DNA of 64,000 nt from Collinsella aerofaciens (GTDB taxonomy: Bacteria > Actinomycetota > Coriobacteriia > Coriobacteriales > Coriobacteriaceae). Location of the stretch: contig NZ_JAQLFL010000001.1 of the NCBI RefSeq assembly GCF_028206995.1, positions 261,372-325,371 of the forward strand. The letters are read 5' to 3'. Positions 1 to 64,000 of this stretch are shown here, piece after piece; positions within the stretch are counted from its first letter, which is position 1; each line of letters starts with the position of its first letter. The position numbers and the translations under genes are program-made. The notes beneath the pieces are model-generated. The model did not search any database. It was not told where the DNA came from and saw only the letters and a program-made list of their open reading frames with translations.

Positions 1-1049
1 CCCCCGAGGCTCATGCCGAGGCGTCCGGCGACGGGGAGGTCACCGTCTCCTGGAAGGCGGTCGCCGGCGCCGAGCGCTACGCCGTCGCCGAGAAGACGGC
101 CGACGGCTCCTACAGGACCTACACGCTCGACGAGAAGGGCACCTCCTTCAAGGTCTCCGACCTCGCCAACGGCGTGACCCACCGCTTCCTGGTCCAGGCC
201 CGGGTCGACGGGTCCTGGTCCTCGACCGCCGACGGCTACCTGTGCTCCGCCGCGCCGTCGGGCACCGTCAGGCCCAAGGTCTCCGCGAAGGCCGGCGACA
301 GGTCGGTCGAGCTCTCCTGGGGCCACGTGCCCGGGGCGACCCGCTACGCGGTCGCCGTCCGCCAGGGGTCCGGCTACAAGACCTACACGCTCGACTGCGC
401 CAAGGAGTCCTACACCGTGAAGGGCCTCTCGAACGGCACGTCCTACAGCTTCCTGGTCCAGGCCTGGAACGGATCGTCCTGGTCGACCTTCTCCGACGCC
501 GACCTCGTGGCGTGCCGCCCGTCGGACCCCAGAGCCCCCGAGGCTCATGCCGAGGCGACCGGCGACGGGGAGGTCACCGTCTCCTGGAAGGCGGTCGCCG
601 GCGCCGAGCGCTACGCCGTCGCCGAGAAGACGGCCGACGGCTCCTACAGGACCTACACGCTCGACGAGAAGGGCACCTCCTTCAAGGTCTCCGACCTCGC
701 CAACGGCGTGACCCACCGCTTCCTGGTCCAGGCCCGGGTCGACGGGTCCTGGTCCTCGACCGCCGACGGCTACCTGTGCTCCGCCGCGCCGTCGGGCACC
801 GTCAGGCCCAAGGTCTCCGCGAAGGCCGGCGACAGGTCGGTCGAGCTCTCCTGGGGCCACGTGCCCGGGGCGACCCGCTACGCGGTCGCCGTCCGCCAGG
901 GGTCCGGCTACAAGACCTACACGCTCGACTGCGCCAAGGAGTCCTACACCGTGAAGGGCCTCTCGAACGGCACGTCCTACAGCTTCCTGGTCCAGGCCTG
1001 GAACGGATCGTCCTGGTCGACCTTCTCCGACGCCGACCTCGTGGCGTGC
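1..1049. repeat. 534-bp tandem DNA repeat encoding two FnIII modules
   Basis: Bases 1-515 recur at 535-1049 with one difference I can see (tcc versus acc in the codon after GAGGCG). The period is 534 bp, or 178 residues, equal to one A plus one B module. The repeat is cut by the window edge, so more copies may lie upstream. Near-perfect identity suggests recent duplication or ongoing homogenisation. Confidence 0.9.
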
Positions 1050-1565
1050 ACAACTTTGGGCACTCCGATTATGGGAAAGTCTGCCGCTTCGGTTTCGAGC
1101 ATGGTTTCCTTGTACAACTCAACTGGACATATCTATCCGACTATTTATGCCTCCAAAGGCGCAACAACTATTAATGACTTTTGCCAGATAGTATCTGAGG
1201 AAGCGAATGCTGAAGGTGTTAAGGCGGAAATCCTGTTTGCCCAAGCAATGTACGAAACTGGCTGGCTTCAATTTGGTGGTAACGTAAAAGCGGAACAATG
1301 CAACTTCGGTGGAATCGGCGCCGTGAATGCCACAGCGGGTGGTGCGTCTTTTGGGGATGTGCGATCTGGTCTTCGTGCACAGGTCCAACATTTAAAGGCT
1401 TATGCTTCGAAAGAACCTTTAAATAATCCTTGTGTCGACCCCCGTTTTGAAAAAGTCAAGCGTGGCGTTGCGCCATGCGTCGAGGATTTGAATGGTCGCT
1501 GGGCAGTTCCTGGCGATGGTTATGGGCAGCGTATTTCGTCTTTAGCCGCTAAGGCTTGTTGTTAA
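1..1565 (+). CDS. Fibronectin type III repeat protein with C-terminal glucosaminidase domain (5' end missing)
   Basis: The reading frame is open from the window edge, so the N-terminus is missing. Residues up to about position 1049 of the DNA form four FnIII-like modules in alternating A and B types (motifs VTVSWKAV, VELSWGHV, YTLD, FLVQA). The last ~170 residues resemble the N-acetylglucosaminidase/lysozyme-like family (AEILFAQAMYETGWLQFGG, CNFGGIGA, ending with VPGDGYGQRISSLA), which cleaves peptidoglycan glycan strands. The protein is probably exported and wall-associated, the FnIII modules acting as spacers or binders. The repeat part is very GC-rich while the catalytic part is AT-richer, with an abrupt change near 1049, suggesting a mosaic origin. 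The enzyme assignment is from family motifs; its place in wall remodelling is inference. Confidence 0.8.
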   Translation, partial: PEAHAEASGDGEVTVSWKAVAGAERYAVAEKTADGSYRTYTLDEKGTSFKVSDLANGVTHRFLVQARVDGSWSSTADGYLCSAAPSGTVRPKVSAKAGDRSVELSWGHVPGATRYAVAVRQGSGYKTYTLDCAKESYTVKGLSNGTSYSFLVQAWNGSSWSTFSDADLVACRPSDPRAPEAHAEATGDGEVTVSWKAVAGAERYAVAEKTADGSYRTYTLDEKGTSFKVSDLANGVTHRFLVQARVDGSWSSTADGYLCSAAPSGTVRPKVSAKAGDRSVELSWGHVPGATRYAVAVRQGSGYKTYTLDCAKESYTVKGLSNGTSYSFLVQAWNGSSWSTFSDADLVACTTLGTPIMGKSAASVSSMVSLYNSTGHIYPTIYASKGATTINDFCQIVSEEANAEGVKAEILFAQAMYETGWLQFGGNVKAEQCNFGGIGAVNATAGGASFGDVRSGLRAQVQHLKAYASKEPLNNPCVDPRFEKVKRGVAPCVEDLNGRWAVPGDGYGQRISSLAAKACC

Positions 1566-1575
1566 TTGCTTTAAT

Positions 1576-3075
1576 GTGGCGGCATTTAAGTGTGTAAGTA
1601 GGTTTAGGTTGAATTCTACGAAATTTTACAAAAATGCAAACGTCTATTGCTTGGTGCTCGTTCTTGCAGTGTTTTGTTTGATGAGCATCTGGTGGGCATT
1701 TCGTCTGCCTATGTCTTCAGCGCCTGATGAGTATATGAGGCTACAAGTACCCTTATTTATTGCAGAGAATGGCTGTTTACCGCGTGGAGATGATCCTGCG
1801 ATCATAAATGAGGTTTGGGGTACATCATATGCATTTAGCGTGTACGGGTCCTCGTTGATTGCAGTGCCGTTTATCTGTGTTGCTAAGCTGGTGGTTCCCA
1901 ATTCTTCTGCAGCGCTAATAATTGCTGCGAGATTATCGAATTGCCTTCTTGCTGCGTTAAATATAGTTTGTATCTATCTGATGGGTAAAAAACTTAAATT
2001 TGGCAATTTAACATCAATTCTTGCCGCAACTCTATTTGCATTTTTACCACAAAACGTATTCCTTGCTGCTTACTTTAATTCTGAACAGCTTGAATTTCTC
2101 TCGACAAACCTTGTGATAATTCTTTGTTTGAATGCACGAGAGAATCGCTGGAGCTATAGGAGCTGTTTCTTCTTGGGCTGCGGCTTGGGGGTGCTCGCGC
2201 TCTCTTATTACTACGCTTATGGTGTAATAATTGCAGCAATCATATTCTATTTCAGTTCTATTAAGAAAGATTTTTGTTTAAGGACGAAATCCGATTATAT
2301 TTCCGCTATTCTTTATCGTCCTTTGGTGGTTTTTTCCGGTTCATTTATAGTCTGCGGCTGGTTCTTTATAAGAAATGCGCTGTTGTATAACGGAGACTTT
2401 ATCGGAATGGCTACTAGCTCTAAAACATCTGAGATATATGGTGCTAGCGGCTTTAAACCATCGCAACGTGGCACCTTACGTCAGCAAGGGTATTTGCCTG
2501 ACTGTTTGTTTAATCAAATGAACTATTCGGTGTATTGGCCTTTGTCTGTAGCTCAGTCATTTATAGGTACATTTGGATATATGAGTATCTTTGTAGGCAA
2601 TACGTCATTCGTTTTATATTTATTAGTATTTATTCCTTCACTCGTAATCGGTCTTATTCGTCGCCTGTTTACTGCTAAACAAACTGGCGATTATTTAACA
2701 TTTATTCCTGGCCTTATTACTGTTGCGACTCCATTTCTTTTATCAATTTACTATTCATGGGCATCTGATTATCAGCCTCAGGGCAGGTATGTGATGGCTG
2801 GATTCGGGATCTTGTCTCTGCTTTGTGCTTTTGGGATTGTTTCGTTATGCCAGGGTCTCTGGACCTTGCTATGCGCGGAAATTGAAGTTAAATCCTGCAA
2901 AGATGAATCTGGTAATTCATTAGAGAAGCGCTTGGCTATATCAATTAATGACTATGGTGTATTTATTAAGCTAGTTAAGTTTTCCGTTGTGGCAACAGTG
3001 CTATTTTATCTGCTGCTGTTCGTTCGCATTTTTATTCATTTGATTATTCCGTTACTTTCAAGTGGTGTTTTGTAA
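1576..3075 (+). CDS. Polytopic membrane protein, possible GT-C/DUF2142-type glycosyltransferase
   Basis: The 499-residue protein has about ten hydrophobic segments (for example VYCLVLVLAVFCLMSIWWAF near residue 25 and FSVVATVLFYLLLFVRIFI at the end). After the first membrane segment comes PMSSAPDEYMR, an acidic DE motif placed like the catalytic aspartate loop of GT-C or DUF2142 membrane glycosyltransferases, which use polyprenyl-linked sugars on the outer face of the membrane. It follows the glucosaminidase gene by 10 bases and precedes a GT2 gene, so a role in the surface polymer is likely. The GTG start at 1576 has no strong ribosome site and is uncertain. AT-rich relative to the rhamnose genes downstream. 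Confidence 0.55.
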   Translation: MAAFKCVSRFRLNSTKFYKNANVYCLVLVLAVFCLMSIWWAFRLPMSSAPDEYMRLQVPLFIAENGCLPRGDDPAIINEVWGTSYAFSVYGSSLIAVPFICVAKLVVPNSSAALIIAARLSNCLLAALNIVCIYLMGKKLKFGNLTSILAATLFAFLPQNVFLAAYFNSEQLEFLSTNLVIILCLNARENRWSYRSCFFLGCGLGVLALSYYYAYGVIIAAIIFYFSSIKKDFCLRTKSDYISAILYRPLVVFSGSFIVCGWFFIRNALLYNGDFIGMATSSKTSEIYGASGFKPSQRGTLRQQGYLPDCLFNQMNYSVYWPLSVAQSFIGTFGYMSIFVGNTSFVLYLLVFIPSLVIGLIRRLFTAKQTGDYLTFIPGLITVATPFLLSIYYSWASDYQPQGRYVMAGFGILSLLCAFGIVSLCQGLWTLLCAEIEVKSCKDESGNSLEKRLAISINDYGVFIKLVKFSVVATVLFYLLLFVRIFIHLIIPLLSSGVL

Positions 3076-3114
3076 TTCAGATTATGCAGCCTGTAGTGCA
3101 TTTTGGAGGATTCG

Positions 3115-5493
3115 ATGAAAGCTAGATTGACCTGTCTTTGCCGCGGCCTCGGTAAGGCTTACTTTGGCTTTGCGATCAATAGTCAGGTTGACATTAGTGG
3201 AATTTCCGCTGAGGTGCGCACGGATTTGGGAAATCAACTTCCGGTTGGGATATATAGATTAAATTCTAAAGACATGTTGATTTTGGCTGTTCCGTTGTTG
3301 GGTTCTGGCGGAGTCCATATCTCTATTAAGTTGAGATTAGATAGTGGCATGGTCAAGAGTTTGTATAGCGGAAAATTGAACTGGATTGCAATAAAGTGGC
3401 TATCACGTTATTGTTATAAATTTAAACGCAAGCTAGCTTTCGCTTTGCGTGATATTGATCAGCAGGTTTATTCGCATCAAATTCACGTTAAGCCAGAGCT
3501 TGCTCTTGAATCACCTGCCGGTGATCTCATCATTAAAGGCGTGGTTTGCGGGCCGTATAGTTGCAGAAACTCCGATATCTTTCTCTTGGATGAGAGCGGC
3601 AGCAGAAGTGATTCAGGCAATTTAAGTGTTGGCCGTTGCAACGATGTCGTAACTTTTAGCCAAAGACGTTCTGAAATTTCTTTTACACTGCGAATTCCAA
3701 TGGACGGCAACACTTATACGCTAGTTGCTGACGGAAATTGCAGTAATGAACAGCCTGGTTTTCTGTGCTTTGATGCTGCTTCCGTTCAATATTATCTTTC
3801 GACGCTATCGCCACTTTTCTACAAGGCCTCATCTGCCGGTGCCTACGCTTCTTCTCATTCCAAACGTATTGACTATCTTTCGATGCTGGATTTTAGTGAA
3901 TGTAAATTAATTAGCGGCCCTCTGTTTAGTATTGTTGTTCCGTTATATAAGACACCTGTTAGTTTTCTTAACGATATGGTGCATTCTGTAATCAATCAGG
4001 CATATTCTAATTGGGAACTCATTTTGATTAACTCAACTCCAGAATGTGTTGAGCTGGCTGCCGCTTTGGATAAACTGACTGATAAACGCATCAAAGTTGT
4101 CACCCTTGAGTCAAACAAGGGTATTTCGGGGAACACTAACTTTGGCATTGCTAAAGCAAAGGGCGATTATGTCGTGTTTTTCGATCACGACGATACACTC
4201 GATCCGTTTGCTCTTTATAGATACGCAGAGCGAATTCAGGACTGTCCTGATACTGATGCACTGTATTGCGATGAGGACTTCTTAAATGAGACCGGTGAGT
4301 ATGTGGCCCCTCATTTCAAGTCTGATTTCAATCTAGATCTCCTTCGCGTTCATAACTACATAACTCATCTGCTTTGCGTTCGTGCCTCGTTTGCTAAAGA
4401 ACTGATGCTACGGAAAGAGTTCGATGGAGCTCAAGACTATGATTTTCTGTTGCGTTTAGTAGAGAGAACTCAGAATATCTATCATGTCCCTGAGGTTCTC
4501 TATCATTGGAGAATTAGCGATACGTCAACTGCGAAGAGTGCGGGAAATAAGAACTATGCCGACGATGCTGGCAGAAGGGCACTGCAAGAGCATTTGGATC
4601 GCTGCGGTCTGAACGGAACTGCGGAGTTAACTGATTCTGCCTGTTTCTATCACATTGCCTACGCTCTTAATGAAGAACCCTTGGTCAGTATCGTTATCCC
4701 CAATAAAGATAGTGTTGAGGTCTTACGCCGCTGCATTGACTCTATTGAGGAAAAAACTGATTACCGCAACTTCGAGATTCTGGTTGTTGAGAATAACAGT
4801 ACGGAGGACGCGACATTTGAGTATTACCGCACCGTTTCCGAGCAATATGAGAACGTTCGCATTGCAACATGGGATGGTCCGTTTAATTACTCCGCTATCA
4901 ATAATTATGGCGTTGGACTGACATCCGGCAAATACCTGCTGTTCTTGAATAATGATACCGAGGTTATTGAGAGCGGCTGGCTTTCTTCAATGCTGTCTTT
5001 CTGTCAGCGTGACGATGTTGGAGCGGTCGGTGCAAAGCTGCTGTATCCAGATGATACGGTGCAGCATGCAGGCGTAATGATGATATGTTGTAGAAATGAA
5101 GGCGAAATGGGCGGCCCCATTCACGTATTCAACAACCTTGACCGGGATGATCCAGGTTACATGCGCCGCGCTGTTATTTCACAAGATTTAAGTGCTGTTA
5201 CCGCTGCATGCATGATGACGAAGCGTTCTGTATTTGAAGAGCTAAATGGGTTTAACGAGGACTTTGAGGTTGCTTTTAATGACGTTGATTTTTGCCTGAG
5301 AGTTCGCTCGCTCGACAAGCTTGTTGTTTTCGATGCTGATGCCCTCTTGTATCATTATGAGTCCTTCAGCCGTGGCTATGAGACTGGTGAAAAGAAAGTC
5401 CGATTTATGCGTGAGCAGGGCAAATTACGCACTGCTTGGGCGGAGTATTATGTCAACGGTGACCCTTATCACAGTCCGATGAGTACTCGATGA
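3115..5493 (+). CDS. Two-domain GT2 family glycosyltransferase
   Basis: I chose ATG 3115 because GGAGG lies about 6 bases upstream. The 792-residue protein has an N-terminal domain of about 260 residues without a clear family, then two GT-A type transferase domains. The first starts at [11 protein letters not shown] and carries [11 protein letters not shown]; the second starts at [20 protein letters not shown] and carries [14 protein letters not shown]. DxD-like motifs in both suggest two sugar transfers by one enzyme, as in rhamnosyl or O-antigen/wall-polymer synthases of the COG1216 type. It lies upstream of tagF-like and tagD genes, so it probably builds the backbone or linkage of the surface polymer. 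The exact sugar is unknown; rhamnose is a reasonable guess from the nearby dTDP-rhamnose genes. Confidence 0.85.
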
Positions 5494-5506
5494 CGTTTGG
5501 ATTGTC

Positions 5507-7168
5507 ATGATTGATCAAAACCTTGTTCTCTTTGAATCGAATCCAGATTTCGCTGACAATTCTCGTGCTTTGTATGATTACATCGTCGATAAGACTGATT
5601 TCAAGACTTTTTGGGTTGTTAAGGATCCGGCTATGCTAGGGCCCATGAGGGCTGCTGGCGTTGACTGTGATATTGAGAATTCAGACCGCGCTATTGCTAT
5701 GGAGCAATGTGCTCATTATCTGGTTACGTCCAGCTTTATGTTTGCGTACAATAAGCGTCCAGGGCAGATTCATGTTTCGGCATGGCATGGCTTTGGTCCT
5801 AAGACCATCGGGTTTGATGAAGATGCAGCGTCTGATTCAAGTGCGCTTAGAGATTTGAAGGTCATTACGACCCAATGTGATCTTCTGACCACTACATCAC
5901 GTGTGTCGCAGCTCATGATGGCCGGTATGCTTTCTATGGACCCTCGCAAGGTAATGAATTCCGGTTTCCCGAGAAATGATTACCTTTTTACAACTGATGG
6001 TAGAAAACTCCTGGAAGGCGCTTTGGGGGTTGATTTCGGCAGCAGTAAATTGATTATGTATCTGCCCACGATGCGCAAGGGTCTAAAGGCTGAAGGCGGT
6101 CAATTCGATAAAAATATCTTTAATTACGAGGATTACGACGCTGCTGGTCTTGATGAGTTCCTGAAGCTGAATGATGCTTATGTAATTGCGAAGATGCACT
6201 TTGCCGATGATTCGAGCTTCAACCAAAGTTCTTTTGAGCTACCCAAAAGGGTTTTATTCCTCGATAGTCTGTCTTTGGGTTCGAAGTTGCTCACCATTTA
6301 CCATGTTCTTAACGCATTCGACTTATTGATAACTGACTACTCGTCAGTGTATGTAGACTATCTTCTTCTTAATAGGCCTATTGTCTTTTCATGTCCGGAT
6401 TTCGAAGAATACAAGAAGGACAGAGGATTCATTAGCGATGACCCACGCTGGATGATGCCTGGGGCTTTTGTTAAGTCGCAATCCGAGTTATTGAGTGCGC
6501 TTGGTTCGTTTTTTAATGGAGTTGACGCTGCTGCTTCATTGCGTGAGTCGTTCATGCCAGTCATTCATTCTCATAGGGATGCAAAAGCTGCTGAGCGTGT
6601 TGTTCAAAGGATGATCGGAGTTGCCAGCACCAACTCGCGTGACTGTGACAAGGAAATCGGTTCATGCTTTGCGGACTCGAATTCCCCTTTGCGGCAGTAT
6701 ATGAATCTACGTTCCAAAGCGGAACTATTTTTAGACTATGGTTCGGGCTTCAATTCTGAAGATGTTTTGTCCATCGAATATACGTCTAACTGTTTTGGGT
6801 CTCATGTCTGCCTGACTTTCAATGTCCCTTCTGGCGTTAACGAAGTTCGCTTTGACCCCGCCGATGACGGTTCATTTCTCTTAAAGGATGTTTCCTTCTC
6901 TTTTAACGGAACGCCATTGATTTGGGACGCGTTAAATGGTTCTGAATCACACTCCAATATCGTATTCTGTGGACTTGACCCTCAGATTCTGGTCTCAGGC
7001 TTTGATGGCTCGGCTGGCGAGCTGTGTGTCAATTTCGACAGATGTGAGCTTGGGGATTCAGCTGACTATGTTTCATGTCTCATGGAGCGCGGACACTCTC
7101 TTTCAGATGAGCCCGTGCATTCTCTTTCGGGGTCATTGAGTCGTGTATTTAGGTTTGGTAGGCATTGA
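5507..7168 (+). CDS. CDP-glycerol glycerophosphotransferase-like protein (TagF/TagB family)
   Basis: The protein has 553 residues and Glyphos_transf family motifs: [16 protein letters not shown] near residue 90, [20 protein letters not shown], and [20 protein letters not shown]. Members transfer glycerol phosphate from CDP-glycerol onto a lipid-linked acceptor at the inner membrane face, making or decorating teichoic acid-like chains. The next gene encodes TagD, which makes CDP-glycerol, so donor supply and use are paired. The last ~170 residues do not look catalytic and may bind acceptor or membrane. ATG 5507 has a weak ribosome site. The polymer itself (teichoic acid or glycerol-phosphate decoration of a rhamnan) cannot be decided from sequence. 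Confidence 0.88.
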
Positions 7169-7169
7169 C

Positions 7170-7562
7170 GTGAAGCGCGTTATTACATATGGAACGTTTG
7201 ATTTACTACATTACGGGCATATCAATTTACTAAGGAGGGCCAAGCAGTATGGCGACTATCTAATAGTCGCTTTGTCTACCGATGACTTCAATTGGAATCA
7301 GAAGAGAAAGAAGTGTTATTTCTCTTTTGATAAACGCAAAGCCCTTCTTGAAGCAATTCGTTACGTTGACCTTGTGATTCCCGAAGAATCATGGGACCAG
7401 AAAGTGACTGACGTGCGTGAATACCATATCGATACGTTTGTTATGGGCGATGATTGGAAAGGCGAGTTCGACTTCCTGAAGAATGAGGGCGTTGATGTCG
7501 TTTACCTGCCACGCACGCCGGAAGTTTCCACCACTCAAATTAAACGTGATCTAAAATCCTAG
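7170..7562 (+). CDS. tagD: Glycerol-3-phosphate cytidylyltransferase
   Basis: It makes CDP-glycerol from CTP and sn-glycerol 3-phosphate in the cytoplasm. At 130 residues it has the usual size of TagD/TarD. It carries the nucleotidyltransferase signature YGTFDLLHYGHINLL with the HxGH motif (HYGH) and the C-terminal STTQIKRDL, equivalent to the ISTT..I motif. I place the start at GTG 7170, one base after the tagF-like stop, because it gives the family N-terminus MKRVITYGTFD; an in-frame upstream start at 7143 would overlap tagF. Spacing implies translational coupling. Confidence 0.93.
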   Translation: MKRVITYGTFDLLHYGHINLLRRAKQYGDYLIVALSTDDFNWNQKRKKCYFSFDKRKALLEAIRYVDLVIPEESWDQKVTDVREYHIDTFVMGDDWKGEFDFLKNEGVDVVYLPRTPEVSTTQIKRDLKS

Positions 7563-7658
7563 TAGTCGGCAAGGTTCTTGTGCGAATTTAGCATTGTGGG
7601 ATTATTAATAATAAAATTAACCTAACGGTTTGATTTCTGTTAGAAAGGTTCTTCAATT

Positions 7659-8558
7659 ATGAAGGGCATCATCCTCGCCGGCGGGTCCGGCACCCGCCTG
7701 TACCCGCTCACGCTCGTGACCTCCAAGCAGCTGCTGCCGGTCTACGACAAGCCCATGATCTACTACCCGCTGTCCACCCTCATGCTGGCGGGCATCCGGG
7801 ACATCCTGGTCATCTCCACGCCGACGGACCTCCCCAACTTCGAGCGCCTGCTCGGGGACGGCTCGCGCTACGGCGTGAACCTCTCCTACGCCGAGCAGCC
7901 CTCGCCGGACGGCTTGGCGCAGGCCTTCACCATCGGCGAGGAGTTCATCGCCGGCGAGCCGTGCGCCCTGGTGCTCGGCGACAACATCTTCTACGGCAAC
8001 GGCCTCAGCCGCCACCTCAAGAAGGCCGTCGAGAACGCGCAGTCGGGCCGCGCCACGGTTTTCGGCTACCACGTGGACGACCCCGAGCGCTTCGGCGTCG
8101 TCGAGTTCGACGGCGAGGGGAGGGCCGTCTCCATCGAGGAGAAGCCCGAGCGCCCCAAGAGCTCCTACGCCGTCACCGGCCTGTACTTCTACCCGGGCGA
8201 CGTCGCCGCCAAGGCCCATGAGGTTCAGCCGTCCGCGCGCGGCGAGCTGGAGATCACCACGCTCAACCAGATGTACCTGGAGGAGGGGACGCTGTCCGTC
8301 GTCACCCTCGGACGCGGCTACGCGTGGCTGGACACCGGCACCATGGAGAGCCTGCACGAGGCCGCGGAGTTCGTCCGCGCCGTGGAGCACTCCCAGGACC
8401 TTCCCGTGTCCGTCCCCGAGGAGATCGCCTGGGAGAACGGCTGGATCACGACCGCCGAGCTGGAGGAGGCCGCGAAGGCCTACGGCAAGTCGGTCTACGG
8501 CCAGCACCTGAAGAAGGTCGCCGCCGGCGAGATCGTCAACAGCCCGCGCGAGTACTAG
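7659..8558 (+). CDS. rfbA: Glucose-1-phosphate thymidylyltransferase
   Basis: First step of dTDP-L-rhamnose synthesis: dTTP plus glucose 1-phosphate gives dTDP-glucose. The 299 residues include the nucleotide-binding [11 protein letters not shown] at the N-terminus, [26 protein letters not shown] and [18 protein letters not shown], all family hallmarks. The gene is strikingly GC-rich compared with tagD just upstream and the DUF4869 gene just downstream. It has its own terminator hairpin. Partners rfbB and rfbC-rfbD lie 1.6-2.7 kb further on, separated by an unrelated gene pair. Confidence 0.97.
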
Positions 8559-8578
8559 CGCCTTCTTGCTTTCTTTTA

Positions 8579-8610
8579 GGGGCCACCGTTATTTGGTGGC
8601 CCCTTTCGTT
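8579..8610 (+). terminator. Rho-independent terminator after rfbA
   Basis: The stem GGGGCCACC / GGTGGCCCC with loop GTTATTT is followed by TTTCGTT, 20 bases after the rfbA stop. Confidence 0.85.
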
Positions 8611-8652
8611 ATGATTACGGTGACCATATAGCCAATATGATTGGGAGTGGAT

Positions 8653-9090
8653 GTGTTAAGCGTCTACTTTGGCGATATGCCAGAAGCGATTTACAACACA
8701 GCGACATATTTCAAAAACTCTTACCGGTCTTCTTGGATTACGGATCCCTATGCGGTCTCGATAATTAAAGATGTCGATCGATCGGATGTTGTCTCCGAAA
8801 ACGTCATCGAAAGCCCTGTGCTTGGTTCCATCTCCCCACTCCAGCTTTCTGGTGGCGTGAAAACGTTGCTGCTTATGAGATTTGATCGTAAGCATTTTTT
8901 TAACGCTTCGACCTGTGGTGATAACTGTGCCAAGTGGATTCTCGACATCGCGAAAGACCGCAAGCTCGTTGTGAATCTCTATCATGTGATGGACTTTGGT
9001 CGCGAGGAGTTTAAAATCAAAGTCGCGAACAGCGGTCGAATCGTTCATAACATGGCCGAATTGATTCACGAGTCGATTCCGTATCTGTAG
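8653..9090 (+). CDS. DUF4869-like protein, copy 1 of a two-gene module
   Basis: Function unknown. The 145-residue protein starts MLSVYFGDMPEAIYNT and contains the conserved blocks LSGGVKTLLL and FNASTCGDNCAKW; these resemble the DUF4869 family as I remember it. GTG 8653 is preferred over TTG 8641 because it matches the N-terminus of copy 2 (minus strand, 17,046-17,495) and follows GGAG. By hand alignment about half the residues match copy 2. The ATPase gene starts 9 bases after its stop, so the two are co-translated. It is soluble with no signal peptide and is AT-richer than the rhamnose genes on both sides, a sign of insertion. Confidence 0.7.
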   Translation: MLSVYFGDMPEAIYNTATYFKNSYRSSWITDPYAVSIIKDVDRSDVVSENVIESPVLGSISPLQLSGGVKTLLLMRFDRKHFFNASTCGDNCAKWILDIAKDRKLVVNLYHVMDFGREEFKIKVANSGRIVHNMAELIHESIPYL

Positions 9091-9099
9091 GTGCTGCTT

Positions 9100-10074
9100 A
9101 TGAACGGTTCGCATCTTGTTAAGATTTCCCGCCGTAGGGGAACCAAGTACACATTTACCATCAAGCGAAACATCACTATTGTGCGTGGCGATAGCGGCAC
9201 GGGTAAGACGACACTGTTTGATATGGTCGCAGACTACATGCGAACGGGTGAGCAGTCGGGTGTTTCCTTGCAATGCGATTGTCCCTGTGTCGCCCTGACC
9301 GATTATGATTGGCGAAACCAGCTTTCGTCCGTTCATGACTCGATTGTATTTGTCGATGAGGGCTTAAAAGAGATTCATTCTGATGAGTTTGCCCATCATG
9401 TGCTGTATTCCTCGAATTATTTTGTGCTGATCTCAAGGGCTGATTTCCCCAATCTTCCGTATAGCGTGGATGAGATTTACAAGATTAAGACGAGCGGAAA
9501 ATACCATTCCTTCGTCCCTGTTTATCAAGATCGCGGAAATCATCGTTATGCTATTTCCCGATCGGCGCCAAAACAGGACTTTTCTATCCTTCTATGCGAG
9601 GACAGTAAGTCTGGTTTCCAGTTCTTTGAACGGCATTTCGCTGATAGTGAGCTTACCTGTGCTTCGGCCATGACGAACAGCGCGATTTTGGGCTGGTTGG
9701 ATCAGCATTTCGACGATCGCGTGTTTGTTGTCGCGGACGGAGCGGCATTTGGGTGCTATGCGGACCGCGTCCTTAAGCTGCAAGACATTCATCGCGATAC
9801 TGTTACGGTTTGTCTTCCCGAGTCATTCGAGTGGCTTCTGCTGAGCTCTGGCGTAATTTCAGGGTTAGATGTTAAGGCGGTTTTGGAAACCCCAGAAGCC
9901 TTTGTAAACAGTGAGAAGTTTAAAAGCTGGGAAGACTTCTTCTATAAGTACTTACGTGAAATAACTGAGGATTCGGTTTTTCACTACGACAAAGACTGCA
10001 TTCCGGAGGCGTTTTGTACGGGAGGTAATTCTGCGAAGGTTATGGCTCTTATCGCATGCCGAAATGTCCGATAG
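9100..10074 (+). CDS. P-loop ATPase with possible TOPRIM-like C-terminus, copy 1 of a two-gene module
   Basis: The 324-residue protein has a Walker A motif GDSGTGKTTL at residues ~31-40 and a Walker B-like SIVFVDEG near residue 83. The C-terminal half carries LCEDSKSGFQFF and VVADGAAFG, both also present in copy 2 (VVEDSKSGYQFY, AIGDGAAFG). An acidic residue followed by a D-containing loop is reminiscent of TOPRIM nuclease folds in OLD-type ATPases, but this is only an inference. No membrane segment is seen. ATG 9100 is chosen over GTG 9091 because it gives the same N-terminal length as copy 2. It always pairs with the DUF4869-like gene here, so the two probably act together; defence against foreign DNA is one possibility. 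Confidence 0.65.
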   Translation: MNGSHLVKISRRRGTKYTFTIKRNITIVRGDSGTGKTTLFDMVADYMRTGEQSGVSLQCDCPCVALTDYDWRNQLSSVHDSIVFVDEGLKEIHSDEFAHHVLYSSNYFVLISRADFPNLPYSVDEIYKIKTSGKYHSFVPVYQDRGNHRYAISRSAPKQDFSILLCEDSKSGFQFFERHFADSELTCASAMTNSAILGWLDQHFDDRVFVVADGAAFGCYADRVLKLQDIHRDTVTVCLPESFEWLLLSSGVISGLDVKAVLETPEAFVNSEKFKSWEDFFYKYLREITEDSVFHYDKDCIPEAFCTGGNSAKVMALIACRNVR

Positions 10075-10083
10075 TTTTGTTGA

Positions 10084-11169
<1,086 letters not shown>

Positions 11170-11292
11170 GACCGCATCCCGGCGAACCGCGCCGCGGGGC
11201 GCCCGCGCGGGGCCGCAGGGCATGGGGATGATCCTGCGGTCCCGCGCGGGCGCCCCCGGTTTCCCAACCTCTTCGATTGGAGCTTTTCCCAC

Positions 11293-12747
11293 ATGGCAGA
11301 CATCGCATTCGAGAAGGACCTCTCCGTCACCGAGACCGGCATCGGGGGCCTGAAGGTCGTCGACCTCGCCGTCCACGGCGACTCGCGCGGCTGGTTCAAG
11401 GAGAACTGGCAGCGCGCCAAGATGACCGCCCTGGGCATCCCGGACCTCCGCGTCGTCCAGAACAACATCTCCTACAACGACAGCCGCGGCGTCACCCGCG
11501 GCATCCACGCCGAGCCCTGGGACAAGTTCATCTCCGTGGCCCGCGGCTCGGTCTTCGGCGCCTGGGTGGACCTGCGCGAGGGCAGCGAGACCTTCGGCAA
11601 GGTGTTCACCTGCACGCTCGACCCGTCCAGGGCCATCTACGTCCCGCGCGGCGTGGGCAACAGCTTCCAGGCGCTGGAGGACGGCACCGCCTACACCTAC
11701 CTGGTGGACGCCCACTGGTCCCTCGAGCTCAAGAAGACCTATACCTTCGTGAACCTGGCCGACCCCGAGCTCGCCATCGAGTGGCCGATCCCGCTGGACC
11801 AGGCCACCGTCTCCGAGGCCGACCTCAACCACCCGATGCTGAAGGACGTCGTCCCCATGGCGCCGAAGCGCACCCTCGTCACCGGCTGCGACGGCCAGCT
11901 GGGTCATGCGGTCCGCGCGCTGGCCGAGGAGCGCGGCGTCGCGAAGGACTTCGATTTCTGCGACATCGACACCTTCGACATGTCCGACCCGGAGGCCTAC
12001 TCCAAATACGACTGGTCGCTCTACGGCACCGTGATCAACTGCGGCGCCTACACCGCGGTGGACAGGGCGGAGACCCCCGAGGGCCGTGTCATCGCCTGGA
12101 AGGCCAACGCGACCGGCCCCGCCCTCCTCGCCCGCACCTGCGCCGGGCACGGGATCACGCTCGTGCACGTGTCCAGCGACTACGTCTTCGACGGCACCGC
12201 CGAGGTCCATACCGAGGACGAGCCCCTCAGCCCGCTGTCCGTCTACGGCCAGACCAAGGCCGCCGGCGACATCGCCGTGGCCGGCTGCCCGCGCCACTAC
12301 ATCATGCGCTCCAGCTGGGTCATCGGCGAGGGGCACAACTTCGTCAAGACCATGAAGGGGCTTTCCGACCGCGTCGCCGACCCGGAGGACGGGCTCACGC
12401 AGGTCACGGTCGTGGACGACCAGCTGGGCCGCCTGACCTTCACGCGCGACATGGCCGAGGCCATCTTCCACGTGCTGGGGACGCACGCCCCCTACGGCAC
12501 CTACGACTGCACGGGCTCCGGCACCGTCAAGTCCTGGGCCGATATCGCCCGCGCCGTCTTCGAGGCCGCCAACGGCAACGGCGAGAAGGTCGTGCCGGTA
12601 TCGACCGCCGACTACTACGCGAGCGCCGCGGGCCCCGTCGCCCCGCGCCCGGTCCACTCCGCACTCGACCTGTCCAGGCTCGAGTTGGTCGGCTTCCACA
12701 TGCCCGACTGGGAGGAAGAGCTGGGGGAGTACCTTAAGACGCTCTAG
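11293..12747 (+). CDS. rfbCD: Fused dTDP-4-dehydrorhamnose 3,5-epimerase / dTDP-4-dehydrorhamnose reductase
   Basis: Last two steps of dTDP-L-rhamnose synthesis in one 484-residue chain. Residues ~1-195 are an RmlC-like cupin (DSRGWFKENWQ, VVQNNISYNDSRGVTRGIH, YVPRGVGNSFQAL). Residues ~197-484 are RmlD: NADPH motif TGCDGQLG, VSSDYVFDG, catalytic YGQTKAAGD (YxxxK) and a typical C-terminal W-EELGEYL. The usual RmlC sequence RGLHYQ reads RGIHAEPWDK here, as in a divergent epimerase branch. Fusion assures channelling between epimerase and reductase. It follows rfbB after a 123-base GC-rich gap and ends at a strong terminator. Confidence 0.93.
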   Translation: MADIAFEKDLSVTETGIGGLKVVDLAVHGDSRGWFKENWQRAKMTALGIPDLRVVQNNISYNDSRGVTRGIHAEPWDKFISVARGSVFGAWVDLREGSETFGKVFTCTLDPSRAIYVPRGVGNSFQALEDGTAYTYLVDAHWSLELKKTYTFVNLADPELAIEWPIPLDQATVSEADLNHPMLKDVVPMAPKRTLVTGCDGQLGHAVRALAEERGVAKDFDFCDIDTFDMSDPEAYSKYDWSLYGTVINCGAYTAVDRAETPEGRVIAWKANATGPALLARTCAGHGITLVHVSSDYVFDGTAEVHTEDEPLSPLSVYGQTKAAGDIAVAGCPRHYIMRSSWVIGEGHNFVKTMKGLSDRVADPEDGLTQVTVVDDQLGRLTFTRDMAEAIFHVLGTHAPYGTYDCTGSGTVKSWADIARAVFEAANGNGEKVVPVSTADYYASAAGPVAPRPVHSALDLSRLELVGFHMPDWEEELGEYLKTL

Positions 12748-12769
12748 CCGCTATTAACTTTTCGAGAGT

Positions 12770-12804
12770 AAAAGCCGCCGTTCTTTAACGGCGGCTTTTC
12801 TTGT
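12770..12804. terminator. Bidirectional terminator between rfbCD and the convergent GT2 gene
   Basis: A 13-bp perfect stem (AAAAGCCGCCGTT / AACGGCGGCTTTT, loop CTTT) has T-rich ends on both strands. It lies between converging genes and can serve both. Confidence 0.9.
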
Positions 12805-12849
12805 TGATGGCTATCTGCGCAGTGGTGCCAATAGTATTTTGCGGAAGAT

Positions 12850-13821
12850 CTACCTCTCGCTTGGCTTGGAAGTAGGGTGGCCGGGCTGGTCATCGTAGGC
12901 GTATTTGCTGTACACGTTGACCTCCCACTGCTTTTTCTCAACCTTTGCCACAGAATCCAGGATGAATCCGGTCGCAAGGCTCAGTCCGCACAGGAACATA
13001 AACGAGGCGGCGAGCATGGCGGTGGGGAAGCGCGGGACCAGGCCGGTCTGAAAGTACTCAACAAAGATAGGAATGCCCAAAGCCAGGCCGATAATCGCGA
13101 ATAAAAGCGCAACCAGACTGAAGAACTTCAGCGGGCGGTAGTCCTTGAACAGCGTGCCGATCATCGTAACGACTTTAATGCCGTCGCTCACGGTATTGAG
13201 CTTGGACTCGGAGCCTTCCGGACGGTCGCGGTACTCGATGGGTACATCTTTGATGCGCCAGCGGTGGTCGACGGCGTGAATCGAGAGCTCGGTTTCGATC
13301 TGAAAGCCCTCGGAAAGCACGGGGAAGGTTTTAACGAACGGGCGGCTCATGGCGCGGTAGCCGGTCATGACGTCATCGAAGCTGTAACCATAGATCCACT
13401 TGATCATGGCGCGGACCAGATTGTTGCCAAAGCCGTGGAAGGCACGCTTGTTTTCCTCGGCGTAGGTGCCGTTGGAAAGGCGATCGCCTACGGTCATGTC
13501 GGCCGTGCCGCTGAGGATAGGCTCGCAGAGGGCTTTGGCCGCCTCGGCGGGGTAGGTGTCGTCTCCGTCGACCATCAGGTAGCAATCGGCGTCGATATCG
13601 CGAAACATCTGGCGGCACACGTTGCCCTTTCCCTGACGGGGCTCAAAGCGGACCGTGGCGCCGTGCTCGGTGGCGATGCGTGAGGTATCGTCCGACGAGT
13701 TGTTGTCATAGACATAGACCGTCGCCTGCGGAAGCTCGCGGTGAAAGTCGTCGATGACTTTGCCGATCGTGAGCGCTTCGTTGTAGCAGGGGATGATGAC
13801 GGCGATGGAATCAGAATTCAC
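12850..13821 (-). CDS. Membrane-anchored GT2 glycosyltransferase (dolichol-phosphate mannose synthase-like)
   Basis: The 323-residue protein begins with a GT-A domain (IAVIIPCYNEALTIGKVIDDF, VYDNNSSDDT, MVDGDDTYP, VMTGYRAMSRPF, EIELS-type block ETELSIHA) and ends with two membrane segments (FFSLVALLFAIIGLALGIPIF and FPTAMLAASFMFLCGLSLATGF). This arrangement fits enzymes that move a sugar from a nucleotide donor to a polyprenyl phosphate carrier at the inner membrane face. GTG 13821 follows AAGGAG. It is transcribed away from the ABC exporter operon and may supply a lipid-linked sugar for the polymer or for protein glycosylation. Confidence 0.9.
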   Translation of the reverse strand: MNSDSIAVIIPCYNEALTIGKVIDDFHRELPQATVYVYDNNSSDDTSRIATEHGATVRFEPRQGKGNVCRQMFRDIDADCYLMVDGDDTYPAEAAKALCEPILSGTADMTVGDRLSNGTYAEENKRAFHGFGNNLVRAMIKWIYGYSFDDVMTGYRAMSRPFVKTFPVLSEGFQIETELSIHAVDHRWRIKDVPIEYRDRPEGSESKLNTVSDGIKVVTMIGTLFKDYRPLKFFSLVALLFAIIGLALGIPIFVEYFQTGLVPRFPTAMLAASFMFLCGLSLATGFILDSVAKVEKKQWEVNVYSKYAYDDQPGHPTSKPSER

Positions 13822-13851
13822 TCAATGCTCCTTATACATTCAATCCTTGAA

Positions 13852-13880
13852 AGTATAGCCGTTTGGGCTTGGCATCCTAA
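13852..13880 (-). promoter_or_regulatory. Promoter of the membrane GT2 gene
   Basis: On the minus strand TTAGGA (13880-13875) and TATACT (13857-13852) are 17 bases apart, about 30 bases before the GTG start, with AAGGAG between. Confidence 0.55.
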
Positions 13881-13981
13881 GATGTGGGTTAGTTCTCCAG
13901 TTTTGTTGCGCGAATCGTTTGCATGGCCGTCGGGTCTATACTGTTCGTTTGTCAACGATTACGAGTAAAGGAGTTGCATCC

Positions 13982-14827
13982 GTGTCGGATCAGACAAAGC
14001 AACAAGAAACTCGCAGTCTGCCTGCGACGTTTGCTAAGAACGAATTTGAGAAGGACGCGTTTATCCTTCGTCAGCTGGTTACCAAGGATTTTAAGATCAA
14101 GTATCGCCGTAGCGTTCTGGGCGTCGCATGGTCGGTGCTCAACCCGCTGCTGATGATGATCGTCATGGCCATCGTGTTCTCGACGATTTTCGCCCAGGGC
14201 CGCAATGGCTCAATTACGCCCGAGATGTACCCGCTGTACTTGATCGTGGGTAACGTCACCTTTGCCGTCATGTCCGAGTCCACGAACCAGGCCCTGACGT
14301 CGATCGTGGGTGCTGCCCCGCTGCTCAAGAAGGTTAAGGTGCACCGCTGGGTCTTCCCAGTACAGAAGGTGCTCTTCTCGCTGGTTAACTTTGCCTTCTC
14401 GCTGGTCGCCGTTGCCATCGTTATGCTGTGGTTCCACGTTATGCCTTCTTGGCACCTGATTCTGTTGCCGGTCTGCCTACTGCTGCTTATGTGCTTCTGC
14501 ATGGGCCTGGGCATGATGCTCTCCGCCCTCACGGTCTTCTTCCGCGATGTCATGCATCTGTGGAGCGTCGTCATTACGGCGTGGACTTACATCACGCCTA
14601 TTTTCTGGACGACCGACTTCGTTGCGCAAATGCCGCATCTCGTGCGCATTCTGGTCTATGCGAACCCCATGTATAACTACCTGCAGTTTATGCGCGATAT
14701 CTTCCTGTTCCAGACTACGCCCTCGCTTATGACGTTTGGTATGTGCGTGGCTTGGGCGGTCATTGCGCTTGTCATCGGCTATGCCGTGTTCCATAAGTCC
14801 GAGCGCAAGTTCATCCTCTACATCTAA
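13982..14827 (+). CDS. ABC-2 type polysaccharide exporter permease (Wzm-like)
   Basis: The 281-residue inner-membrane protein has six hydrophobic segments (for example LNPLLMMIVMAIVFSTIF and WAVIALVIGYAVFH) and the family opening FILRQLVTKDFKIKYRRSVLGVAWSVLNPL. It forms the membrane pore that exports lipid-linked polysaccharide or teichoic acid, driven by the ATPase encoded next. GTG 13982 follows AAAGGAG by 8 bases. The stop is 11 bases before the ATPase start. It probably exports the polymer made by the upstream genes. Confidence 0.93.
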   Translation: MSDQTKQQETRSLPATFAKNEFEKDAFILRQLVTKDFKIKYRRSVLGVAWSVLNPLLMMIVMAIVFSTIFAQGRNGSITPEMYPLYLIVGNVTFAVMSESTNQALTSIVGAAPLLKKVKVHRWVFPVQKVLFSLVNFAFSLVAVAIVMLWFHVMPSWHLILLPVCLLLLMCFCMGLGMMLSALTVFFRDVMHLWSVVITAWTYITPIFWTTDFVAQMPHLVRILVYANPMYNYLQFMRDIFLFQTTPSLMTFGMCVAWAVIALVIGYAVFHKSERKFILYI

Positions 14828-14838
14828 GGAGTGCTGTG

Positions 14839-15606
14839 ATGACTGAATCTGTTGTTGATTACAGCGAGCAGCCTCTGGCTGTCGAGGTCGACGACGTCAC
14901 CATGATCTTTAACATGGCGTCCGAGTCGCTGACCAACCTCAAGGAGTACTTCATCAAGCTTGCCAAGCACGAGCTGTTCTTTGAGGAATTTAGGGCGCTC
15001 AAGCATATCTCGTTTGATATTCATCGCGGCGAGGTCGTGGGCCTGGTGGGCACCAATGGTTCCGGCAAGTCTACGATGCTCAAGATTATCGCCGGCGTGC
15101 TCGAGCCCAGCGAGGGCAGCGTTAAGGTGCACGGTAACATTGCGCCGCTGATTGAGCTTGGTGCCGGTTTTGACCCCGAGTTGACCGCCCGCGAGAACAT
15201 CTATCTGAACGGCGCCCTGCTCGGCTATACCAAGGAGTTCATCGACGCCAACTTTGACGGCATTATTGAGTTCGCTGAGCTTCAGAACTTTGTCGATATG
15301 CCGCTTAAGAACTTCTCCTCGGGCATGGTGGCGCGTATCGCCTTTGCAATCGCGACGATTACCGAGCCCGATATTCTTATCGTTGACGAGACGCTGTCCG
15401 TCGGTGATGTGTTCTTCCAGCAGAAGTGTGAGGCTCGCATTCAGCACTTTATCCAGAGCGGTGACGTGACGGTTCTGTTCGTTTCGCACTCCATGGAGCA
15501 GGTTGAGCGCATCTGCCAGCGTGCCGTTTGGATTGAGAAGGGTGACCTTCGCATGGACGGCCCGGTCGATGAGGTCTGCAAGGCGTATCGCGAGCAGTTC
15601 AACTAG
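14839..15606 (+). CDS. ABC polysaccharide exporter ATP-binding protein (Wzt/TagH-like)
   Basis: The 255-residue nucleotide-binding subunit has Walker A GTNGSGKST near residue 70, the signature LKNFSSGMVARIAFA, Walker B DILIVDETLSVGD and the H-loop VSHSM. The N-terminal VDDVTMIFNMASESLTNLKEYFIKLAKHELFFEEFRAL is typical of polysaccharide and teichoic acid exporters. It lacks a C-terminal carbohydrate-binding domain, so export probably does not need a capped chain end. ATG 14839 follows AAGGAG from the end of the permease gene. Confidence 0.94.
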   Translation: MTESVVDYSEQPLAVEVDDVTMIFNMASESLTNLKEYFIKLAKHELFFEEFRALKHISFDIHRGEVVGLVGTNGSGKSTMLKIIAGVLEPSEGSVKVHGNIAPLIELGAGFDPELTARENIYLNGALLGYTKEFIDANFDGIIEFAELQNFVDMPLKNFSSGMVARIAFAIATITEPDILIVDETLSVGDVFFQQKCEARIQHFIQSGDVTVLFVSHSMEQVERICQRAVWIEKGDLRMDGPVDEVCKAYREQFN

Positions 15607-15660
15607 GTTATAATTACTTGCGCCCGACAGGCTTGCGCTTGCTTGGGCGTGTGGTTATTT

Positions 15661-15737
15661 GCTCCATTAGCTCAGTTGGATAGAGCAGGGGACTTCTAAT
15701 CCCAAGGTCGACGGTTCGAATCCGCCATGGAGCACCA
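15661..15737 (+). tRNA. tRNA-Arg (anticodon TCT)
   Basis: The acceptor stem GCTCCAT / ATGGAGC, D-loop AGCTCAGTTGGATAGAGC, anticodon loop CTTCTAA and T-loop GGTTCGAATCC are all present, with encoded CCA at 15735-15737. A terminator follows. Confidence 0.96.
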
Positions 15738-15746
15738 TCGTTTATT

Positions 15747-15779
15747 AAGCCCGGACCGCTTGGTGGTCTGGGCTTTTTC
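15747..15779 (+). terminator. Terminator after tRNA-Arg(TCT)
   Basis: The stem AAGCCCGGACC / GGTCTGGGCTT is followed by TTT. Confidence 0.85.
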
Positions 15780-15846
15780 ACATGCCGGTGTTCTTTGTTC
15801 TTGCCGGGTATACGTTTAGGCCGAAGCCGTGGCGTGAGCTGCTATT

Positions 15847-16005
15847 GTGCTGCTGATGTGGATTGGTTATACGGCGCGCCAAAGGGGGCTGGAGCCGAGC
15901 GTGAGCAAGCCTCTGCTTATGACGCTGCCAGCATCGTGGTTCTTCGCGTCAATCGTACGCTGTGCCTGCGATATTGGATTGGCGTACGTGATCAAGAAGG
16001 CGTAA
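15847..16005 (+). CDS. Possible small two-helix membrane protein, or remnant of a larger one
   Basis: The 307-base stretch between tRNA-Arg(TCT) and the next gene is mostly empty, but this frame codes for 52 residues with two hydrophobic segments (VLLMWIGYTA, and LLMTLPASWFFASIVRCACD followed by IGLAYVIKKA). It could start at GTG 15847 or ATG 15856; neither has a clear ribosome site, and a stop at 15835 closes the frame upstream. It may be the 3' fragment of a lost membrane gene. A hairpin follows its stop. Confidence 0.3.
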   Translation: MLLMWIGYTARQRGLEPSVSKPLLMTLPASWFFASIVRCACDIGLAYVIKKA

Positions 16006-16040
16006 CAAAAGCGGGGAGGACCAACTTGGCCCTCCCCGCT
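16005..16040 (-). terminator. Terminator of the DUF4869/ATPase module copy 2
   Basis: The inverted repeat AGCGGGGAGG / CCTCCCCGCT is followed on the minus strand by TTTTGTT, just after the ATPase stop. Confidence 0.7.
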
Positions 16041-16044
16041 GTTT

Positions 16045-17046
16045 CTAGTCTGCCTTCAGGCACTCGGGCAAGACGTTTGCAACTGCATTCATCGCCTGCG
16101 GCCTCAGGTACTGCTCATTGAGCTTTACCTTTCTGTAGGCGTAGCGAGTGTCTGCCGAGTATTTGATCAACACATCGGTGAAGAACCGCTCCCAGCTCAG
16201 GTAGTCGCGGCTTTCGATATAGCTTGAGGGATCCTCGAGGATTTTTAAGATATCGTTACTGGGAATGAGGCCAGATTGCAGGAGTGTCCACTCGAATGAT
16301 TCGGGGAGGAACAAGCGTACGTTCTTGTAAACGCGCTGTCCGAGCACCTTTTCGATGTAGGGACCAAATGCTGCTCCGTCTCCAATAGCAAGGATGTTTT
16401 GCTCGGGACATTCGTGAATCGTACGTTTTAGATTCGCAACGCCGGTGGCGGTATAGCAGGGGATCCCGAGTCGGTTGCAAAGAGCGTCGTAGAATTGATA
16501 GCCAGATTTGCTATCCTCGACAACTACGGCGTCGGGTACCTCGAATCCAACATTTAGATCCTGATACAGCATACTTGCCGTGTGGTCATATAGCGGCTTG
16601 GTCACCGAGTAGAAGCGCCTGTCGCTCTTGCGGCCATTGATTGTTTTACTTGTCGTGTTGACTAGCTTCAGGATCTCATCAACGCTGTAGGGGAGCTCGT
16701 TGGCATCGCGACGAGATATCAGAACAAAATAGTTGGACGAGCCGTTGACGGCTTTGGCGAAGTCCTTTGAGTAGATAAACTCGTTACCCTCATCTAGAAA
16801 GACGATTGAATCTTCGATGATCGATAGCTCGCGCTCCCAGCGTCTGCCGGAAAGCGTTTCGCAAGGCACGTCGCAACTGAGTGCAACGCCGCTTTCCGGT
16901 CCTCGGTCGTTGTAGTCGCGAATCATCGAGATGAGCGTCGTTTTACCCGTGCCGCTGTTGCCGCGTATAAAGGAAATATTGCGCTTAAACGTGAGTGTGT
17001 ATTTGACCTTTGCACGCTCTACGACAACGGTATGCGTTCCCTTCAT
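16045..17046 (-). CDS. P-loop ATPase with possible TOPRIM-like C-terminus, copy 2 of a two-gene module
   Basis: This 333-residue paralogue of the protein at 9100-10074 has Walker A GNSGTGKTTL, Walker B-like SIVFLDEG, then VVEDSKSGYQFY and ILAIGDGAAFG in the C-terminal half. Its ATG overlaps the TAA of the DUF4869-like gene by one base (TAATG), so the two are translationally coupled. Copy 2 reads toward the tRNA-Arg(TCT). The family is not one I can name with a function; a role as a motor or nuclease controlled by its small partner is inference. Confidence 0.65.
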   Translation of the reverse strand: MKGTHTVVVERAKVKYTLTFKRNISFIRGNSGTGKTTLISMIRDYNDRGPESGVALSCDVPCETLSGRRWERELSIIEDSIVFLDEGNEFIYSKDFAKAVNGSSNYFVLISRRDANELPYSVDEILKLVNTTSKTINGRKSDRRFYSVTKPLYDHTASMLYQDLNVGFEVPDAVVVEDSKSGYQFYDALCNRLGIPCYTATGVANLKRTIHECPEQNILAIGDGAAFGPYIEKVLGQRVYKNVRLFLPESFEWTLLQSGLIPSNDILKILEDPSSYIESRDYLSWERFFTDVLIKYSADTRYAYRKVKLNEQYLRPQAMNAVANVLPECLKAD

Positions 17047-17495
17047 TACTCATCAACATCCAAAAAGTCATTCGTGGCGCCGACAAACTCCTGCATGTTT
17101 CTGACGATGCGGCCATCGTTTTCAATGCGGATTTCAAAGCTCTTCCAGGGGAATTTCATGATGTGGTATAAGGTCACCATCACATCCTGCTCTTTGCCGA
17201 TCTTGAGTAGCCAGCGGGCACAGTTGTCTCCGCAGGTGGATGCGTTGAACACCATATTTGGGAGATTGCGCACCAGCAGCAGCGTCTTAACGCCGCCGGA
17301 CAGTTCGAGTGGGGTGATCGAGCCCAGCTGTTTGCTTACGATGTTGTGGGGACCGATGAGCTCTGATCCGTCCACGCTTTTAATAATCTGTGCGGCCATA
17401 GGGTCTTCGAACCATGAGTCCAAGTATGAGTTCCTAAAATAGGTTTCGGTATCGTAGATGGAACCGGGGTAATCCCCCAGATGGATGCTTAACAT
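17046..17495 (-). CDS. DUF4869-like protein, copy 2 of a two-gene module
   Basis: The 149-residue protein begins MLSIHLGDYPGSIYDT and carries the same LSGGVKTLLL and FNASTCGDNCARW blocks as copy 1 (8653-9090). ATG 17495 is chosen because it matches copy 1 and has GGAG upstream; a longer frame to 17585 lacks similarity. Two conserved cysteines in the CGDNC motif could bind metal, but only as speculation. The gene is first in a two-gene operon with the ATPase. Confidence 0.7.
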   Translation of the reverse strand: MLSIHLGDYPGSIYDTETYFRNSYLDSWFEDPMAAQIIKSVDGSELIGPHNIVSKQLGSITPLELSGGVKTLLLVRNLPNMVFNASTCGDNCARWLLKIGKEQDVMVTLYHIMKFPWKSFEIRIENDGRIVRNMQEFVGATNDFLDVDE

Positions 17496-17625
17496 GCGCG
17501 TCTCCAGACGTTGTGTGACTGCAATGATTATATGCCAGTAATAAAGTGCCGCCAGTAGCGAGGTTGCTGCTGGCGGCACTGGCATTATTAGCGTGTGAAT
17601 CGCGTTGATGGATTTGCTCGCGAGG

Positions 17626-18063
17626 CTACTTTTCGAGACGTTCCCTCAGCAGCTCCAGCGCGTGGGCGTAGCCTTGCAGGCCCTCGCCGGTGATGGTGGC
17701 GAAGCAGGCTAGGCGGGCGTAGCTCACCTGGCGGAAGTCTTCGCGGGTCTCGACTGCGCTAATGTGGACCTCCACAGCCGGGATGGCGACGGCTTTGAGC
17801 GCGTCCAGGATGGCCACGCTTGTGTGCGTGTAGGCGGCCGGGTTGATGACGATGCCGTCGACCTTTCCGTAAGCCTCCTGGATCTTGTCGACGATGCTGC
17901 CCTCGTGGTTGGACTGGAAGACCTCGATCTCGTCAAAGCCCTGAGCGGTGCCCGCTTCCTGGCAGATCTGCACTAAGCGGTCGTAGTTGTCGCTGCCATA
18001 GATGCCCGGCTCGCGAATACCGAGCATGTTGAGGTTGGGGCCGTTGATGACGAGTGCTTTCAT
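17626..18063 (-). CDS. aroQ: Type II 3-dehydroquinate dehydratase
   Basis: Converts 3-dehydroquinate to 3-dehydroshikimate. The 145 residues have all the type II signatures: NGPNLNMLGIREPGIYG with the catalytic tyrosine, FQSNHEGSIVDKIQ, INPAAYTHTSVA and VEVHISAVETRE with the catalytic histidine region. It is the last gene of the leftward aromatic operon, separated from aroE-aroK by a 64-base gap containing a hairpin, so its expression may be partly independent. Confidence 0.97.
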   Translation of the reverse strand: MKALVINGPNLNMLGIREPGIYGSDNYDRLVQICQEAGTAQGFDEIEVFQSNHEGSIVDKIQEAYGKVDGIVINPAAYTHTSVAILDALKAVAIPAVEVHISAVETREDFRQVSYARLACFATITGEGLQGYAHALELLRERLEK

Positions 18064-18084
18064 GGTTGCTTCCTTTGCGATTGG

Positions 18085-18124
18085 AAAACCACTACAAAGG
18101 TGCCTGTCCCCTTTGTGGTGGTTT
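18085..18124. repeat. REP-like palindrome between aroE-aroK and aroQ
   Basis: Arms of 16 bases (AAAACCACTACAAAGG / CCTTTGTGGTGGTTTT, one G-T wobble) flank the loop TGCCTGTC. It could act as a terminator in either direction because both arms end in A/T runs. The loop-stem sequence resembles short dispersed palindromes seen in many genomes. Confidence 0.7.
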
Positions 18125-18127
18125 TGG

Positions 18128-19378
18128 TTAGAGAGCGGGTGGGATGGTGTCGAGGAGGGCTTGGGCGGTGTTGGCGGCGCAGTCGCGTGAGTCGATGATG
18201 TAGTCGGCCCAAGCGCGGTAGCGCGGCATGCGCTGCTCGGCGAGCTTGTCGACGCCGTCGCGGGCGGTGATGGGGCGTCCCTTATGAGCGAGTTCGTCGA
18301 GCTTGCGGTTGAGCATCACGATCTGGCTGTTCTGGTGCAGCAGCGGGTAGTTCTCGTCGCGCGTTACCACGCCGCCGCCGGTGGAGAGCACCAGGCCGCT
18401 GCGCTTGGAGATGTCGGCCAGCGCCGCCGTCTCCTGCTCGCGGAAGGCGGCCTCGCCGCGCTTGACGATAAAGTCGGCACAGGGCATGCCCAGACGCTCC
18501 TCGAGGGCGCGATCCAGGTCGATGTGCTCGCGACCCGTGAGCAGGGCGATCTGCTCGCCCACGCGGGTCTTGCCCGAGCCCGGCATGCCGATCAGCGCGA
18601 TGTTCTGTTCGCGGCGTGACAGGCGCTCCGTTACGTCCAGGATGCGCTCGCGCGGGGTGACTTGGCCGGTGTAGCGCTCGACAGCTTGTGCCGCCTGGGC
18701 AACAAGCATGAGCAGGCCACCGATGCAGGGGATGCCGCGGCGCTCGGCCTCGAGCATGAGTCCCGTGCGAGCGGGGTTGTAGACAATGTCGATAACGCCC
18801 TCGAGCGCATCGAGCCCTTCGAGTGTGCAAGGCGCGTCGGGGCAGTGGGGGAACATGCCGGCAGGCGTGCAGTTGACGAGCAGGGCGGCGTCGGACTGCT
18901 GCGCGATGTTGCTGTAGTTGACTTCGCTCGTGCGACCCACGGGTACGACGATGGCGCCCATGTCTCCCAGCACCATACTTGCCGTGGTGCCGGCGCCGCC
19001 GGTGGCACCGAGCACGAGGGCCTTCTTGCCGGCAACCTCAACGCCCAACTCCTCGACCAGGCACCGAAAACCAAAGTAGTCGGTGTTGTCGCCGCGCAGG
19101 CGACCGTCAGGTAGGCGTGTGATGGTGTTGACGTTGCCCATGCGCTCGGCCAGGGGACTCAACTCGTCCAGGTAGTCCATGACGGCGCGCTTGTAGGGGA
19201 TGGTCACGTTGGTGCCCTCCCATTCGTCGCCGGTCATAAAGGCCGCGAGGTCCTCGGGCTCGCGCTCAAAGCGCACGTACTCAAGCCCCGCGAGCTCCTT
19301 GTAGATGGTCGGGGTGTAGCTGTGGCCCAGCACACGGCCCAGTACGCCGTAGGGACGGGTTGCGGCGGTATCGGTCAT
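18128..19378 (-). CDS. aroE-aroK: Fused shikimate dehydrogenase / shikimate kinase
   Basis: The 416-residue protein joins two successive shikimate-pathway steps. Residues ~1-255 are AroE: GHSYTPTIYKELAG (shikimate binding), NVTIPYK with the catalytic lysine, DNTDYFGF and the NADP motif GATGGAG. Residues ~258-416 are AroK: P-loop GMPGSGKT, DLDRALEERLG, FREQETAAL and the shikimate-binding STGGGVV. NADPH and ATP are cofactors. Its ATG directly follows the pheA stop. Such fusions give one transcript control over both steps; the intermediate shikimate is passed from the first to the second domain. Confidence 0.96.
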   Translation of the reverse strand: MTDTAATRPYGVLGRVLGHSYTPTIYKELAGLEYVRFEREPEDLAAFMTGDEWEGTNVTIPYKRAVMDYLDELSPLAERMGNVNTITRLPDGRLRGDNTDYFGFRCLVEELGVEVAGKKALVLGATGGAGTTASMVLGDMGAIVVPVGRTSEVNYSNIAQQSDAALLVNCTPAGMFPHCPDAPCTLEGLDALEGVIDIVYNPARTGLMLEAERRGIPCIGGLLMLVAQAAQAVERYTGQVTPRERILDVTERLSRREQNIALIGMPGSGKTRVGEQIALLTGREHIDLDRALEERLGMPCADFIVKRGEAAFREQETAALADISKRSGLVLSTGGGVVTRDENYPLLHQNSQIVMLNRKLDELAHKGRPITARDGVDKLAEQRMPRYRAWADYIIDSRDCAANTAQALLDTIPPAL

Positions 19379-20524
19379 CTAGAGCACCTCCGTGTAGCTG
19401 CCAAAGTAGGTGAAGCTCTCGCACACGTCGTCGATGGAATCGAGCAGGTCGTCGAGGGCCTTGCTGCCAAAGGGGCAGTCCAGATCAAAGTAGAACATAA
19501 ACTCAAAGTCGCGGCCGGGGATGGGGCGGCTCTCGAGCTTGATGAGGTTGATGCTGAGCGCGTAGAAGCGCTCGAGCACGCGATAGAGGGCACCCGGCTC
19601 ATTGGCCGTGGTGATCATGAGCGAGGTGCGGTTGGCACCGGGATAGACGCGCGGCTCGCGGCTGATGACGACAAAGCGCGTGTAGTTGTTGTCAGAGTCC
19701 TGGATATTGGGTTCCAGCACCTCCAGGCCATAGAGTGCCGCGCAGCTACGCGATGCGATGGCGGCAACATCGGTGCGCTCGGAGCTGGCGACCATCTCGG
19801 CCGACATGGCGGTGTTGGGGTACTTGGTGGCGTGCAGACCGTGCGCCTCGATAAAGCTAGCGCACTGCGCGATGGCCTGACCGTGGCTGTAGACCTCGCG
19901 TATGTCCGCGAGCTTGGTGCCGGGCTTGACGAGCAAGTTGTGGTCGATCTTGAGGCGCAGCGAGCGCACGATATGGAAGTCGAACTGGGCGAGCAGGTCG
20001 TAGACGGCGTTGACCGAGCCGGCGGTTGAGTTTTCGATGGGCAGCACGCCAAACTCGCAGAAGCCGTCGCGTACGGCGCGCATGACGCCTTCGAAGGTCT
20101 CGAAAAACGCGATGTCGGGCACGTCGAAGAGTTTGCACGCGGCGATTTGGCTGTAGGCACCTTCGACGCCCTGGCAGGCGACGGTTGCCGTCTGGGGGAA
20201 GGGTGTGTCAAAGGCTGCGGCCATGGCATGGGCCTTTTGCGACACCGTGATGCCCTTGAGCTCGTTGATGTAGCGCTGCTGCTCGGCCTTGCTCATGCTC
20301 ATGAGGAGACGGAACAGGGTGATGGTCTGCGCCTTGTAGCGCTCGGGCGCGCGGCTGGCGAGGTTGTTGAGCTTGGAGCGCTCACGGGCGGGGTCGAAGA
20401 CGGCCTTGCCCATCTCGATTTTTGACTTGGCTACCTCGGTGGCAATGTCCATTCGCTCGACAAAGCTGTTGAGGAGCGTGGTGTCGATGCCATCGATGGC
20501 CTGGCGGATGTCAGCAAGGTCCAT
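19379..20524 (-). CDS. pheA: Chorismate mutase / prephenate dehydratase (P-protein)
   Basis: Leads chorismate through prephenate to phenylpyruvate for phenylalanine synthesis. The 381 residues contain an AroQ-type helical chorismate mutase (~1-90: LADIRQAIDGIDTTLLNSF, ARERSKLNNL), prephenate dehydratase (~105-285: CQGVEGAYSQIAACKLF, PIENSTAGSVNAVYDLL) and an ACT domain (~295-381) with LIKLESRPIPGRDFEFMFYFD, the usual site for phenylalanine feedback. ATG 20524 is the family start; the longer frame upstream overlaps aroC and is not coding. It sits between aroC and aroE-aroK in the operon. Confidence 0.96.
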   Translation of the reverse strand: MDLADIRQAIDGIDTTLLNSFVERMDIATEVAKSKIEMGKAVFDPARERSKLNNLASRAPERYKAQTITLFRLLMSMSKAEQQRYINELKGITVSQKAHAMAAAFDTPFPQTATVACQGVEGAYSQIAACKLFDVPDIAFFETFEGVMRAVRDGFCEFGVLPIENSTAGSVNAVYDLLAQFDFHIVRSLRLKIDHNLLVKPGTKLADIREVYSHGQAIAQCASFIEAHGLHATKYPNTAMSAEMVASSERTDVAAIASRSCAALYGLEVLEPNIQDSDNNYTRFVVISREPRVYPGANRTSLMITTANEPGALYRVLERFYALSINLIKLESRPIPGRDFEFMFYFDLDCPFGSKALDDLLDSIDDVCESFTYFGSYTEVL

Positions 20525-20577
20525 GGAGGCCCCTTTCACGTAACGGCTGAGTTGGCAGGCAACCCAGGTGAGTCGGG

Positions 20578-21675
20578 TTAGAGCTGGGCGGCGTCCTCGA
20601 GGAGAGCGTCCCAGATGGCGAGGGCGGCGGCTGCTTCGGCTACGGGGACGGCTCGGGGGACGATGCAGGGATCGTGGCGGCCGTGGATCGAGAGCTCGGC
20701 ATTTTCCATGGCGTCCATGTCTACGGTCTGCTGCTCGCGGCCAATCGAGGGCGTTGGCTTTACGGCCATGCGCCACATGACGGGCGCGCCGGTCGAAATA
20801 CCGCCCAGGATGCCGCCGGCGTTGTTGGACTCAACCTCGATCTCGCCGGTCTCGGCGTCGATGCGATACGGATCGTTGTTCTCGCTGCCGCGCATGGCGG
20901 CCACGGCAAAGCCCATGCCAAACTCCACGCCCTTTACGGCGGGAATGCCAAACGCGATTTGCGCGATGCGGTTCTCGATGCCGTCGAACATGGGGTCGCC
21001 GATGCCCGCGGGAAGCCCGTAAATGCCGCACTCCACGATGCCGCCGATGCTGTCGAGCTCGTCGCGCGCGGCAAGAATCTCCTCGCGCATGCGGCCGGCT
21101 GCGGCGGCGTCAATGCACGGCAGATCGTTCGTAAGGATTGCCTTGCGGTCGGCCTCGCGATAGACCATATCGTCCATCGGCAGGTCGGAGATGCCGCCGA
21201 TCTGCGCGACGTGCGCCATGACCTGAATGCCGCGGGCCTCAAGTGCCTGCAGCGCAATGCCGCCGGCGATGCATAAGGGGGCCGTTAGGCGGCCGGAAAA
21301 ATGCCCGCCACCAGCGACATCGTGCATGTTGTGATACTTCACGCGCGCAGGGAAGTCCGCATGTCCGGGACGGGGCTTGCGGCGCAGCTCGGTGTAATCA
21401 TTGGAGCGCGTGTTGGTGTTCTCGATAATCGCGGCGATGGGCGCGCCGGTGGTATGTCCATCGATCACACCGGCGATGATATGCGCTGCGTCGGCCTCGC
21501 GGCGTTTGGTTGCGGTCTCGTCGCGGCCGGGGGCGCGACGGTCGAGGAAGGCCTGCAGCTTCTCCTGGTCCACGGCGATGCCCGCCGGGATGCCATCGAG
21601 CGAGCAGCCGATAGCGGGGGAGTGCGATTGGCCGAAGATGCTTAAGTGCAAGACGTTGCCAAAGGTCGAGGACAT
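20578..21675 (-). CDS. aroC: Chorismate synthase
   Basis: Converts EPSP to chorismate using reduced FMN. The 365-residue protein has GQSHSPAIGCSLDGIPAG, DEIRKRRPGR-equivalent FLDRRAPGRDETATKRREAD, HFSGRLTAPLCIAGGIA and GGILGGISTGAPV, as in the family. Its stop lies 53 bases before the pheA start, and its ATG is one base after the aroA stop. Confidence 0.97.
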   Translation of the reverse strand: MSSTFGNVLHLSIFGQSHSPAIGCSLDGIPAGIAVDQEKLQAFLDRRAPGRDETATKRREADAAHIIAGVIDGHTTGAPIAAIIENTNTRSNDYTELRRKPRPGHADFPARVKYHNMHDVAGGGHFSGRLTAPLCIAGGIALQALEARGIQVMAHVAQIGGISDLPMDDMVYREADRKAILTNDLPCIDAAAAGRMREEILAARDELDSIGGIVECGIYGLPAGIGDPMFDGIENRIAQIAFGIPAVKGVEFGMGFAVAAMRGSENNDPYRIDAETGEIEVESNNAGGILGGISTGAPVMWRMAVKPTPSIGREQQTVDMDAMENAELSIHGRHDPCIVPRAVPVAEAAAALAIWDALLEDAAQL

Positions 21676-21676
21676 G

Positions 21677-22996
21677 CTATTCCTCCTCGAGTGTGACCTT
21701 GCCGCCCAGCAGGCGGTAGTGGTCGAAAAAATCGGGATAGGACTTGTTGACGGCCTCGGCGCCGTGGATCACGACCTCGCCGGTGGCACGGCTCGCGGCG
21801 ATGGCGGCCATCATGGCGATGCGGTGGTCGTTGTGCGAATCGACCTCGCCGCCGGTAAAGGCATCGACGCCCTTGATGATGAGGTCGTCGCCGGCAATAC
21901 GCACCTGCGCGCCCAGCGCGGTGAGCTCGCGGGTGGTGGTGGCCAGGCGGTCGGATTCCTTGATACGCAGGCGGGCGCAATCGCGGATAAAGGTGCGGCC
22001 CTGTGCCAGCGAGGCCACGGCCGAGATAACGGGCACCAGGTCGGGAATGTCGTGGGCGCTCATCTCAAAGCCGGCGAGCTTGTCGGACTGCACGGTGGCG
22101 GCGTTGGTGGAGCGCACGATGCGGGCGCCAAAGCGCGAAAGCGCGGCAAGCACGTTGCGGTCGCCCTGTGCGGAGCTCAGGGACACGCCCTCGACGGTGA
22201 TGGGGTCGGTGCCGATAGCGCCGGCACACAGCCAAAAGGCAGCGTTGGACCAGTCGCCCTCGACGGCCACGCTGCCGGGCGTGCGGTACGAGCCGCTGCT
22301 CACGCGGAAGTTCGTGACCTCGGGCTGGCCGTCCTTGGCCGGAATGCGCTCGACGTTGACCTCAACGCCAAAGGCCTTCATGGCCTGGATCGTTAGGTTG
22401 ATGTAGGGGCGGCTCTCAATGAGGCCAGTCACCTGCACACAGGAGGGCTGGGCGAGCAACGGGGCTGCCAGCAGCAGGCCGGAGATATACTGCGAGCTTA
22501 CGTTGCCCGGCAGCACAAAGGTGCCCGGGCGCATGCGTCCGCTTGTCTTGAGCGGAAAACCGCCCAGACCCTGTAGGTCGCAGCCGGCGGCAATGATCTC
22601 GTCCGAGAGCGGGGACAGCGGGCGTGCGCCTAGGCGGCCCTGTCCCACAAAGGTTGCCTCTGCCCCCAGCGCGCAGGCGACGGGCAGCATAAAGCGGAGC
22701 GTGGAGCCGCTCTCGCCGCAGTCGAGCGTGCCGCCGGCAAGGGCCTTGAGCAGGCCGAACTCAATGCTCTTCATGGTGGGGTGGACCTGGAAGCCGTCCT
22801 CGACGGTCTCGATGCGGGCGCCGAGCGCCGTGAGGCAGCGGACCGTGGCCTCAATATCGGCGCAGGTGGTGTTGCAGGTCACATGCGTCTCTCCGTTGGC
22901 AAGGGCAGCGCAGATGATGAGACGGTGCGCCATCGACTTGGACGCGATGGCGGGAACGGTGCCCTTAAGCGGGGACGGGGTGATGCGGGCTAGCAT
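21677..22996 (-). CDS. aroA: 3-phosphoshikimate 1-carboxyvinyltransferase (EPSP synthase)
   Basis: Joins shikimate 3-phosphate and PEP. The 439-residue protein shows PAIASKSMAHRLIICAAL (substrate lysine), the PEP site CGESGSTLRFMLP, RPLSPL and the C-terminal DNDHRIAM-type block DSHNDHRIAMMAAIA. Its first 7 bases overlap the end of aroB, showing tight coupling. Length is normal for the family. Confidence 0.97.
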   Translation of the reverse strand: MLARITPSPLKGTVPAIASKSMAHRLIICAALANGETHVTCNTTCADIEATVRCLTALGARIETVEDGFQVHPTMKSIEFGLLKALAGGTLDCGESGSTLRFMLPVACALGAEATFVGQGRLGARPLSPLSDEIIAAGCDLQGLGGFPLKTSGRMRPGTFVLPGNVSSQYISGLLLAAPLLAQPSCVQVTGLIESRPYINLTIQAMKAFGVEVNVERIPAKDGQPEVTNFRVSSGSYRTPGSVAVEGDWSNAAFWLCAGAIGTDPITVEGVSLSSAQGDRNVLAALSRFGARIVRSTNAATVQSDKLAGFEMSAHDIPDLVPVISAVASLAQGRTFIRDCARLRIKESDRLATTTRELTALGAQVRIAGDDLIIKGVDAFTGGEVDSHNDHRIAMMAAIAASRATGEVVIHGAEAVNKSYPDFFDHYRLLGGKVTLEEE

Positions 22997-24096
22997 GCGG
23001 ATGCGTCTCCCTTCTGGCCGAGGCCCTCGGCAATGAGTTCGTGGAAAGTGGAAAGCGGCGTGCGGTCGATGCTGCAGCGGCCAATGCCGTGCGGAATCAC
23101 CAGGTCGATGGTGTCGCCCGCGCGCTTCTTGTCGTGGAGCGCCTCGGCAAAGACGGCATCGGCATTGAGGTCGCAGCGGGTCTTGAGGCCGTGGCGGGCG
23201 CAGAGCTCCTCAATACGGCCGGGCAGTGCAGCATCGCAAACGCCGTGCAGGGCCGCGGCGCGCGTGATGATGCCCATGCCGATCGACACGCAGTTGCCGT
23301 GTCCGAGCTCAAAGTGCTCGCAGGCCTCGACGGCGTGTCCGGCGCTGTGTCCAAAGTTGAGCAGCTTGCGCTGGTTGGTTTCGTGCTCGTCGACGACGAC
23401 CACGGCGCGCTTGATGTCGATGTTGCGGGCGATGATGAGTGCTACGCGGGCCACATCGCGGTTGAGCAGCTCCAGCGTGAGCGGGGTCTTCTCCAGCTTG
23501 GCGAAAAGCTCCGGGTCGGCGATCACGGCGTGCTTGACGACCTCGCCGCAGCCGTCGGCGAACTGCTCGGGCGTGAGGGTGGCCAGGCACCCCACGTCGG
23601 CGATAACCACGCTCGGCTGCCAAAAGGCGCCGGCCAAGTTCTTGCCGGCAGCCAGGTCGATGGCGGTCTTGCCGCCCACCGACGAATCCACCATGGCGAG
23701 CAGGCTCGTCGGGATCTGCACAAACTTGCAGCCGCGCATGTAGGTCGCGGCCACAAAGCCCGCCACATCGCCCACGACGCCGCCCCCGAGTGCCACGATC
23801 ACGTCGGAGCGCGAAAGCTCGTGCTCGGCCACAAACTCCAAAATGGCAACATAGGTTTCGGCGCGCTTATGGGCCTCGCCGGCCTCGAAGGTGCAGATGC
23901 TCACCTCGTAGCCTGATGCCTCCAGGCTCTGCTTAACGGGCATCTGGTAGAGCGGGCCTACGTTGGTGTCCGTCACGATGACGGCCTTGGTGCCGCCGGC
24001 AGTGGCGCGCACGAGCGGTCCCGCCTGCTCCAGCAAAAACGTGCCAACATGCACCTGGTAGGGGCGTGCGGTGTCGATATCGATGGTAATCGCCAT
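22990..24096 (-). CDS. aroB: 3-dehydroquinate synthase
   Basis: Cyclises DAHP to 3-dehydroquinate with NAD and a divalent metal. The 368 residues carry the NAD-binding GGGVVGDVAGFVAATYMRG, VDSSVGGKTAIDLAAGKN, and metal-ligand blocks LNFGHSAGHAVE and HGNCVSIGM. It is the third gene of the operon and overlaps aroA by 7 bases. Confidence 0.97.
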   Translation of the reverse strand: MAITIDIDTARPYQVHVGTFLLEQAGPLVRATAGGTKAVIVTDTNVGPLYQMPVKQSLEASGYEVSICTFEAGEAHKRAETYVAILEFVAEHELSRSDVIVALGGGVVGDVAGFVAATYMRGCKFVQIPTSLLAMVDSSVGGKTAIDLAAGKNLAGAFWQPSVVIADVGCLATLTPEQFADGCGEVVKHAVIADPELFAKLEKTPLTLELLNRDVARVALIIARNIDIKRAVVVVDEHETNQRKLLNFGHSAGHAVEACEHFELGHGNCVSIGMGIITRAAALHGVCDAALPGRIEELCARHGLKTRCDLNADAVFAEALHDKKRAGDTIDLVIPHGIGRCSIDRTPLSTFHELIAEGLGQKGDASAC

Positions 24097-24132
24097 AAGC
24101 TTCGGTCCTTTCGACCTGGCGTGATAGGTGGT

Positions 24133-25047
24133 CTAGTGGGAGGCCTCGTCGTCGAGTGCGCGCTTAATGCGGTCGCCCTCGGCAAGGAGATTCTCCAGAT
24201 AGCGCTGGTCGCGGTTCTTGAGCGCACGGCTGTAGGCGCCAAGCGACTCGATCAGATGGTCGATCTCGAAGGCGAGCGCGTCGGCGTCGTCGATCATGAG
24301 CTCGGACCACATTTGCGGGTTGAGGTGCGCCACGCGGGTGAGATCGCGGTAGCTACCGGCCGAAAAGCCGTGGTGGACCTGGGCGGTGGGGCTTTTGACG
24401 TAGGCGTTGGATACCACGTGCGCAAGCTGGCTCGTGAAGGCGATGACGCGGTCGTGCTCGGCGGCGCTGGTCACGCTGAACTTGCCAAAGCCCAAGGGGC
24501 GCACCATCTCGCGCACCTGGCCCAAAAGCTCCAGCTTGAGCGCATCGTCTACCGCGGGCGGTACGAGCACCAGCGGGGCGCCCTGGAACAGGTCGGCACG
24601 AGAGTTAGCGTAGCCCGAGAACTGGGTGCCCGCCATGGGGTGCGCGCCCACAAAGTAAAAGCCGTGCTCGCGGGCAAGCTCAAAGGCACGTTCGCACACG
24701 ATGCCCTTGACGCCCACCGTGTCGATCACCACGGGGCCCATGATGGCGTCGGTGTCGGTGGCGTCGGCGAGCGCCTTGGCGTGCGTCTCGAGCCACTCGA
24801 TGCATGCCTCGGGGTAGCAAGCCAGGACGATGATGTCGCATTCGCCGAGTGTCTTGTCGTTGAGCTCTCCGGCGACAGTGCCCATGCTGGCGGCCGTCAT
24901 GACATCGTCATCGGGGTCCCAGGCCAGCACGCGGACGCCCGCCTGTGCATAGCCGCGGGCAAAGCTACCGCCGATGAGGCCAAGGCCGACGATGCCGGCG
25001 CACTTGGGGCCGCCCTGGTTAACGCGCGCGTTTCTCACCGTACCCAT
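24133..25047 (-). CDS. tyrA: Prephenate dehydrogenase
   Basis: Oxidatively decarboxylates prephenate to 4-hydroxyphenylpyruvate for tyrosine. The 304-residue chain has the NAD(P) motif GIVGLGLIGGSFARGYA near residue 19, VDTVGVKG-type block VVIDTVGVKGIV, and GAHPMAGTQFSGYANSRADLF with the catalytic histidine. There is no ACT or chorismate mutase domain, so feedback by tyrosine would have to act elsewhere; the mutase activity comes from PheA. It follows the DAHP synthase gene by 3 bases. Confidence 0.94.
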   Translation of the reverse strand: MGTVRNARVNQGGPKCAGIVGLGLIGGSFARGYAQAGVRVLAWDPDDDVMTAASMGTVAGELNDKTLGECDIIVLACYPEACIEWLETHAKALADATDTDAIMGPVVIDTVGVKGIVCERAFELAREHGFYFVGAHPMAGTQFSGYANSRADLFQGAPLVLVPPAVDDALKLELLGQVREMVRPLGFGKFSVTSAAEHDRVIAFTSQLAHVVSNAYVKSPTAQVHHGFSAGSYRDLTRVAHLNPQMWSELMIDDADALAFEIDHLIESLGAYSRALKNRDQRYLENLLAEGDRIKRALDDEASH

Positions 25048-25050
25048 GGG

Positions 25051-26073
25051 CTACTCCATGGTCTCTTGGCAGACAACCTCGCGGATGGCTCGGATGCGGC
25101 GCATGGTGTCGTCGAACTGATCGGGGGTGAGGGCCTGGGCGCCGTCGGACCAGGCGCGGCTCGGCTCGTCGTGGACCTCGATCTCCAGGCCGTTGGCACC
25201 GCAGGCGGTCGCGGCGAGCGCCATGGGCTCGACGTAGCGGGTGTAGCCGGTGGCGTGGCTGGGGTCGGCGACGACGGGCAGGTGCGACAGGTGGTGCAGC
25301 ACCGGCACGGCGTTAAGGTCGAAGGTGTTGCGGGTGCGGGTCTCGAAGGTGCGGATACCGCGCTCGCACAGGATGACGTTGTCGTTGCCCTCGCTCATGA
25401 TGTACTCGGCTGCCATAAGCAGCTCGTCGATCGTGCCGGACATGCCGCGCTTGAGCAGAATCGGGGTTTGGGTCTTGCCGACCTCCTTGAGCAGGGGGAA
25501 GTTCTGGGCGTTGCGGGCGCCGATCTGCATGACGTCAATCTTCTTGTCCAAGAAGACCTGCACGTCGCGTGGATCCATGATCTCGGTGACGATCGGCATG
25601 TCGAGCTCGGCAGACGCCTCGCACAGCAGGTCGAGGCCGGCGGGGCCCATGCCCTGGTAGGCGTAGGGGGAGGTGCGGGGCTTGTAGGCACCGCCGCGCA
25701 GCATCGTGGCGCCGGCGGCCTTCACGCGGCGTGCGATGCGGATGAGGTTCTCGCCCTCGACGGAGCAGGGACCGGCGATGACCTGGAACTGGTCGCCGCC
25801 GATCTTGACGCCGTGACCGCAGTCGATGACGGAGTCCTCGGGGTGGAACTTGCGGTTGGCGCGCTTGAACGGCTCGGAGACGCGCTGCACGCGCTCGACG
25901 ACATCCATGGACTCGAGCAGGAACGGGTCGATCTTGGTCGTATCGCCCACCAGGCCGATAATCGTCTCATTCTCGCCGCGCGAGACATCGGTCTTCAGGC
26001 CCTTTTTCTCAATCCAGCTGACGATATGGCCGACGGCCTCGTCGCTGGCGCTCTGCTTTAAAATTGCAATCAT
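25051..26073 (-). CDS. aroF: DAHP synthase, type I-beta
   Basis: First step of the shikimate pathway: PEP plus erythrose 4-phosphate. The 340-residue protein has an N-terminal ferredoxin-like domain (~1-75), known in other I-beta enzymes to mediate Phe/Tyr feedback, then the barrel with VIAGPCSVEGENL, MLRGGAYKPRTSPYAYQG, LLKRGMSGTIDE and HLPVVADPSHATG. ATG 26073 follows GAGAGG. It is the first gene of the aromatic operon. The symbol aroF is conventional; aroG would do as well. Confidence 0.95.
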   Translation of the reverse strand: MIAILKQSASDEAVGHIVSWIEKKGLKTDVSRGENETIIGLVGDTTKIDPFLLESMDVVERVQRVSEPFKRANRKFHPEDSVIDCGHGVKIGGDQFQVIAGPCSVEGENLIRIARRVKAAGATMLRGGAYKPRTSPYAYQGMGPAGLDLLCEASAELDMPIVTEIMDPRDVQVFLDKKIDVMQIGARNAQNFPLLKEVGKTQTPILLKRGMSGTIDELLMAAEYIMSEGNDNVILCERGIRTFETRTRNTFDLNAVPVLHHLSHLPVVADPSHATGYTRYVEPMALAATACGANGLEIEVHDEPSRAWSDGAQALTPDQFDDTMRRIRAIREVVCQETME

Positions 26074-26083
26074 GGTGTGCCTC

Positions 26084-26170
26084 TCACCTCGATGGATAAC
26101 TTTTGCAAAAACGGCCCGCATCGCGAGCCGTGTATATATGGTGCATGAGAGTTTATACTATCTGACTCGC
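26084..26170 (-). promoter_or_regulatory. Leader of the aromatic operon with attenuator-like hairpin and possible leader peptide
   Basis: On the minus strand a stem CGGCTCGC / GCGGGCCG with loop GAT is followed by TTTTT (about 26130-26106), some 40 bases before the DAHP synthase start, as in a transcription attenuator. A 20-codon frame (26146-26084, MHHIYTARDAG then RFCKSYPSR) crosses the hairpin and ends at the ribosome site; it has two Tyr and one Phe. A weak promoter (TTTAGA-N18-TAGTAT) lies just upstream. The hairpin is seen directly; attenuation and the peptide are inference. Confidence 0.45.
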
Positions 26171-26236
26171 TTTTGCCTTCTAAAGTGGGCCGTTGCGCCG
26201 CGTCTTCCTCGGAATTGCAAAGCTTTTTCTTTTATT

Positions 26237-26266
26237 TTGATAGCCCGTGGTGCACTTGGGTATAAT
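26237..26266 (+). promoter_or_regulatory. Promoter of tRNA-Arg(CCG)
   Basis: TTGATA (26237-26242) and TATAAT (26261-26266) are 18 bases apart, 11 bases before the tRNA: close to sigma-70 consensus. Confidence 0.85.
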
Positions 26267-26277
26267 GCCAAACGTTG

Positions 26278-26354
26278 GCCCTATTAGCTCAGGGGATTAG
26301 AGCGTCTGCCTCCGGAGCAGAAGGCCGTTGGTTCGAATCCAACATGGGGCACCA
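26278..26354 (+). tRNA. tRNA-Arg (anticodon CCG), prophage integration site
   Basis: The acceptor GCCCTAT / ATGGGGC, anticodon loop CTCCGGA and T-loop GGTTCGAATCC are intact, with encoded CCA at 26352-26354. The prophage joins at its 3' end; the gene remains whole. Its natural terminator now appears to lie past the prophage at 61,878. Confidence 0.97.
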
Positions 26355-27749
26355 TTCCAATTTTGCTCGAACCCGCTGGATGTCCAATCTGGCGGGTTCG
26401 CCCTTTTTGTCGTAGTTCAGCGTGACCAGTATCTCGTCCTCCGAGACGACAGCCTGCCACACGAACGCCTTCAGCAGCGTCGCGTCGTCGAGCGCCGTCC
26501 CGCACTGCAGGAAGTCGGCGAAGCGCTCCGGGTCTATCCGCTCGTCCGTGATGGCCTCGAGGTCGTACCTAGCGCGCGCCTGCTGCTCCTCGAGCTCGGC
26601 TATGCGCTCGTTCACGCCCGGTGCTATCACGCCCTGCTCGATGGCGTTGAGGATGTTCCTCAGGCCCCTCTCCGCAGCCCTGAGCGAGTCCTCGGCCTGC
26701 CTGCGGCGAGCCCGCACCTCGACCGTGTCCGCGCGCTCCGCCACCATGTCGGCTATCTGCAGCGCCTCGCCGCGGTCGCCGAGCAGCCCGCGCAGCGCCG
26801 AGGCTATGGAGCCCTCGAGCTCCTCGCGCCTGATGTTGCGGACGCACGACCCCGGGCAGCTGTAGTACTCGTACTTCACGTTGTTGCGGCCCCTGCCGCT
26901 CACGCCCTGCAGGTTCCTGCCGCATTCCGAGCACAGCGCCGTCCCCGCGAGGGCGAAGTCGCCCCAGTTCTCGCTCGAGCGCTGCTTGCGGCACTTGATT
27001 CCCTGGACCTCCATGAACGTCACCTCGTCCACTATCGCCGGCATCCCGCCCTCGCGGACGATGCCTCCCCACTCGTACCTTCCCGTGTACCTGCGGTCGC
27101 GCAGCATCTGCTGCACCATCGCCTGGCCGCACGGGTTGCCCTTGCGCGTCCTGAGGCCGCGCCGCGCGAACTCGCGCGCTATCGCGTTCATGGACATGCG
27201 CTCAAGCCTCAGCGCGAAGGCCTCGCGCACCCACGCCGCCTGCGCCTCGTCGACCTCGTACTCGTCGTCCTCGTTCCTGCGGTAGCCGAAGATGCGCACG
27301 CCGTTGGTCTTGCACTTGAGGGCGTTGCCCTCCATGCCGCGCTTGGTCCTGATGGCGGTCTTCCTCGACTCGCAGGCGGCGAGCCCCTCGAGCAGCTTCT
27401 CGTAGATGATGCCCTCCGGGCTGTCGGGTATCTGCTCGAGCGCCGAGACCAGCTTGACGCCGTGCGTGGCGAGCTCTCGCTTGTATATCGGCGCGTCGTA
27501 CTCGCCGCGGCTGAAGCGGTCCATCATGTAGACGAGGACGATCTCGCTCTCGCCGGCGTTGGCTATCATCCGCTGGAACTCGGGGCGGTCGTCGGTGCGC
27601 CCCGACACGGCGCGGTCGCAGTACTCCGCCGCGACCTCGTAGCCCTCGCGCGCGCACCACTCGCGGCAGACGCGCAGCTGGTCCTCGATCGAGGCCTCGC
27701 GCTGCCTGTTGCACGAGAATCTCGCGTATATCACTGCCCTCTTTGGCAT
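26289..27749 (-). CDS. int: Large serine recombinase (prophage integrase)
   Basis: The 486-residue protein has a resolvase domain (RAVIYARFSCNRQREASIEDQ, catalytic Ser12; YMMDRFSRGEYD), a recombinase domain (~155-260), a zinc ribbon (CSECGRNLQG ... YYSCPGSC) and a coiled coil (~340-400). It catalyses site-specific integration with short att sites. The frame runs across attL: the last residues after WCP, namely MLDSNQRPSAPEADALIP, are the antisense of tRNA-Arg(CCG). In the excised circle the frame would continue into the sequence now left of attR and end with VCLDSRTEIC...RIPRAA at 61787 (about 492 residues). A tRNA target is unusual for this class. Confidence 0.95.
   Translation of the reverse strand: MPKRAVIYARFSCNRQREASIEDQLRVCREWCAREGYEVAAEYCDRAVSGRTDDRPEFQRMIANAGESEIVLVYMMDRFSRGEYDAPIYKRELATHGVKLVSALEQIPDSPEGIIYEKLLEGLAACESRKTAIRTKRGMEGNALKCKTNGVRIFGYRRNEDDEYEVDEAQAAWVREAFALRLERMSMNAIAREFARRGLRTRKGNPCGQAMVQQMLRDRRYTGRYEWGGIVREGGMPAIVDEVTFMEVQGIKCRKQRSSENWGDFALAGTALCSECGRNLQGVSGRGRNNVKYEYYSCPGSCVRNIRREELEGSIASALRGLLGDRGEALQIADMVAERADTVEVRARRRQAEDSLRAAERGLRNILNAIEQGVIAPGVNERIAELEEQQARARYDLEAITDERIDPERFADFLQCGTALDDATLLKAFVWQAVVSEDEILVTLNYDKKGEPARLDIQRVRAKLEWCPMLDSNQRPSAPEADALIP
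26346..26355. repeat. attL core
   Basis: The 10 bases GGGGCACCAT at the tRNA 3' end are repeated at 61862-61871, the other prophage boundary. Confidence 0.8.
26361..26409. terminator. Hairpin just inside the prophage left end
   Basis: A perfect 9-bp stem CGAACCCGC / GCGGGTTCG is followed by CCCTTTTT on the plus strand, so it can end tRNA-Arg(CCG) transcription in the lysogen. It lies within the 3' coding end of the integrase. Confidence 0.75.
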
Positions 27750-27804
27750 AATGTGTATGTCACCCTTCCTTCAAGTTGAGTTTGCATGGGTGCACTGGTT
27801 GGAT

Positions 27805-27849
27805 GCCCCGTCGGCTAAAGCGGTACCAGCGCTGCCGACGGGGCTCTTT
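27805..27849 (+). terminator. Strong hairpin between integrase and cargo gene
   Basis: Stem GCCCCGTCGGC / GCCGACGGGGC, followed by TCTTTT on the plus strand. Genes on both sides are leftward, so it may block rightward antisense transcription or act as a processing site. Confidence 0.6.
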
Positions 27850-28748
27850 TATCTTCCGAGATAGACAACGGTCACCCTCCATATGGGAGAGCCGTCGTGA
27901 CCTTCGCGCTTTTGGCAGCAGGCGAAATAGGGGCGTTCGCCGGCATGCTCGGCGAGGGTCTTGTAGTGCACGCACCTCGCGCTGACATCGGCCGCCATCG
28001 CCCCGTTCACAAAGACGGCGACATGCGGTTTCGCCTTTGACCCGCGAGGAGTCGGGATCAGCTCCGTGGAGACCTCGACCGGAAATATCCCGCTTTTTCT
28101 CCTGCCGGCCCACTTGTCATCCTCGATGTAGACACAGTCTCCGTCCACGCCCACCGGCAGTTCTCGCCCGCACATCTTAGACAGCCATCGCGCCGTTTGC
28201 ACCTTGGATGTCGCCGCCTCGCATTCCTCATCGTGCCGTTTGTCAAATGCGACGAATCTGCCAAGCCCCTCGCAGGCATCGACCCAGGCGAAGATTTCAT
28301 CTGGGTCGGGAATGGTCATGATGACGTCGGGAACGCCCGGTGCGTACCACCCGACCATCCTGCACCTTACAGTGACGCCCGTGCCGCTACGCACTATCTT
28401 CGAGAGCGTCTGCCCGAGAGCCGAAGTTGCCCCGAATACCATACCCCTGTATGCCAGCGCCACCCCGTTATCGGACGTGTCCCATGTGCCACCGGTCAGC
28501 GCGCTGGTCAGCACAAGCGGCTCCGTCACGATGTCTGCGCCGAAATACTCACCGATCTTGATGCCGCTCAGCGGTTCGCCGTAGTACACGTAGACCTGGC
28601 GTTCGCAGTCACCGGAAAGTGCCACGTTGTTTTCGTAACTCATCGGGATGAATGCCGGCGGAGTTGGCACCGCCGGCTCAGGATATTTACCTGACGGCTT
28701 TTTAGCTACGATGCCGGCCGCCCTCAGTATGTTTCCAAACAATCCCAT
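27849..28748 (-). CDS. Prophage cargo protein of unknown function, possibly HIRAN-like
   Basis: The 299-residue soluble protein lies between integrase and repressor and shares the repressor's direction (4 bases apart), so it is likely expressed in the lysogen. I do not recognise it with certainty. The segment from DNGVALAYRGMVFG through GVTVRCRMVGW and DVIMTIPDPD weakly resembles a HIRAN domain, a small DNA-binding fold. The C-terminus RVTVVYLGR and several cysteines show no motif. Position suggests a lysogenic conversion or superinfection-exclusion gene; this is inference. Confidence 0.6.
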   Translation of the reverse strand: MGLFGNILRAAGIVAKKPSGKYPEPAVPTPPAFIPMSYENNVALSGDCERQVYVYYGEPLSGIKIGEYFGADIVTEPLVLTSALTGGTWDTSDNGVALAYRGMVFGATSALGQTLSKIVRSGTGVTVRCRMVGWYAPGVPDVIMTIPDPDEIFAWVDACEGLGRFVAFDKRHDEECEAATSKVQTARWLSKMCGRELPVGVDGDCVYIEDDKWAGRRKSGIFPVEVSTELIPTPRGSKAKPHVAVFVNGAMAADVSARCVHYKTLAEHAGERPYFACCQKREGHDGSPIWRVTVVYLGR

Positions 28749-28751
28749 GGG

Positions 28752-28961
28752 TCACTCCTCAAACGTTTTCTTAGCCATTTCATCAAGCGATACTCCCAGC
28801 GCGTCCGCTATGGCCTTCGCTTTTCCAAGTGTGGGCTCCTTGGCTCGTCCACTAAGGAGCGCGGAGATCGTTGAGCGCGGGGAACCGATTTTGCTGGCCA
28901 ATTCTGCCGGCGACATATCCTTTTTGTCGAGGTAAAAAGCAAGTACGTAGCGGTATTCCAT
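28752..28961 (-). CDS. Small HTH repressor (CI-like)
   Basis: The 69-residue XRE-type protein has a helix-turn-helix at ELASKIGSPRSTISALLSGRA and no protease or dimerisation domain. It starts next to an operator region with three 16-bp palindromes and faces the cro-like gene, so it probably keeps the lytic operon off. Its lack of a self-cleavage domain means induction must work through another signal. Confidence 0.85.
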   Translation of the reverse strand: MEYRYVLAFYLDKKDMSPAELASKIGSPRSTISALLSGRAKEPTLGKAKAIADALGVSLDEMAKKTFEE

Positions 28962-28991
28962 GGCCTCCCCTAACAGTCCAAATATTTACAC

Positions 28992-29053
28992 GTACAAAGT
29001 ATTGCACTGTGCAAAGTTCTGTACAATACTGTCTCCAGTACAAAGTTTTGTAC
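28992..29053. promoter_or_regulatory. Lysis-lysogeny switch: three operators and divergent promoters
   Basis: Three 16-bp near-palindromes have half-sites GTACAAA/TTTGTAC: 28992-29007 (GTACAAAGTATTGCAC), 29009-29024 (GTGCAAAGTTCTGTAC) and 29038-29053 (GTACAAAGTTTTGTAC, perfect). Starts are 17 and 29 bases apart. A rightward promoter TTGCAC-N17-AATACT (29002-29030) and a leftward one TTGCAC-N18-TGTAAA (29014-28985) overlap them. Layout matches lambda-type OR control. Confidence 0.85.
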
Positions 29054-29070
29054 AGGAGGAAAGGAGAGAA

Positions 29071-29274
29071 ATGAACCTGTCTGAAAAGGTCGGTGAGTAC
29101 GCCGAAAAGAACAACGAGACCCGCGATTCAATCGCGGACAAGCTCGGCATCAGCCGCTCGTCGTTCTTCAACAAGGTGCGAGGCTCATACGAGTTCAGCC
29201 TATCTGAAGCCTACAAGCTGTCGCGCCTGCTCGGGGTATCGCTTGATGAGCTTCACGAGCTGACGGTGTCCTAA
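29071..29274 (+). CDS. Cro-like HTH protein
   Basis: The 67-residue protein has an XRE helix-turn-helix (DSIADKLGISRSSFFNKVRGS). ATG 29071 follows AGGAGGAAAGGAG. As first gene of the rightward operon opposite the repressor, it likely competes for the three operators. It could alternatively be an activator. Confidence 0.85.
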   Translation: MNLSEKVGEYAEKNNETRDSIADKLGISRSSFFNKVRGSYEFSLSEAYKLSRLLGVSLDELHELTVS

Positions 29275-29400
29275 ATGGACGCCAAAGAACACGATGAGAA
29301 GCCCAAGACCACGCGCGAGATAGCGCTCGACACCATGTGCTCGACGCTTCGGACGGCGTACCGGGAATGGGAGAGGAAGGAGGGGAGCAAGAGACAGTGA
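29275..29400 (+). CDS. Small early phage protein
   Basis: The 41-residue charged protein (MDAKEHDEKPKTTREIALDT, ending WERKEGSKRQ) begins right after the cro stop and overlaps the next start. No motif seen; coding is supported by coupling on both ends. Confidence 0.55.
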   Translation: MDAKEHDEKPKTTREIALDTMCSTLRTAYREWERKEGSKRQ

Positions 29401-29750
29401 GGCCATGGTCGACACGTGAGATCCGGTACCTGAGGGAGCACGCCGGCGACGGCGCCAAGGAGATAGCCAAGGCGCTCGGGAGGACTACCGAGGCCGTGAA
29501 GCTCCAGGCGAGGAAGTGCGGCATATCGCTCCGGATGCGCTGGATGTGCCCAAAGTGCGGGCGTATGACGTTCAAGCCGCTCAACAAGGCGAACGGATGG
29601 TGTGCGGAGTGCACGAAGGAGGGCCACGTGGCAGACCTCAGGGAGCAGGCCAGCGCGATGCGCGAGGAGACTGCGAGGTCTAAGCGGAACGATCGCGAGC
29701 GGCAGAGGTGCTACAGCGCCAAGAGCCGCGCGAAAAAGTCCCAAAAATAA
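29397..29750 (+). CDS. HTH and zinc-ribbon protein
   Basis: The 117-residue protein starts at GTG 29397 (overlapping the previous stop, AGGAGGGG upstream). The N-terminal half PWSTREIRYLREHAGDGAKE then IAKALGRTTEAVKLQARKCG is a Myb/sigma-like helix-turn-helix; CPKCGRM ... WCAECTKEG is a zinc ribbon. The C-terminus is basic. Probably a phage DNA-binding regulator. Confidence 0.7.
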   Translation: MRPWSTREIRYLREHAGDGAKEIAKALGRTTEAVKLQARKCGISLRMRWMCPKCGRMTFKPLNKANGWCAECTKEGHVADLREQASAMREETARSKRNDRERQRCYSAKSRAKKSQK

Positions 29751-29806
29751 AGACCCTAAAAAGCACCCTAGCCCTGACCTGCGGAAACATCAGAAGGGAA
29801 CACAAG

Positions 29807-30088
29807 ATGTACACATACAAAGAAGCGAGCGCCCCCAGCTACCAACTTGTGAGCACTCGCCTAAACAGCCCCAGACATGAGGCTCAGACCATCATAGCAC
29901 CCAAGCCATACCGACCGACCGTCCGCGAGCAGCTCGACTCCGATGCGTTCAGGGCGGGGGCCATGGTCGGCTTCATCGCCGCCGCGGTCCTGTTCGCGGC
30001 GGTCCTGACCGTCTTCGTCCTCCCGACGATGGACGGCGCGGTCCAGGCTGCCAAGGCCGCATGCGCTGCGGGAGCCGTCAATGCGTAA
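29807..30088 (+). CDS. Small membrane protein of the early region
   Basis: The 93-residue protein starts at ATG 29807 after AAGGGA. One membrane segment, GAMVGFIAAAVLFAAVLTVF, lies near residue 60; the rest is polar. Function unknown; its end overlaps the next gene by 8 bases. Confidence 0.6.
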   Translation: MYTYKEASAPSYQLVSTRLNSPRHEAQTIIAPKPYRPTVREQLDSDAFRAGAMVGFIAAAVLFAAVLTVFVLPTMDGAVQAAKAACAAGAVNA

Positions 30089-30419
30089 CGACGAGAGGTA
30101 CCGCCAGAAGCCGATGAGCAACCAGCTCGAGATATTCGGCCTCGGCGCGGACGGCGAGCAGGACATGGCGGATGCGCGCGCATGGATAGGCGAGCACCCG
30201 CGGGCGTGGGACTTCATGGTCGAGCAGGCCACCCGCCTCAACCGCAAGGGCTACGTCTCGATCAACTACCTCATCCACATGGTGCGCAACGAGCTGCACG
30301 TCGGTGTGAAGAACGGCCTCGCGCCGAGCCTCGCCCGCATCATGGAGGCGCGCTACCCGCACCTGAGGCACGCATTCAACAAGCACCGCTCCAAGAGCGA
30401 CGGTTTCGTCGATGAGTAG
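30081..30419 (+). CDS. Phage protein of unknown function
   Basis: The 112-residue soluble protein (WIGEHPRAWDFMVEQATRL, YLIHMVRNELHVGVKNGLAP) overlaps the genes on both sides. It precedes a nuclease and recombination genes, and proteins of this type are common early in siphovirus replication modules. No function assigned. Confidence 0.7.
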   Translation: MRNDERYRQKPMSNQLEIFGLGADGEQDMADARAWIGEHPRAWDFMVEQATRLNRKGYVSINYLIHMVRNELHVGVKNGLAPSLARIMEARYPHLRHAFNKHRSKSDGFVDE

Positions 30420-30780
30420 GAGCAGGAGGACCGCCAAGGACGCGGGCACGAGGTTCGAGCGCCTGGTCGCCGACTACCTCGCCGGGAGGCTGGGGGCCGA
30501 CATCGACAGGCAGGTCAAGACCGGCTCGCACGACACGGGCGACATCCGCGGCGTGTCGATGGCCGGGCGGGGTATCGCGATCGAGTGCAAGGACTACCAG
30601 GGGAGGCACGAGCTGCCCAAGTGGCTGCGCGAGGCGGAAACCGAGCGCAGGAACCGCGGGGCGGACTACGGCGTGGTCGTCTGGAAGCGCCGAGGCACCG
30701 CCATCCCGGGCGAGCAGTTCGTGACCATGACATTGGAGACGTTCGCGGCGATGCTCGCGGGCGCAGACAGGGAGGAATAG
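30412..30780 (+). CDS. Hjc-like PD-(D/E)XK nuclease
   Basis: At 122 residues it fits an archaeal-type Holliday junction resolvase or related nuclease: KDAGTRFERLVADYLAGRLG, then D in TGDIRGVSM and the ECKDYQG motif (ExK). It would act in phage recombination or replication, consistent with the ERF and SSB genes downstream. Substrate is not known. Confidence 0.7.
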   Translation: MSRSRRTAKDAGTRFERLVADYLAGRLGADIDRQVKTGSHDTGDIRGVSMAGRGIAIECKDYQGRHELPKWLREAETERRNRGADYGVVVWKRRGTAIPGEQFVTMTLETFAAMLAGADREE

Positions 30781-30782
30781 CA

Positions 30783-30995
30783 ATGGAGAGCACAAACATA
30801 CCGGTGGAGATCGAGGCCAAGTTCAAGCAGGCCACCGTGAAGGGCGGCGTCGCCGTCCTGCAGTTCGAGGTCGACACGGAGGACAGCGCGGCGTTCGACG
30901 CCATCCGCAAGAGCGGCGAGGAGGTCTGGCTGTCCATCCAGAGCAAGCAGCCCCAGATCCTGTTCGTGAGCCACGACGGGGAGGTGACCGAGTGA
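30783..30995 (+). CDS. Small early phage protein
   Basis: The 70-residue protein (IEAKFKQATVKGGVAVLQFE) looks like a beta-rich small domain. It lies in the recombination module and its stop overlaps the next ATG. No function recognised. Confidence 0.65.
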   Translation: MESTNIPVEIEAKFKQATVKGGVAVLQFEVDTEDSAAFDAIRKSGEEVWLSIQSKQPQILFVSHDGEVTE

Positions 30996-31216
30996 TGGAG
31001 GACTACAAGGGGATGTTCGCCGAGCTGGCCGACCTCGCCACGGAGGAGCAGGCGATGTTCACCATCTCGGTCATAACGAAGTCCGACGAGGCGTTCGACA
31101 AGTTCATGGACGCGCGCGAGAGGCTCGCCAAGTGGATCGTCGAGCACGCCGCCGTCATCGACGAGGCGCTAACCGAGAGGAAGTACAACCGGATGCTCAA
31201 CGAGGAGGTCAGGTAA
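30995..31216 (+). CDS. Small helical phage protein
   Basis: The 73 residues are mostly helical and charged (DYKGMFAELADLATEEQAMF, DARERLAKWIVEH). ATG 30995 overlaps the previous stop and its own stop overlaps the next gene, so coupling is strong. Function unknown. Confidence 0.65.
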   Translation: MEDYKGMFAELADLATEEQAMFTISVITKSDEAFDKFMDARERLAKWIVEHAAVIDEALTERKYNRMLNEEVR

Positions 31217-32109
31217 TGGCTGGGGAGAACGGGGCCGAGGAGGTCATCGCCGAGGTCATCGAGGAGCAAGAGGCGTCCGACCTCGTCGTCACGTACTCGC
31301 CGTCCGTCATCAGCGCCAACTTTGACGCGCTGGAGGCCCACGTCCGCGCGAAGGTCGCGGACTACGAGGGCGCCAAGTACGACTTGACCAAGGACGACTC
31401 CATCAAGGAGGCGAAGCACGACCGCTCCTACCTCAACGGGCTCAAGTCCGAGATAGAGGAGCGCCGAAAGGCCGTGAAGCGCGAGTACAACAAGCCGCTC
31501 GCCGCCTTCGAGAAGCGCTGCAAGGAGATCACGTCCATCATCGACGGCGCGTCGGACGGCATCAAGGCGCAGCTCGACGAGGCGGATGAGAGGCGCAAGG
31601 CGGGCGCGAGGGCCGCACTCGAGGCCCACTACAGGGAGTTCGCGGAGCTCCTCTCGCCGGTCGTGCCCTACGAGCGCCTGCACGACGACAGATGGCTCAA
31701 CAAGTCGTTCGGCGAGGCGAAGGCCAAGAAGGCCCTCGAGGACAAGGTCTCAGCCGTCGCGCGCGACTGGGACACGCTCAAGGCGCAGCGCGACTCCATG
31801 GCCCACTACGAGGTCGCCGAGCGCGAGCTGTTCCGCACGCTCGACCTGGGTTCGGCGCTCAACGCCGCCCGCGCCGCCGACGATGAGGACGCCCGCATCG
31901 CCGCCATGCGCGAGGCGGTCGAGTCCAAGCCCGCGCCGCGCCCCGCGCCGAGGCGCCAGGCGGAACCCGCCGCCGCGGCGCGCCCCGAGCTGTCCTGCGC
32001 GTGGACGGTCGAGATCCCGTTCGCGACCCGCTCGCAGATGGAGCTGCTCGCCGCGGCGCTGCGCGAGCGAGGCATCACCGGCACCATCAAGTGCAAGGGG
32101 GTGCGCTAG
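31216..32109 (+). CDS. DUF1351 family phage protein
   Basis: The 297-residue protein has a long coiled-coil-like middle (YLNGLKSEIEERRKAVKREY, NKPLAAFEKRCKEITSIIDG) and a proline/alanine linker before a C-terminal ~45-residue domain (SCAWTVEIPFATRSQMELLA, GITGTIKCKGVR). This pattern matches DUF1351, found next to RecT/ERF annealing genes in siphoviruses and thought to help recombination. Confidence 0.75.
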   Translation: MAGENGAEEVIAEVIEEQEASDLVVTYSPSVISANFDALEAHVRAKVADYEGAKYDLTKDDSIKEAKHDRSYLNGLKSEIEERRKAVKREYNKPLAAFEKRCKEITSIIDGASDGIKAQLDEADERRKAGARAALEAHYREFAELLSPVVPYERLHDDRWLNKSFGEAKAKKALEDKVSAVARDWDTLKAQRDSMAHYEVAERELFRTLDLGSALNAARAADDEDARIAAMREAVESKPAPRPAPRRQAEPAAAARPELSCAWTVEIPFATRSQMELLAAALRERGITGTIKCKGVR

Positions 32110-32667
32110 ATGGCCGACGAGAAGATGACGCTCTCCCAGGCGATAGCCAAGGTGCAGCGCTCCGTGACCGTCCCCAAGGCGCGCTACAACGCGTTCGGGA
32201 AGTTCAGCTACCGCTCGTTCGAGGACATCGTCGCCGCGCTCAAGGAGCCCTGCAAGGAGGCCGGCGTGGCGTTCACGCTCCAGGACGGCATCTGCAAGGT
32301 GGGCGAGCGTTACTACGTCGAGGCCACGTGCACCCTGTTCTTTGTGGACGGGCACGGCGAGAAGAAGGAGTTCAAGGCCTACGCCCGCGAGGCGGAGCAC
32401 AAGAGCGGCTCCGACGACGCGCAGGTGACCGGGATGGCGTCGAGCTACGCGCGCAAGTACGCGCTGTGCGGCCTGTTCGCCATCGACGGGCAGAGCGACC
32501 CGGACGCGCTCTCGGACAGGCCCGAGAAGGAGCCGCCCGAGAGCGGCGGGTTCACGGCGAAGTGCAAGGCCTGCGGCACGGCCTACACCTTCGAGTCGAA
32601 AGAGCAGTACGAGGAGTTCAAGAGGCACCCCGGCTGCTGCGCCACGCCGACGTGGCGCGTCCTGTAG
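32110..32667 (+). CDS. erf: ERF-family single-strand annealing protein
   Basis: The 185-residue protein carries ERF hallmarks: KARYNAFGKFSYRSFEDIVA, and the family-defining VTGMASSYARKYALCGLFAI. ERF proteins anneal complementary single strands during phage recombination and genome circularisation. The C-terminus has a CKACG ... CC pair that may bind zinc. It starts immediately after the DUF1351 gene. Confidence 0.9.
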   Translation: MADEKMTLSQAIAKVQRSVTVPKARYNAFGKFSYRSFEDIVAALKEPCKEAGVAFTLQDGICKVGERYYVEATCTLFFVDGHGEKKEFKAYAREAEHKSGSDDAQVTGMASSYARKYALCGLFAIDGQSDPDALSDRPEKEPPESGGFTAKCKACGTAYTFESKEQYEEFKRHPGCCATPTWRVL

Positions 32668-32670
32668 GCC

Positions 32671-33018
32671 ATGCAGGACATGTACGCGCAGCGCGAGGAG
32701 CTGTTCGGGCGCCTCATGGCGGAGCTGGACACGCTCAGGCGGACGGGCCAGCAGTACGCCGAGAACGAGGCGGACTACCGAAAGGCGCTGCGCATCGCCA
32801 TCCTCGAGGAGCGCTCCAAGGGCACGCCGGTGACCATCATCGGCGACCTGTGCCGGGGGCGCGAGGAGATAGCCGAGAAGAAGCAGCTGCGCGACTGCGC
32901 GGAGGCGCTCTACAAGGCCTCATCCGAGGCGATCATGGCGCTGAAGCTGCGAATCAAGACCGTGGACGCCGACATCCAGAGGACATGGACGAGCGGCGGA
33001 GAGGAGATATACAGATGA
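32671..33018 (+). CDS. Helical phage protein of unknown function
   Basis: The 115-residue charged helical protein lies between erf and ssb and overlaps the ssb start by four bases. It may assist recombination or SSB loading, judged only by position. Confidence 0.65.
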   Translation: MQDMYAQREELFGRLMAELDTLRRTGQQYAENEADYRKALRIAILEERSKGTPVTIIGDLCRGREEIAEKKQLRDCAEALYKASSEAIMALKLRIKTVDADIQRTWTSGGEEIYR

Positions 33019-33569
33019 GCATCAACAGAGTGGTAGTGTCGGGCAACCTGACCCGAGACCCCGAGCTGCGCGCAACGCCGGGCGGCATGCAGGTGCTGGG
33101 CTTCGGCGTGGCCGTCAACGACCGCCGCCGCAACCAGCAGACGGGGGAGTGGGAGGACTATCCCAACTTCATCGACTGCACCATGTTCGGCAACCGCGCC
33201 GAGGCGCTCTCGCGCATCCTGCGCAAGGGCATGAAGGTCGCCATCGAGGGGAAGCTGCGCTACAGCTCCTGGGAGGACAAGAACGGGGGCGGAAGGCGCT
33301 CAAAGGTCGAGATCATCCCCGACGAGGTCGTGCTCATGAGCCAGAACCCCAACGGGCAGCAGACACAGCAGTACGCGCCGCAGGGCTACCAGCAGCAGGC
33401 GTACCCGCCGCAGCCCGCCCCGCGGGCATACGCCCCGCAGCCGGCGCCGCGGCAGCCCGCGCCGCAATGGAACGCCCAGCAGGCCTACCAGCAGGCACCG
33501 CAGGCCGCGCCCCAGCAGGCACCCGCCCAGCAGCAGCTGGACGTGTACGACGAGGACATCCCGTTCTGA
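33015..33569 (+). CDS. ssb: Single-stranded DNA-binding protein
   Basis: The 184-residue protein has the OB-fold opening MSINRVVVSGNLTRDPELRA and FIDCTMFGNRAEAL, a long Q/P/A-rich linker and the acidic tip YDEDIPF, which in bacterial SSBs docks partner proteins. It coats single strands in phage replication and recombination. Start and stop overlap neighbours. Confidence 0.95.
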   Translation: MSINRVVVSGNLTRDPELRATPGGMQVLGFGVAVNDRRRNQQTGEWEDYPNFIDCTMFGNRAEALSRILRKGMKVAIEGKLRYSSWEDKNGGGRRSKVEIIPDEVVLMSQNPNGQQTQQYAPQGYQQQAYPPQPAPRAYAPQPAPRQPAPQWNAQQAYQQAPQAAPQQAPAQQQLDVYDEDIPF

Positions 33570-33679
33570 TGGGGCGCGTACCCGACATCTTCCGCGACCA
33601 CTGGGAGGCGGCCCTTTTCGCCGCCTCCTTCTCCGCGGGTTTCCTGTTCTTCTCTTCGCTTCTATGGGGGTGGTTCTGA
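33569..33679 (+). CDS. 36-residue membrane peptide
   Basis: It begins within the ssb stop and ends within the next start (ATGA overlaps at both ends). One membrane segment: AALFAASFSAGFLFFSSLLW. Function unknown. Confidence 0.55.
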   Translation: MGRVPDIFRDHWEAALFAASFSAGFLFFSSLLWGWF

Positions 33680-34551
33680 TGGCATTCACCGTGTTCGACA
33701 GCTTCGCCGAGGTCTACGACGACTTCGACGAGAGCGACCCCGAGGACATGCGCGACCGCGCGGTGCTCGCCGACGCGATCATGATGTACGGCCTGCACGG
33801 AGTCGAACCCGACCTCCCGAAGCACCTCCGCCGCGTCTTCAAGGCCATGAAGAACGCCATCGACAACTCCAAGGACGCGCGCGGCAGGGGCGGCAAGGGC
33901 GGCCGCCCGCGTAAGAAACCAGTTTCAGACAAACCCGAAACCGAGGTTTCCGAAAGTGAAAACCTAGGTTTTCCAAACGTGAAACCAGTTTCAGTCAAAC
34001 CCGAAACGCAGGTTTCGGAAAGTGAAAACCCTAACCTAACCTACCCTAGCCTGTCCTGTCCTGAACTGGATTGTGCTGAGCTGTCCTGTGATGGGGGCGA
34101 TGCCCCCGCCGCGCCGCCCGAGTTCGAGCCGCCGTCGCTGGAGGAGGCCCGCGGGTACTTCGGCGCCAACTGCCTGAGCGGCGACCCGGACGCCTTCTGG
34201 GCCTTTTTCGAGTCGCAGGGCTGGGTCAAGAGCAACGGCCAGCCGGTGAGCAACTGGGGCGCCCTGGCGCTCGACTGGTCAAGGCGCCAGAAGCGCATCG
34301 ACGCCGACGACCGGGCGAGGGGCAAGCCCACCGCCTCGGAGGTCGAGGCCGCGACGTTCAGGCCGACCAGGACGCCCGAGGAGGCGCTGGCCGAGCAGGA
34401 GCGCCGTTGGGCGTCCGAGCACCCGGGCATCGACCCGGCCAAGGTCGAGGCCCCGAGGGGCACGACCGCGAGCAGGGACCGGTTCGGGCTGTACCAGGAC
34501 GCGCAGAGGCTGCTTGCCGCACGCGCCGCGTGCGAGAGGAGGCTCTCATGA
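33679..34551 (+). CDS. Replisome organiser-like protein (DUF6291-type N-terminus)
   Basis: The 290-residue protein has an N-terminal domain (FAEVYDDFDESDPEDMRDRA, LADAIMMYGLHGVEPDL, KNAIDNSKDARGRGGKGGRP) like replication-initiation proteins of siphoviruses. A low-complexity middle (residues ~78-125) is encoded by two imperfect 50-bp DNA repeats. The C-terminus contains a helical block (SLEEARGYFGANCLSGDPDA, FWAFFESQGWVKSNGQPVSN) seen in phage replisome organisers. It probably recruits the host helicase; the repeats may be the origin itself. Confidence 0.7.
   Translation: MAFTVFDSFAEVYDDFDESDPEDMRDRAVLADAIMMYGLHGVEPDLPKHLRRVFKAMKNAIDNSKDARGRGGKGGRPRKKPVSDKPETEVSESENLGFPNVKPVSVKPETQVSESENPNLTYPSLSCPELDCAELSCDGGDAPAAPPEFEPPSLEEARGYFGANCLSGDPDAFWAFFESQGWVKSNGQPVSNWGALALDWSRRQKRIDADDRARGKPTASEVEAATFRPTRTPEEALAEQERRWASEHPGIDPAKVEAPRGTTASRDRFGLYQDAQRLLAARAACERRLS
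33915..34060. other. Candidate phage replication origin inside the organiser gene
   Basis: Two 50-bp repeats (33915-33964 and 33981-34030, four mismatches by eye, 66-bp spacing) are built from GTTTC/GAAAC words and are AT-rich in a GC-rich gene. They are followed by repeated CTAACC, CTAGCC and CTGTCC words. An origin with iterons inside the initiator gene is known from lambda-type phages; function here is inference. Confidence 0.45.
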
Positions 34552-35000
34552 TTCTTGACGCGGGCCTGCTGAGGGGATGGCCGAAGGAGCGCGCCGAGCT
34601 GTACGGCAAGCCCCACCTCGGGGCGAGGTACACGCACGACACGGCATACGAGCCGACGCAGGCCCGGTGCGCGGTGTGCGGCAGGCGCGCCTCCAACTGC
34701 CACCACGTCGCCCGCAGGTCGTGGGGGAAGACGTTCAGGCTCGTCACGCCCAACGGGGTGTGGGAGCTGCGCAGCCCGCTGTTCGCCCTGTGCGGCTCCG
34801 GCACGACCGGGTGCCACGGGAAGTTCCACGACGGCGGACTGCACGCCGAGTGGGTGTGGCACACCGGGGCGGCCGAGGAGGCATGGTGGTCCGGCACGCT
34901 GCTCAGGGAGTACCCGCCGCACAGCCCCGACCTCTACATGTTCGGCTACTGGGTCATCACCGACCGATACGGAAACGAGATCATCCGAGAGGTGAAATGA
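34548..35000 (+). CDS. HNH-like zinc-binding phage protein
   Basis: The 150-residue protein has CAVCGRRASNCHHVARRSWG and CGSGTTGCHGKFHDGGLHAE, a Cys/His arrangement like HNH nucleases with a zinc core. It overlaps the replisome-organiser stop. Nuclease activity in replication or recombination is likely but unproven. Confidence 0.65.
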   Translation: MILDAGLLRGWPKERAELYGKPHLGARYTHDTAYEPTQARCAVCGRRASNCHHVARRSWGKTFRLVTPNGVWELRSPLFALCGSGTTGCHGKFHDGGLHAEWVWHTGAAEEAWWSGTLLREYPPHSPDLYMFGYWVITDRYGNEIIREVK

Positions 35001-35029
35001 CGATGGAGATCAACAACTGCGAGTAGTAC

Positions 35030-35407
35030 GTGCTCGCCGAGCTTGACTGTGAGCAGCGCCGCAACGAGCGCCTCGCGGAGGAGAACGACAGGCTGGCAAA
35101 GCGGCTCGACGCCATGACAAAGAGGGCGAACGGCTACAGACGGATCATCAACCGCCCCAAGACACCCATCGAGGCGCTCGCGGACAGGGTCATGCGCGAG
35201 GAGATGCTGACCCGCTTCACCTACGCCGAGGTCACGGACGTCAAGAGCGCGTTCAGCGGCAGGCTGCTCGGCTTCGACGAATGGTGCCACGATGCGATGC
35301 GATATGTGGCGCTGGCGGACGACGTCGGCGAGGAGGAGCTCACCCGGTTCATGCGCCGGGACCTCAAGAGGATCTATGACGAGAAGGTGGCCGAATGTTC
35401 CAAGTAG
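35030..35407 (+). CDS. Helical phage protein
   Basis: The 125-residue protein starts at GTG 35030 and opens with a coiled coil (QRRNERLAEENDRLAKRLDA). The remainder (YAEVTDVKSAFSGRLLGFDE) has no motif I know. The start has only a weak ribosome site. Confidence 0.55.
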   Translation: MLAELDCEQRRNERLAEENDRLAKRLDAMTKRANGYRRIINRPKTPIEALADRVMREEMLTRFTYAEVTDVKSAFSGRLLGFDEWCHDAMRYVALADDVGEEELTRFMRRDLKRIYDEKVAECSK

Positions 35408-35446
35408 TGGGGCCGCCGCGCCCGGCAAGGGCGAAGGGACAGGCCG

Positions 35447-35845
35447 ATGAATGACGAGAGGGCCGTCGCCGCCGCCATCCACGCCGGGCTCCAGAGCGAC
35501 GACGTGACCGACCTGTACACGGGCGACTGCAGGGGCTGCGGCGAGTGCTGCTCGCGGTTCCTGCCGGTGAGCCCGTTCGACCGGGTGCGCCTCGAGGTGT
35601 ACGTGCGCCGGAACGGAATCCAGCCCGCCGAGCCCAGGGTGGAGTACGACCTGCTGTGCCCGTACCTGACGGATGCGCGTGAGTGCGCGGTATACGCCGC
35701 GCGGCCCGAGATCTGCCGCGCCTACCGGTGCGACAGGCACAAGAGGGGCGAGCTGGGTATGTTCTTCGGCGCGGAGTGCGCCGAGGTGACCGACATGCGC
35801 GCGCTCGCGGAATCAATGGCCCGCGATGTCTATGAATGCGAATAG
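35447..35845 (+). CDS. CxxCxxCC cluster protein (YkgJ-like)
   Basis: The 132-residue protein has GDCRGCGECCSRFLPVSPFD and CPYLTDARECAVYAARPEIC followed by RAYRCD, the pattern of the YkgJ zinc or iron-sulfur family. It acts in the cytoplasm; role in phage biology unknown. Confidence 0.75.
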   Translation: MNDERAVAAAIHAGLQSDDVTDLYTGDCRGCGECCSRFLPVSPFDRVRLEVYVRRNGIQPAEPRVEYDLLCPYLTDARECAVYAARPEICRAYRCDRHKRGELGMFFGAECAEVTDMRALAESMARDVYECE

Positions 35846-35867
35846 GAACCGAATGGAAGGAATACCG

Positions 35868-36146
35868 ATGACCGACGAGAAGAAGGCCGACGAGACGTCC
35901 GAGGCGCCATACCCCGGGACGCTTAGCTGGGCGGCGACGCGGTTGCTGGAGGCAATCGGCGATGCCGCGAATGCCGTCGCCGAGATGCTGTGGGAGAGCA
36001 TCTCCCGCGTGTTCCGAGACGCCCGCCGTCTCATGAGGAAGCTCGCGAAGGCGCTCGACCCGAAGTGGCGGCGCCGTCGCCGTCGCGCACTCGCCCGCTC
36101 GCGCCGCAACAACCTGTACCTGAAGAGTATCGGGAGGTGCCGGTGA
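35868..36146 (+). CDS. Small basic phage protein
   Basis: The 92-residue protein starts at ATG 35868 after GGAAGG. It ends in a strongly basic tail (WRRRRRRALARSRRNN), suggesting nucleic-acid binding. The middle is an amphipathic helix. Confidence 0.6.
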   Translation: MTDEKKADETSEAPYPGTLSWAATRLLEAIGDAANAVAEMLWESISRVFRDARRLMRKLAKALDPKWRRRRRRALARSRRNNLYLKSIGRCR

Positions 36147-36176
36147 TGGGCGGCAAGTACAGGAAGGAGCAGGGGA

Positions 36177-36401
36177 ATGGCTAGGAACGTCTACGGCGGC
36201 TACTGCCGCGAGTGCGGCAGGTGGACGCCTCCCGGGTTCGGGCACTTCGAGCGCTATCGCGGCGGCTGGCGCGTCCACTGCGTCGAATGCGCGAGCGGGC
36301 GGAAGTTGCCGCCCGAGGGAGACCAGGCGGCGCAGGACATACGGCGCCACGTAAAGAACATGGTAAACGACGGAAGGTACGGGAAGAGGGGATGCAGATG
36401 A
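36177..36401 (+). CDS. Small zinc-ribbon phage protein
   Basis: The 74-residue protein has CRECGRW ... HCVECASGRK, two CxxC pairs. RBS AAGGAG lies 11 bases upstream of ATG 36177. A 12-codon frame (36146-36184) just before it may be a coupling leader. Confidence 0.65.
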   Translation: MARNVYGGYCRECGRWTPPGFGHFERYRGGWRVHCVECASGRKLPPEGDQAAQDIRRHVKNMVNDGRYGKRGCR

Positions 36402-36595
36402 CGGGAGACGAGAGGCCGGACATCTACGCGGACGGGCTCCGGGAGGAGCGCTGCGAGAACTGCTCGCACTGCTGCGCGACGGTGCTGCGCACCGTCCACG
36501 GCGTGGAGCGCACGGAGTACGAGTGCGAACGCAGGCCCGAGTTCGTGCACCGCACGCAGGCCGAGGCCATATGCAACTACTGGGAGGCGCGATGA
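36398..36595 (+). CDS. Small cysteine-rich phage protein
   Basis: The 65-residue protein contains CENCSHCCATVL and later ECERRP, AICNYWEAR. ATG 36398 overlaps the previous stop; ATG 36392 is an alternative. Likely binds metal. Confidence 0.6.
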   Translation: MTGDERPDIYADGLREERCENCSHCCATVLRTVHGVERTEYECERRPEFVHRTQAEAICNYWEAR

Positions 36596-36705
36596 GCGTA
36601 ATCGACTGGAACGGGGAGGCCCGGAACATCCTCAAGGCCGCGAGGGCCGTCGGCTACCTCGAGGGCATGTACGACGTGGCCGTCGTCAGGAAGTGGGTGG
36701 CGTAG
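36592..36705 (+). CDS. 37-residue phage protein
   Basis: The frame MSVIDWNGEARNILKAARAV ending VVRKWVA overlaps its neighbour by four bases and stops one base before the methyltransferase-like gene. Function unknown. Confidence 0.5.
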   Translation: MSVIDWNGEARNILKAARAVGYLEGMYDVAVVRKWVA

Positions 36706-37348
36706 ATGCGCGTCCTAATCGCCTGCGAGGAGTCACAGCGCGTGGCGCTCGAGTTTCGCAAAATGGGACACGAGGCTTACAGCTGCGACCTTGAGGAAGC
36801 GGGGGGGGGGTCACGACCTCATGCACCTCAACGTCGACGCCCTCCAGATGCTCAAGCTCAAGTGGGACCTGGTGATCGCGCACCCGCCATGCACGTACCT
36901 CACCGTCACCGGCAACCGCTGGTTCGACGAGGGGAAGTACGGCGACAGAGCGCGCGAGCGCAAGGCTGACCGCGAGGCCGCCGTCGAGTTCTTCATGGCG
37001 TTCGCCGAGTGCAATGCACCGCACGTCGCAATCGAGAACCCCGTCGGCTGCATGAGTACCAGATGGCGCAAGCCAGATCAGATCGTGCAGCCGTACATGT
37101 TCGGCGACCCGTACGAAAAAAAGAGGTGCCTGTGGCTGAAGGGACTCGATCCGCTCAAACCGACTGATGAGGTCGAGCCTGAGCCGCGCAAGGTATTCAA
37201 ATCAGGCAACTCCATGCCTGCATGGTACGCAGATGCGTGGCATCTGCCGCCACACGAACGCGCCAAGGTTCGCAGCCGCACGTTCCCGGGCATCGCAAAG
37301 GCGATGGCCCGCCAGTGGTGCGAACAGATAGGGATGGATGGAGTTTAA
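36706..37348 (+). pseudogene. DNA (cytosine-5) methyltransferase-like gene, out of frame at a G10 tract
   Basis: The gene opens MRVLIACEESQRVALEFRKM, a Rossmann SAM-binding start, and reaches SCDLEEAGGG at 36801-36810, a run of ten G. Beyond it the family continues in the next frame: HDLMHLNVDAL, IAHPPCTYLTVTGNRWF, IENPVGCMSTRWRKPDQI, WHLPPHERAKVRSRTFPGIA, to 37348. Nine G would give a continuous 213-residue protein with HPPC and ENP motifs equivalent to C5-methyltransferase motifs IV and VI. In this copy it is off, unless slippage corrects it. The enzyme would modify phage DNA against host restriction; phase variation is inference. Confidence 0.75.
36801..36810. repeat. G10 homopolymer in methyltransferase-like gene
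   Basis: Ten consecutive G; loss of one base restores the frame. Confidence 0.95.
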
Positions 37349-37367
37349 CGCCAGATAGGAGAAAACG

Positions 37368-37757
37368 ATGATTCACTTACCAAAGGACGCCGAGGGGCGA
37401 GAGATTCCGCTGGGCACCAAGGTGATGTACGGCTACGGCGGCACGGCCCGAAACATCGTGTACTGGGTGTTCACGACCGATTCCGACCTTGAGAAAGAGT
37501 GGAGGAACTGCTGGCGCGCGGTCACGGACGCGGGCAGGAAACTCGATCCCGAGCTCATGTACCTTACCCAGCCCGATAGCTGGGAGAAGCTGGAAGAGGA
37601 CTTGGACAGGTGCATTAAGGCGGATAGCCTTTGCGCGTACAGTCCGTCGGAAGAATGCTCCACGTGCGTCCTGCCAAGGGATAGTCAATGCCATTGCGAT
37701 TCGCTGGCACTCAAGGCCATCCAGGAGCGCATCCGCAAGCTGAGAGGTGAGGACTGA
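37368..37757 (+). CDS. Phage protein with cysteine cluster
   Basis: The 129-residue protein (GREIPLGTKVMYGYGGTARN, YLTQPDSWEKLEEDLDR) ends with ECSTCVLPRDSQCHCDSLAL. Similar proteins of unknown role are common in phages of gut Firmicutes and Actinobacteria. It overlaps the next ATG. Confidence 0.65.
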   Translation: MIHLPKDAEGREIPLGTKVMYGYGGTARNIVYWVFTTDSDLEKEWRNCWRAVTDAGRKLDPELMYLTQPDSWEKLEEDLDRCIKADSLCAYSPSEECSTCVLPRDSQCHCDSLALKAIQERIRKLRGED

Positions 37758-38203
37758 TGAATGGCTTTCCGATTCCAGGAGACTCGTGGACGCAACGTCC
37801 CTCCCGAGGCGGCTCGGAACGCATCAATCGACCTGTGGAACTGGAGGGCGAAATGAATGGGAAGACGTGCGGCACGTGCGCCAACTACGACGGGCGCGCC
37901 TGCAAGATTGACGGCTTCATCATGGGAAGTTACGAGGCCACCTGCGAATACTACTGCGCGAAGCGAGCCGGCCATCGAGCCATGACTACGGAATACGTTT
38001 TGGACGCCGAGAAGATCGCCCACTGGAGAACCGACAACCACGTGCCGCTCAAGCAGCTGGCGCGTGCGGCCGGCGTCAATCTCAGCAGCCTGGGCCATGC
38101 CATCCGCGACGGCAGGGAAGTGAAGATGAACCTGCTGCTCAATCTGGCGGAGGCGATGGGCGAAGACCCGCGCGACATCGTGAGGAAGAAGGTGGAGAGA
38201 TGA
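37757..38203 (+). CDS. Zinc-cluster and HTH protein
   Basis: The 148-residue protein has a Cys cluster (TCGTCANYDGRACKIDGF, CEYYC) then an XRE-type helix-turn-helix (LKQLARAAGVNLSSLGHAIR). A second start at ATG 37853 with GGAGGG upstream would drop the first 32 residues, which show no domain. Possibly a regulator of late genes. Confidence 0.65.
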   Translation: MNGFPIPGDSWTQRPSRGGSERINRPVELEGEMNGKTCGTCANYDGRACKIDGFIMGSYEATCEYYCAKRAGHRAMTTEYVLDAEKIAHWRTDNHVPLKQLARAAGVNLSSLGHAIRDGREVKMNLLLNLAEAMGEDPRDIVRKKVER

Positions 38204-38376
38204 GATTCGAGATCACGCAGACCCACGTCGTGGACATTCCCGACGAGGAGCTCGACGCGGACAGGCCGCTCGAGGAGATTCTGGAGGAGATAAAGGACGA
38301 TGCGCACTGGTACGTCGAGATGTACGCGTGCGAGTCCTGGTGCGAGGAGGTGACCAGCATTGGACGGCAGTTGTGA
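38200..38376 (+). CDS. Small acidic phage protein
   Basis: The 58-residue protein (FEITQTHVVDIPDEELDADR, HWYVEMYACESWCEE) overlaps the preceding stop. It is strongly acidic, so it might mimic DNA, but that is speculation. Confidence 0.5.
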   Translation: MRFEITQTHVVDIPDEELDADRPLEEILEEIKDDAHWYVEMYACESWCEEVTSIGRQL

Positions 38377-38647
38377 GCCAGGCAGCGGCTACAACCTGCC
38401 TCCCGGATGCACCGACGCGGCAATCGACAGGCACTGCGGAGGCGGGCCGACGTGCGCCGAATGCACCAAGATGTACGAGTGCTGCTGTGACTACGGCATC
38501 TGCGAGGTGGAGTTCGACAACGCCTTCCGGCAGGAGTTCGACGGGGCGGACGCGGAGCCGAGCGACGTCGCCTACTGGGCGCTCCCATGGATAGCGAACC
38601 ACATGAGGGACATGCAGGAGGCGGCGTGCGACATGTTCTGTGGCTGA
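38360..38647 (+). CDS. Cysteine-rich phage protein
   Basis: The 95-residue protein starts at TTG 38360 (AGGAGG 8 bases upstream). It has CAECTKMYECCCDYGIC, a likely metal site, and is acidic at the C-terminus. Function unknown. Confidence 0.5.
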   Translation: MDGSCEPGSGYNLPPGCTDAAIDRHCGGGPTCAECTKMYECCCDYGICEVEFDNAFRQEFDGADAEPSDVAYWALPWIANHMRDMQEAACDMFCG

Positions 38648-38739
38648 TGCCGCTGGCGGCGCTGCTGGCGTGGGCGGCGAGGTCCGCATGGGCGCTCGCC
38701 GTGGTTTTGACCGTTCTCGTGCGCATGGCGTGCGGGTGA
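38647..38739 (+). CDS. 30-residue membrane peptide
   Basis: ATG 38647 overlaps the previous stop; the peptide is one hydrophobic segment (WALAVVLTVLVRMACG). Low support. Confidence 0.3.
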   Translation: MPLAALLAWAARSAWALAVVLTVLVRMACG

Positions 38740-38753
38740 GATTGGAGGATTGA

Positions 38754-38876
38754 ATGGACGGGATCGTAAGGCTGGCCGGCAAGCTCATCGGGTGCCTCAT
38801 CGTGACGGCACTCGTGCTGCTGTGCGCCGCCGCCGTCGTGTGGTGCTGGCAGGTGCTCGCGGGGCTGGTCGCATGA
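38754..38876 (+). CDS. 40-residue membrane peptide
   Basis: ATG 38754 follows TTGGAGG. One long hydrophobic segment LIGCLIVTALVLLCAAAVVW. Its stop overlaps the next ATG. Confidence 0.5.
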   Translation: MDGIVRLAGKLIGCLIVTALVLLCAAAVVWCWQVLAGLVA

Positions 38877-39073
38877 GCGCCGGCGAGAGGGTGGCGCAGC
38901 AGCTCCGCGACGCCGCGGCCTTGCTGGAGTCAATGGTGGACGACGTGGCGGGGGACATCGACGAGAGGTTCGTGCTGCCTCCCATAACGCTCACCATCAA
39001 GATAGGAAGCACCGACGAGACCCCGACCCTGTCGGTGAAGAAGGACTACCTCGCGAGGAAGCGCCTGGCATGA
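38873..39073 (+). CDS. Small phage protein
   Basis: The 66-residue protein (ERVAQQLRDAAALLESMVDD, LTIKIGSTDETPTLSVKK) has a helix followed by a beta segment. It overlaps the HNH gene by four bases. No function known. Confidence 0.6.
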   Translation: MSAGERVAQQLRDAAALLESMVDDVAGDIDERFVLPPITLTIKIGSTDETPTLSVKKDYLARKRLA

Positions 39074-39351
39074 CGTGGAGCTCCAACGGCAACGCCGAGC
39101 GCAAGCTCAAGGCGAGGCTCCGCGCCGAGGGCAGGCCGTGCCACATATGCGGCCAGCCCATAGACTACAGCCTGCCGCCCGGCACGCCGTGGAGCTTCGA
39201 GGCCGACCACGTGGTGCCGAGGGCGAGGGGCGGCGCGGTGCTTGACTACTCGAACCTCGACGCGGCGCACCGCATCTGCAACCAGAGGAAGGGCAAGCAC
39301 ATGCCTGGTGACGCGAAGCCCGTCGAGATAAGGCGCACGAGGCTGTTCTGA
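39070..39351 (+). CDS. HNH endonuclease
   Basis: The 93-residue protein shows CHICGQPIDY, the catalytic EADHVVPRARGG, DYSNLDAAHRICNQRKG: a standard HNH fold with zinc-like Cys. Encoded just upstream of the terminase genes, as in HK97-type phages where HNH proteins assist cos cleavage during packaging. Confidence 0.9.
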   Translation: MTWSSNGNAERKLKARLRAEGRPCHICGQPIDYSLPPGTPWSFEADHVVPRARGGAVLDYSNLDAAHRICNQRKGKHMPGDAKPVEIRRTRLF

Positions 39352-39597
39352 AGGCTCGAGATAACTGAATAGGCGAGGCTGAAAAGCCTAACTGGAGGCG
39401 CGGTCGTCGGCACGGCTGCGCCCCACTGCTTTTCCGGGGCGCTGAGCCGCCGATGGCGGGGGCATCGCCCCTCCCCGGGGTGCAAGGACACCCATGCTGC
39501 TCAGTGCCGATTTCCCCCCGCCCCATGACCCCAGGGCGGGGGTAGGCCGCGAATCTCACACGCATCGCACAATGCGGGCACGAGAAAGGAGGCCGTG
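39352..39597. other. Non-coding region before terminase; candidate cos/packaging site
   Basis: The 246-base gap has no gene. It holds several G/C hairpins, including CCCCCGCCC / GGGCGGGGG with loop CATGACCCCA (39515-39542), and CCGCCGATGGCGG near 39450. Position between HNH and small terminase is where cos sites often lie. No cut site can be read. Confidence 0.4.
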
Positions 39598-40029
39598 ATG
39601 CCGGAGATGCCGGAATCGGTCGCATCCGACGACTATCAATCGCATATCTGGGCGAGCGTAACCGCATCGGGGCGCTTCTCCGACGAGGACGCGCCGAACC
39701 TCGCGCTGCTGTGCTACTGGCACGCCGTGGCGAAGGCTGCGGAGGACGCGATGAGCAGGGGCAAGTCCGTGAAGGTGCTCGACCCCGTCGGCTACAAGCC
39801 AGTCAAGGCGAAGAACGGGCGGCACGCCATCATGGAGCGTCCGCACCCCGCCGTGTCCGTGCTCAAGCAGGCGACAGCCGAGATACGCGCGCTCAACGAG
39901 CTGCTCGGGCTGTCGCGCAAGGCGGTGCCCATCCAGGTGCAGCAGGCGCGTCCGCAGAGCGACGGCGCTAGGGTGCTGAGCCTCATGTTCGCCGACCGCG
40001 AGCGCAAGGCCAAGGCGGCGGGCGCCTGA
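39598..40029 (+). CDS. terS: Terminase small subunit (P27-like)
   Basis: The 143-residue protein follows AAAGGAGG. It carries DAPNLALLCYWHAVAKAAED, LDPVGYKPVKAKNGRHAIME and VLKQATAEIRALNELLGLS, as in P27-type small terminases that recognise the packaging site. It overlaps terL by one base. Confidence 0.85.
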   Translation: MPEMPESVASDDYQSHIWASVTASGRFSDEDAPNLALLCYWHAVAKAAEDAMSRGKSVKVLDPVGYKPVKAKNGRHAIMERPHPAVSVLKQATAEIRALNELLGLSRKAVPIQVQQARPQSDGARVLSLMFADRERKAKAAGA

Positions 40030-41450
40030 TGGAGCCCAGGCAGACGCCGACATACGAGGCCAACGTCCCGGAGGACCTCAGCGGCGACGGCGAGATGGCC
40101 TGCGAGCTCGCGACCGCCTACTTCGGCGACCCGCTGCCGTGGCAGCCGCACCTGCTCGACGCGATGCTGGCCCGCGACGCGCGCGACAAGTACCTGCTGC
40201 GCACGCTGGGCATCTCCATCCCGCGCCAGAACGGAAAGAGCTGGGTCGTGCGCGCCAGGTGCTTCTACGGCGCGCTCAACGGCGAGAAGATCCTGTACAC
40301 CTGCCAGCACGGCGACACCTCCGACCAGATGTTCAAGGAGCTGTCCCAGCCATTCGAGGACGAGGACGAGACCGAGCTGCACGACCTCCTGCTCGCCGTG
40401 CGCAAGACGAACGGGCAGCAGGCCATCAGCCTCAAGAACGGCGGACTCATTCGCTTCACCACCCGCACCAACTCGCTGGCGCGAGGCAAGACCTACGACG
40501 TGCTCATCTACGACGAGGCGCAGGAGCTCACGGACACGCAGCAGGCGGCGTCCCTGCCTGCAATCTCGGCGAGCGCGATGCACAACCCGCAGACCATCTA
40601 CCTCGGAACGCCGCCAGGCCCCGACAACGTCGGCACGGTGTTCCGCGACCTCCACGACGACGTGCACGACGGCGAGTCCGAGATGGCGTGGATCGAGTGG
40701 GGCGCGGACGAGATAGGCGACGTCCACGACGAGTCGAGATGGTACGAGTTCAACCCGTCCATGGGCACCGTGCTCAACTACGAGGCCGTCAAGGGCGAGT
40801 CCGAGCAGATGCAGCCCGACGTGTTCGCGCGCGAGCGTCTCGGATGGTGGGCGAAGACGGGAGGCTCGCTCCTCTACGCCCTGTCCTCCAAGAAGTGGGA
40901 CGGGTGCCGGCGCGACTCAGCGCCCACCGGCGGAAAGCTCGCCTTCGGCGTGAAGTTCTCCGTGGACGGCTCCCGCGCCGCGGTGTCCTGGGCGCTCGCC
41001 GACAGGGACGGACCGTCCTACGTCGAGCTGTACGACGTGATGGGCGCTTCGGGCGGAACGGTCGCGATCTCGGACATGCTCCTGCGCAACCGAGACGAGA
41101 TCGCGTGCGTCTGCATCGACGGCAAGTCCGGAGCGGACGCGCTCAAGCGGCGGATGCTCGACGGCGGCTTCAGCAAGTGCGCACTCGAGATGGGAACCCC
41201 GGCAATCGTGCAGGCTGCGGCGTCGATGCTCAAGGACGAGGTCGACTCGGGCACGCTCTCGCACATCGAGTCGCCGGCGCTCGACGACTCGGCGCGCAAG
41301 TCGCTCAAGCGCGACATCGGCAGGGACGGGTGGGGCTTCGAGGACGGTCCCGACTCCATCGCCGCCCCCATCGAGTCCGCATCGCTCGCCCTCTGGGCGG
41401 CGAGAACAACGAAACGAGACCCGCGAAGGGAACAGGAGGCCAGCTTCTGA
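40029..41450 (+). CDS. terL: Terminase large subunit
   Basis: The 473-residue packaging motor has an ATPase domain with SIPRQNGKSWV (Walker A-like), VLIYDEAQEL (Walker B) and a C-terminal RNase H-like nuclease (FSVDGSRAAVSWA, CIDGKSGADA). It pumps DNA into the capsid and cuts it. Length is normal. The stop overlaps the portal ATG. Confidence 0.93.
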   Translation: MEPRQTPTYEANVPEDLSGDGEMACELATAYFGDPLPWQPHLLDAMLARDARDKYLLRTLGISIPRQNGKSWVVRARCFYGALNGEKILYTCQHGDTSDQMFKELSQPFEDEDETELHDLLLAVRKTNGQQAISLKNGGLIRFTTRTNSLARGKTYDVLIYDEAQELTDTQQAASLPAISASAMHNPQTIYLGTPPGPDNVGTVFRDLHDDVHDGESEMAWIEWGADEIGDVHDESRWYEFNPSMGTVLNYEAVKGESEQMQPDVFARERLGWWAKTGGSLLYALSSKKWDGCRRDSAPTGGKLAFGVKFSVDGSRAAVSWALADRDGPSYVELYDVMGASGGTVAISDMLLRNRDEIACVCIDGKSGADALKRRMLDGGFSKCALEMGTPAIVQAAASMLKDEVDSGTLSHIESPALDDSARKSLKRDIGRDGWGFEDGPDSIAAPIESASLALWAARTTKRDPRREQEASF

Positions 41451-42868
41451 TGGCAGCAGTGAACATGGAACTGGCGGGGCAGGTAGCATCCGCCGCAGGC
41501 TTGGAGCCGGGCGACGCGGCGCTCGTCCGCGAGCTCATGACCGTCTGGCGCGAGCACCGCGCCAGCAATCTCGAGCGCGAGGACTACTACCTCGGGCACG
41601 TGTCGGTGAAGGACCTCGGCATCGCCATGCCGGCGAGCCTCGCCAAGAAGATCAACCCGCGCGTCGACTGGCCCCGCAAGGCCGTGCACGCCCTGGCGGA
41701 CCGCTCCATCTTCAACGGTTACACGTGCGCGGACGAGCAGACGAGCAAGGCCCTCCGCGCCATCTGCGAGTCGAACCAGCTGGAGCGCCTCTACCGCAAG
41801 AACCTCATCGGCGAGCTGAAGCACTGCTGCGGCTTCTGGACCGTGACGGACGGCGGCGGCTACCCGGTCATCTCGGCATACCCCGCCACCGCGGCGGCGG
41901 CCCTGTGGGACGACGCTCGCAAGGCCATCAGGGCGGGCATCGTCGTGGCTGAGTCCAAGAAGATGCCCGGCGACACCGAGCGCGTGCCGACCGTGGTGCA
42001 CCTGCTCACCGACGACAGCCTCGTGGTGCTCACGCGCGACGGCGGCTCGTGGGTAGCCGAGTACCGCGAGCACTCGATGGGGCGCTGCCTCATGGAGCCG
42101 ATGGCACACGGCGCGACGCTCGAGCGCCCCTTCGGCACCTCGCGCATAAGCCGCTCCGTGATGAGCATCACCGACGACGCCATCCGGCAGCGCGCCCGAA
42201 TGGAGGTCGCCGCCGAGGCCGCGACCCTGCCGCAGACTTGGCTACTGGGCACCTACAAGAAGATGCTCAACGACGGCAACAAGTACGACGCCTCGATGGG
42301 CGCGGTCAACGAGATCACGAAAGACCCGGACGGCGACAAGCCCACGGTCTGGCAGTCCGCGCAGCTCCAGATGGCACCGCTCACGGAGTACCTGCGCCAG
42401 CTCGCCTGCCAGATGTCGGCCGTGACCAACGTGCCGGTGAGCTTCTTCGGCGTGTCCAACGACAACCCGTCCTCCTCGGACGCTATCGCCGCGTCCCTGG
42501 AGCCCTTGGTCATCGACGCCAAGAACCTCAACCGCGACAACGGCACGGCGCTGCGCAACGTGGCCTACATGGCGCTCGCCGTGGCGAACGGCACCGATTT
42601 CGCCACCGAGCGCGACGCGGGGCATGAGATCAACCCGCGATTCCTGTCCCCGGCGTACCCGTCCACGGTGAGCCTGTCAGACGCGCTGCTCAAGCAGGTG
42701 CAGGCGCTCCCCAAGCTCGCCAACTCCACGGTCGCTTACGAGATGCTCGACTACACGGACGAGCAGATCCAACGCATCGAGTCGGATGCCAAGAAGGCGC
42801 AGGCGGGCGCGGCTATCGCATCGCTGTTCGAGCCGAAGGAGGGCGAGAATGGCGGCGGTGCCGACTAG
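41450..42868 (+). CDS. Portal protein (SPP1 Gp6-like)
   Basis: The 472-residue protein has YLGHVSVKDLGIAMPASLAK, INPRVDWPRKAVHALADRS and NVPVSFFGVSNDNPSSSDAI, characteristic of siphovirus portals. It forms the dodecameric channel for DNA. It overlaps the MuF gene by 20 bases. Confidence 0.93.
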   Translation: MAAVNMELAGQVASAAGLEPGDAALVRELMTVWREHRASNLEREDYYLGHVSVKDLGIAMPASLAKKINPRVDWPRKAVHALADRSIFNGYTCADEQTSKALRAICESNQLERLYRKNLIGELKHCCGFWTVTDGGGYPVISAYPATAAAALWDDARKAIRAGIVVAESKKMPGDTERVPTVVHLLTDDSLVVLTRDGGSWVAEYREHSMGRCLMEPMAHGATLERPFGTSRISRSVMSITDDAIRQRARMEVAAEAATLPQTWLLGTYKKMLNDGNKYDASMGAVNEITKDPDGDKPTVWQSAQLQMAPLTEYLRQLACQMSAVTNVPVSFFGVSNDNPSSSDAIAASLEPLVIDAKNLNRDNGTALRNVAYMALAVANGTDFATERDAGHEINPRFLSPAYPSTVSLSDALLKQVQALPKLANSTVAYEMLDYTDEQIQRIESDAKKAQAGAAIASLFEPKEGENGGGAD

Positions 42869-44120
42869 CCTGCTGGACGAGCTGACCGATGAGGTGAACG
42901 CGCTGTCGGCAGACGCCCAGGCGAAGGTGAGGCCGGCGCTCGAGTCCCTGCTGTCGAGCTGGGAGCGCGGCGGTGGCGGCGATGTCGCCGCTCTCCGCGA
43001 GAGGGCCTACGAGACGATCGAGGCGGTGCTCGGGTACTACGCCGACACGTGCGCCGCCGCCAGGGCAGCCGAATACTACGACGCGGTCAGGGCGTCGCAG
43101 GGCTTCCCCGGGAAGTATCGGGCGGTCGCCGAGTCCATGCGAGACCCGGACGCCACGCTCGGCGCGGTGAGGTATTTCATCGGCAAGGTCGTCGAGGGCG
43201 CCCCCGAGGTGTTCGTCTCTCGGTGCGTCACGAGGGTCGACGAGGAGATCAGGCGCGCCGCCAACAGGTGCGTCGCCCACAACGCGCGCAAAGACCCGGC
43301 GAAGCCGTGGTACGCCCGCGTTCCCCGCGGCGAGACGTGCGGGTTCTGCCTCATGCTCGCGTCGTTCGGCTTCTACGCCAAGACCGAGGAGGCGGCCGAG
43401 CACTCGCACGCGCACTGCGACTGCCGAATCGTTCCCGGCTTCGACGGGGTGACTACGGTCAAGGGATACGACCCTGACGGGATGTACGAGAGGTATAACG
43501 ACTGCCTGGCCGCGCTCGGAGGCCGCGACGGCATCGCCTCCGATTGGTACGCAATGCCGGAGGACGAACGCGAAGCGCTCGTGAGGCGCCACGGCAACAA
43601 GGAGGGGAAGGCGTACACCGCCTACCTCAACAACCGCGTCGCATCCGAGATAGAGCTGCGCGACCCGTCTTGGTACGCCGGCGGTGAGCATAAGGGCATA
43701 ACGTTCACGGACGATGCGGTGAGGCGCGACAAGGTAAAGAGGTGGAGGGTAGACCCCGGAGAGAGGAGAACCGCGGAGAAGCTGGCGGCACTGGGCTACA
43801 AGACCGAGTTCTGGGAAGACGAAGTGCACCTGAAGAGCGAGAACGCGCAGGGAAAAACGACCGTAAGCCGCGCCGACCTGTCCACGGGCATCGAAATCAA
43901 GACCGTGTACACGTCGAAATCGGAGAACACGTTCAAGTCGCACATGAAGTCCGTGGCCAACAAGAACGGAGTGCGGTTCGCCGTCTTCGATGTCAGCGAG
44001 AACAAGTCGGTCACCGACAGCCAAGCCGAAGCGTGGATACGCAAGTACATGAAGAGGTATGGAATCTCTGAAGTGCGGATGCTGGGGCACGACGGGTCGC
44101 TCCAAACGATAAAAAAATAG
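42849..44120 (+). CDS. MuF-type minor capsid protein with C-terminal nuclease-toxin-like domain
   Basis: The 423-residue protein starts at ATG 42849 (AAGGAGG upstream). Residues ~1-215 are a head protein of MuF/VG15 type, with the cysteine block GETCGFCLMLASFGFYAK and HSHAHCDCRIVPGFDG. The last ~130 residues (RRTAEKLAALGYKTEFWEDE, ADLSTGIEIKT, RFAVFDVSENKS, WIRKYMKRYGISEV) resemble PD-(D/E)XK or CdiA-type toxin nucleases, with D-x5-E-I-K as the likely active site. MuF proteins bearing polymorphic toxins are an established class in temperate phages. No immunity gene is visible next to it. Confidence 0.75.
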   Translation: MAAVPTSLLDELTDEVNALSADAQAKVRPALESLLSSWERGGGGDVAALRERAYETIEAVLGYYADTCAAARAAEYYDAVRASQGFPGKYRAVAESMRDPDATLGAVRYFIGKVVEGAPEVFVSRCVTRVDEEIRRAANRCVAHNARKDPAKPWYARVPRGETCGFCLMLASFGFYAKTEEAAEHSHAHCDCRIVPGFDGVTTVKGYDPDGMYERYNDCLAALGGRDGIASDWYAMPEDEREALVRRHGNKEGKAYTAYLNNRVASEIELRDPSWYAGGEHKGITFTDDAVRRDKVKRWRVDPGERRTAEKLAALGYKTEFWEDEVHLKSENAQGKTTVSRADLSTGIEIKTVYTSKSENTFKSHMKSVANKNGVRFAVFDVSENKSVTDSQAEAWIRKYMKRYGISEVRMLGHDGSLQTIKK

Positions 44121-44350
44121 GCGGGAGCTGCATGTCTCAATAGGTGAGTCAAACAGCTTCCGCCTGATCTCATCATACCGCATGGCCGCCCACGGGCGGC
44201 TTTTTTCATGCCGAAAAACGCCAAACAGGCCAAATCTCACGCCCGTAGGACACTGCCGCGCGACAGGGCCGCACGGCCCGAAACGTACATCTAAGGGGTT
44301 CGGCCGCACGGCTGGCCCGACGGGCCGCACGGTCCGGGAAAGGACGCGAC
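44121..44350. other. Non-coding gap in the head operon
   Basis: The 230-base gap has an inverted repeat GGCGGGAGCTG / CAGCTTCCGCC (44122-44166), a terminator-like hairpin GCCGCCC / GGGCGGC plus TTTTTT (44184-44206), and three direct copies of GGCCGCACGG (44267, 44302, 44323) before the scaffold gene. No coding frame is convincing. Confidence 0.6.
44184..44206 (+). terminator. Terminator after the MuF gene
   Basis: Stem GCCGCCC / GGGCGGC with loop AC, followed by six T. Confidence 0.8.
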
Positions 44351-44809
44351 ATGGCAGTAGAGACCAACACGGAGCCCACGGGCGGTACGGAGCCGACCGG
44401 GGGCGAGGAGCCCGACTACAAGGCGCTCTACGAGGCCGAGAAGGCGCACTCCCGCAAGTGGGAGAAGCAGGCCAAGGCCAACAAGGGCGCGGCAAGCGCA
44501 CTCGACGAGGCCAACCAGGCGAAGAAGACCGCCGACGAGAAGGTCGCGGAGCTCGAGAAGCGACTCGACGCCAAGGAGAAGGCCGAGGCGCGAGCCAAGA
44601 CCGCCGCCAAGGTCGCGCAGGAGAAGGGAGTCCCCGCCGAGCTCATCGTCGGCGAGGACGAGGAGAGCATGGCCGAATGGTGCGACAAGATGCTCGCCGC
44701 CTTCAAGACAAAGCCCGCGCCGCGAGTGGAGAAGCCCGGCAGCTTCGACAAGGGCGGCAAGGACGGGGACGAGGCGCTGCGAGACTTCGCCAAGCGCCTC
44801 CTGAAGTAA
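44351..44809 (+). CDS. Capsid scaffold protein
   Basis: The 152-residue, highly charged coiled-coil protein (EAEKAHSRKWEKQAKANKGA, VAELEKRLDAKEKAEARAKT) precedes the major capsid gene, as scaffolds do. It guides procapsid assembly and is removed later. Match is by composition and position. Confidence 0.8.
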   Translation: MAVETNTEPTGGTEPTGGEEPDYKALYEAEKAHSRKWEKQAKANKGAASALDEANQAKKTADEKVAELEKRLDAKEKAEARAKTAAKVAQEKGVPAELIVGEDEESMAEWCDKMLAAFKTKPAPRVEKPGSFDKGGKDGDEALRDFAKRLLK

Positions 44810-44834
44810 GCCAAACCCGAAGAAAGGCACAGAA

Positions 44835-45722
44835 ATGGCTGCAAACGACACCAAGAAAATCACGCTGCCGTCCAGCGTGGTCTCCACCATCATCGGCAAG
44901 GTGAAGGACACCTCCACCATCGCCACGCTGAGCCCCAGCACGCCGCAGAAGTTCGCCGACACGACCTATCTCGTGTTCAACCCGACCGCAGAGGCCGAGG
45001 TCGTCGCCGAGGGCGGCAAGAAGTCCGGCTCCGAGATCTCCACCGACCCCGTGGTCGCAAAGCGCGCCAAGATCGTCACGACCACGCGCGTCTCCGACGA
45101 GCTGAAGTGGGCCGACGAGGACAACCAGCTGGAGATCATCTCCAACATCATCGCCGACCAGACCGCCGCCGCGGGCCGCGCGCTCGACTACATCATCTAC
45201 CACGCCATCAACCCCAAGACCGGCCTCGCCCTCAGCGGCTACACCGCCCTGACCGCGGACGAGAACGTCCACAGCGTCACCAAGACCGACTCCCCGGTCG
45301 ACGACATCGACTCCCTCTCCGACGCCCTGCTCGACTACGGCATCAACGGAATCGCCATGAGCCGACAGTTCGCTTCCGAGCTGCGCAAGCTGCGCGTCCC
45401 GGCCACCGGACAGCGTCTGTACCCCGAGGTGCCGTTGTCCCTCAACGTGGGCAACCTCGACGGCATCCCCGCCTCCGTGTCCGGAACCGTGAACGGCCGC
45501 CTCGCAAAGACCCCGACCAAGGTCTCCGCCATCATGGGCGACTTCTCCGCCATCAAGTGGGGCATGGTCCGCGACATCACCGCCGAGGTCATCGAGTACG
45601 GCGACCCCGACAACACCGGTCAGGACCTGAAGGGCTACAACCAGATCGCCTACCGCACCGAGGCCGTGCTGGCCTACGCGGTACTCGACCCCAAGGCCTT
45701 CGCCGTCCTCAAGAGCGCCTAG
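44835..45722 (+). CDS. Major capsid protein (HK97 fold)
   Basis: The 295 residues include STIATLSPSTPQKFADTTYL, RVSDELKWADEDNQLEIISN, and a C-terminal GMVRDITAEVIEYGDPDNTG, QIAYRTEAVLAYAVLDPKAF. These are HK97-fold hallmarks. It builds the icosahedral shell. AGAAAGG precedes the ATG. Confidence 0.92.
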   Translation: MAANDTKKITLPSSVVSTIIGKVKDTSTIATLSPSTPQKFADTTYLVFNPTAEAEVVAEGGKKSGSEISTDPVVAKRAKIVTTTRVSDELKWADEDNQLEIISNIIADQTAAAGRALDYIIYHAINPKTGLALSGYTALTADENVHSVTKTDSPVDDIDSLSDALLDYGINGIAMSRQFASELRKLRVPATGQRLYPEVPLSLNVGNLDGIPASVSGTVNGRLAKTPTKVSAIMGDFSAIKWGMVRDITAEVIEYGDPDNTGQDLKGYNQIAYRTEAVLAYAVLDPKAFAVLKSA

Positions 45723-45733
45723 GGGGTACCGAG

Positions 45734-45931
45734 ATGGCTCATCTAGTCCAGAAGTTCATCGTGGAGGACGCGGACAAGGCGTCCAGCATCCTCCCGCAGC
45801 ACGTCGCGTTCGTGTCCACCGACGGCAAGCCGCTCGTGCTGCCCAAGAAGGTCGCCAATCCCGGCGCCAGCCCGACCGTCGCGAAGGTCGTTCAGGCCCT
45901 CATCGACGCCGGGATCATGGAGGCCGAGTAG
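45734..45931 (+). CDS. Small head protein
   Basis: The 65-residue protein (AHLVQKFIVEDADKASSILP, GASPTVAKVVQALIDAGIM) lies between capsid and head-tail adaptor genes. It may be a head fibre or decoration protein; position is the main support. Confidence 0.65.
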   Translation: MAHLVQKFIVEDADKASSILPQHVAFVSTDGKPLVLPKKVANPGASPTVAKVVQALIDAGIMEAE

Positions 45932-45933
45932 CC

Positions 45934-46329
45934 ATGGCCGCGCTCGCCAGCGTGGACGACTACAGGGGCCGCTACGGCGAGCCCGCGGACGAGGCCCGCA
46001 CCGGGGTGCTGCTGCAGGACGCATCCGACCTGATGCTAGCGGCATTCGAGGACCGAATCGGTGAGTACACCGAGGGGGCGTGCCCGGCATTCGACCGTGC
46101 CGCCACCGCCGTGTGCTGCCTACTCGTCAACCGCGTGCTCACGGCACCGTCCGCGATGGCGGGCGCCACGCAGTACAGCCAGGGGGCCGGAATCTACACC
46201 GCATCGGTGACCTACGGCTCGGCGCTCGGCGAGATGTACCTCGGGAAGAACGACCTCAGGCGCCTCGGCCTCACCGGTCAGGCGCTCGGGGCGCTCACGC
46301 CTTTGGAGAGGGGAGGGGTGACCGAATGA
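45934..46329 (+). CDS. Head-tail adaptor protein
   Basis: The 131-residue protein (SVDDYRGRYGEPADEARTGV, LLQDASDLMLAAF, AVCCLLVNRVLTAPSAMAGA) fits the Gp19/Gp15/Gp42 adaptor family. It forms the first ring under the portal. Overlaps the next start. Confidence 0.8.
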   Translation: MAALASVDDYRGRYGEPADEARTGVLLQDASDLMLAAFEDRIGEYTEGACPAFDRAATAVCCLLVNRVLTAPSAMAGATQYSQGAGIYTASVTYGSALGEMYLGKNDLRRLGLTGQALGALTPLERGGVTE

Positions 46330-46667
46330 TGTACCTCATATCCGGCGAGACCGTGACCGTGCGCTATGCGGCCCAGTCGTTCGACGAGCTGGGCGAGCCT
46401 ACCGGCGAGACGGTGACCGAGACGGCGGTCGACAACGTCGTGGTCTGCCCCGGCGCGACCGCCGACCTCGACTCGACGCGCCCGAACGGCGTGACGGTCG
46501 CCTACACGCTCTGCTTCCCGAAGGGCGCGGATGTGGACCTCAAGGACGCGACCGTCACGGTGCGAGGTACCGACTACAAGGTTGTCGGCGACCCCAAGCG
46601 ATACACAGCGGCCAATACGCCCGGCCCCTGGGACCTCACCTGCGAGGTGACCCGAACCGATGGCTAA
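46326..46667 (+). CDS. Head closure / neck protein
   Basis: The 113-residue beta-rich protein (YLISGETVTVRYAAQSFDEL, VVVCPGATADLDSTRPNGV) has the size and position of a head-tail stopper. Start ATG 46326 or 46329. Confidence 0.7.
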   Translation: MMYLISGETVTVRYAAQSFDELGEPTGETVTETAVDNVVVCPGATADLDSTRPNGVTVAYTLCFPKGADVDLKDATVTVRGTDYKVVGDPKRYTAANTPGPWDLTCEVTRTDG

Positions 46668-46950
46668 GGCGAAGTGCGAGGTCAAGATCAAGTGGAAGGG
46701 CTGGAACCGCGGCGGATACGCCGAGGTCATGAACGGCGGGGGCGTGCAGGCCATGCTCGACCAGAAGGCAAACGCCGTCATCGCGTCCGCCAACGCATCG
46801 CTCGAGAAGAAGTCTGGCGACACGGGATACGTGTGTGACGTTATGGGCGGCTCCCTCGCCAAGGGGCGCTCGCTCCACACAGAGGGCGTCCACGCCTTCC
46901 GCAGCGAGAAGAAGCACAACCGCTTGCAGGCAATCTTCGGAGGTGACTGA
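46660..46950 (+). CDS. Neck protein (HK97 gp10-like by position)
   Basis: The 96-residue basic protein (GWNRGGYAEVMNGGGVQAML, RSLHTEGVHAFRSEKKHNRL) has the size and location of an HK97 gp10-like connector. It overlaps both neighbours. Confidence 0.65.
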   Translation: MAKAKCEVKIKWKGWNRGGYAEVMNGGGVQAMLDQKANAVIASANASLEKKSGDTGYVCDVMGGSLAKGRSLHTEGVHAFRSEKKHNRLQAIFGGD

Positions 46951-47291
46951 TGGACATCGAGAGGGTAGTGGCCCAGCGCCTTATGCGCGCGACCGGCATC
47001 AAGTGCGTGCCGGACGTTCCGCGCGAGAGACCAGATGAGTTCGTCCAGGTCACCCTCGCCGCCACGAGCGCGACACGGTTCATCCAGTCGCCGCACGTGC
47101 TCGCCACGTCGTGGGCGAAGACCCGCAGGCGCGCACGCGAGATCGCCGAGGCCGTCGAGCGGGCGTGCTCCGCCATCGAGGACGAGCCGAACGTGTTCTC
47201 CGCCGTGCCCGACGGCACGTACCGATGGGACGACCCCGACACGGGGACTCCCAGATACCAGACGAACATCAACCTGACCATCTGCGAATAA
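46950..47291 (+). CDS. Tail terminator / completion protein
   Basis: The 113-residue protein (VAQRLMRATGIKCVPDVPRE, DEFVQVTLAATSATRFIQSP, GTPRYQTNINLTI) matches the tail-completion family in size, fold pattern and place before the tail tube gene. Confidence 0.75.
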   Translation: MDIERVVAQRLMRATGIKCVPDVPRERPDEFVQVTLAATSATRFIQSPHVLATSWAKTRRRAREIAEAVERACSAIEDEPNVFSAVPDGTYRWDDPDTGTPRYQTNINLTICE

Positions 47292-47300
47292 GGAGCAATC

Positions 47301-47903
47301 ATGGCAGAAAGCAACAAGAACAACGTCGCCAACGTCTCCAGCGCCAAGGGAGTCAAGGGCGGCTACATCTTCACCGCTCCCGTCGGAACGGCGCTGCCGA
47401 CCGACTACACGACCGCGCTGCCCGAGGCGTGGAAATGCCTCGGCTACATCAGCGAGGACGGCTACGTCGAGACGCTCGACACCGACTCCGAGGACATCAA
47501 GGACATGAACGGCGACCTCATGGCGTCGCCGCAGACCTCCCGCGTCGAGAGCGCGCAGCTCACGCTCGCCGAGATCAAGGCCGCGACCCTCAAGGTCATG
47601 TACGGCTCCGGCAACGTCAAGGACGAGGCTGGCATGATCACGGTCAAGCACAACGGCGACTCCACTGAGACGTGGCCCGCCGTGCTCGAGCTCGTGCTCA
47701 AGGACGGCCGCCGCTGGCGCAAGGTCGTGCCGCTCGCCCAGTCCTCCGAGCTGGACGACCTCACCCTCGCCGTTGGCGAGCTCGCTGCGCGCGCCCTCAC
47801 GGTCAAGTACCTTACCGACGATGACGGCAACACCTGCTACGACTACATCCAGTCCACCGAGACCGCTGTCGCCAAGGCCGCCGAGACCGCGGAGGGCAAG
47901 TAA
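47301..47903 (+). CDS. Major tail tube protein
   Basis: The 200-residue protein (AKGVKGGYIFTAPVGTALPT, AWKCLGYISEDGYVE, LTLAEIKAATLKVMYGSGNV, WPAVLELVLKDGRRWRKVV) is typical of siphovirus tail tubes. AGGAGCAATC precedes the ATG. Its stop overlaps the gpG start. Confidence 0.9.
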   Translation: MAESNKNNVANVSSAKGVKGGYIFTAPVGTALPTDYTTALPEAWKCLGYISEDGYVETLDTDSEDIKDMNGDLMASPQTSRVESAQLTLAEIKAATLKVMYGSGNVKDEAGMITVKHNGDSTETWPAVLELVLKDGRRWRKVVPLAQSSELDDLTLAVGELAARALTVKYLTDDDGNTCYDYIQSTETAVAKAAETAEGK

Positions 47904-48196
47904 TGACCGAGCTCACGTTCACCATCCCCGGCATCGACGGCGAGTTCACCGCCGACCTCGACGAGCTGCTCAGCTACAAGACCAACAAGCAGTTCGCCAA
48001 GAGCGAGACCGAGCCGGGCGGGATGTTCGAGGCCTTCGAGCGCGTCTTCGCTGGCCGCGACGAGGAGTACATGGAGCGCCTCGGCGGCTCCGTCGAGTCC
48101 ACGGGCACGCTCATGCAGGCCGCATTCGAGGCGGCGAAGGCAAAAAACTCCCAGGGTTCGTCCTCGAGCTCGAAGGGCACCGCGCAGAAGTCGTAG
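47903..48196 (+). CDS. Tail assembly chaperone gpG
   Basis: The 97-residue zero-frame product (FTIPGIDGEFTADLDELLSY, EPGGMFEAFERVFAGRDEEY) is the gpG-type chaperone for tape-measure assembly. Near its end is the slippery heptamer A AAA AAC at 48142-48148. Confidence 0.88.
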   Translation: MTELTFTIPGIDGEFTADLDELLSYKTNKQFAKSETEPGGMFEAFERVFAGRDEEYMERLGGSVESTGTLMQAAFEAAKAKNSQGSSSSSKGTAQKS

Positions 48197-48546
48197 CGGA
48201 CTTCCGCCAGTACTACGGCATCGACCTCCCGCTCGAGGGCGGACCGGACGACCTCCGGCGCGCCGCCCTCCTGTGGGAGCAGCTGCCGAAGGAGTCGAGG
48301 TGCGCGCGCCGCATGTACCCGGAGCTCAAATGGAGCGAGGAGACGTACATGCTCTGGCGCATCGAGCATCAGCTCAGGAGCCTCGCGTGGGGGCTGAGCG
48401 ACAAGAAGCACCGGCCGCCGCAGGAGCCGCAGCCGCTCAAGACGCCCGGGCAGCTCGCGGAGCTCAAGAGGCACCAGCGCAACGCCCTCGCGAACAGGGC
48501 GGAAATCGACGAGATTCTAGGATTAGGAGGACGGGATGGCGACTAG
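47903..48546 (+). CDS. Tail assembly chaperone gpGT by -1 frameshift
   Basis: At A AAA AAC (48142-48148, read GCA AAA AAC in frame) a -1 shift continues into a frame reading KKLPGFVLELEGHRAEVVAD, YYGIDLPLEGGPDDLRRAAL, RRMYPELKWSEETYMLWRIE to 48546. The second frame has no start of its own and is coding throughout. Such gpG/gpGT pairs are nearly universal in long-tailed phages and set tail length stoichiometry. Join 47903..48148 with 48148..48546. Confidence 0.9.
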
Positions 48547-51007
48547 CGTAGGCTCGGCGTGCATCACGCTCATGCCGTCCATGAAGGGCTTCGCCGGCAG
48601 CATCTGCTCGGAGTTCGGCGATACGGGCTCCAAGGCCGGAAAGTCATTCGGCGACTCGATGACCTCCGGCGTGGACGGCGGCGTCAAGCGCTCGGGCGGG
48701 CTGCTGAGCGGGCTCGGCACCGTCGCCAGGGGCGTCGGGACCGTCGCCGCGGCTGGCATGGGCGCGCTCACCACGGCGGTGACCGCAATCGGCGGCGCTG
48801 CGGTATCCGCATACGCCGACTACGAGCAGCTGGTCGGCGGCGTCGATACGCTCTTCGGCTCCGCGTCCGGCAAACTGCAGGGATACGCCGCGGAAGCGTA
48901 CAAGACGTGCGGCATGAGCGCAAACCAATACATGACCCAGGCGACCAGCTTCGCCGCATCGCTCGTGAGCTCGTGCGGCGGCGACGTGGCGAAGGCCGCC
49001 GAGTCCGCCAACACGGCGATGGGCGACATGGCGGACAACGTCAACAAGATGGGCTCGGACATGGCCGACGTCCAGAACGCCTACCAAGGTTTTGCCAAGC
49101 AAAACTATACGATGCTGGACAACCTGAAGCTGGGCTACGGCGGCACGAAGTCCGAGATGGAGCGACTCATCGTGGACGCCAACAAGCTGCGCGCGGCGCA
49201 GGGCAAGACCGCCGACCTCACCATCGACAGCTACGCCGACGTGGTCGAGGCTATCCACACCGTGCAGTCCGAGATGGGCATCACCGGCACGACCTCCAAG
49301 GAGGCCGCGACGACCATCTCCGGCTCCATCGGCATGGCCAAGGCATCGTGGGAGAACTTCCTCACCGGTCTGGGCCGAGACGACGTGGACTTCTCGCAGC
49401 TCACCGAGCAGCTGCTCACGTCCGTCGGCGCGGTCGCCAAGAACATCGCGCCGCGCGTCGCGCAGATCGGGCAGGGCATCATCAAGGCGCTCCCCGCGGC
49501 GCTCTCCGGCATCGCGTCGGTGCTCACGCCCATCGTATCCGAGGCGCTCGCCACGGCGTGGAACATCGCCGTCGGGGCGCTCGCCGGCATCGGTATCAAG
49601 CTGCCGAAGCTGGACTCCTCGCAGATCTGCTCGGCGCTTCAGGCAATCCTGGGCGTGGCCACGTCCGTCGGCAACGGCATCAAGGCGGCAATCGGGTTCA
49701 TCGCTCCGCTCATCGCGCCAATCGGCACGGCGCTGCTCAACATCGCGCAGGCCGTGCTGCCGGTGCTCTCCACCGGCATACAGGTGGTGCTCGGCATCGT
49801 GCAGGCGCTGTCGCCGGTCATCGGCTTCCTGGTCAACGTCATCGCGGATGTGATGACGACCGTCTCGCAGCTCGTCGCCATCGCCATGCCCGCCGTGCAG
49901 TCCGTGCTGTCCGCAGTGCTGGCGGCGATGCCGCTCATCCAGGGCGCCATCCAGGTGGCGATGGGCATCATCTCCGCCGTCTGGAACGCGGTCTGGCCGG
50001 TCATCTCGGCCGTGCTTACCGGGGTGATGGGCGCAATCTCCACTGCCGTCCAGGTCGCGATGGCCGTGGTGCAGGCAGTCATCTCCACGGTCACCGCCGC
50101 GATAAGCGGAGACTGGGATACGGTCTGGAACACCATCAAGTCGGTAGCCGAGCTCGTCTGGTCTCAGATTGAGTTCGCCGTGCGGGCGGCCATCGGGGTC
50201 GTCGAGTCCGTGATAACGTCCGCGCTCGACGGAATCAGCTCGATTTGGTCAAGCGTGTGGGACACCGTCCGCGACTTCGCCGAGGTCGTCTGGGGACGCA
50301 TCAAGTTCGCCGTCAACTCGGCGATAAATCAGGTCAGCGGCGTGATCAGCTCCGTGCTCAACAGCATCAGCTCCACGTGGTCGAGCATGTGGGGGAGCAT
50401 CAAGAGCGCCTGCTCGTCCATCTGGGAGGGCATCAAGAGCGCGGCTTCCAACGGAATCAACTCCGTCTACAGGACCGTCACGAGCATCAAGGGCAAGATC
50501 ACCGGGTTCTTCTCGGGTGCGAGAAACTGGCTCTTCAACTCCGGCAAGTCGATACTCAACGGCCTGAAGGACGGCATTATGTCCGCAATCGGCTCGGTGA
50601 CCTCGGCGGTCTCCGGCGCAGTCTCCAGAATCCGCTCCTTCTTCCCGTTCTCGCCGGCAAAGGTCGGCCCCTTCTCCGGGCACGGCTACACGACCTTCTC
50701 GGGCAAGGCCCTCATGCAGGGCTGGGCGCAGGGCATCGGCTCCGGCACCGGCACCGTGGTCTCCGCCATCAGCGGCGCCATGGACACCGCGCAGGGGATG
50801 CTCTCGACGGGCCTGACCGTCGCGCCGTCCGCGGTCTACACGCCTGCGCGTCCCGAGGAGGATTCAGACGACGCCCTCGCCGGCATCCTGTCCGTCCTCG
50901 AGCAGATCCGGGACAAGGACGGAAACATGTACATCGACTCGGAGCGCGTCTCCTCCGCCATCGCGATGCGAGGCAGGCACACGCTCGCCGCAAGGGGGTT
51001 CGCATGA
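48536..51007 (+). CDS. Tape measure protein
   Basis: The 823-residue protein has an N-terminal head (SAYADYEQLVGGVDTLFGSA, KAAESANTAMGDMADNVNKM), several hydrophobic stretches (VAKNIAPRVAQIGQGIIKAL; ~345-515) and a C-terminal FFPFSPAKVGPFSGHGYTTF motif typical of these proteins. It sets tail length and may help DNA entry. Overlaps the gpGT end. Confidence 0.92.
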   Translation: MATSVGSACITLMPSMKGFAGSICSEFGDTGSKAGKSFGDSMTSGVDGGVKRSGGLLSGLGTVARGVGTVAAAGMGALTTAVTAIGGAAVSAYADYEQLVGGVDTLFGSASGKLQGYAAEAYKTCGMSANQYMTQATSFAASLVSSCGGDVAKAAESANTAMGDMADNVNKMGSDMADVQNAYQGFAKQNYTMLDNLKLGYGGTKSEMERLIVDANKLRAAQGKTADLTIDSYADVVEAIHTVQSEMGITGTTSKEAATTISGSIGMAKASWENFLTGLGRDDVDFSQLTEQLLTSVGAVAKNIAPRVAQIGQGIIKALPAALSGIASVLTPIVSEALATAWNIAVGALAGIGIKLPKLDSSQICSALQAILGVATSVGNGIKAAIGFIAPLIAPIGTALLNIAQAVLPVLSTGIQVVLGIVQALSPVIGFLVNVIADVMTTVSQLVAIAMPAVQSVLSAVLAAMPLIQGAIQVAMGIISAVWNAVWPVISAVLTGVMGAISTAVQVAMAVVQAVISTVTAAISGDWDTVWNTIKSVAELVWSQIEFAVRAAIGVVESVITSALDGISSIWSSVWDTVRDFAEVVWGRIKFAVNSAINQVSGVISSVLNSISSTWSSMWGSIKSACSSIWEGIKSAASNGINSVYRTVTSIKGKITGFFSGARNWLFNSGKSILNGLKDGIMSAIGSVTSAVSGAVSRIRSFFPFSPAKVGPFSGHGYTTFSGKALMQGWAQGIGSGTGTVVSAISGAMDTAQGMLSTGLTVAPSAVYTPARPEEDSDDALAGILSVLEQIRDKDGNMYIDSERVSSAIAMRGRHTLAARGFA

Positions 51008-51702
51008 TATTCGGCGGAATCGACCTCACGCCGTACCTGCTGGTGACCAAGGTCACGAGACCGGTTGTCCCCAAGGTGCGGCTCGATGAGACCGAGGTCC
51101 CCGGCATGGACGGCACGCACGTCCGTGCCACGGGCCTCGAGCCCGTCGAGATAGCGGTCGACTGCAACATCGTCGGCGGCTCCCTCGACGAGGTCGCCGA
51201 GGCAAGGGCCGTGCTCGCCTCGGCGCTGTCCGGCGGCGAGAAGGCCCTCGTGCTCGACGACGCCCCCGAGCGCTACATGCTCGCGCGCTACAGGGGAGGG
51301 GCGGAGCAGGGGCGCAACGCGCACATGCCGAATCTCACGCTCGGGTTCTACTGTGCAGACCCCGCCGCCTACGGGCAGCGGCGCTCCGAGCAGGTGTCGG
51401 CATCCCAGCGCGCCGTCGCCGCCGGTGGCAACTACAGGGCCTACCCTACGGTCACGTGCAGGCCCCCGGCAGGCTCGAGCTGGACAATCACCAACGTCTC
51501 GACCGGGCGGTTCGTCCGCGTCGAGGCGTCGTTCACGGGCGCACAGACCGTCGTGCTGGACATGCGCGCCGAGCGCTGCACCGTCAACGGCGCGGACTGG
51601 CCCGTGACCGTCGCGAGCGACTTCTTCTCGCTCGACGGCGTGCAGCAGATCAAGACGAGCGGCGGCACCGCGACGCTCGAATGGGAGGAGAGGTGGCTCT
51701 AG
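51004..51702 (+). CDS. Distal tail protein (Dit)
   Basis: The 232-residue protein (FGGIDLTPYLLVTKVTRPVV, ETEVPGMDGTHVRATGLEPV, LTLGFYCADPAAYG) matches siphovirus distal tail proteins that form the hub linking tube and baseplate. Overlaps the tape measure stop. Confidence 0.88.
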   Translation: MIFGGIDLTPYLLVTKVTRPVVPKVRLDETEVPGMDGTHVRATGLEPVEIAVDCNIVGGSLDEVAEARAVLASALSGGEKALVLDDAPERYMLARYRGGAEQGRNAHMPNLTLGFYCADPAAYGQRRSEQVSASQRAVAAGGNYRAYPTVTCRPPAGSSWTITNVSTGRFVRVEASFTGAQTVVLDMRAERCTVNGADWPVTVASDFFSLDGVQQIKTSGGTATLEWEERWL

Positions 51703-54700
51703 GTGCGAATTGACGTATACACGTGGCAGGACGCCTACGTATCGACAATCGGCCCCGAGGAGCTGCTCGCCCTCACCCATACCGACGAGCTCAACGGCGA
51801 GGACAGCGTGGACATCGCCACGACCTTCGCGCTCAAGCAGGGCTACCGCCTCGTGTGGGCCGACCGCCTCGGCAAGGTCCACGAGCACGTCTGCCAAGAC
51901 CCCAAGGGCCTCCACGCCGGAGGCGATACGGTCTACACGGACACGGCGATCAACTCAATCTGCGAGACGTACGGCGACTATATCGAGGACAAGCGCCCCT
52001 ACGGCTACGGCTTCTTGCAGGCGCTGAATGTCTGCCTTGGGCCGACCCGCTGGACCGCCGGAACGGTCGACCAGACCGGCACCGTCGACAAGGGCCTGAC
52101 CTTCTACCACACCTCGTCGCGCGAGGCTCTCCAGTCAATCTTGAAATGCGGCGGCGAGCTTGAGACTGAAATCACCGTATCCGGCGGTAGGGTGGCCTCT
52201 CGCAGGGTGGGCATCCGCTCGCACCGAGGCGCGAAGGGCGGTCACCGCCGGTTCACCTACACCAAGGACCTGGCATCCGTCTCCCGCACCGAGCATTACG
52301 GGGCGATAACGGCCTGCTACGGCTACGGCAAGGGTATCGAGACGGATACCGGCGGATACGGCCGCAAGCTGACCTTCGGCGACATTAACAACGGCAAGAA
52401 CTACGTGGAGGACGCGACCGCGCTCAAGCTGTACGGGCGACCTGACGGCAGGGGCGGGCACGCCCACGTGTTCGGGCAATATGAAAATCCAAATTGCGAG
52501 GACGCGGCGACGCTGCTCGCCGAGACCCGCGCGTACTTCGGCTCCCGCAAAGAGCCGGGAGTGACTTACGAGGCCGACGCCGTCGACCTCGTGCAGTTCG
52601 GACGCGAGTGGGAGGGCGTCGCCGTGGGCGACGACGTCCAGATCGTCGATACGGCATTCAGCCCGGCGCTGCGCTGCGAGGGCCGCGTGACCAAGCTCGT
52701 CACCGATGAGCTCGGCGGCACCGTCCGCGTGACGCTCGGCAACGTGACCGAGACAATTGCGGACATGTTGCTGGCGCAGCAGCAGAAAGTGTCCAGCCTG
52801 TCCAAGCGCTCGTCCAGCTGGGACGTGGCGGCATCCACGCCGCCGTCGTACCTCCAGCAGGTCATGGACGCGATGAACGCCCAGTTCAACATGTCCGGCA
52901 GCAGCTACACCTTCACCAGCTTCGAGCAGGGGACAATCTACGCATCCGTGCCCATGGACGCAAACGGCCGCTCGACCACGGGCAAGGGCAGCGCCATGCA
53001 GCTGTGCTCGCAGGGCTTCCGCATCGCCTCCGGCTGCAAGGCCGACGGCTCGTGGGACTGGCGCACCTTCGGCACCGGCGCGGGCTTCACCGCCGACCTA
53101 ATCACGGTCGGCACGCTCATGGGCGACCTGATCAAGGCCGGAACCATCCAAGACAGGAGCGGCAAGAACTACTGGAACCTCGACGAGAGCGAGGTCCATC
53201 TAGGCCCCGGCGCCAAGCTCGACGGCAAGGACATCGCCGTCGCCGATGCCGTGATAGCGTCGGTGGACGTCGAGTACGCCCAGGGAACGTCGCGCGTCAC
53301 CGAGCCGCAGGGCGGATGGCAGACCACGGCGCCGCAATGGGTGTCGGGCAAGTACATCTGGACGCGCACCAAGACCACCATGCAGTCCGGAGACATCGAG
53401 TACAGCGAGCCCGTGTGCATCAGTGGCAGGGACGGCACTGATGGCGCGAAGGGCGACAAGGGCTCCACCGGCACCGGCGTGAAAGGCATCGTGGAGCAGT
53501 ACTACCTGTCCATGAGCGCCACCGCGCAGTCCGGAGGCAGCTGGTCTGAGGCACAGCCCGCGTGGGCGAAGGGCAAGTACATCTGGACGAGGAGCAAGAT
53601 CACGTGGACGGACGGCTCGGTCACGTACACCGCGCCGTGCCTCGCCAAGGCCATCAACGGATCAAACCAGATGGCCGGCAGTGCCATCGTCTCGCGCGTG
53701 AAGCTGTACGCGAGGAACCAGTCGGACAGCGTGCCGCCAATTAATGCGCAGAACCCAGAGCTGGGATGGTCCGAGGACCTCCCGCAATGGTCGAACGGAT
53801 ACTTCGTCTGGTCGATGGAGCGCGTCACCTACGGCGACGGCAGCGTCACCCACACGGCGCCGGTGCTGGAAGCCGCGTACAACAAGGCCTATCAGAGCGC
53901 GCACGACCTGACGGGCTCGCTCAACGGCCTCGACACGACGGTGCAGGACCTCGCCAAAGACGGTGTGGTGACCGAGGCGGAGAGGGCGGCGGTCAAGAAG
54001 GCCAAGCAGGACGTGGACAAAGAGCGCGAGGAGCTCACGAGCCAGTACAACGCGCTGAAGTCGAACAAGGCCCTCAGCGCCCAGTTCCTCTCGTCCGTCC
54101 TCGGCCCCCGCTACACCAAGGCCTTCGGCACGACCGATGAGGGCGGCACGTACGGCTCCTATGCCGACAAGGTCGACAAGGTGATCATATGCAAGACCGC
54201 CGAGGAGCTCAAGGCTGCCATGCACGAGTACGACGCCGCATTCGGAGCCTACTCGAGCGCGGTCAAGGACTACGCCGATGCCGCGACCGGGGCGCGCCAC
54301 GCCATCGAGCAGAAGAACGCGTCGGACTACGCCGACGGCATCCTGAGCGCCTACGACGAGCAGATGGACCAGAAGGCCATCTTCGACCGCCTGACCAACA
54401 ACGGTGCCGACCAGGGGCTCTACATGAGCAACAACAGGGTCTACGTCAACGCGACATACATCGCAACCGGGACTCTCGCGGACGCAAAGGGGCGCAACTC
54501 GTGGAACCTCAAGGAAGGCGTGCTGACGACCAACTACATGACGGCGAAGAACATCACGGCGACCGGAAGCTTCACCGGTGGAAACCGCAGCAGCAGGTAC
54601 GCCATGGAACTCGACTCGAGCGGGAAGCTGGCTGGGTTCAAGGACGGCACGCAGTACGGATACATCGAATGCTCCTCAACCTCACATGACATCGACAATC

Positions 54701-54966
54701 CGTCGATTATCTACCACGGACTGCAGCTGCAGGGACAGGGCGTCGTGCGAGTCTCGACCCCGAGGCTCAGCGTGAGCGGCAGCGCCGACACGAGCGTCAC
54801 GACGTGGTCAGGCCTGACGACCAAGGTCGGAGCGGCATACCACCCGCTTTACACGGAGAACGGCAAGAAATATTTCAACGACCAGTCCCAGACATCGTCG
54901 GTGCTCGAGTTCAGGAACGGCCTGCTGATCGGCGTGTCGACCATGCCGTCCGGGTGGAGCGGATAA
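51703..54966 (+). CDS. Tail-associated protein (Tal-like) with repeated WTR domains
   Basis: The 1087-residue protein starts at GTG 51703, one base after the Dit stop. Residues ~1-370 are the Tal hub domain (TWQDAYVSTIGPEELLALTH, VAVGDDVQIVDTAFSPALRC). Three modules with GKYIWTRTKTT, GKYIWTRSKIT and GYFVWSMERVT (~530-720) follow, one with a short collagen-like GRDGTDGAKGDKG. A long coiled coil (~735-900) ends in a beta-rich tip. It links hub to receptor-binding parts. Confidence 0.88.
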   Translation: MRIDVYTWQDAYVSTIGPEELLALTHTDELNGEDSVDIATTFALKQGYRLVWADRLGKVHEHVCQDPKGLHAGGDTVYTDTAINSICETYGDYIEDKRPYGYGFLQALNVCLGPTRWTAGTVDQTGTVDKGLTFYHTSSREALQSILKCGGELETEITVSGGRVASRRVGIRSHRGAKGGHRRFTYTKDLASVSRTEHYGAITACYGYGKGIETDTGGYGRKLTFGDINNGKNYVEDATALKLYGRPDGRGGHAHVFGQYENPNCEDAATLLAETRAYFGSRKEPGVTYEADAVDLVQFGREWEGVAVGDDVQIVDTAFSPALRCEGRVTKLVTDELGGTVRVTLGNVTETIADMLLAQQQKVSSLSKRSSSWDVAASTPPSYLQQVMDAMNAQFNMSGSSYTFTSFEQGTIYASVPMDANGRSTTGKGSAMQLCSQGFRIASGCKADGSWDWRTFGTGAGFTADLITVGTLMGDLIKAGTIQDRSGKNYWNLDESEVHLGPGAKLDGKDIAVADAVIASVDVEYAQGTSRVTEPQGGWQTTAPQWVSGKYIWTRTKTTMQSGDIEYSEPVCISGRDGTDGAKGDKGSTGTGVKGIVEQYYLSMSATAQSGGSWSEAQPAWAKGKYIWTRSKITWTDGSVTYTAPCLAKAINGSNQMAGSAIVSRVKLYARNQSDSVPPINAQNPELGWSEDLPQWSNGYFVWSMERVTYGDGSVTHTAPVLEAAYNKAYQSAHDLTGSLNGLDTTVQDLAKDGVVTEAERAAVKKAKQDVDKEREELTSQYNALKSNKALSAQFLSSVLGPRYTKAFGTTDEGGTYGSYADKVDKVIICKTAEELKAAMHEYDAAFGAYSSAVKDYADAATGARHAIEQKNASDYADGILSAYDEQMDQKAIFDRLTNNGADQGLYMSNNRVYVNATYIATGTLADAKGRNSWNLKEGVLTTNYMTAKNITATGSFTGGNRSSRYAMELDSSGKLAGFKDGTQYGYIECSSTSHDIDNPSIIYHGLQLQGQGVVRVSTPRLSVSGSADTSVTTWSGLTTKVGAAYHPLYTENGKKYFNDQSQTSSVLEFRNGLLIGVSTMPSGWSG

Positions 54967-54987
54967 GAGATGAAAGGACAAGAAGGA

Positions 54988-55386
54988 ATGGAAGCAAGCA
55001 AGAAAATCGTCGTGGGCTACGCGGTCCACGACATCATCGGCAATAACGAGCAGTGCCTGACGGAGTACGACCCGGACGTGCTCCAGCGCGCCGAGGACGC
55101 CGGACTCATATTTGTCGCCCAGTACGACGACGGCTCGCGCGAGGTCGTCAAGGCCGCGGACGTCCGCAAGCCAGACCCCACGGTCAACGGCATCCCGCTG
55201 GCGACCGCCGGGTACGTCGACAAGCGCACGGCTGCCACCGTGGCGTGCTTCGACGCGCTCTCGGCCATCGTCGACCCGCAGCCGGCCACGGCCGAGGAGA
55301 CGGGGGAGGGGGCCGAGGCCGTCGACCCGGTCGAGGCCTTCAAGGCCGCGCTCGCCGCGCTCAGGGCGCTGGAGGCCAAGGAATGA
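54988..55386 (+). CDS. Tail-region protein of unknown function
   Basis: The 132-residue protein (KKIVVGYAVHDIIGNNEQCL, VAQYDDGSREVVKAADVRKP) has an alanine-rich acidic tail. ATG 54988 has AAGGA upstream and is preferred to 54970. It overlaps the BppU-like start. Position suggests a baseplate part. Confidence 0.6.
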   Translation: MEASKKIVVGYAVHDIIGNNEQCLTEYDPDVLQRAEDAGLIFVAQYDDGSREVVKAADVRKPDPTVNGIPLATAGYVDKRTAATVACFDALSAIVDPQPATAEETGEGAEAVDPVEAFKAALAALRALEAKE

Positions 55387-56120
55387 TCAACCACGCCATA
55401 TCACTCGACATGCGTAAGCGCCCGGGCACCATCCCGCAGCGCGTCACCGTGCGCCGGGGCGAGACCCAGACCCAGCGGGTGACCGCGACACTCACCACGG
55501 ACGGCGCCGCCTACACGCCGACCTACCAGTCAGCGCGCCTGTGCGTGCTCCATGCCGACGGCACGTGGGCTCGCTGCGCCGCCACCGTCGGCACGGTATC
55601 GGTGAGCGCCACGCTGGCGCCGGAGGCCGTCAACGGCACCGGCAGGTGCAGGCTGGCATACTTCGAGTTCTACAGCGCCAACGGGGCCTCCGAGACGACC
55701 GAGGACTTCGCGCTCGTCATCCTGGAAAATGTGGACGGGACAACAGGGCCTGCCGTCAGCTACGACCAGGAGCTCGACGAGCTCTATAGGAAGTGGAGCA
55801 CTGAGCTATCTCGGCTCGGTCAATCCGCGTTCGATGCGGCATCCGCCGCTAGCGGTGCGGCGTCGAGGGCCGATGCGGCGGCAAGCGCGGCATTGCAGAT
55901 CGCGAACGCGGCGGCGCAGGGCGCCGCCGGCGAGTCCGACATCGCCGAGCTGCGCCGCCAGAACGGCCAGCTCGCGACGATGCTCGCCGACGCGACAGAC
56001 AAGTTCATCTACATGGACGGCACGGTCTACTGCCCTGCCGGCAAGGCGTCGGTATCCGGGGACACGGTGACGTTCGGCAGCACGTGCTCGGTATCGGGCA
56101 GCACGGTAACCCTTTCCTAA
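55383..56120 (+). CDS. Baseplate upper protein (BppU-like)
   Basis: The 245-residue protein has an N-terminal BppU-like domain (RKRPGTIPQRVTVRRGETQT, SARLCVLHADGTWA, FYSANGASETTEDFALVILE), an alanine-rich coiled coil (~150-195) and a small beta tip. BppU proteins anchor receptor-binding proteins to the baseplate, so it may carry the DGR-diversified protein encoded next. Confidence 0.8.
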   Translation: MINHAISLDMRKRPGTIPQRVTVRRGETQTQRVTATLTTDGAAYTPTYQSARLCVLHADGTWARCAATVGTVSVSATLAPEAVNGTGRCRLAYFEFYSANGASETTEDFALVILENVDGTTGPAVSYDQELDELYRKWSTELSRLGQSAFDAASAASGAASRADAAASAALQIANAAAQGAAGESDIAELRRQNGQLATMLADATDKFIYMDGTVYCPAGKASVSGDTVTFGSTCSVSGSTVTLS

Positions 56121-56129
56121 GGAGGATAA

Positions 56130-57038
56130 ATGGCAAATGCAAAGACGCTGGTCGTAGGCGGCCAGCCGCTCAACGTCATCGACGATACCGCGCGCAGCAA
56201 CGCGCAGACGGCGCTCAACAACGCCGAGTACAACCGCCAGGGCCAAATCGGCAAGTACGGCGGGCAGAACATCGCCACCATCCTGGCTGGAGAGATCGGC
56301 AACGGCAGCGTGTACGACGCGCTGCACAAGCGAGCCGCCAACGGCAACTTCGCGGGCCTGCGCGTGGGAGACTACATCGACGTGCCGCTGGTAAGCGCGT
56401 CGGGCGTGGCGGCCCAGCAGTCCGTGCGCTTCCTCCTGGCGCACTTCGACCCGTACTACTGCTGCGGCGACAGCTCCAAAGGCCACCACATCGCGTTCGT
56501 GGCCTCCGCGCCCATCGCCGTGGCCAAGACCGTGACCGGCGTTGTCAACGACAGCTTCCTGATGTGGAACACGACCAACACGAACCAGGGCACCGCCGAC
56601 CGGAAATGCCCCTACCCCAACAGCAACCTCAAGGCGTGGGAGACGGCCTTCGAGGCCTGCCTGCCCGAGGGGCTGACCAAGTACCTGCTGACCCAGCGCG
56701 TCCTGCTGGAGGAGCGTTACAGCGCAAGCGGCGCGCTCAACGACTCCAACTCGTGGAGCTGGCAGGATATCGGCAAGGTGTTCTCGCTGTCCGAGATGGA
56801 GGTGTACGGCTGCCCAGTGTGGGGCACCAAGGGCTACAGCGTCGGCTTCGACTGCCAGTGGGACCTGTTCCGCGACACCGCTCACCGAGTCAACGGAAAT
56901 CGGTACCGTTGGTGGCTGCGTTCCGTTGCGTCGGGCTCCGCGTCCTACGTGTGCTATGTCGCCAGCGGCGGCACTGCCAACTACACCTCGGCGGCGAACG
57001 TCTGGGTTCGCCCCCGCCCCGGCTTCCTCGTCGGCTAG
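56130..57038 (+). CDS. DGR target: tail receptor-binding protein with C-type lectin-like variable end
   Basis: The 302-residue protein follows GGAGG. The first ~255 residues are a constant part (GQNIATILAGEIGNGSVYDA, GDYIDVPLV, FSLSEMEVYGCPVWG); the last ~46 (from residue 257) are the variable region, ending RPRPGFLVG. RWWLRSVASGS and VRPRPGF are typical of the CLec fold of DGR proteins, which displays variable residues on a stable scaffold. Nine codons cover the TR adenines that differ. As the gene next to BppU it likely decides host receptor binding. Receptor unknown. Confidence 0.88.
   Translation: MANAKTLVVGGQPLNVIDDTARSNAQTALNNAEYNRQGQIGKYGGQNIATILAGEIGNGSVYDALHKRAANGNFAGLRVGDYIDVPLVSASGVAAQQSVRFLLAHFDPYYCCGDSSKGHHIAFVASAPIAVAKTVTGVVNDSFLMWNTTNTNQGTADRKCPYPNSNLKAWETAFEACLPEGLTKYLLTQRVLLEERYSASGALNDSNSWSWQDIGKVFSLSEMEVYGCPVWGTKGYSVGFDCQWDLFRDTAHRVNGNRYRWWLRSVASGSASYVCYVASGGTANYTSAANVWVRPRPGFLVG
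56899..57027 (+). repeat. DGR variable repeat (VR)
   Basis: 129 bp in the 3' end of the target gene. Compared with TR it has G at six, C at five and T at one of the template's adenines. Changes turn Asn codons into Arg, Tyr, Ala, Ser, Gly, Thr and Thr, Thr into Ala, plus one silent Gly. The last ~25 bases (GC-rich, from GTCTGGGTTCGCC) are identical except for one A position and probably act as the homing-initiation site (IMH). Confidence 0.97.
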
Positions 57039-57066
57039 CCAGCCGAGTGCTCTATACTCTGCTTCT

Positions 57067-57091
57067 AGGCGACCGCCTTGCGCGGTCGCCT
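57067..57091. other. Hairpin downstream of VR
   Basis: A perfect 10-bp stem AGGCGACCGC / GCGGTCGCCT with loop CTTGC sits 39 bases after VR. In the BPP-1 phage a DNA hairpin shortly after the VR promotes homing, so this probably does the same. Confidence 0.75.
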
Positions 57092-57094
57092 CCT

Positions 57095-57117
57095 GCCCGC
57101 GAAGCGGGCCGTTTTTT
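57095..57117 (+). terminator. Terminator after the DGR target gene
   Basis: Stem GCCCGC / GCGGGC, loop GAA, then six T (57112-57117). It separates tail transcription from the avd-RT part. Confidence 0.8.
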
Positions 57118-57142
57118 CCGCCAGTTTCCCCAGGAGGTGCAC

Positions 57143-57613
57143 GTGAGCGGCGTCTACCAGCGCAACCGCGAGGTGTCCGAGTACAAGTTCTTCACACAGG
57201 CCATCGCCATCCGCGTTGAGGTTAATAAGCTGATGGCGTCCTCCTCAGTAGTGCCCAAGGCCTACAGGCTGCTGAACGCGGTGCCGACCGTGGAGACGGC
57301 GCGCGGCATCGTGTACAACGTCAACCGCGCCGACTGTTTCTACCCCAACAGCTCGTTCAACGCGCTGGAGTGGAAACGCTACCTGACGCTGGCCATAGCG
57401 GACTGCGAGCAGCTTATGCTGGACATGCAGTGCCTCATGGATATCGGCCTGCCCGTGAACGCCAACCGCTTCGAGGGGCTGGCGGCCATGGTCGAGGAGG
57501 AGATCAGGCTGCTGAAGGGCGCGCGCAAGAACGTGCGCGTCACCGGCAAGAAGTCCACCGAGGAGCGCATAGCCGAGGCCGAGGCCGAGCTAGAGCGCCT
57601 GCGTTCGCTATAA
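57143..57613 (+). CDS. avd: DGR accessory variability determinant (Avd-like)
   Basis: The 156-residue protein starts at GTG 57143 with CAGGAGG upstream. It is all-helical (FFTQAIAIRVEVNKLMASSS, KRYLTLAIADCEQLMLDMQC, RFEGLAAMVEEEIRLLKGAR), basic, and lies between VR and TR. Avd proteins form a barrel of helical bundles that binds the RT and template RNA. The end (ERIAEAEAELERLRSL) is coiled coil. Assignment is by position and fold type. Confidence 0.85.
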   Translation: MSGVYQRNREVSEYKFFTQAIAIRVEVNKLMASSSVVPKAYRLLNAVPTVETARGIVYNVNRADCFYPNSSFNALEWKRYLTLAIADCEQLMLDMQCLMDIGLPVNANRFEGLAAMVEEEIRLLKGARKNVRVTGKKSTEERIAEAEAELERLRSL

Positions 57614-57977
57614 TGGACGGCGGTCGCGCCTTGTTTATCGGTACAATTGGTGGCTGCGTTCCGTTGCGTCGGGCTCCGCGTCCAACGTGTGCTATGTCAA
57701 CAACAACGGCAATGCCAACTACAACTCGGCGACGAACGTCTGGGTTCGCCCCCGCCCCGGATTCCCTTATTGCCAGACCGAGTAGGCCCCAGGGCCGAAA
57801 GCAGAGCGCGAAGAGGAAGGAAGGCGCGACCGTCGGGCATGCGCCCGTAAATACGCACCCCGCGAGGGTGGCCGGACGCTGCTTGCATGGCGCGGCGCTC
57901 CGTGGCTTCGCCGCGTTTCATGGCCATACCTCAAGCGGCTGCCAGAGCCACATTGCAAGCCGCGCGGGGTGCCTCCT
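57614..57977 (+). ncRNA. DGR template RNA region with TR-RT spacer
   Basis: A 364-base stretch without genes. It holds TR (57637-57765) and a ~210-base spacer that in other DGRs forms the structured RNA needed to prime cDNA synthesis. GCACCCCGCG (57855-57864) pairs with CGCGGGGTGC (57963-57972), the latter covering the RT ribosome site. Boundaries are estimates. Confidence 0.6.
57637..57765 (+). repeat. DGR template repeat (TR)
   Basis: 129 bp that would encode the VR with Asn at most variable places. It has 24 adenines, 12 of which differ in the VR; no other base differs. AAC and AAT codons are over-represented, which lets adenine randomisation reach many amino acids without making stops. 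Confidence 0.97.
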
Positions 57978-59213
57978 GTGAACTCCGAGCAAAGGCGGGC
58001 GGCGCGCCGCAAGCGCCGCGAGGAGAAGCGCGCGCAGGCCAAGGCCGAGCGCGTCAAGGCGTGCACGCTTGATACCGTGGCCGACCTCAACAGCCTGTGC
58101 AAGGCATCGAAGCAGGCCGCGCGCGGCGTGATGTGGAAGGCATCCACGCAGCGATACATGAGAAGCTACCTGCGCAACGCCGTCCTGTCCCGCCGCGACC
58201 TTTTGGAGGGGCGCGACATATGCCGGGGCTTCATACGGTTCGACCTGTGGGAGCGCGGAAAGCTGCGCCATATCAGTGCCGTGCACTTCCCCGAGCGCGT
58301 GGTACAGAAGTCCCTGGCACAAAACGCGCTCGTGCCCGCGATCGTGCCCACCCTCATAGCCGCCAACTCCGCGAACATAAAGGGGCGCGGCACCGACTAC
58401 GCCCTGAAGCTGCTCAAGCGCCACCTGGCCGACCACTGGAGGCGGCGCGGCCGCGAGGGCTACATCCTCCTGGGCGACTTCTCCGACTACTTCGCGCGCA
58501 TAGCGCACCAACCCGTCAAAGACCAGGTGGCCTCCGCGCTGCTAGATCCGCGCGTGGTCGCCTTGGAGCACCGCCTGATAGACGCGCAGGGCGATGTGGG
58601 CCTGGGGCTGGGCAGCGAGCCGAACCAGATATGCGCCGTGGCCCACCCCAACCGCATCGACCACTTTGTGACCGAGATGCTGCGCCCCGAGGCCTACGGT
58701 CGATATATGGACGACTTCTACCTGATACACGAGTCCAAGGACTACTTGCAGGTGTGCCTGCTGCTGATAGAGGGCAAATGCGCCGAGCTGGGCATCGAGC
58801 TGAACCAGCGCAAGACGCGCGTGGTGAAGCTCACGCGCGGGTTCACGTGGCTGAAGAAGCGCATCTTCTACACGGAGACGGGCCGCATAGTCGTGAAGCC
58901 GTGCCGAGACTCCATAACGCGGGAGCGCCGCAAGCTCAAGAAGATGGCCCGCATGGTCGCCGATGGCATCATGACCCCCGAGCAGGTGGAGCAGAGCTAC
59001 CAGAGCTGGCGCGGAGGCATGAAGCGGCTAGACGCGCACCGCAGCGTGCGGGCCATGGACGCGCTGTACCGCAGCCTGTTCGGAAATCTCGCGCAGGGGG
59101 GGGGTGCTCAATGCAGGCCAAACAGAGGGACGATTCAAGCGGAAGCAAGCCCTCGCAATAGCGGAGAACCCGCAACTCAAAGCAGCGGCCTAAGCGAAGC
59201 GGCTGCGAAATAA
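57978..59213 (+). CDS. DGR reverse transcriptase
   Basis: The 411-residue RT starts at GTG 57978 (GGGG 8 bases upstream) or GTG 57969. It carries RGVMWKASTQRYMRSYLRNA, GDFSDYFARI (motif with Asp), GLGLGSEPNQICAVAHPNRI, the catalytic GRYMDDFYLI at ~243-246 (YMDD) and FTWLKKRIFYTETGRIV. LGSEPNQ occupies the place of the usual DGR [IVL]GxxxSQ motif. It makes error-prone cDNA of the TR with adenine changes, which replaces the VR. A G9 run at 59096-59104 lies near its C-terminus; one more G would give a shorter end. Confidence 0.94.
   Translation: MNSEQRRAARRKRREEKRAQAKAERVKACTLDTVADLNSLCKASKQAARGVMWKASTQRYMRSYLRNAVLSRRDLLEGRDICRGFIRFDLWERGKLRHISAVHFPERVVQKSLAQNALVPAIVPTLIAANSANIKGRGTDYALKLLKRHLADHWRRRGREGYILLGDFSDYFARIAHQPVKDQVASALLDPRVVALEHRLIDAQGDVGLGLGSEPNQICAVAHPNRIDHFVTEMLRPEAYGRYMDDFYLIHESKDYLQVCLLLIEGKCAELGIELNQRKTRVVKLTRGFTWLKKRIFYTETGRIVVKPCRDSITRERRKLKKMARMVADGIMTPEQVEQSYQSWRGGMKRLDAHRSVRAMDALYRSLFGNLAQGGGAQCRPNRGTIQAEASPRNSGEPATQSSGLSEAAAK
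59096..59104. repeat. G9 homopolymer near the RT 3' end
   Basis: Nine consecutive G. The tail after it (36 residues) is low in conserved features; a 10-G version would end at 59160 instead of 59213. Confidence 0.9.
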
Positions 59214-59222
59214 CAGAAGCAT

Positions 59223-59252
59223 CGAAGGCGTGCTGCGGCGCGCCTTCTTCCT
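59223..59252 (+). terminator. Hairpin after the reverse transcriptase
   Basis: GAAGGCG / CGCCTTC arms with a 10-base interior (TGCTGCGGCG), followed by TTCCTTT; a likely weak terminator. Confidence 0.5.
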
Positions 59253-59331
59253 TTGCGCCCATCAAAGCGGCTCGGCAATCTCACGGCGCTAATACGATGG
59301 CGGCACATTCCCCGACAAGAAAGGAGTCCGC

Positions 59332-59658
59332 ATGGACACTGAGGAAGACACGCCGCGCCCCAACGAGCTTCAAGATGGCACCATGGCCGAGGTCAACGCC
59401 CTGCGCGATCTGCTGTCGCAGATCGGCGACCCCGACGCGGCGTACGACGCGGGCGTTATCGACGATGACGAGTACGCTGAGCGGAAGGCGCGAAAGCTCG
59501 CCTACACCGCGGCGCTCGCCGCCTACGACAGAGGCGAGACGCCCGACGTACCGGCGCTGCTCGGCCAGATGCGCGAGCAGGCGTCGAATCCGACGCAGAC
59601 CGAGCAGAACACGGCGAACATCGACTACCTGCTCATGACGGTCGGAGGTGACCAGTAA
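59332..59658 (+). CDS. Phage tail/lysis-region protein
   Basis: The 108-residue acidic protein (MAEVNALRDLLSQIGDPDAA, YDAGVIDDDEYAERKARKLA) follows AAGGAG. It precedes an XkdX-like gene, an order common near the tail fibre-lysis border. Function unknown. Confidence 0.65.
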   Translation: MDTEEDTPRPNELQDGTMAEVNALRDLLSQIGDPDAAYDAGVIDDDEYAERKARKLAYTAALAAYDRGETPDVPALLGQMREQASNPTQTEQNTANIDYLLMTVGGDQ

Positions 59659-59825
59659 TGCCGACGAAGAAGACCGACGGGCATTCCAAGCACTTCGCGC
59701 TCGTCAAGAAGTACTACGACCGATCTCTTTGGACAAAGGCGCGAGTACATAAGGCCGTCGAGTGCAAGTGGATCACCGCCGACGAGTACAAGGAGATCAC
59801 CGGCGAGGAGTACGCGGCCGAATAG
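59658..59825 (+). CDS. XkdX family protein
   Basis: The 55-residue protein (HFALVKKYYDRSLWTKARVH, WITADEYKEITGEEYA) has the XkdX pattern: a Y/W-containing helix and the ending ITADEYKEITGE. XkdX proteins occur at the end of tail operons; role unclear. It overlaps the preceding stop. Confidence 0.8.
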   Translation: MPTKKTDGHSKHFALVKKYYDRSLWTKARVHKAVECKWITADEYKEITGEEYAAE

Positions 59826-59845
59826 GCGGAAGGAGGGCGCTCGGG

Positions 59846-60259
59846 ATGGAAGTGCTCAAACTTTTTGCGCCTTACGGACCGGGATGGCTCGGTGGCGTCC
59901 TTCTCGGCCTCATCGCGTTCTACTTCGGCCGCCAATTCCTCGAGGAGTACAAGCGGCAGAACGAGCGCAAGGCCGGCATCGACATGAAGCGCGAGGAGCG
60001 GAAGCAGGCCGAGGTAGACGAGCGCGCGCAGCGGGACCGCGAGCGCTCGCAGATGGAGGGCCGCATCGCCGCGCAGATGGAGCGAAGCAACAGCCTCATG
60101 GAGGCCATGAAGACCCTCATGGAGTCGGTCGTGGCATCCAACGAGGTCCTACACAACGACCTTGCGCACAGCCAGGCGCGCAGCCAGGGAATGGCGGAGA
60201 AGGTCGACCACATCTGCGACCGCGTCGACCTGATCTACAGCAAGGAATCCGACAGATAG
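59846..60259 (+). CDS. Membrane-anchored coiled-coil protein of the lysis cassette
   Basis: The 137-residue protein has one N-terminal membrane segment (GWLGGVLLGLIAFYFG) and a long charged coiled coil. AAGGAGG precedes ATG 59846. It may be a holin partner or spanin-like protein. Confidence 0.65.
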   Translation: MEVLKLFAPYGPGWLGGVLLGLIAFYFGRQFLEEYKRQNERKAGIDMKREERKQAEVDERAQRDRERSQMEGRIAAQMERSNSLMEAMKTLMESVVASNEVLHNDLAHSQARSQGMAEKVDHICDRVDLIYSKESDR

Positions 60260-60270
60260 GAGCAAATCGA

Positions 60271-60576
60271 ATGAATGAGATCCAGGCGGGCCTCACGGTA
60301 TGCACGGTGCTGGTCGTGCCGTACATCGTGCAGGCCATCAAGACGAAGGCGATGACGGGCAATGTCGCCCGCTGGACGGCCATCGCCGTCTCGGCAGGAT
60401 GCGGCGCCCTCACGGCCATGTCGGGCGGCGTCCCGACCGAACCCTCGGCATGGGTTACGTCCATCTTCGCCGCCGTCGGCGGCGTGCAGGTGGCCTATGC
60501 GGCCTTCAAATCTGTCGGCATCACGGACAAATGGCTGGACGCCCTGCTGGCGCTCGGCGACATCAAGGAGGACTAA
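60271..60576 (+). CDS. Holin
   Basis: The 101-residue protein has hydrophobic segments (AGLTVCTVLVVPYIVQAI, WTAIAVSAGCGALTAMSGG, WVTSIFAAVGGVQVAYAAF) and a charged C-terminus DIKED, as in small phage holins. It lies directly upstream of the amidase and would let it reach the wall. Confidence 0.8.
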   Translation: MNEIQAGLTVCTVLVVPYIVQAIKTKAMTGNVARWTAIAVSAGCGALTAMSGGVPTEPSAWVTSIFAAVGGVQVAYAAFKSVGITDKWLDALLALGDIKED

Positions 60577-60577
60577 C

Positions 60578-61642
60578 ATGGCAGACTTCGCGAACGTCCA
60601 ACCGGACGAGTACAAGCTTCTGGGGCGCAACTTCTCCGCAGGCCGCCCGTTCGGCATCAAGGGCGTGACCATCCACCACATGGCCGGCGACCTCAACGCC
60701 GGCCAGTGCAACGGCATCTGGGGTGCCAACGGCTGCTCGGCGCACTACTCGGTCGACCGCAACGGCTACATCGTGCAGCACGTCAACGACACCGACCGCG
60801 CCTACGCCTGCGGCGATGGAATCGGCAGCGGGCGCGGCAACGACACGACCATCTCCATCGAGCACGCGAACAGCGGCAGCAACCCGTGGACGGTCCACGA
60901 GAAGGCAATCGAGAGCGGCGCGCACCTTGTCGCGGCCCTGTGCCTGTACTACGGCCTCGGTCGCCCCGAGTGGTGCAAGAACGTGTTCCCGCACCGCTAT
61001 TGGAGCGCCACGGCTTGCCCCGGCGAGCTTGCGGGCTCCCAGCGCGACCATTACATGCAGCGCGCCCAGGCGTGGTACGACGCGATGAAGGGCGGCAAGG
61101 CACCCGCCCCCTCCACCGCCGCCAAGCCTGCCGCGGCAAAGCCCGCCCAGGCGGCATCCGGCGGCTTCTCAAAGGCATCTGGCAAGCGCATCCCCGTCCA
61201 CTACTCCCTCCACCTCAAGGGCGGCGGCTGGCTGGACGAGGTGACCGACTTCGGCGCCGGGGACAACGGCTTCGCGGGCTACCCGTGCCGACAGCACGAC
61301 CTCCTTTGCGCACGCGTCGACCGCGGCACGCTCAAGTATCAGGTTCACACCATTGAGGACGGCTGGCTCGGCTATGTGACCAAGGGCGACCGCAACGACA
61401 CCGTGAACGGCTGCGCCGGAATCGCCGGCCACACCATCGACGGTGTGCGCATGTACTACGTGACCCCGGGCGGCGAGGAGTACAAGCAGGCGTGGTACCG
61501 CTCGCAGACCACCGTGCGCCCCGGATGGCTCGATACCGTGTGCGACGACGGCTCCACTTACGGCGGCGATGACTACGCCGGTTTCTACGGCGAGCCGCTC
61601 GACCGACTCCAGGTCTGCGTCACCGACGGCAACCCGTACTAG
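60578..61642 (+). CDS. Endolysin, N-acetylmuramoyl-L-alanine amidase
   Basis: The 354-residue protein has an amidase_2/PGRP domain (~1-170): [10 protein letters not shown] with a zinc His, [39 protein letters not shown] with the second His and Cys ligand. After an Ala/Pro linker, residues ~205-354 form a wall-binding domain ([40 protein letters not shown]). It cleaves the amide bond of peptidoglycan at lysis. Confidence 0.93.
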
Positions 61643-61643
61643 C

Positions 61644-61733
61644 ATGATCGCGTTGGCATTCGTGCTCGGCGCGCTCTTCGGCGGCACCGTGGCGACAATC
61701 GGCCTGTGCCTTGTGAGCATCAACAGGCGCTAG
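61644..61733 (+). CDS. 29-residue membrane peptide (DUF3789-like)
   Basis: One membrane segment [20 protein letters not shown] and basic end SINRR. Tiny proteins of this shape follow lysin genes in several prophages. No clear ribosome site. Confidence 0.45.
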
Positions 61734-61738
61734 CCGCA

Positions 61739-61769
61739 GCCCGCTCGGGTTATCCCGGGCGGGTTTTTT
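61739..61769 (+). terminator. Terminator at the end of the lysis operon
   Basis: Stem CCCGCTCGGG / CCCGGGCGGG (one wobble) followed by TTTTTT. Confidence 0.88.
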
Positions 61770-61786
61770 CTCGAGAAAAGGTGTCG

Positions 61787-61861
61787 CTACGCCGCCCGTG
61801 GTATCCTGAGCAGCACGACGGTCCCAACGGCGCAGATCTCGGTTCTAGAATCTAGGCAGAC
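61787..61861 (-). other. Detached 3' coding end of the integrase (attP half)
   Basis: On the minus strand, directly after the repeat GGGGCACCAT (61862-61871), a 24-codon stretch runs to TAG at 61787. Joined across attP it continues the integrase frame after WCP. In the lysogen it is cut off. Confidence 0.75.
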
Positions 61862-61871
61862 GGGGCACCAT
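61862..61871. repeat. attR core
   Basis: GGGGCACCAT, identical to 26346-26355 at the 3' end of tRNA-Arg(CCG). Confidence 0.8.
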
Positions 61872-61877
61872 CGAACG

Positions 61878-61920
61878 TAAGACCGTCCGAACCTCGCATG
61901 GTCCGGGCGGTTTTTCTTAT
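61878..61920 (+). terminator. Original terminator of tRNA-Arg(CCG), displaced by the prophage
   Basis: ACCGTCCGAACC / GGTCCGGGCGGT (two wobbles) followed by TTTTTCTTAT. It lies just past attR with no gene before it, as expected if it once followed the tRNA. Confidence 0.75.
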
Positions 61921-61946
61921 ACCGACGCGACGTGATGGGACGTGGT

Positions 61947-64000
61947 ATGGCAGCAACGGATATCGAGCGCGGACTCTCAACCGCCGAGGTCGAGGAGCGT
62001 ATCGCCGCCGGTAAAATCAACCGCAACATGGAACACAAGACCAAGTCGGTCAAAGAGCTCATCATCGAGAACCTCTGCACGCTGTTCAATTTGATCAACG
62101 TGATCTTGGCTTTCCTGGTCATTTTGACCGGTTCGTTTAAGAATCTGACGTTCCTGTTCGTGGTGTTCTTGAACACCGCTATTGGCGTCATTCAGTCCAT
62201 GCGTTCCAAGAAGATGCTCGATAAGCTCACGCTGCTGACCTCCAAGAAGGCCATCGCGGTGCGCGACGGCGCCGAGGTGGAGCTCGGCCTGGACCAGATC
62301 GTGCTCGACGACATCATCCGCTTGGGGCGCGGCGACCAGATTCCCACCGACGCCGTGGTGGTGTCGGGCGAGGCGCTCGTGAACGAGAGCCTGCTGACGG
62401 GCGAGAGCGACCTTATTAAGAAACAGCCAGGCTCTGAGCTCATGAGCGGCAGCTTTATCGACTCGGGCCTGCTGCGCGCCCGCGTGATCCATGTCGGCGC
62501 CGACAACTACGTGGCCAAAATTAATAACGAGGCCAAGTACGTCAAAAAGGTTAATTCCGAGATCATGAACGCGCTGAACGCCATCGTGCGCTTTGCGAGC
62601 ATCATCATGATCCCGCTCGGTTTGGCGTTGTTTGCCTCGAGTGTGAGCGAGCTGTGGGATGCTGCGGGAACCCCGGGCGATAGCGCGCTTTCGTGGTGCT
62701 TCTCCGAGCTGTTGGCCGGTCATGTGCCTTCGTCGGCGCTGCTGTCCACGGTGGGCGCCCTGCTGGGTATGATCCCGCAAGGCCTGGTGCTGCTGACTTC
62801 GTCGGTGCTCGCCATCGCCACGGTGCGCCTGGCCCGCCGCAAGGTGCTGGCACAGCAGCTCTACTGCATCGAGACACTCGCTCGCGTCGACGTGCTGTGC
62901 CTGGACAAGACGGGCACCATCACGTCGGGCCGTATGGAGGTCGAGGGCACGTATCCGCTGCCTGTTGAGGGTGTTGGCTTTGGCGTGGACTCGGACGAGG
63001 CGGCTGTTCCCGTCGATACCACAGTGCTCGATTTTGCGCTGGCTAACGTGGCACGTGCGACTTCGGCCGATGCCAACGAGACCTGCCAGGCGCTGCTCAA
63101 CTATTACGCCGATCGCCCGGTCGAGGTGTCCGAGCCGCTGTCGGTCATTCCATTCTCGTCGTCTAAAAAATGGAGCGGCGCTTCTTTTGCGCAGGGCTCC
63201 TACGTAATGGGCGCCGCGCAATTTGTGCTCTCTGATCGTGCGTTTGCCCAGGTCGAGAACCGTGTCGCCGAGCTTGCCGATACCTGCCGCGTGCTCGTGG
63301 TGGCGCGCGTGGACGGCTTTACGCCCGATGGGGATATGGTGGGCGAGGCCGAGCCCGTGGGATTTGTGACCATCCGCGACGAGATTCGTACCTCGGCGGC
63401 CGAGACCATCGGCTACTTTAACGAGCAGGGCGTGACCCTCAACGTGATCAGCGGCGACGACCCGCGTACGGTGTCGTCGATCGCGCGCGTGGTGGGCGTG
63501 CCGGGGGCGGACGCTTATGTGGACGCCACGACGCTCGATACGCCGGCCAAGCTCGATGCCGCAGTGGACCGCTACCATGTCTTTGGTCGTGTGACCCCGC
63601 AGCAGAAGCGCGAGCTCGTGCAGGCGCTCAAGCGCCGCGAGCACACCGTGGCCATGACGGGCGACGGCGTCAACGACGTGCTGGCGCTCAAGGAGGCCGA
63701 CTGCTCCGTCGCCATGGCGGCCGGCTCCGATGCCGCGCGTAATGTGGCCGAAATCGTACTCGTCGACAACGATTTTGCCTCGATGCCCGCCGTGGTGGCC
63801 GAGGGCCGTCGCTCCATCAACAACCTGCAGCGTTCGGCCTCACTGTTCCTGACCAAGACGCTGTTCTCGATGGGCCTGGCGGCGCTGTGTATCGCGCTGC
63901 CGCCGTACCCCTTCGAGCCCATCCAGATGACGCTCATTAACTTCTTCTGCATCGGCGCGCCGGGCTTTGTGTTGGGCCTGGAGCCCAACAATGCTCGTGT
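61947..64000 (+). CDS. Cation-transporting P-type ATPase, CtpE-like (3' end missing)
   Basis: About 685 codons are present. Actuator motif LLTGESD, phosphorylation motif CLDKTGTIT, nucleotide block SSSKKWSGASF, hinge MTGDGVNDVLALKEADCSVAMA and M4 motif GMIPQGLVLLTSSVL are visible; six hydrophobic segments so far. The IPQGLVLL segment and LARVDVLCLDKTGT resemble actinobacterial CtpE, linked to calcium uptake. It pumps cations across the membrane using ATP. ATG 61947 (or 61935) lies 76 bases past the prophage right end; no strong ribosome site. Confidence 0.9.
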   Translation, partial: MAATDIERGLSTAEVEERIAAGKINRNMEHKTKSVKELIIENLCTLFNLINVILAFLVILTGSFKNLTFLFVVFLNTAIGVIQSMRSKKMLDKLTLLTSKKAIAVRDGAEVELGLDQIVLDDIIRLGRGDQIPTDAVVVSGEALVNESLLTGESDLIKKQPGSELMSGSFIDSGLLRARVIHVGADNYVAKINNEAKYVKKVNSEIMNALNAIVRFASIIMIPLGLALFASSVSELWDAAGTPGDSALSWCFSELLAGHVPSSALLSTVGALLGMIPQGLVLLTSSVLAIATVRLARRKVLAQQLYCIETLARVDVLCLDKTGTITSGRMEVEGTYPLPVEGVGFGVDSDEAAVPVDTTVLDFALANVARATSADANETCQALLNYYADRPVEVSEPLSVIPFSSSKKWSGASFAQGSYVMGAAQFVLSDRAFAQVENRVAELADTCRVLVVARVDGFTPDGDMVGEAEPVGFVTIRDEIRTSAAETIGYFNEQGVTLNVISGDDPRTVSSIARVVGVPGADAYVDATTLDTPAKLDAAVDRYHVFGRVTPQQKRELVQALKRREHTVAMTGDGVNDVLALKEADCSVAMAAGSDAARNVAEIVLVDNDFASMPAVVAEGRRSINNLQRSASLFLTKTLFSMGLAALCIALPPYPFEPIQMTLINFFCIGAPGFVLGLEPNNAR

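Follow-up and report, generated by a model that had tools for sequence, protein, structure and literature searches.

The DGR of Bordetella phage BPP-1 has the gene order mtd-avd-TR-brt, with a spacer RNA positioned after the template repeat (TR) and before the reverse transcriptase (RT), and motif 4 of DGR RTs reads [ILV]GxxxSQ. The hairpin of BPP-1 is described, in the available text of its report, as acting through the structure of its stem and the sequence of its loop, with phage elements carrying GRNA loops at distances of 4-34 bp (PMC3240598). DUF6273 domains have been likened to the C-type lectin fold (PMC10743442), and the available texts describe DGR targets with this domain in gut phages, both as tentaclins (PMC10743442) and in Faecalibacterium prophages (PMC11792537); Collinsella is not named in the main text of either paper. 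A metagenome survey reported that DGRs are broadly active and distinguished three mainly viral clades with predicted hosts among gut Firmicutes, Bacteroidetes or Proteobacteria, its main text naming neither Collinsella nor Actinobacteria (PMC8144416).

The window analyzed here, a stretch of 64,000 nucleotides from Collinsella aerofaciens, almost certainly holds a complete DGR in a prophage, one that likely makes adenine-mutagenized cDNA of the TR to overwrite the variable repeat (VR) of a predicted receptor-binding gene. On the + strand the order is target with VR, hairpin, terminator-like hairpin, Avd-like gene (accessory variability determinant), TR, RT-2 RNA and RT. This kind of element is already well known, and the one in the window was confirmed to be a textbook example. 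The likeness to BPP-1 extends to the target-avd-TR-RT order, the adenine-specific VR/TR differences, a 14-nt G/C tract and hairpin after the VR (as in the available text of PMC3240598), an RT whose closest PDB sequence match, at E 1e-12, is 8ub7 chain A (the entry title names a DGR ribonucleoprotein), and a predicted Avd-like fold. The two differ in RT motif 4, which aligns as LGSEPNQ here and IGSLTSQ in BPP-1, and in the hairpin loop (CTTGC rather than GRNA), while the DUF6273 target, the RT-2 spacer and the actinomycete host further set this element apart.

The VR (56899-57027) and TR (57637-57765), both on the + strand, are 129-bp direct repeats that align without gaps and with 12 mismatches, all 12 at one of the 24 TR adenines and none in the reverse direction, leaving no difference at any non-A position. 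The coordinates and counts of the original prediction were thereby reproduced base by base, and its chance estimate of about one in a billion, (24/129)^12 = 1.7e-9, is accompanied here by a hypergeometric probability of 1.0e-10 for random placement of the 12 differences. No third copy of the TR was found within the window. The VR covers codons 257-299 at the 3' end of the 302-aa target ORF, ending 8 nt ahead of the stop codon, and the altered codons, mainly AAC/AAT, produce N260R, N273Y, N278A, N279S, N280G, N282T, N286T and T289A; the difference at 57023 is silent.

A set of 13 pairs was formed from the window and 12 relatives (L001-L008, L074, L166, L169 and L174), located by similarity to the window TR at non-A positions. 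Three loci were omitted, namely L035 (TR absent), L076 (pair figures the same as L006) and L075 (no pair found), and loci L009-L073 and L077-L153 fall outside this count. A tally of 111 pairs was not used as evidence, since the pairs in it had been pre-selected for A-bias. The original prediction had named variation at non-adenine positions as often as at adenines as a result that would speak against it; the 13 pairs differ at 164 of 321 TR adenines (13 of the 164 being at the fixed site 57023), compared with 6 of 1356 other TR bases. Adenine was replaced by G 76 times, by C 46 times and by T 42 times. Between the window and L001 the TRs are identical at non-A positions; of the 23 adenines that they share, 17 differ between the two VRs, as does 1 of 105 non-A sites. 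At the 36 non-A columns where TRs differ between loci, 2234 comparisons gave 2225 in which the VR agrees with its own TR and 7 in which it agrees with the other, a pattern that repeated copying from TR to VR would leave.

The position at 57023 behaves differently from the remaining adenines, with A in the TR and C in the VR in 13/13 pairs (window and 12 relatives), regardless of the remaining VR sequence; in 6 of the 13 TRs this A, read in the frame of the target, would give a TGA stop. A mutagenesis event was therefore rejected for this base. Its fixation marks the homing boundary, and the difference is best read as one between IMH (VR) and IMH* (TR), just beyond an IMH-like tract of 14 G/C nucleotides at the 3' end of the VR (57009-57022, + strand; CGCCCCCGCCCCGG), to which 57023 is the next base. 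Read from the sequence, homing would thus have its boundary at or before 57023. The claim that all 12 differences lie at template adenines stands, but only 11 are best read as mutagenesis, so that the tally for the window prophage becomes 11 of 23 adenines taken as mutable, at 8 codons.

A hairpin or cruciform follows the VR at 57067-57091, 39 nt past its end, with a 10-bp stem and the loop CTTGC (DNA fold -13.9 kcal/mol, z -4.0), and a second, terminator-like hairpin lies at 57095-57117 on the + strand (GCCCGC-GAA-GCGGGC, then T6). In a first search, restricted to loops CTTGC or CTCGC, the stem was found after the VR in 14/14 sequences (window and 13 relatives), the loop being CTTGC, with CTCGC in L166, the distance from the VR end ranging from 33 to 45 nt, and the stem of L003 having one mismatch. 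Compensatory changes occur in 7 of 9 stem pairs among 7 distinct hairpin sequences, and 98.4% of hairpin cells are paired; shuffled controls reach 76%, and slid versions do not exceed 57%. When the loop was left free, CTTGC was recovered in five of the loci selected through the RNA model described below (L207, L209, L210, L212 and the minus-strand DGR of L213), with other loops in L206, L208, L211 and more distant loci, and no stem of at least 6 bp was found in L010. The T-run is absent after the hairpin of L006 and L008, which argues that this hairpin is not merely a terminator. An IMH/IMH* difference and a hairpin after the VR, both expected of a DGR, are therefore present, though the loop is not GRNA; by analogy, the stem and loop logic of BPP-1 appears to hold here with another loop.

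The target gene (56130-57038, + strand) encodes 302 aa with a DUF6273 domain at residues 157-295 (PF19789, E 7e-8), and gave no PHROG or NCBIfam match and no second Pfam domain. It is predicted to be a receptor-binding or baseplate-tip protein. The structure model, examined for the C-type lectin-like fold suggested by the original prediction, is weak (mean pLDDT 66.5, about 30 in the VR) and has no Foldseek match at E <= 0.001. As far as the available texts describe them, the tentaclins and the Faecalibacterium prophages share with this locus a DUF6273 target with the VR inside that domain, and the Faecalibacterium phages also show adenine-specific variation at the level of the population (PMC11792537); the present target differs in its length of 302 aa, in having no other Pfam domain found, and in lying beside a BppU-N-like gene.

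Homologs of the target numbered 816 at E <= 0.001, the best 120 of which were listed. Column entropy was taken over 104 proteins, being the window and 103 of those best 120, with 17 of other lengths omitted. Mean entropy over residues 1-256 is 0.30 bits in this set, and its nine top-entropy columns of 302 (2.7-3.6 bits) coincide exactly with the TR's nine AAY codons, a set that would arise by chance with a probability of 2e-17. Together with relatives that have the same TR and scrambled VRs, this population of target proteins bears out the suggestion of recent diversification. Sixteen of the best 120 listed homologs (including P0014, P0043 and P0097) lose the frame inside the VR or at its end, and 15 of these continue into the avd frame. 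A genuine fusion of Avd and target was rejected, because the out-of-frame clusters comprise 26 sequences by cluster size (10 of them in the P0097 cluster) compared with thousands in in-frame clusters, making slippage, sequencing error or assembly error more probable than a programmed fusion. The available text of PMC12875486 discusses slippage on the template within AAC repeats, by multiples of three.

The RT (57978-59213, + strand) is 411 aa long from a GTG start and matches RVT_1 (E 1.5e-9) and phrog_1423, reverse transcriptase (E 9.4e-63), with no NCBIfam model reaching its cut-off. The start is best placed at GTG 57978; an ATG occupies the equivalent position in L002, L003 and others, and the alternative GTG 57969 falls inside the closing stem of RT-2. 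An inactive RT had been named as a result that would count against the original prediction, but the YMDD motif is intact (residue 246 of the 414-residue query), the frame has no internal stops, and the protein is nearest to DGR RTs. In motif 4, LGSEPNQ agrees with the usual pattern at L, G and Q, with S replaced by N. This form occurs in 17 of 160 RT rows, including all rows listed at >=52% identity, and LGNQINQ occurs in a further 14. Relatives with LGSEPNQ still have VR/TR differences that are nearly adenine-only, and the N-for-S change therefore does not abolish adenine selectivity. The second residue of LRHISA is R in every row listed, which we take to correspond to R74 of BPP-1, a residue affecting adenine fidelity. 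Beside the TR lies the small Avd-like gene (57143-57613, + strand; 156 aa, GTG start), with a predicted helical-bundle fold like that of Avd; all the partners named in the original prediction, the target, the Avd-like gene and the RT, were thus located.

Between the TR and the RT lies an RT-2 RNA (Rfam RF03077; 57768-57992, + strand), which begins 2 nt past the TR and extends into the start of the RT. The match scores 134.7 bits against a gathering cut-off of 40 and is full-length, covering model positions 1-222 of 222, and aligning 13 sequences revealed compensatory change in 14 of the 53 predicted pairs. RT-2 exceeded the cut-off in 10 of 22 DGR loci scanned. It also did so in 7 members of a set of 17 genomes or records that had been picked for carrying DGR loci and that shared 11 members with the 22. 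A core string of the RNA was found upstream of the RT in 27 of the 150 loci with enough sequence, and RT-2 therefore marks one part of the DGRs.

When 396 genomes from the phylum of the C. aerofaciens genome G001 were scanned with the RNA model only, 9 RT-2 matches were obtained in 7 genomes, with none in 14 control genomes. All nine lie 0-13 nt after a TR; each has a VR upstream, at 0.64-0.76 kb, and is followed by an RT, and 123 of the 124 VR differences at these loci are at TR adenines. Avd was recognized by sequence at eight of the nine, the exception being L211. Four of the nine (G001 twice, G019 and G384) are also in the 13-pair set and five are new; the target of G384 is identical to that of L074. 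For L010, a Lachnospiraceae record, 398 genomes of its phylum were scanned in the same way; no match exceeded the cut-off and 2 reached E <= 0.001, and G717, a genome of another phylum, has a weak match (37.3 bits).

Three further observations were made on these loci. On the contig of L107 a match below the cut-off (33.5 bits; G445:6224-6390) lies just upstream of the RT, in a DGR whose VR sits downstream of the RT, a hint that other DGR spacers may be distant kin of RT-2. One C. aerofaciens genome has two different DGRs facing each other (L213, G001 contig 6), with RTs at 5804-6955 (+) and 12523-13545 (-) whose ends are about 5.6 kb apart, each DGR carrying its own TR/VR pair and RT-2. The RT-2 DGR of L211 (G299 contig 15, 2425-3558) has 26/26 VR differences at A, and its target, which starts with a zinc-ribbon-like CPKCG/CGKCG stretch, looks cellular rather than phage.

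The adjacency of all nine matches, found by the RNA alone, to a TR with adenine-specific VR differences makes RT-2 likely to be a handle of the template RNA and part of the copying machinery. It could instead be a cis-regulatory leader of the RT only, outside the DGR template RNA, which would agree with an RNA that ends at the RT start, with a closing stem over the bases before the start codon and with a family name that indicates nothing beyond RT. We consider this unlikely, as RT-2 begins 0-13 nt after the TR in 9/9 loci selected by the RNA, its 222 model positions exceed the needs of a simple leader, and the spacer RNA of BPP-1 is in the same place. RF03077 is, in our view, probably the spacer of the DGR template RNA, a large conserved fold immediately behind the TR that would both hold and prime the mutagenic RT in one DGR lineage, found in Coriobacteriia prophages and in other viral contigs. 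Its closing stem also covers bases ahead of the RT start, such that copying and RT translation may be mutually exclusive. Rfam 15 includes RF03077 in a table of structure updates, according to the available text (PMC11701678). No paper tying RT-2 to DGRs was found among titles and the starts of abstracts, in a partial literature that lacks the original RT-2 description, and placing this family specifically in the spacer that separates a DGR template from its RT is possibly new.

By analogy with BPP-1, the TR and the RT-2 spacer would be transcribed as one RNA, and RT-2 would keep this RNA on the RT and Avd and start cDNA synthesis, during which template adenines would be misread. The cDNA would then enter the VR at the (G/C)14 tract, ahead of the fixed 57023 mark and guided by the hairpin, giving phages with altered tip proteins, and the TR would stay unaltered as the master copy. 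Bases just before the RT start are covered by the closing stem of RT-2, and we infer that its folding may also limit RT translation.

It is very unlikely that the VR was diversified in the past by an element that no longer works in the window prophage. Decay does exist in this group, since L035, which comes from a C. aerofaciens record, is the same prophage at 94-96% identity (96% over 51281-57307 and 94% over 58834-63997) with a deletion of ~1.5 kb (window ~57307-58834) at an 8-bp shared sequence (L035:6011-6018). This deletion took out the TR and RT-2 together with the 3' portion of avd and the 5' portion of the RT, and left the target ORF intact. The W of NALEWKRY in the window Avd also corresponds to R in L001 and L005. 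In the window, however, the RT frame with its YMDD is intact, the Avd-like gene is full length, all RNA and DNA elements are present, the TR and VR have no non-A difference, and the VRs of the window and L001 have diverged at adenines over TRs that match elsewhere, all of which favor a working DGR. The VR of L035 differs from the TRs of L003 and L166 at 13 positions, all 13 at A, and agrees at all non-A positions; it also differs from the window TR at 11 non-A positions, as expected if the lost TR was of the L003 type, and so the L035 VR was diversified prior to the loss of its TR.

Gene duplication followed by selection for surface variation, without reverse transcription, can be dismissed, for although diversifying selection would be expected at a predicted receptor-binding tip, the differences fall almost only at the adenines of one copy, adjacent non-A bases are identical and change together with the cognate TR, and the pattern is repeated at 9/9 loci selected through RT-2, the adenine specificity being decisive.

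The DGR lies among phage genes, being preceded by a gene with a BppU-N-like (upper baseplate) domain (55383-56120, +; PF10651, E 1.2e-5), a prophage tail endopeptidase or tail-tip protein (51703-54966, +; PF06605, E 1.2e-20) and a tail length tape measure protein (48536-51007, +; phrog_58, E 1.2e-99). Genes for terminase, head protease, capsid, tail tube and endolysin were also found, as was a large serine integrase (26289-27749, -; phrog_95, E 1.5e-93; PF00239/PF07508), the end of whose ORF overlaps a tRNA-Arg (26278-26354); a single element thus carries genes for integration, packaging (terminase), capsid, tail and lysis. ARAGORN also called a tRNA-Pyl (anticodon cta) at 12714-12802, possibly falsely, and the window starts with a 515-bp direct repeat (1-515 and 535-1049, offset 534, one difference). 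Neither att sites nor exact prophage ends were found, nor any further long direct repeat. This gene set and the match to L035 support the earlier claim that the DGR is complete and sits in a prophage with a Collinsella host, and sequence comparison supports a host that is C. aerofaciens-like.

This is a clean and well-populated DGR of an actinomycete common in the human gut. Its known template gives a reference for reading natural variation, for which the data are unusually good, and the catalogued RNA family probably finds a functional home here. The natural deletion in L035 is a ready, frozen control, and the N-for-S change in RT motif 4, with selectivity kept, provides a natural test of the RT residues behind adenine selectivity. 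A role for RT-2 in DGRs, if true, would let a catalogued RNA serve as a marker by which this DGR lineage can be searched for, and if RT-2 is part of the DGR, it would bring with it many natural sequences for studying adenine-specific copying driven by a template RNA.
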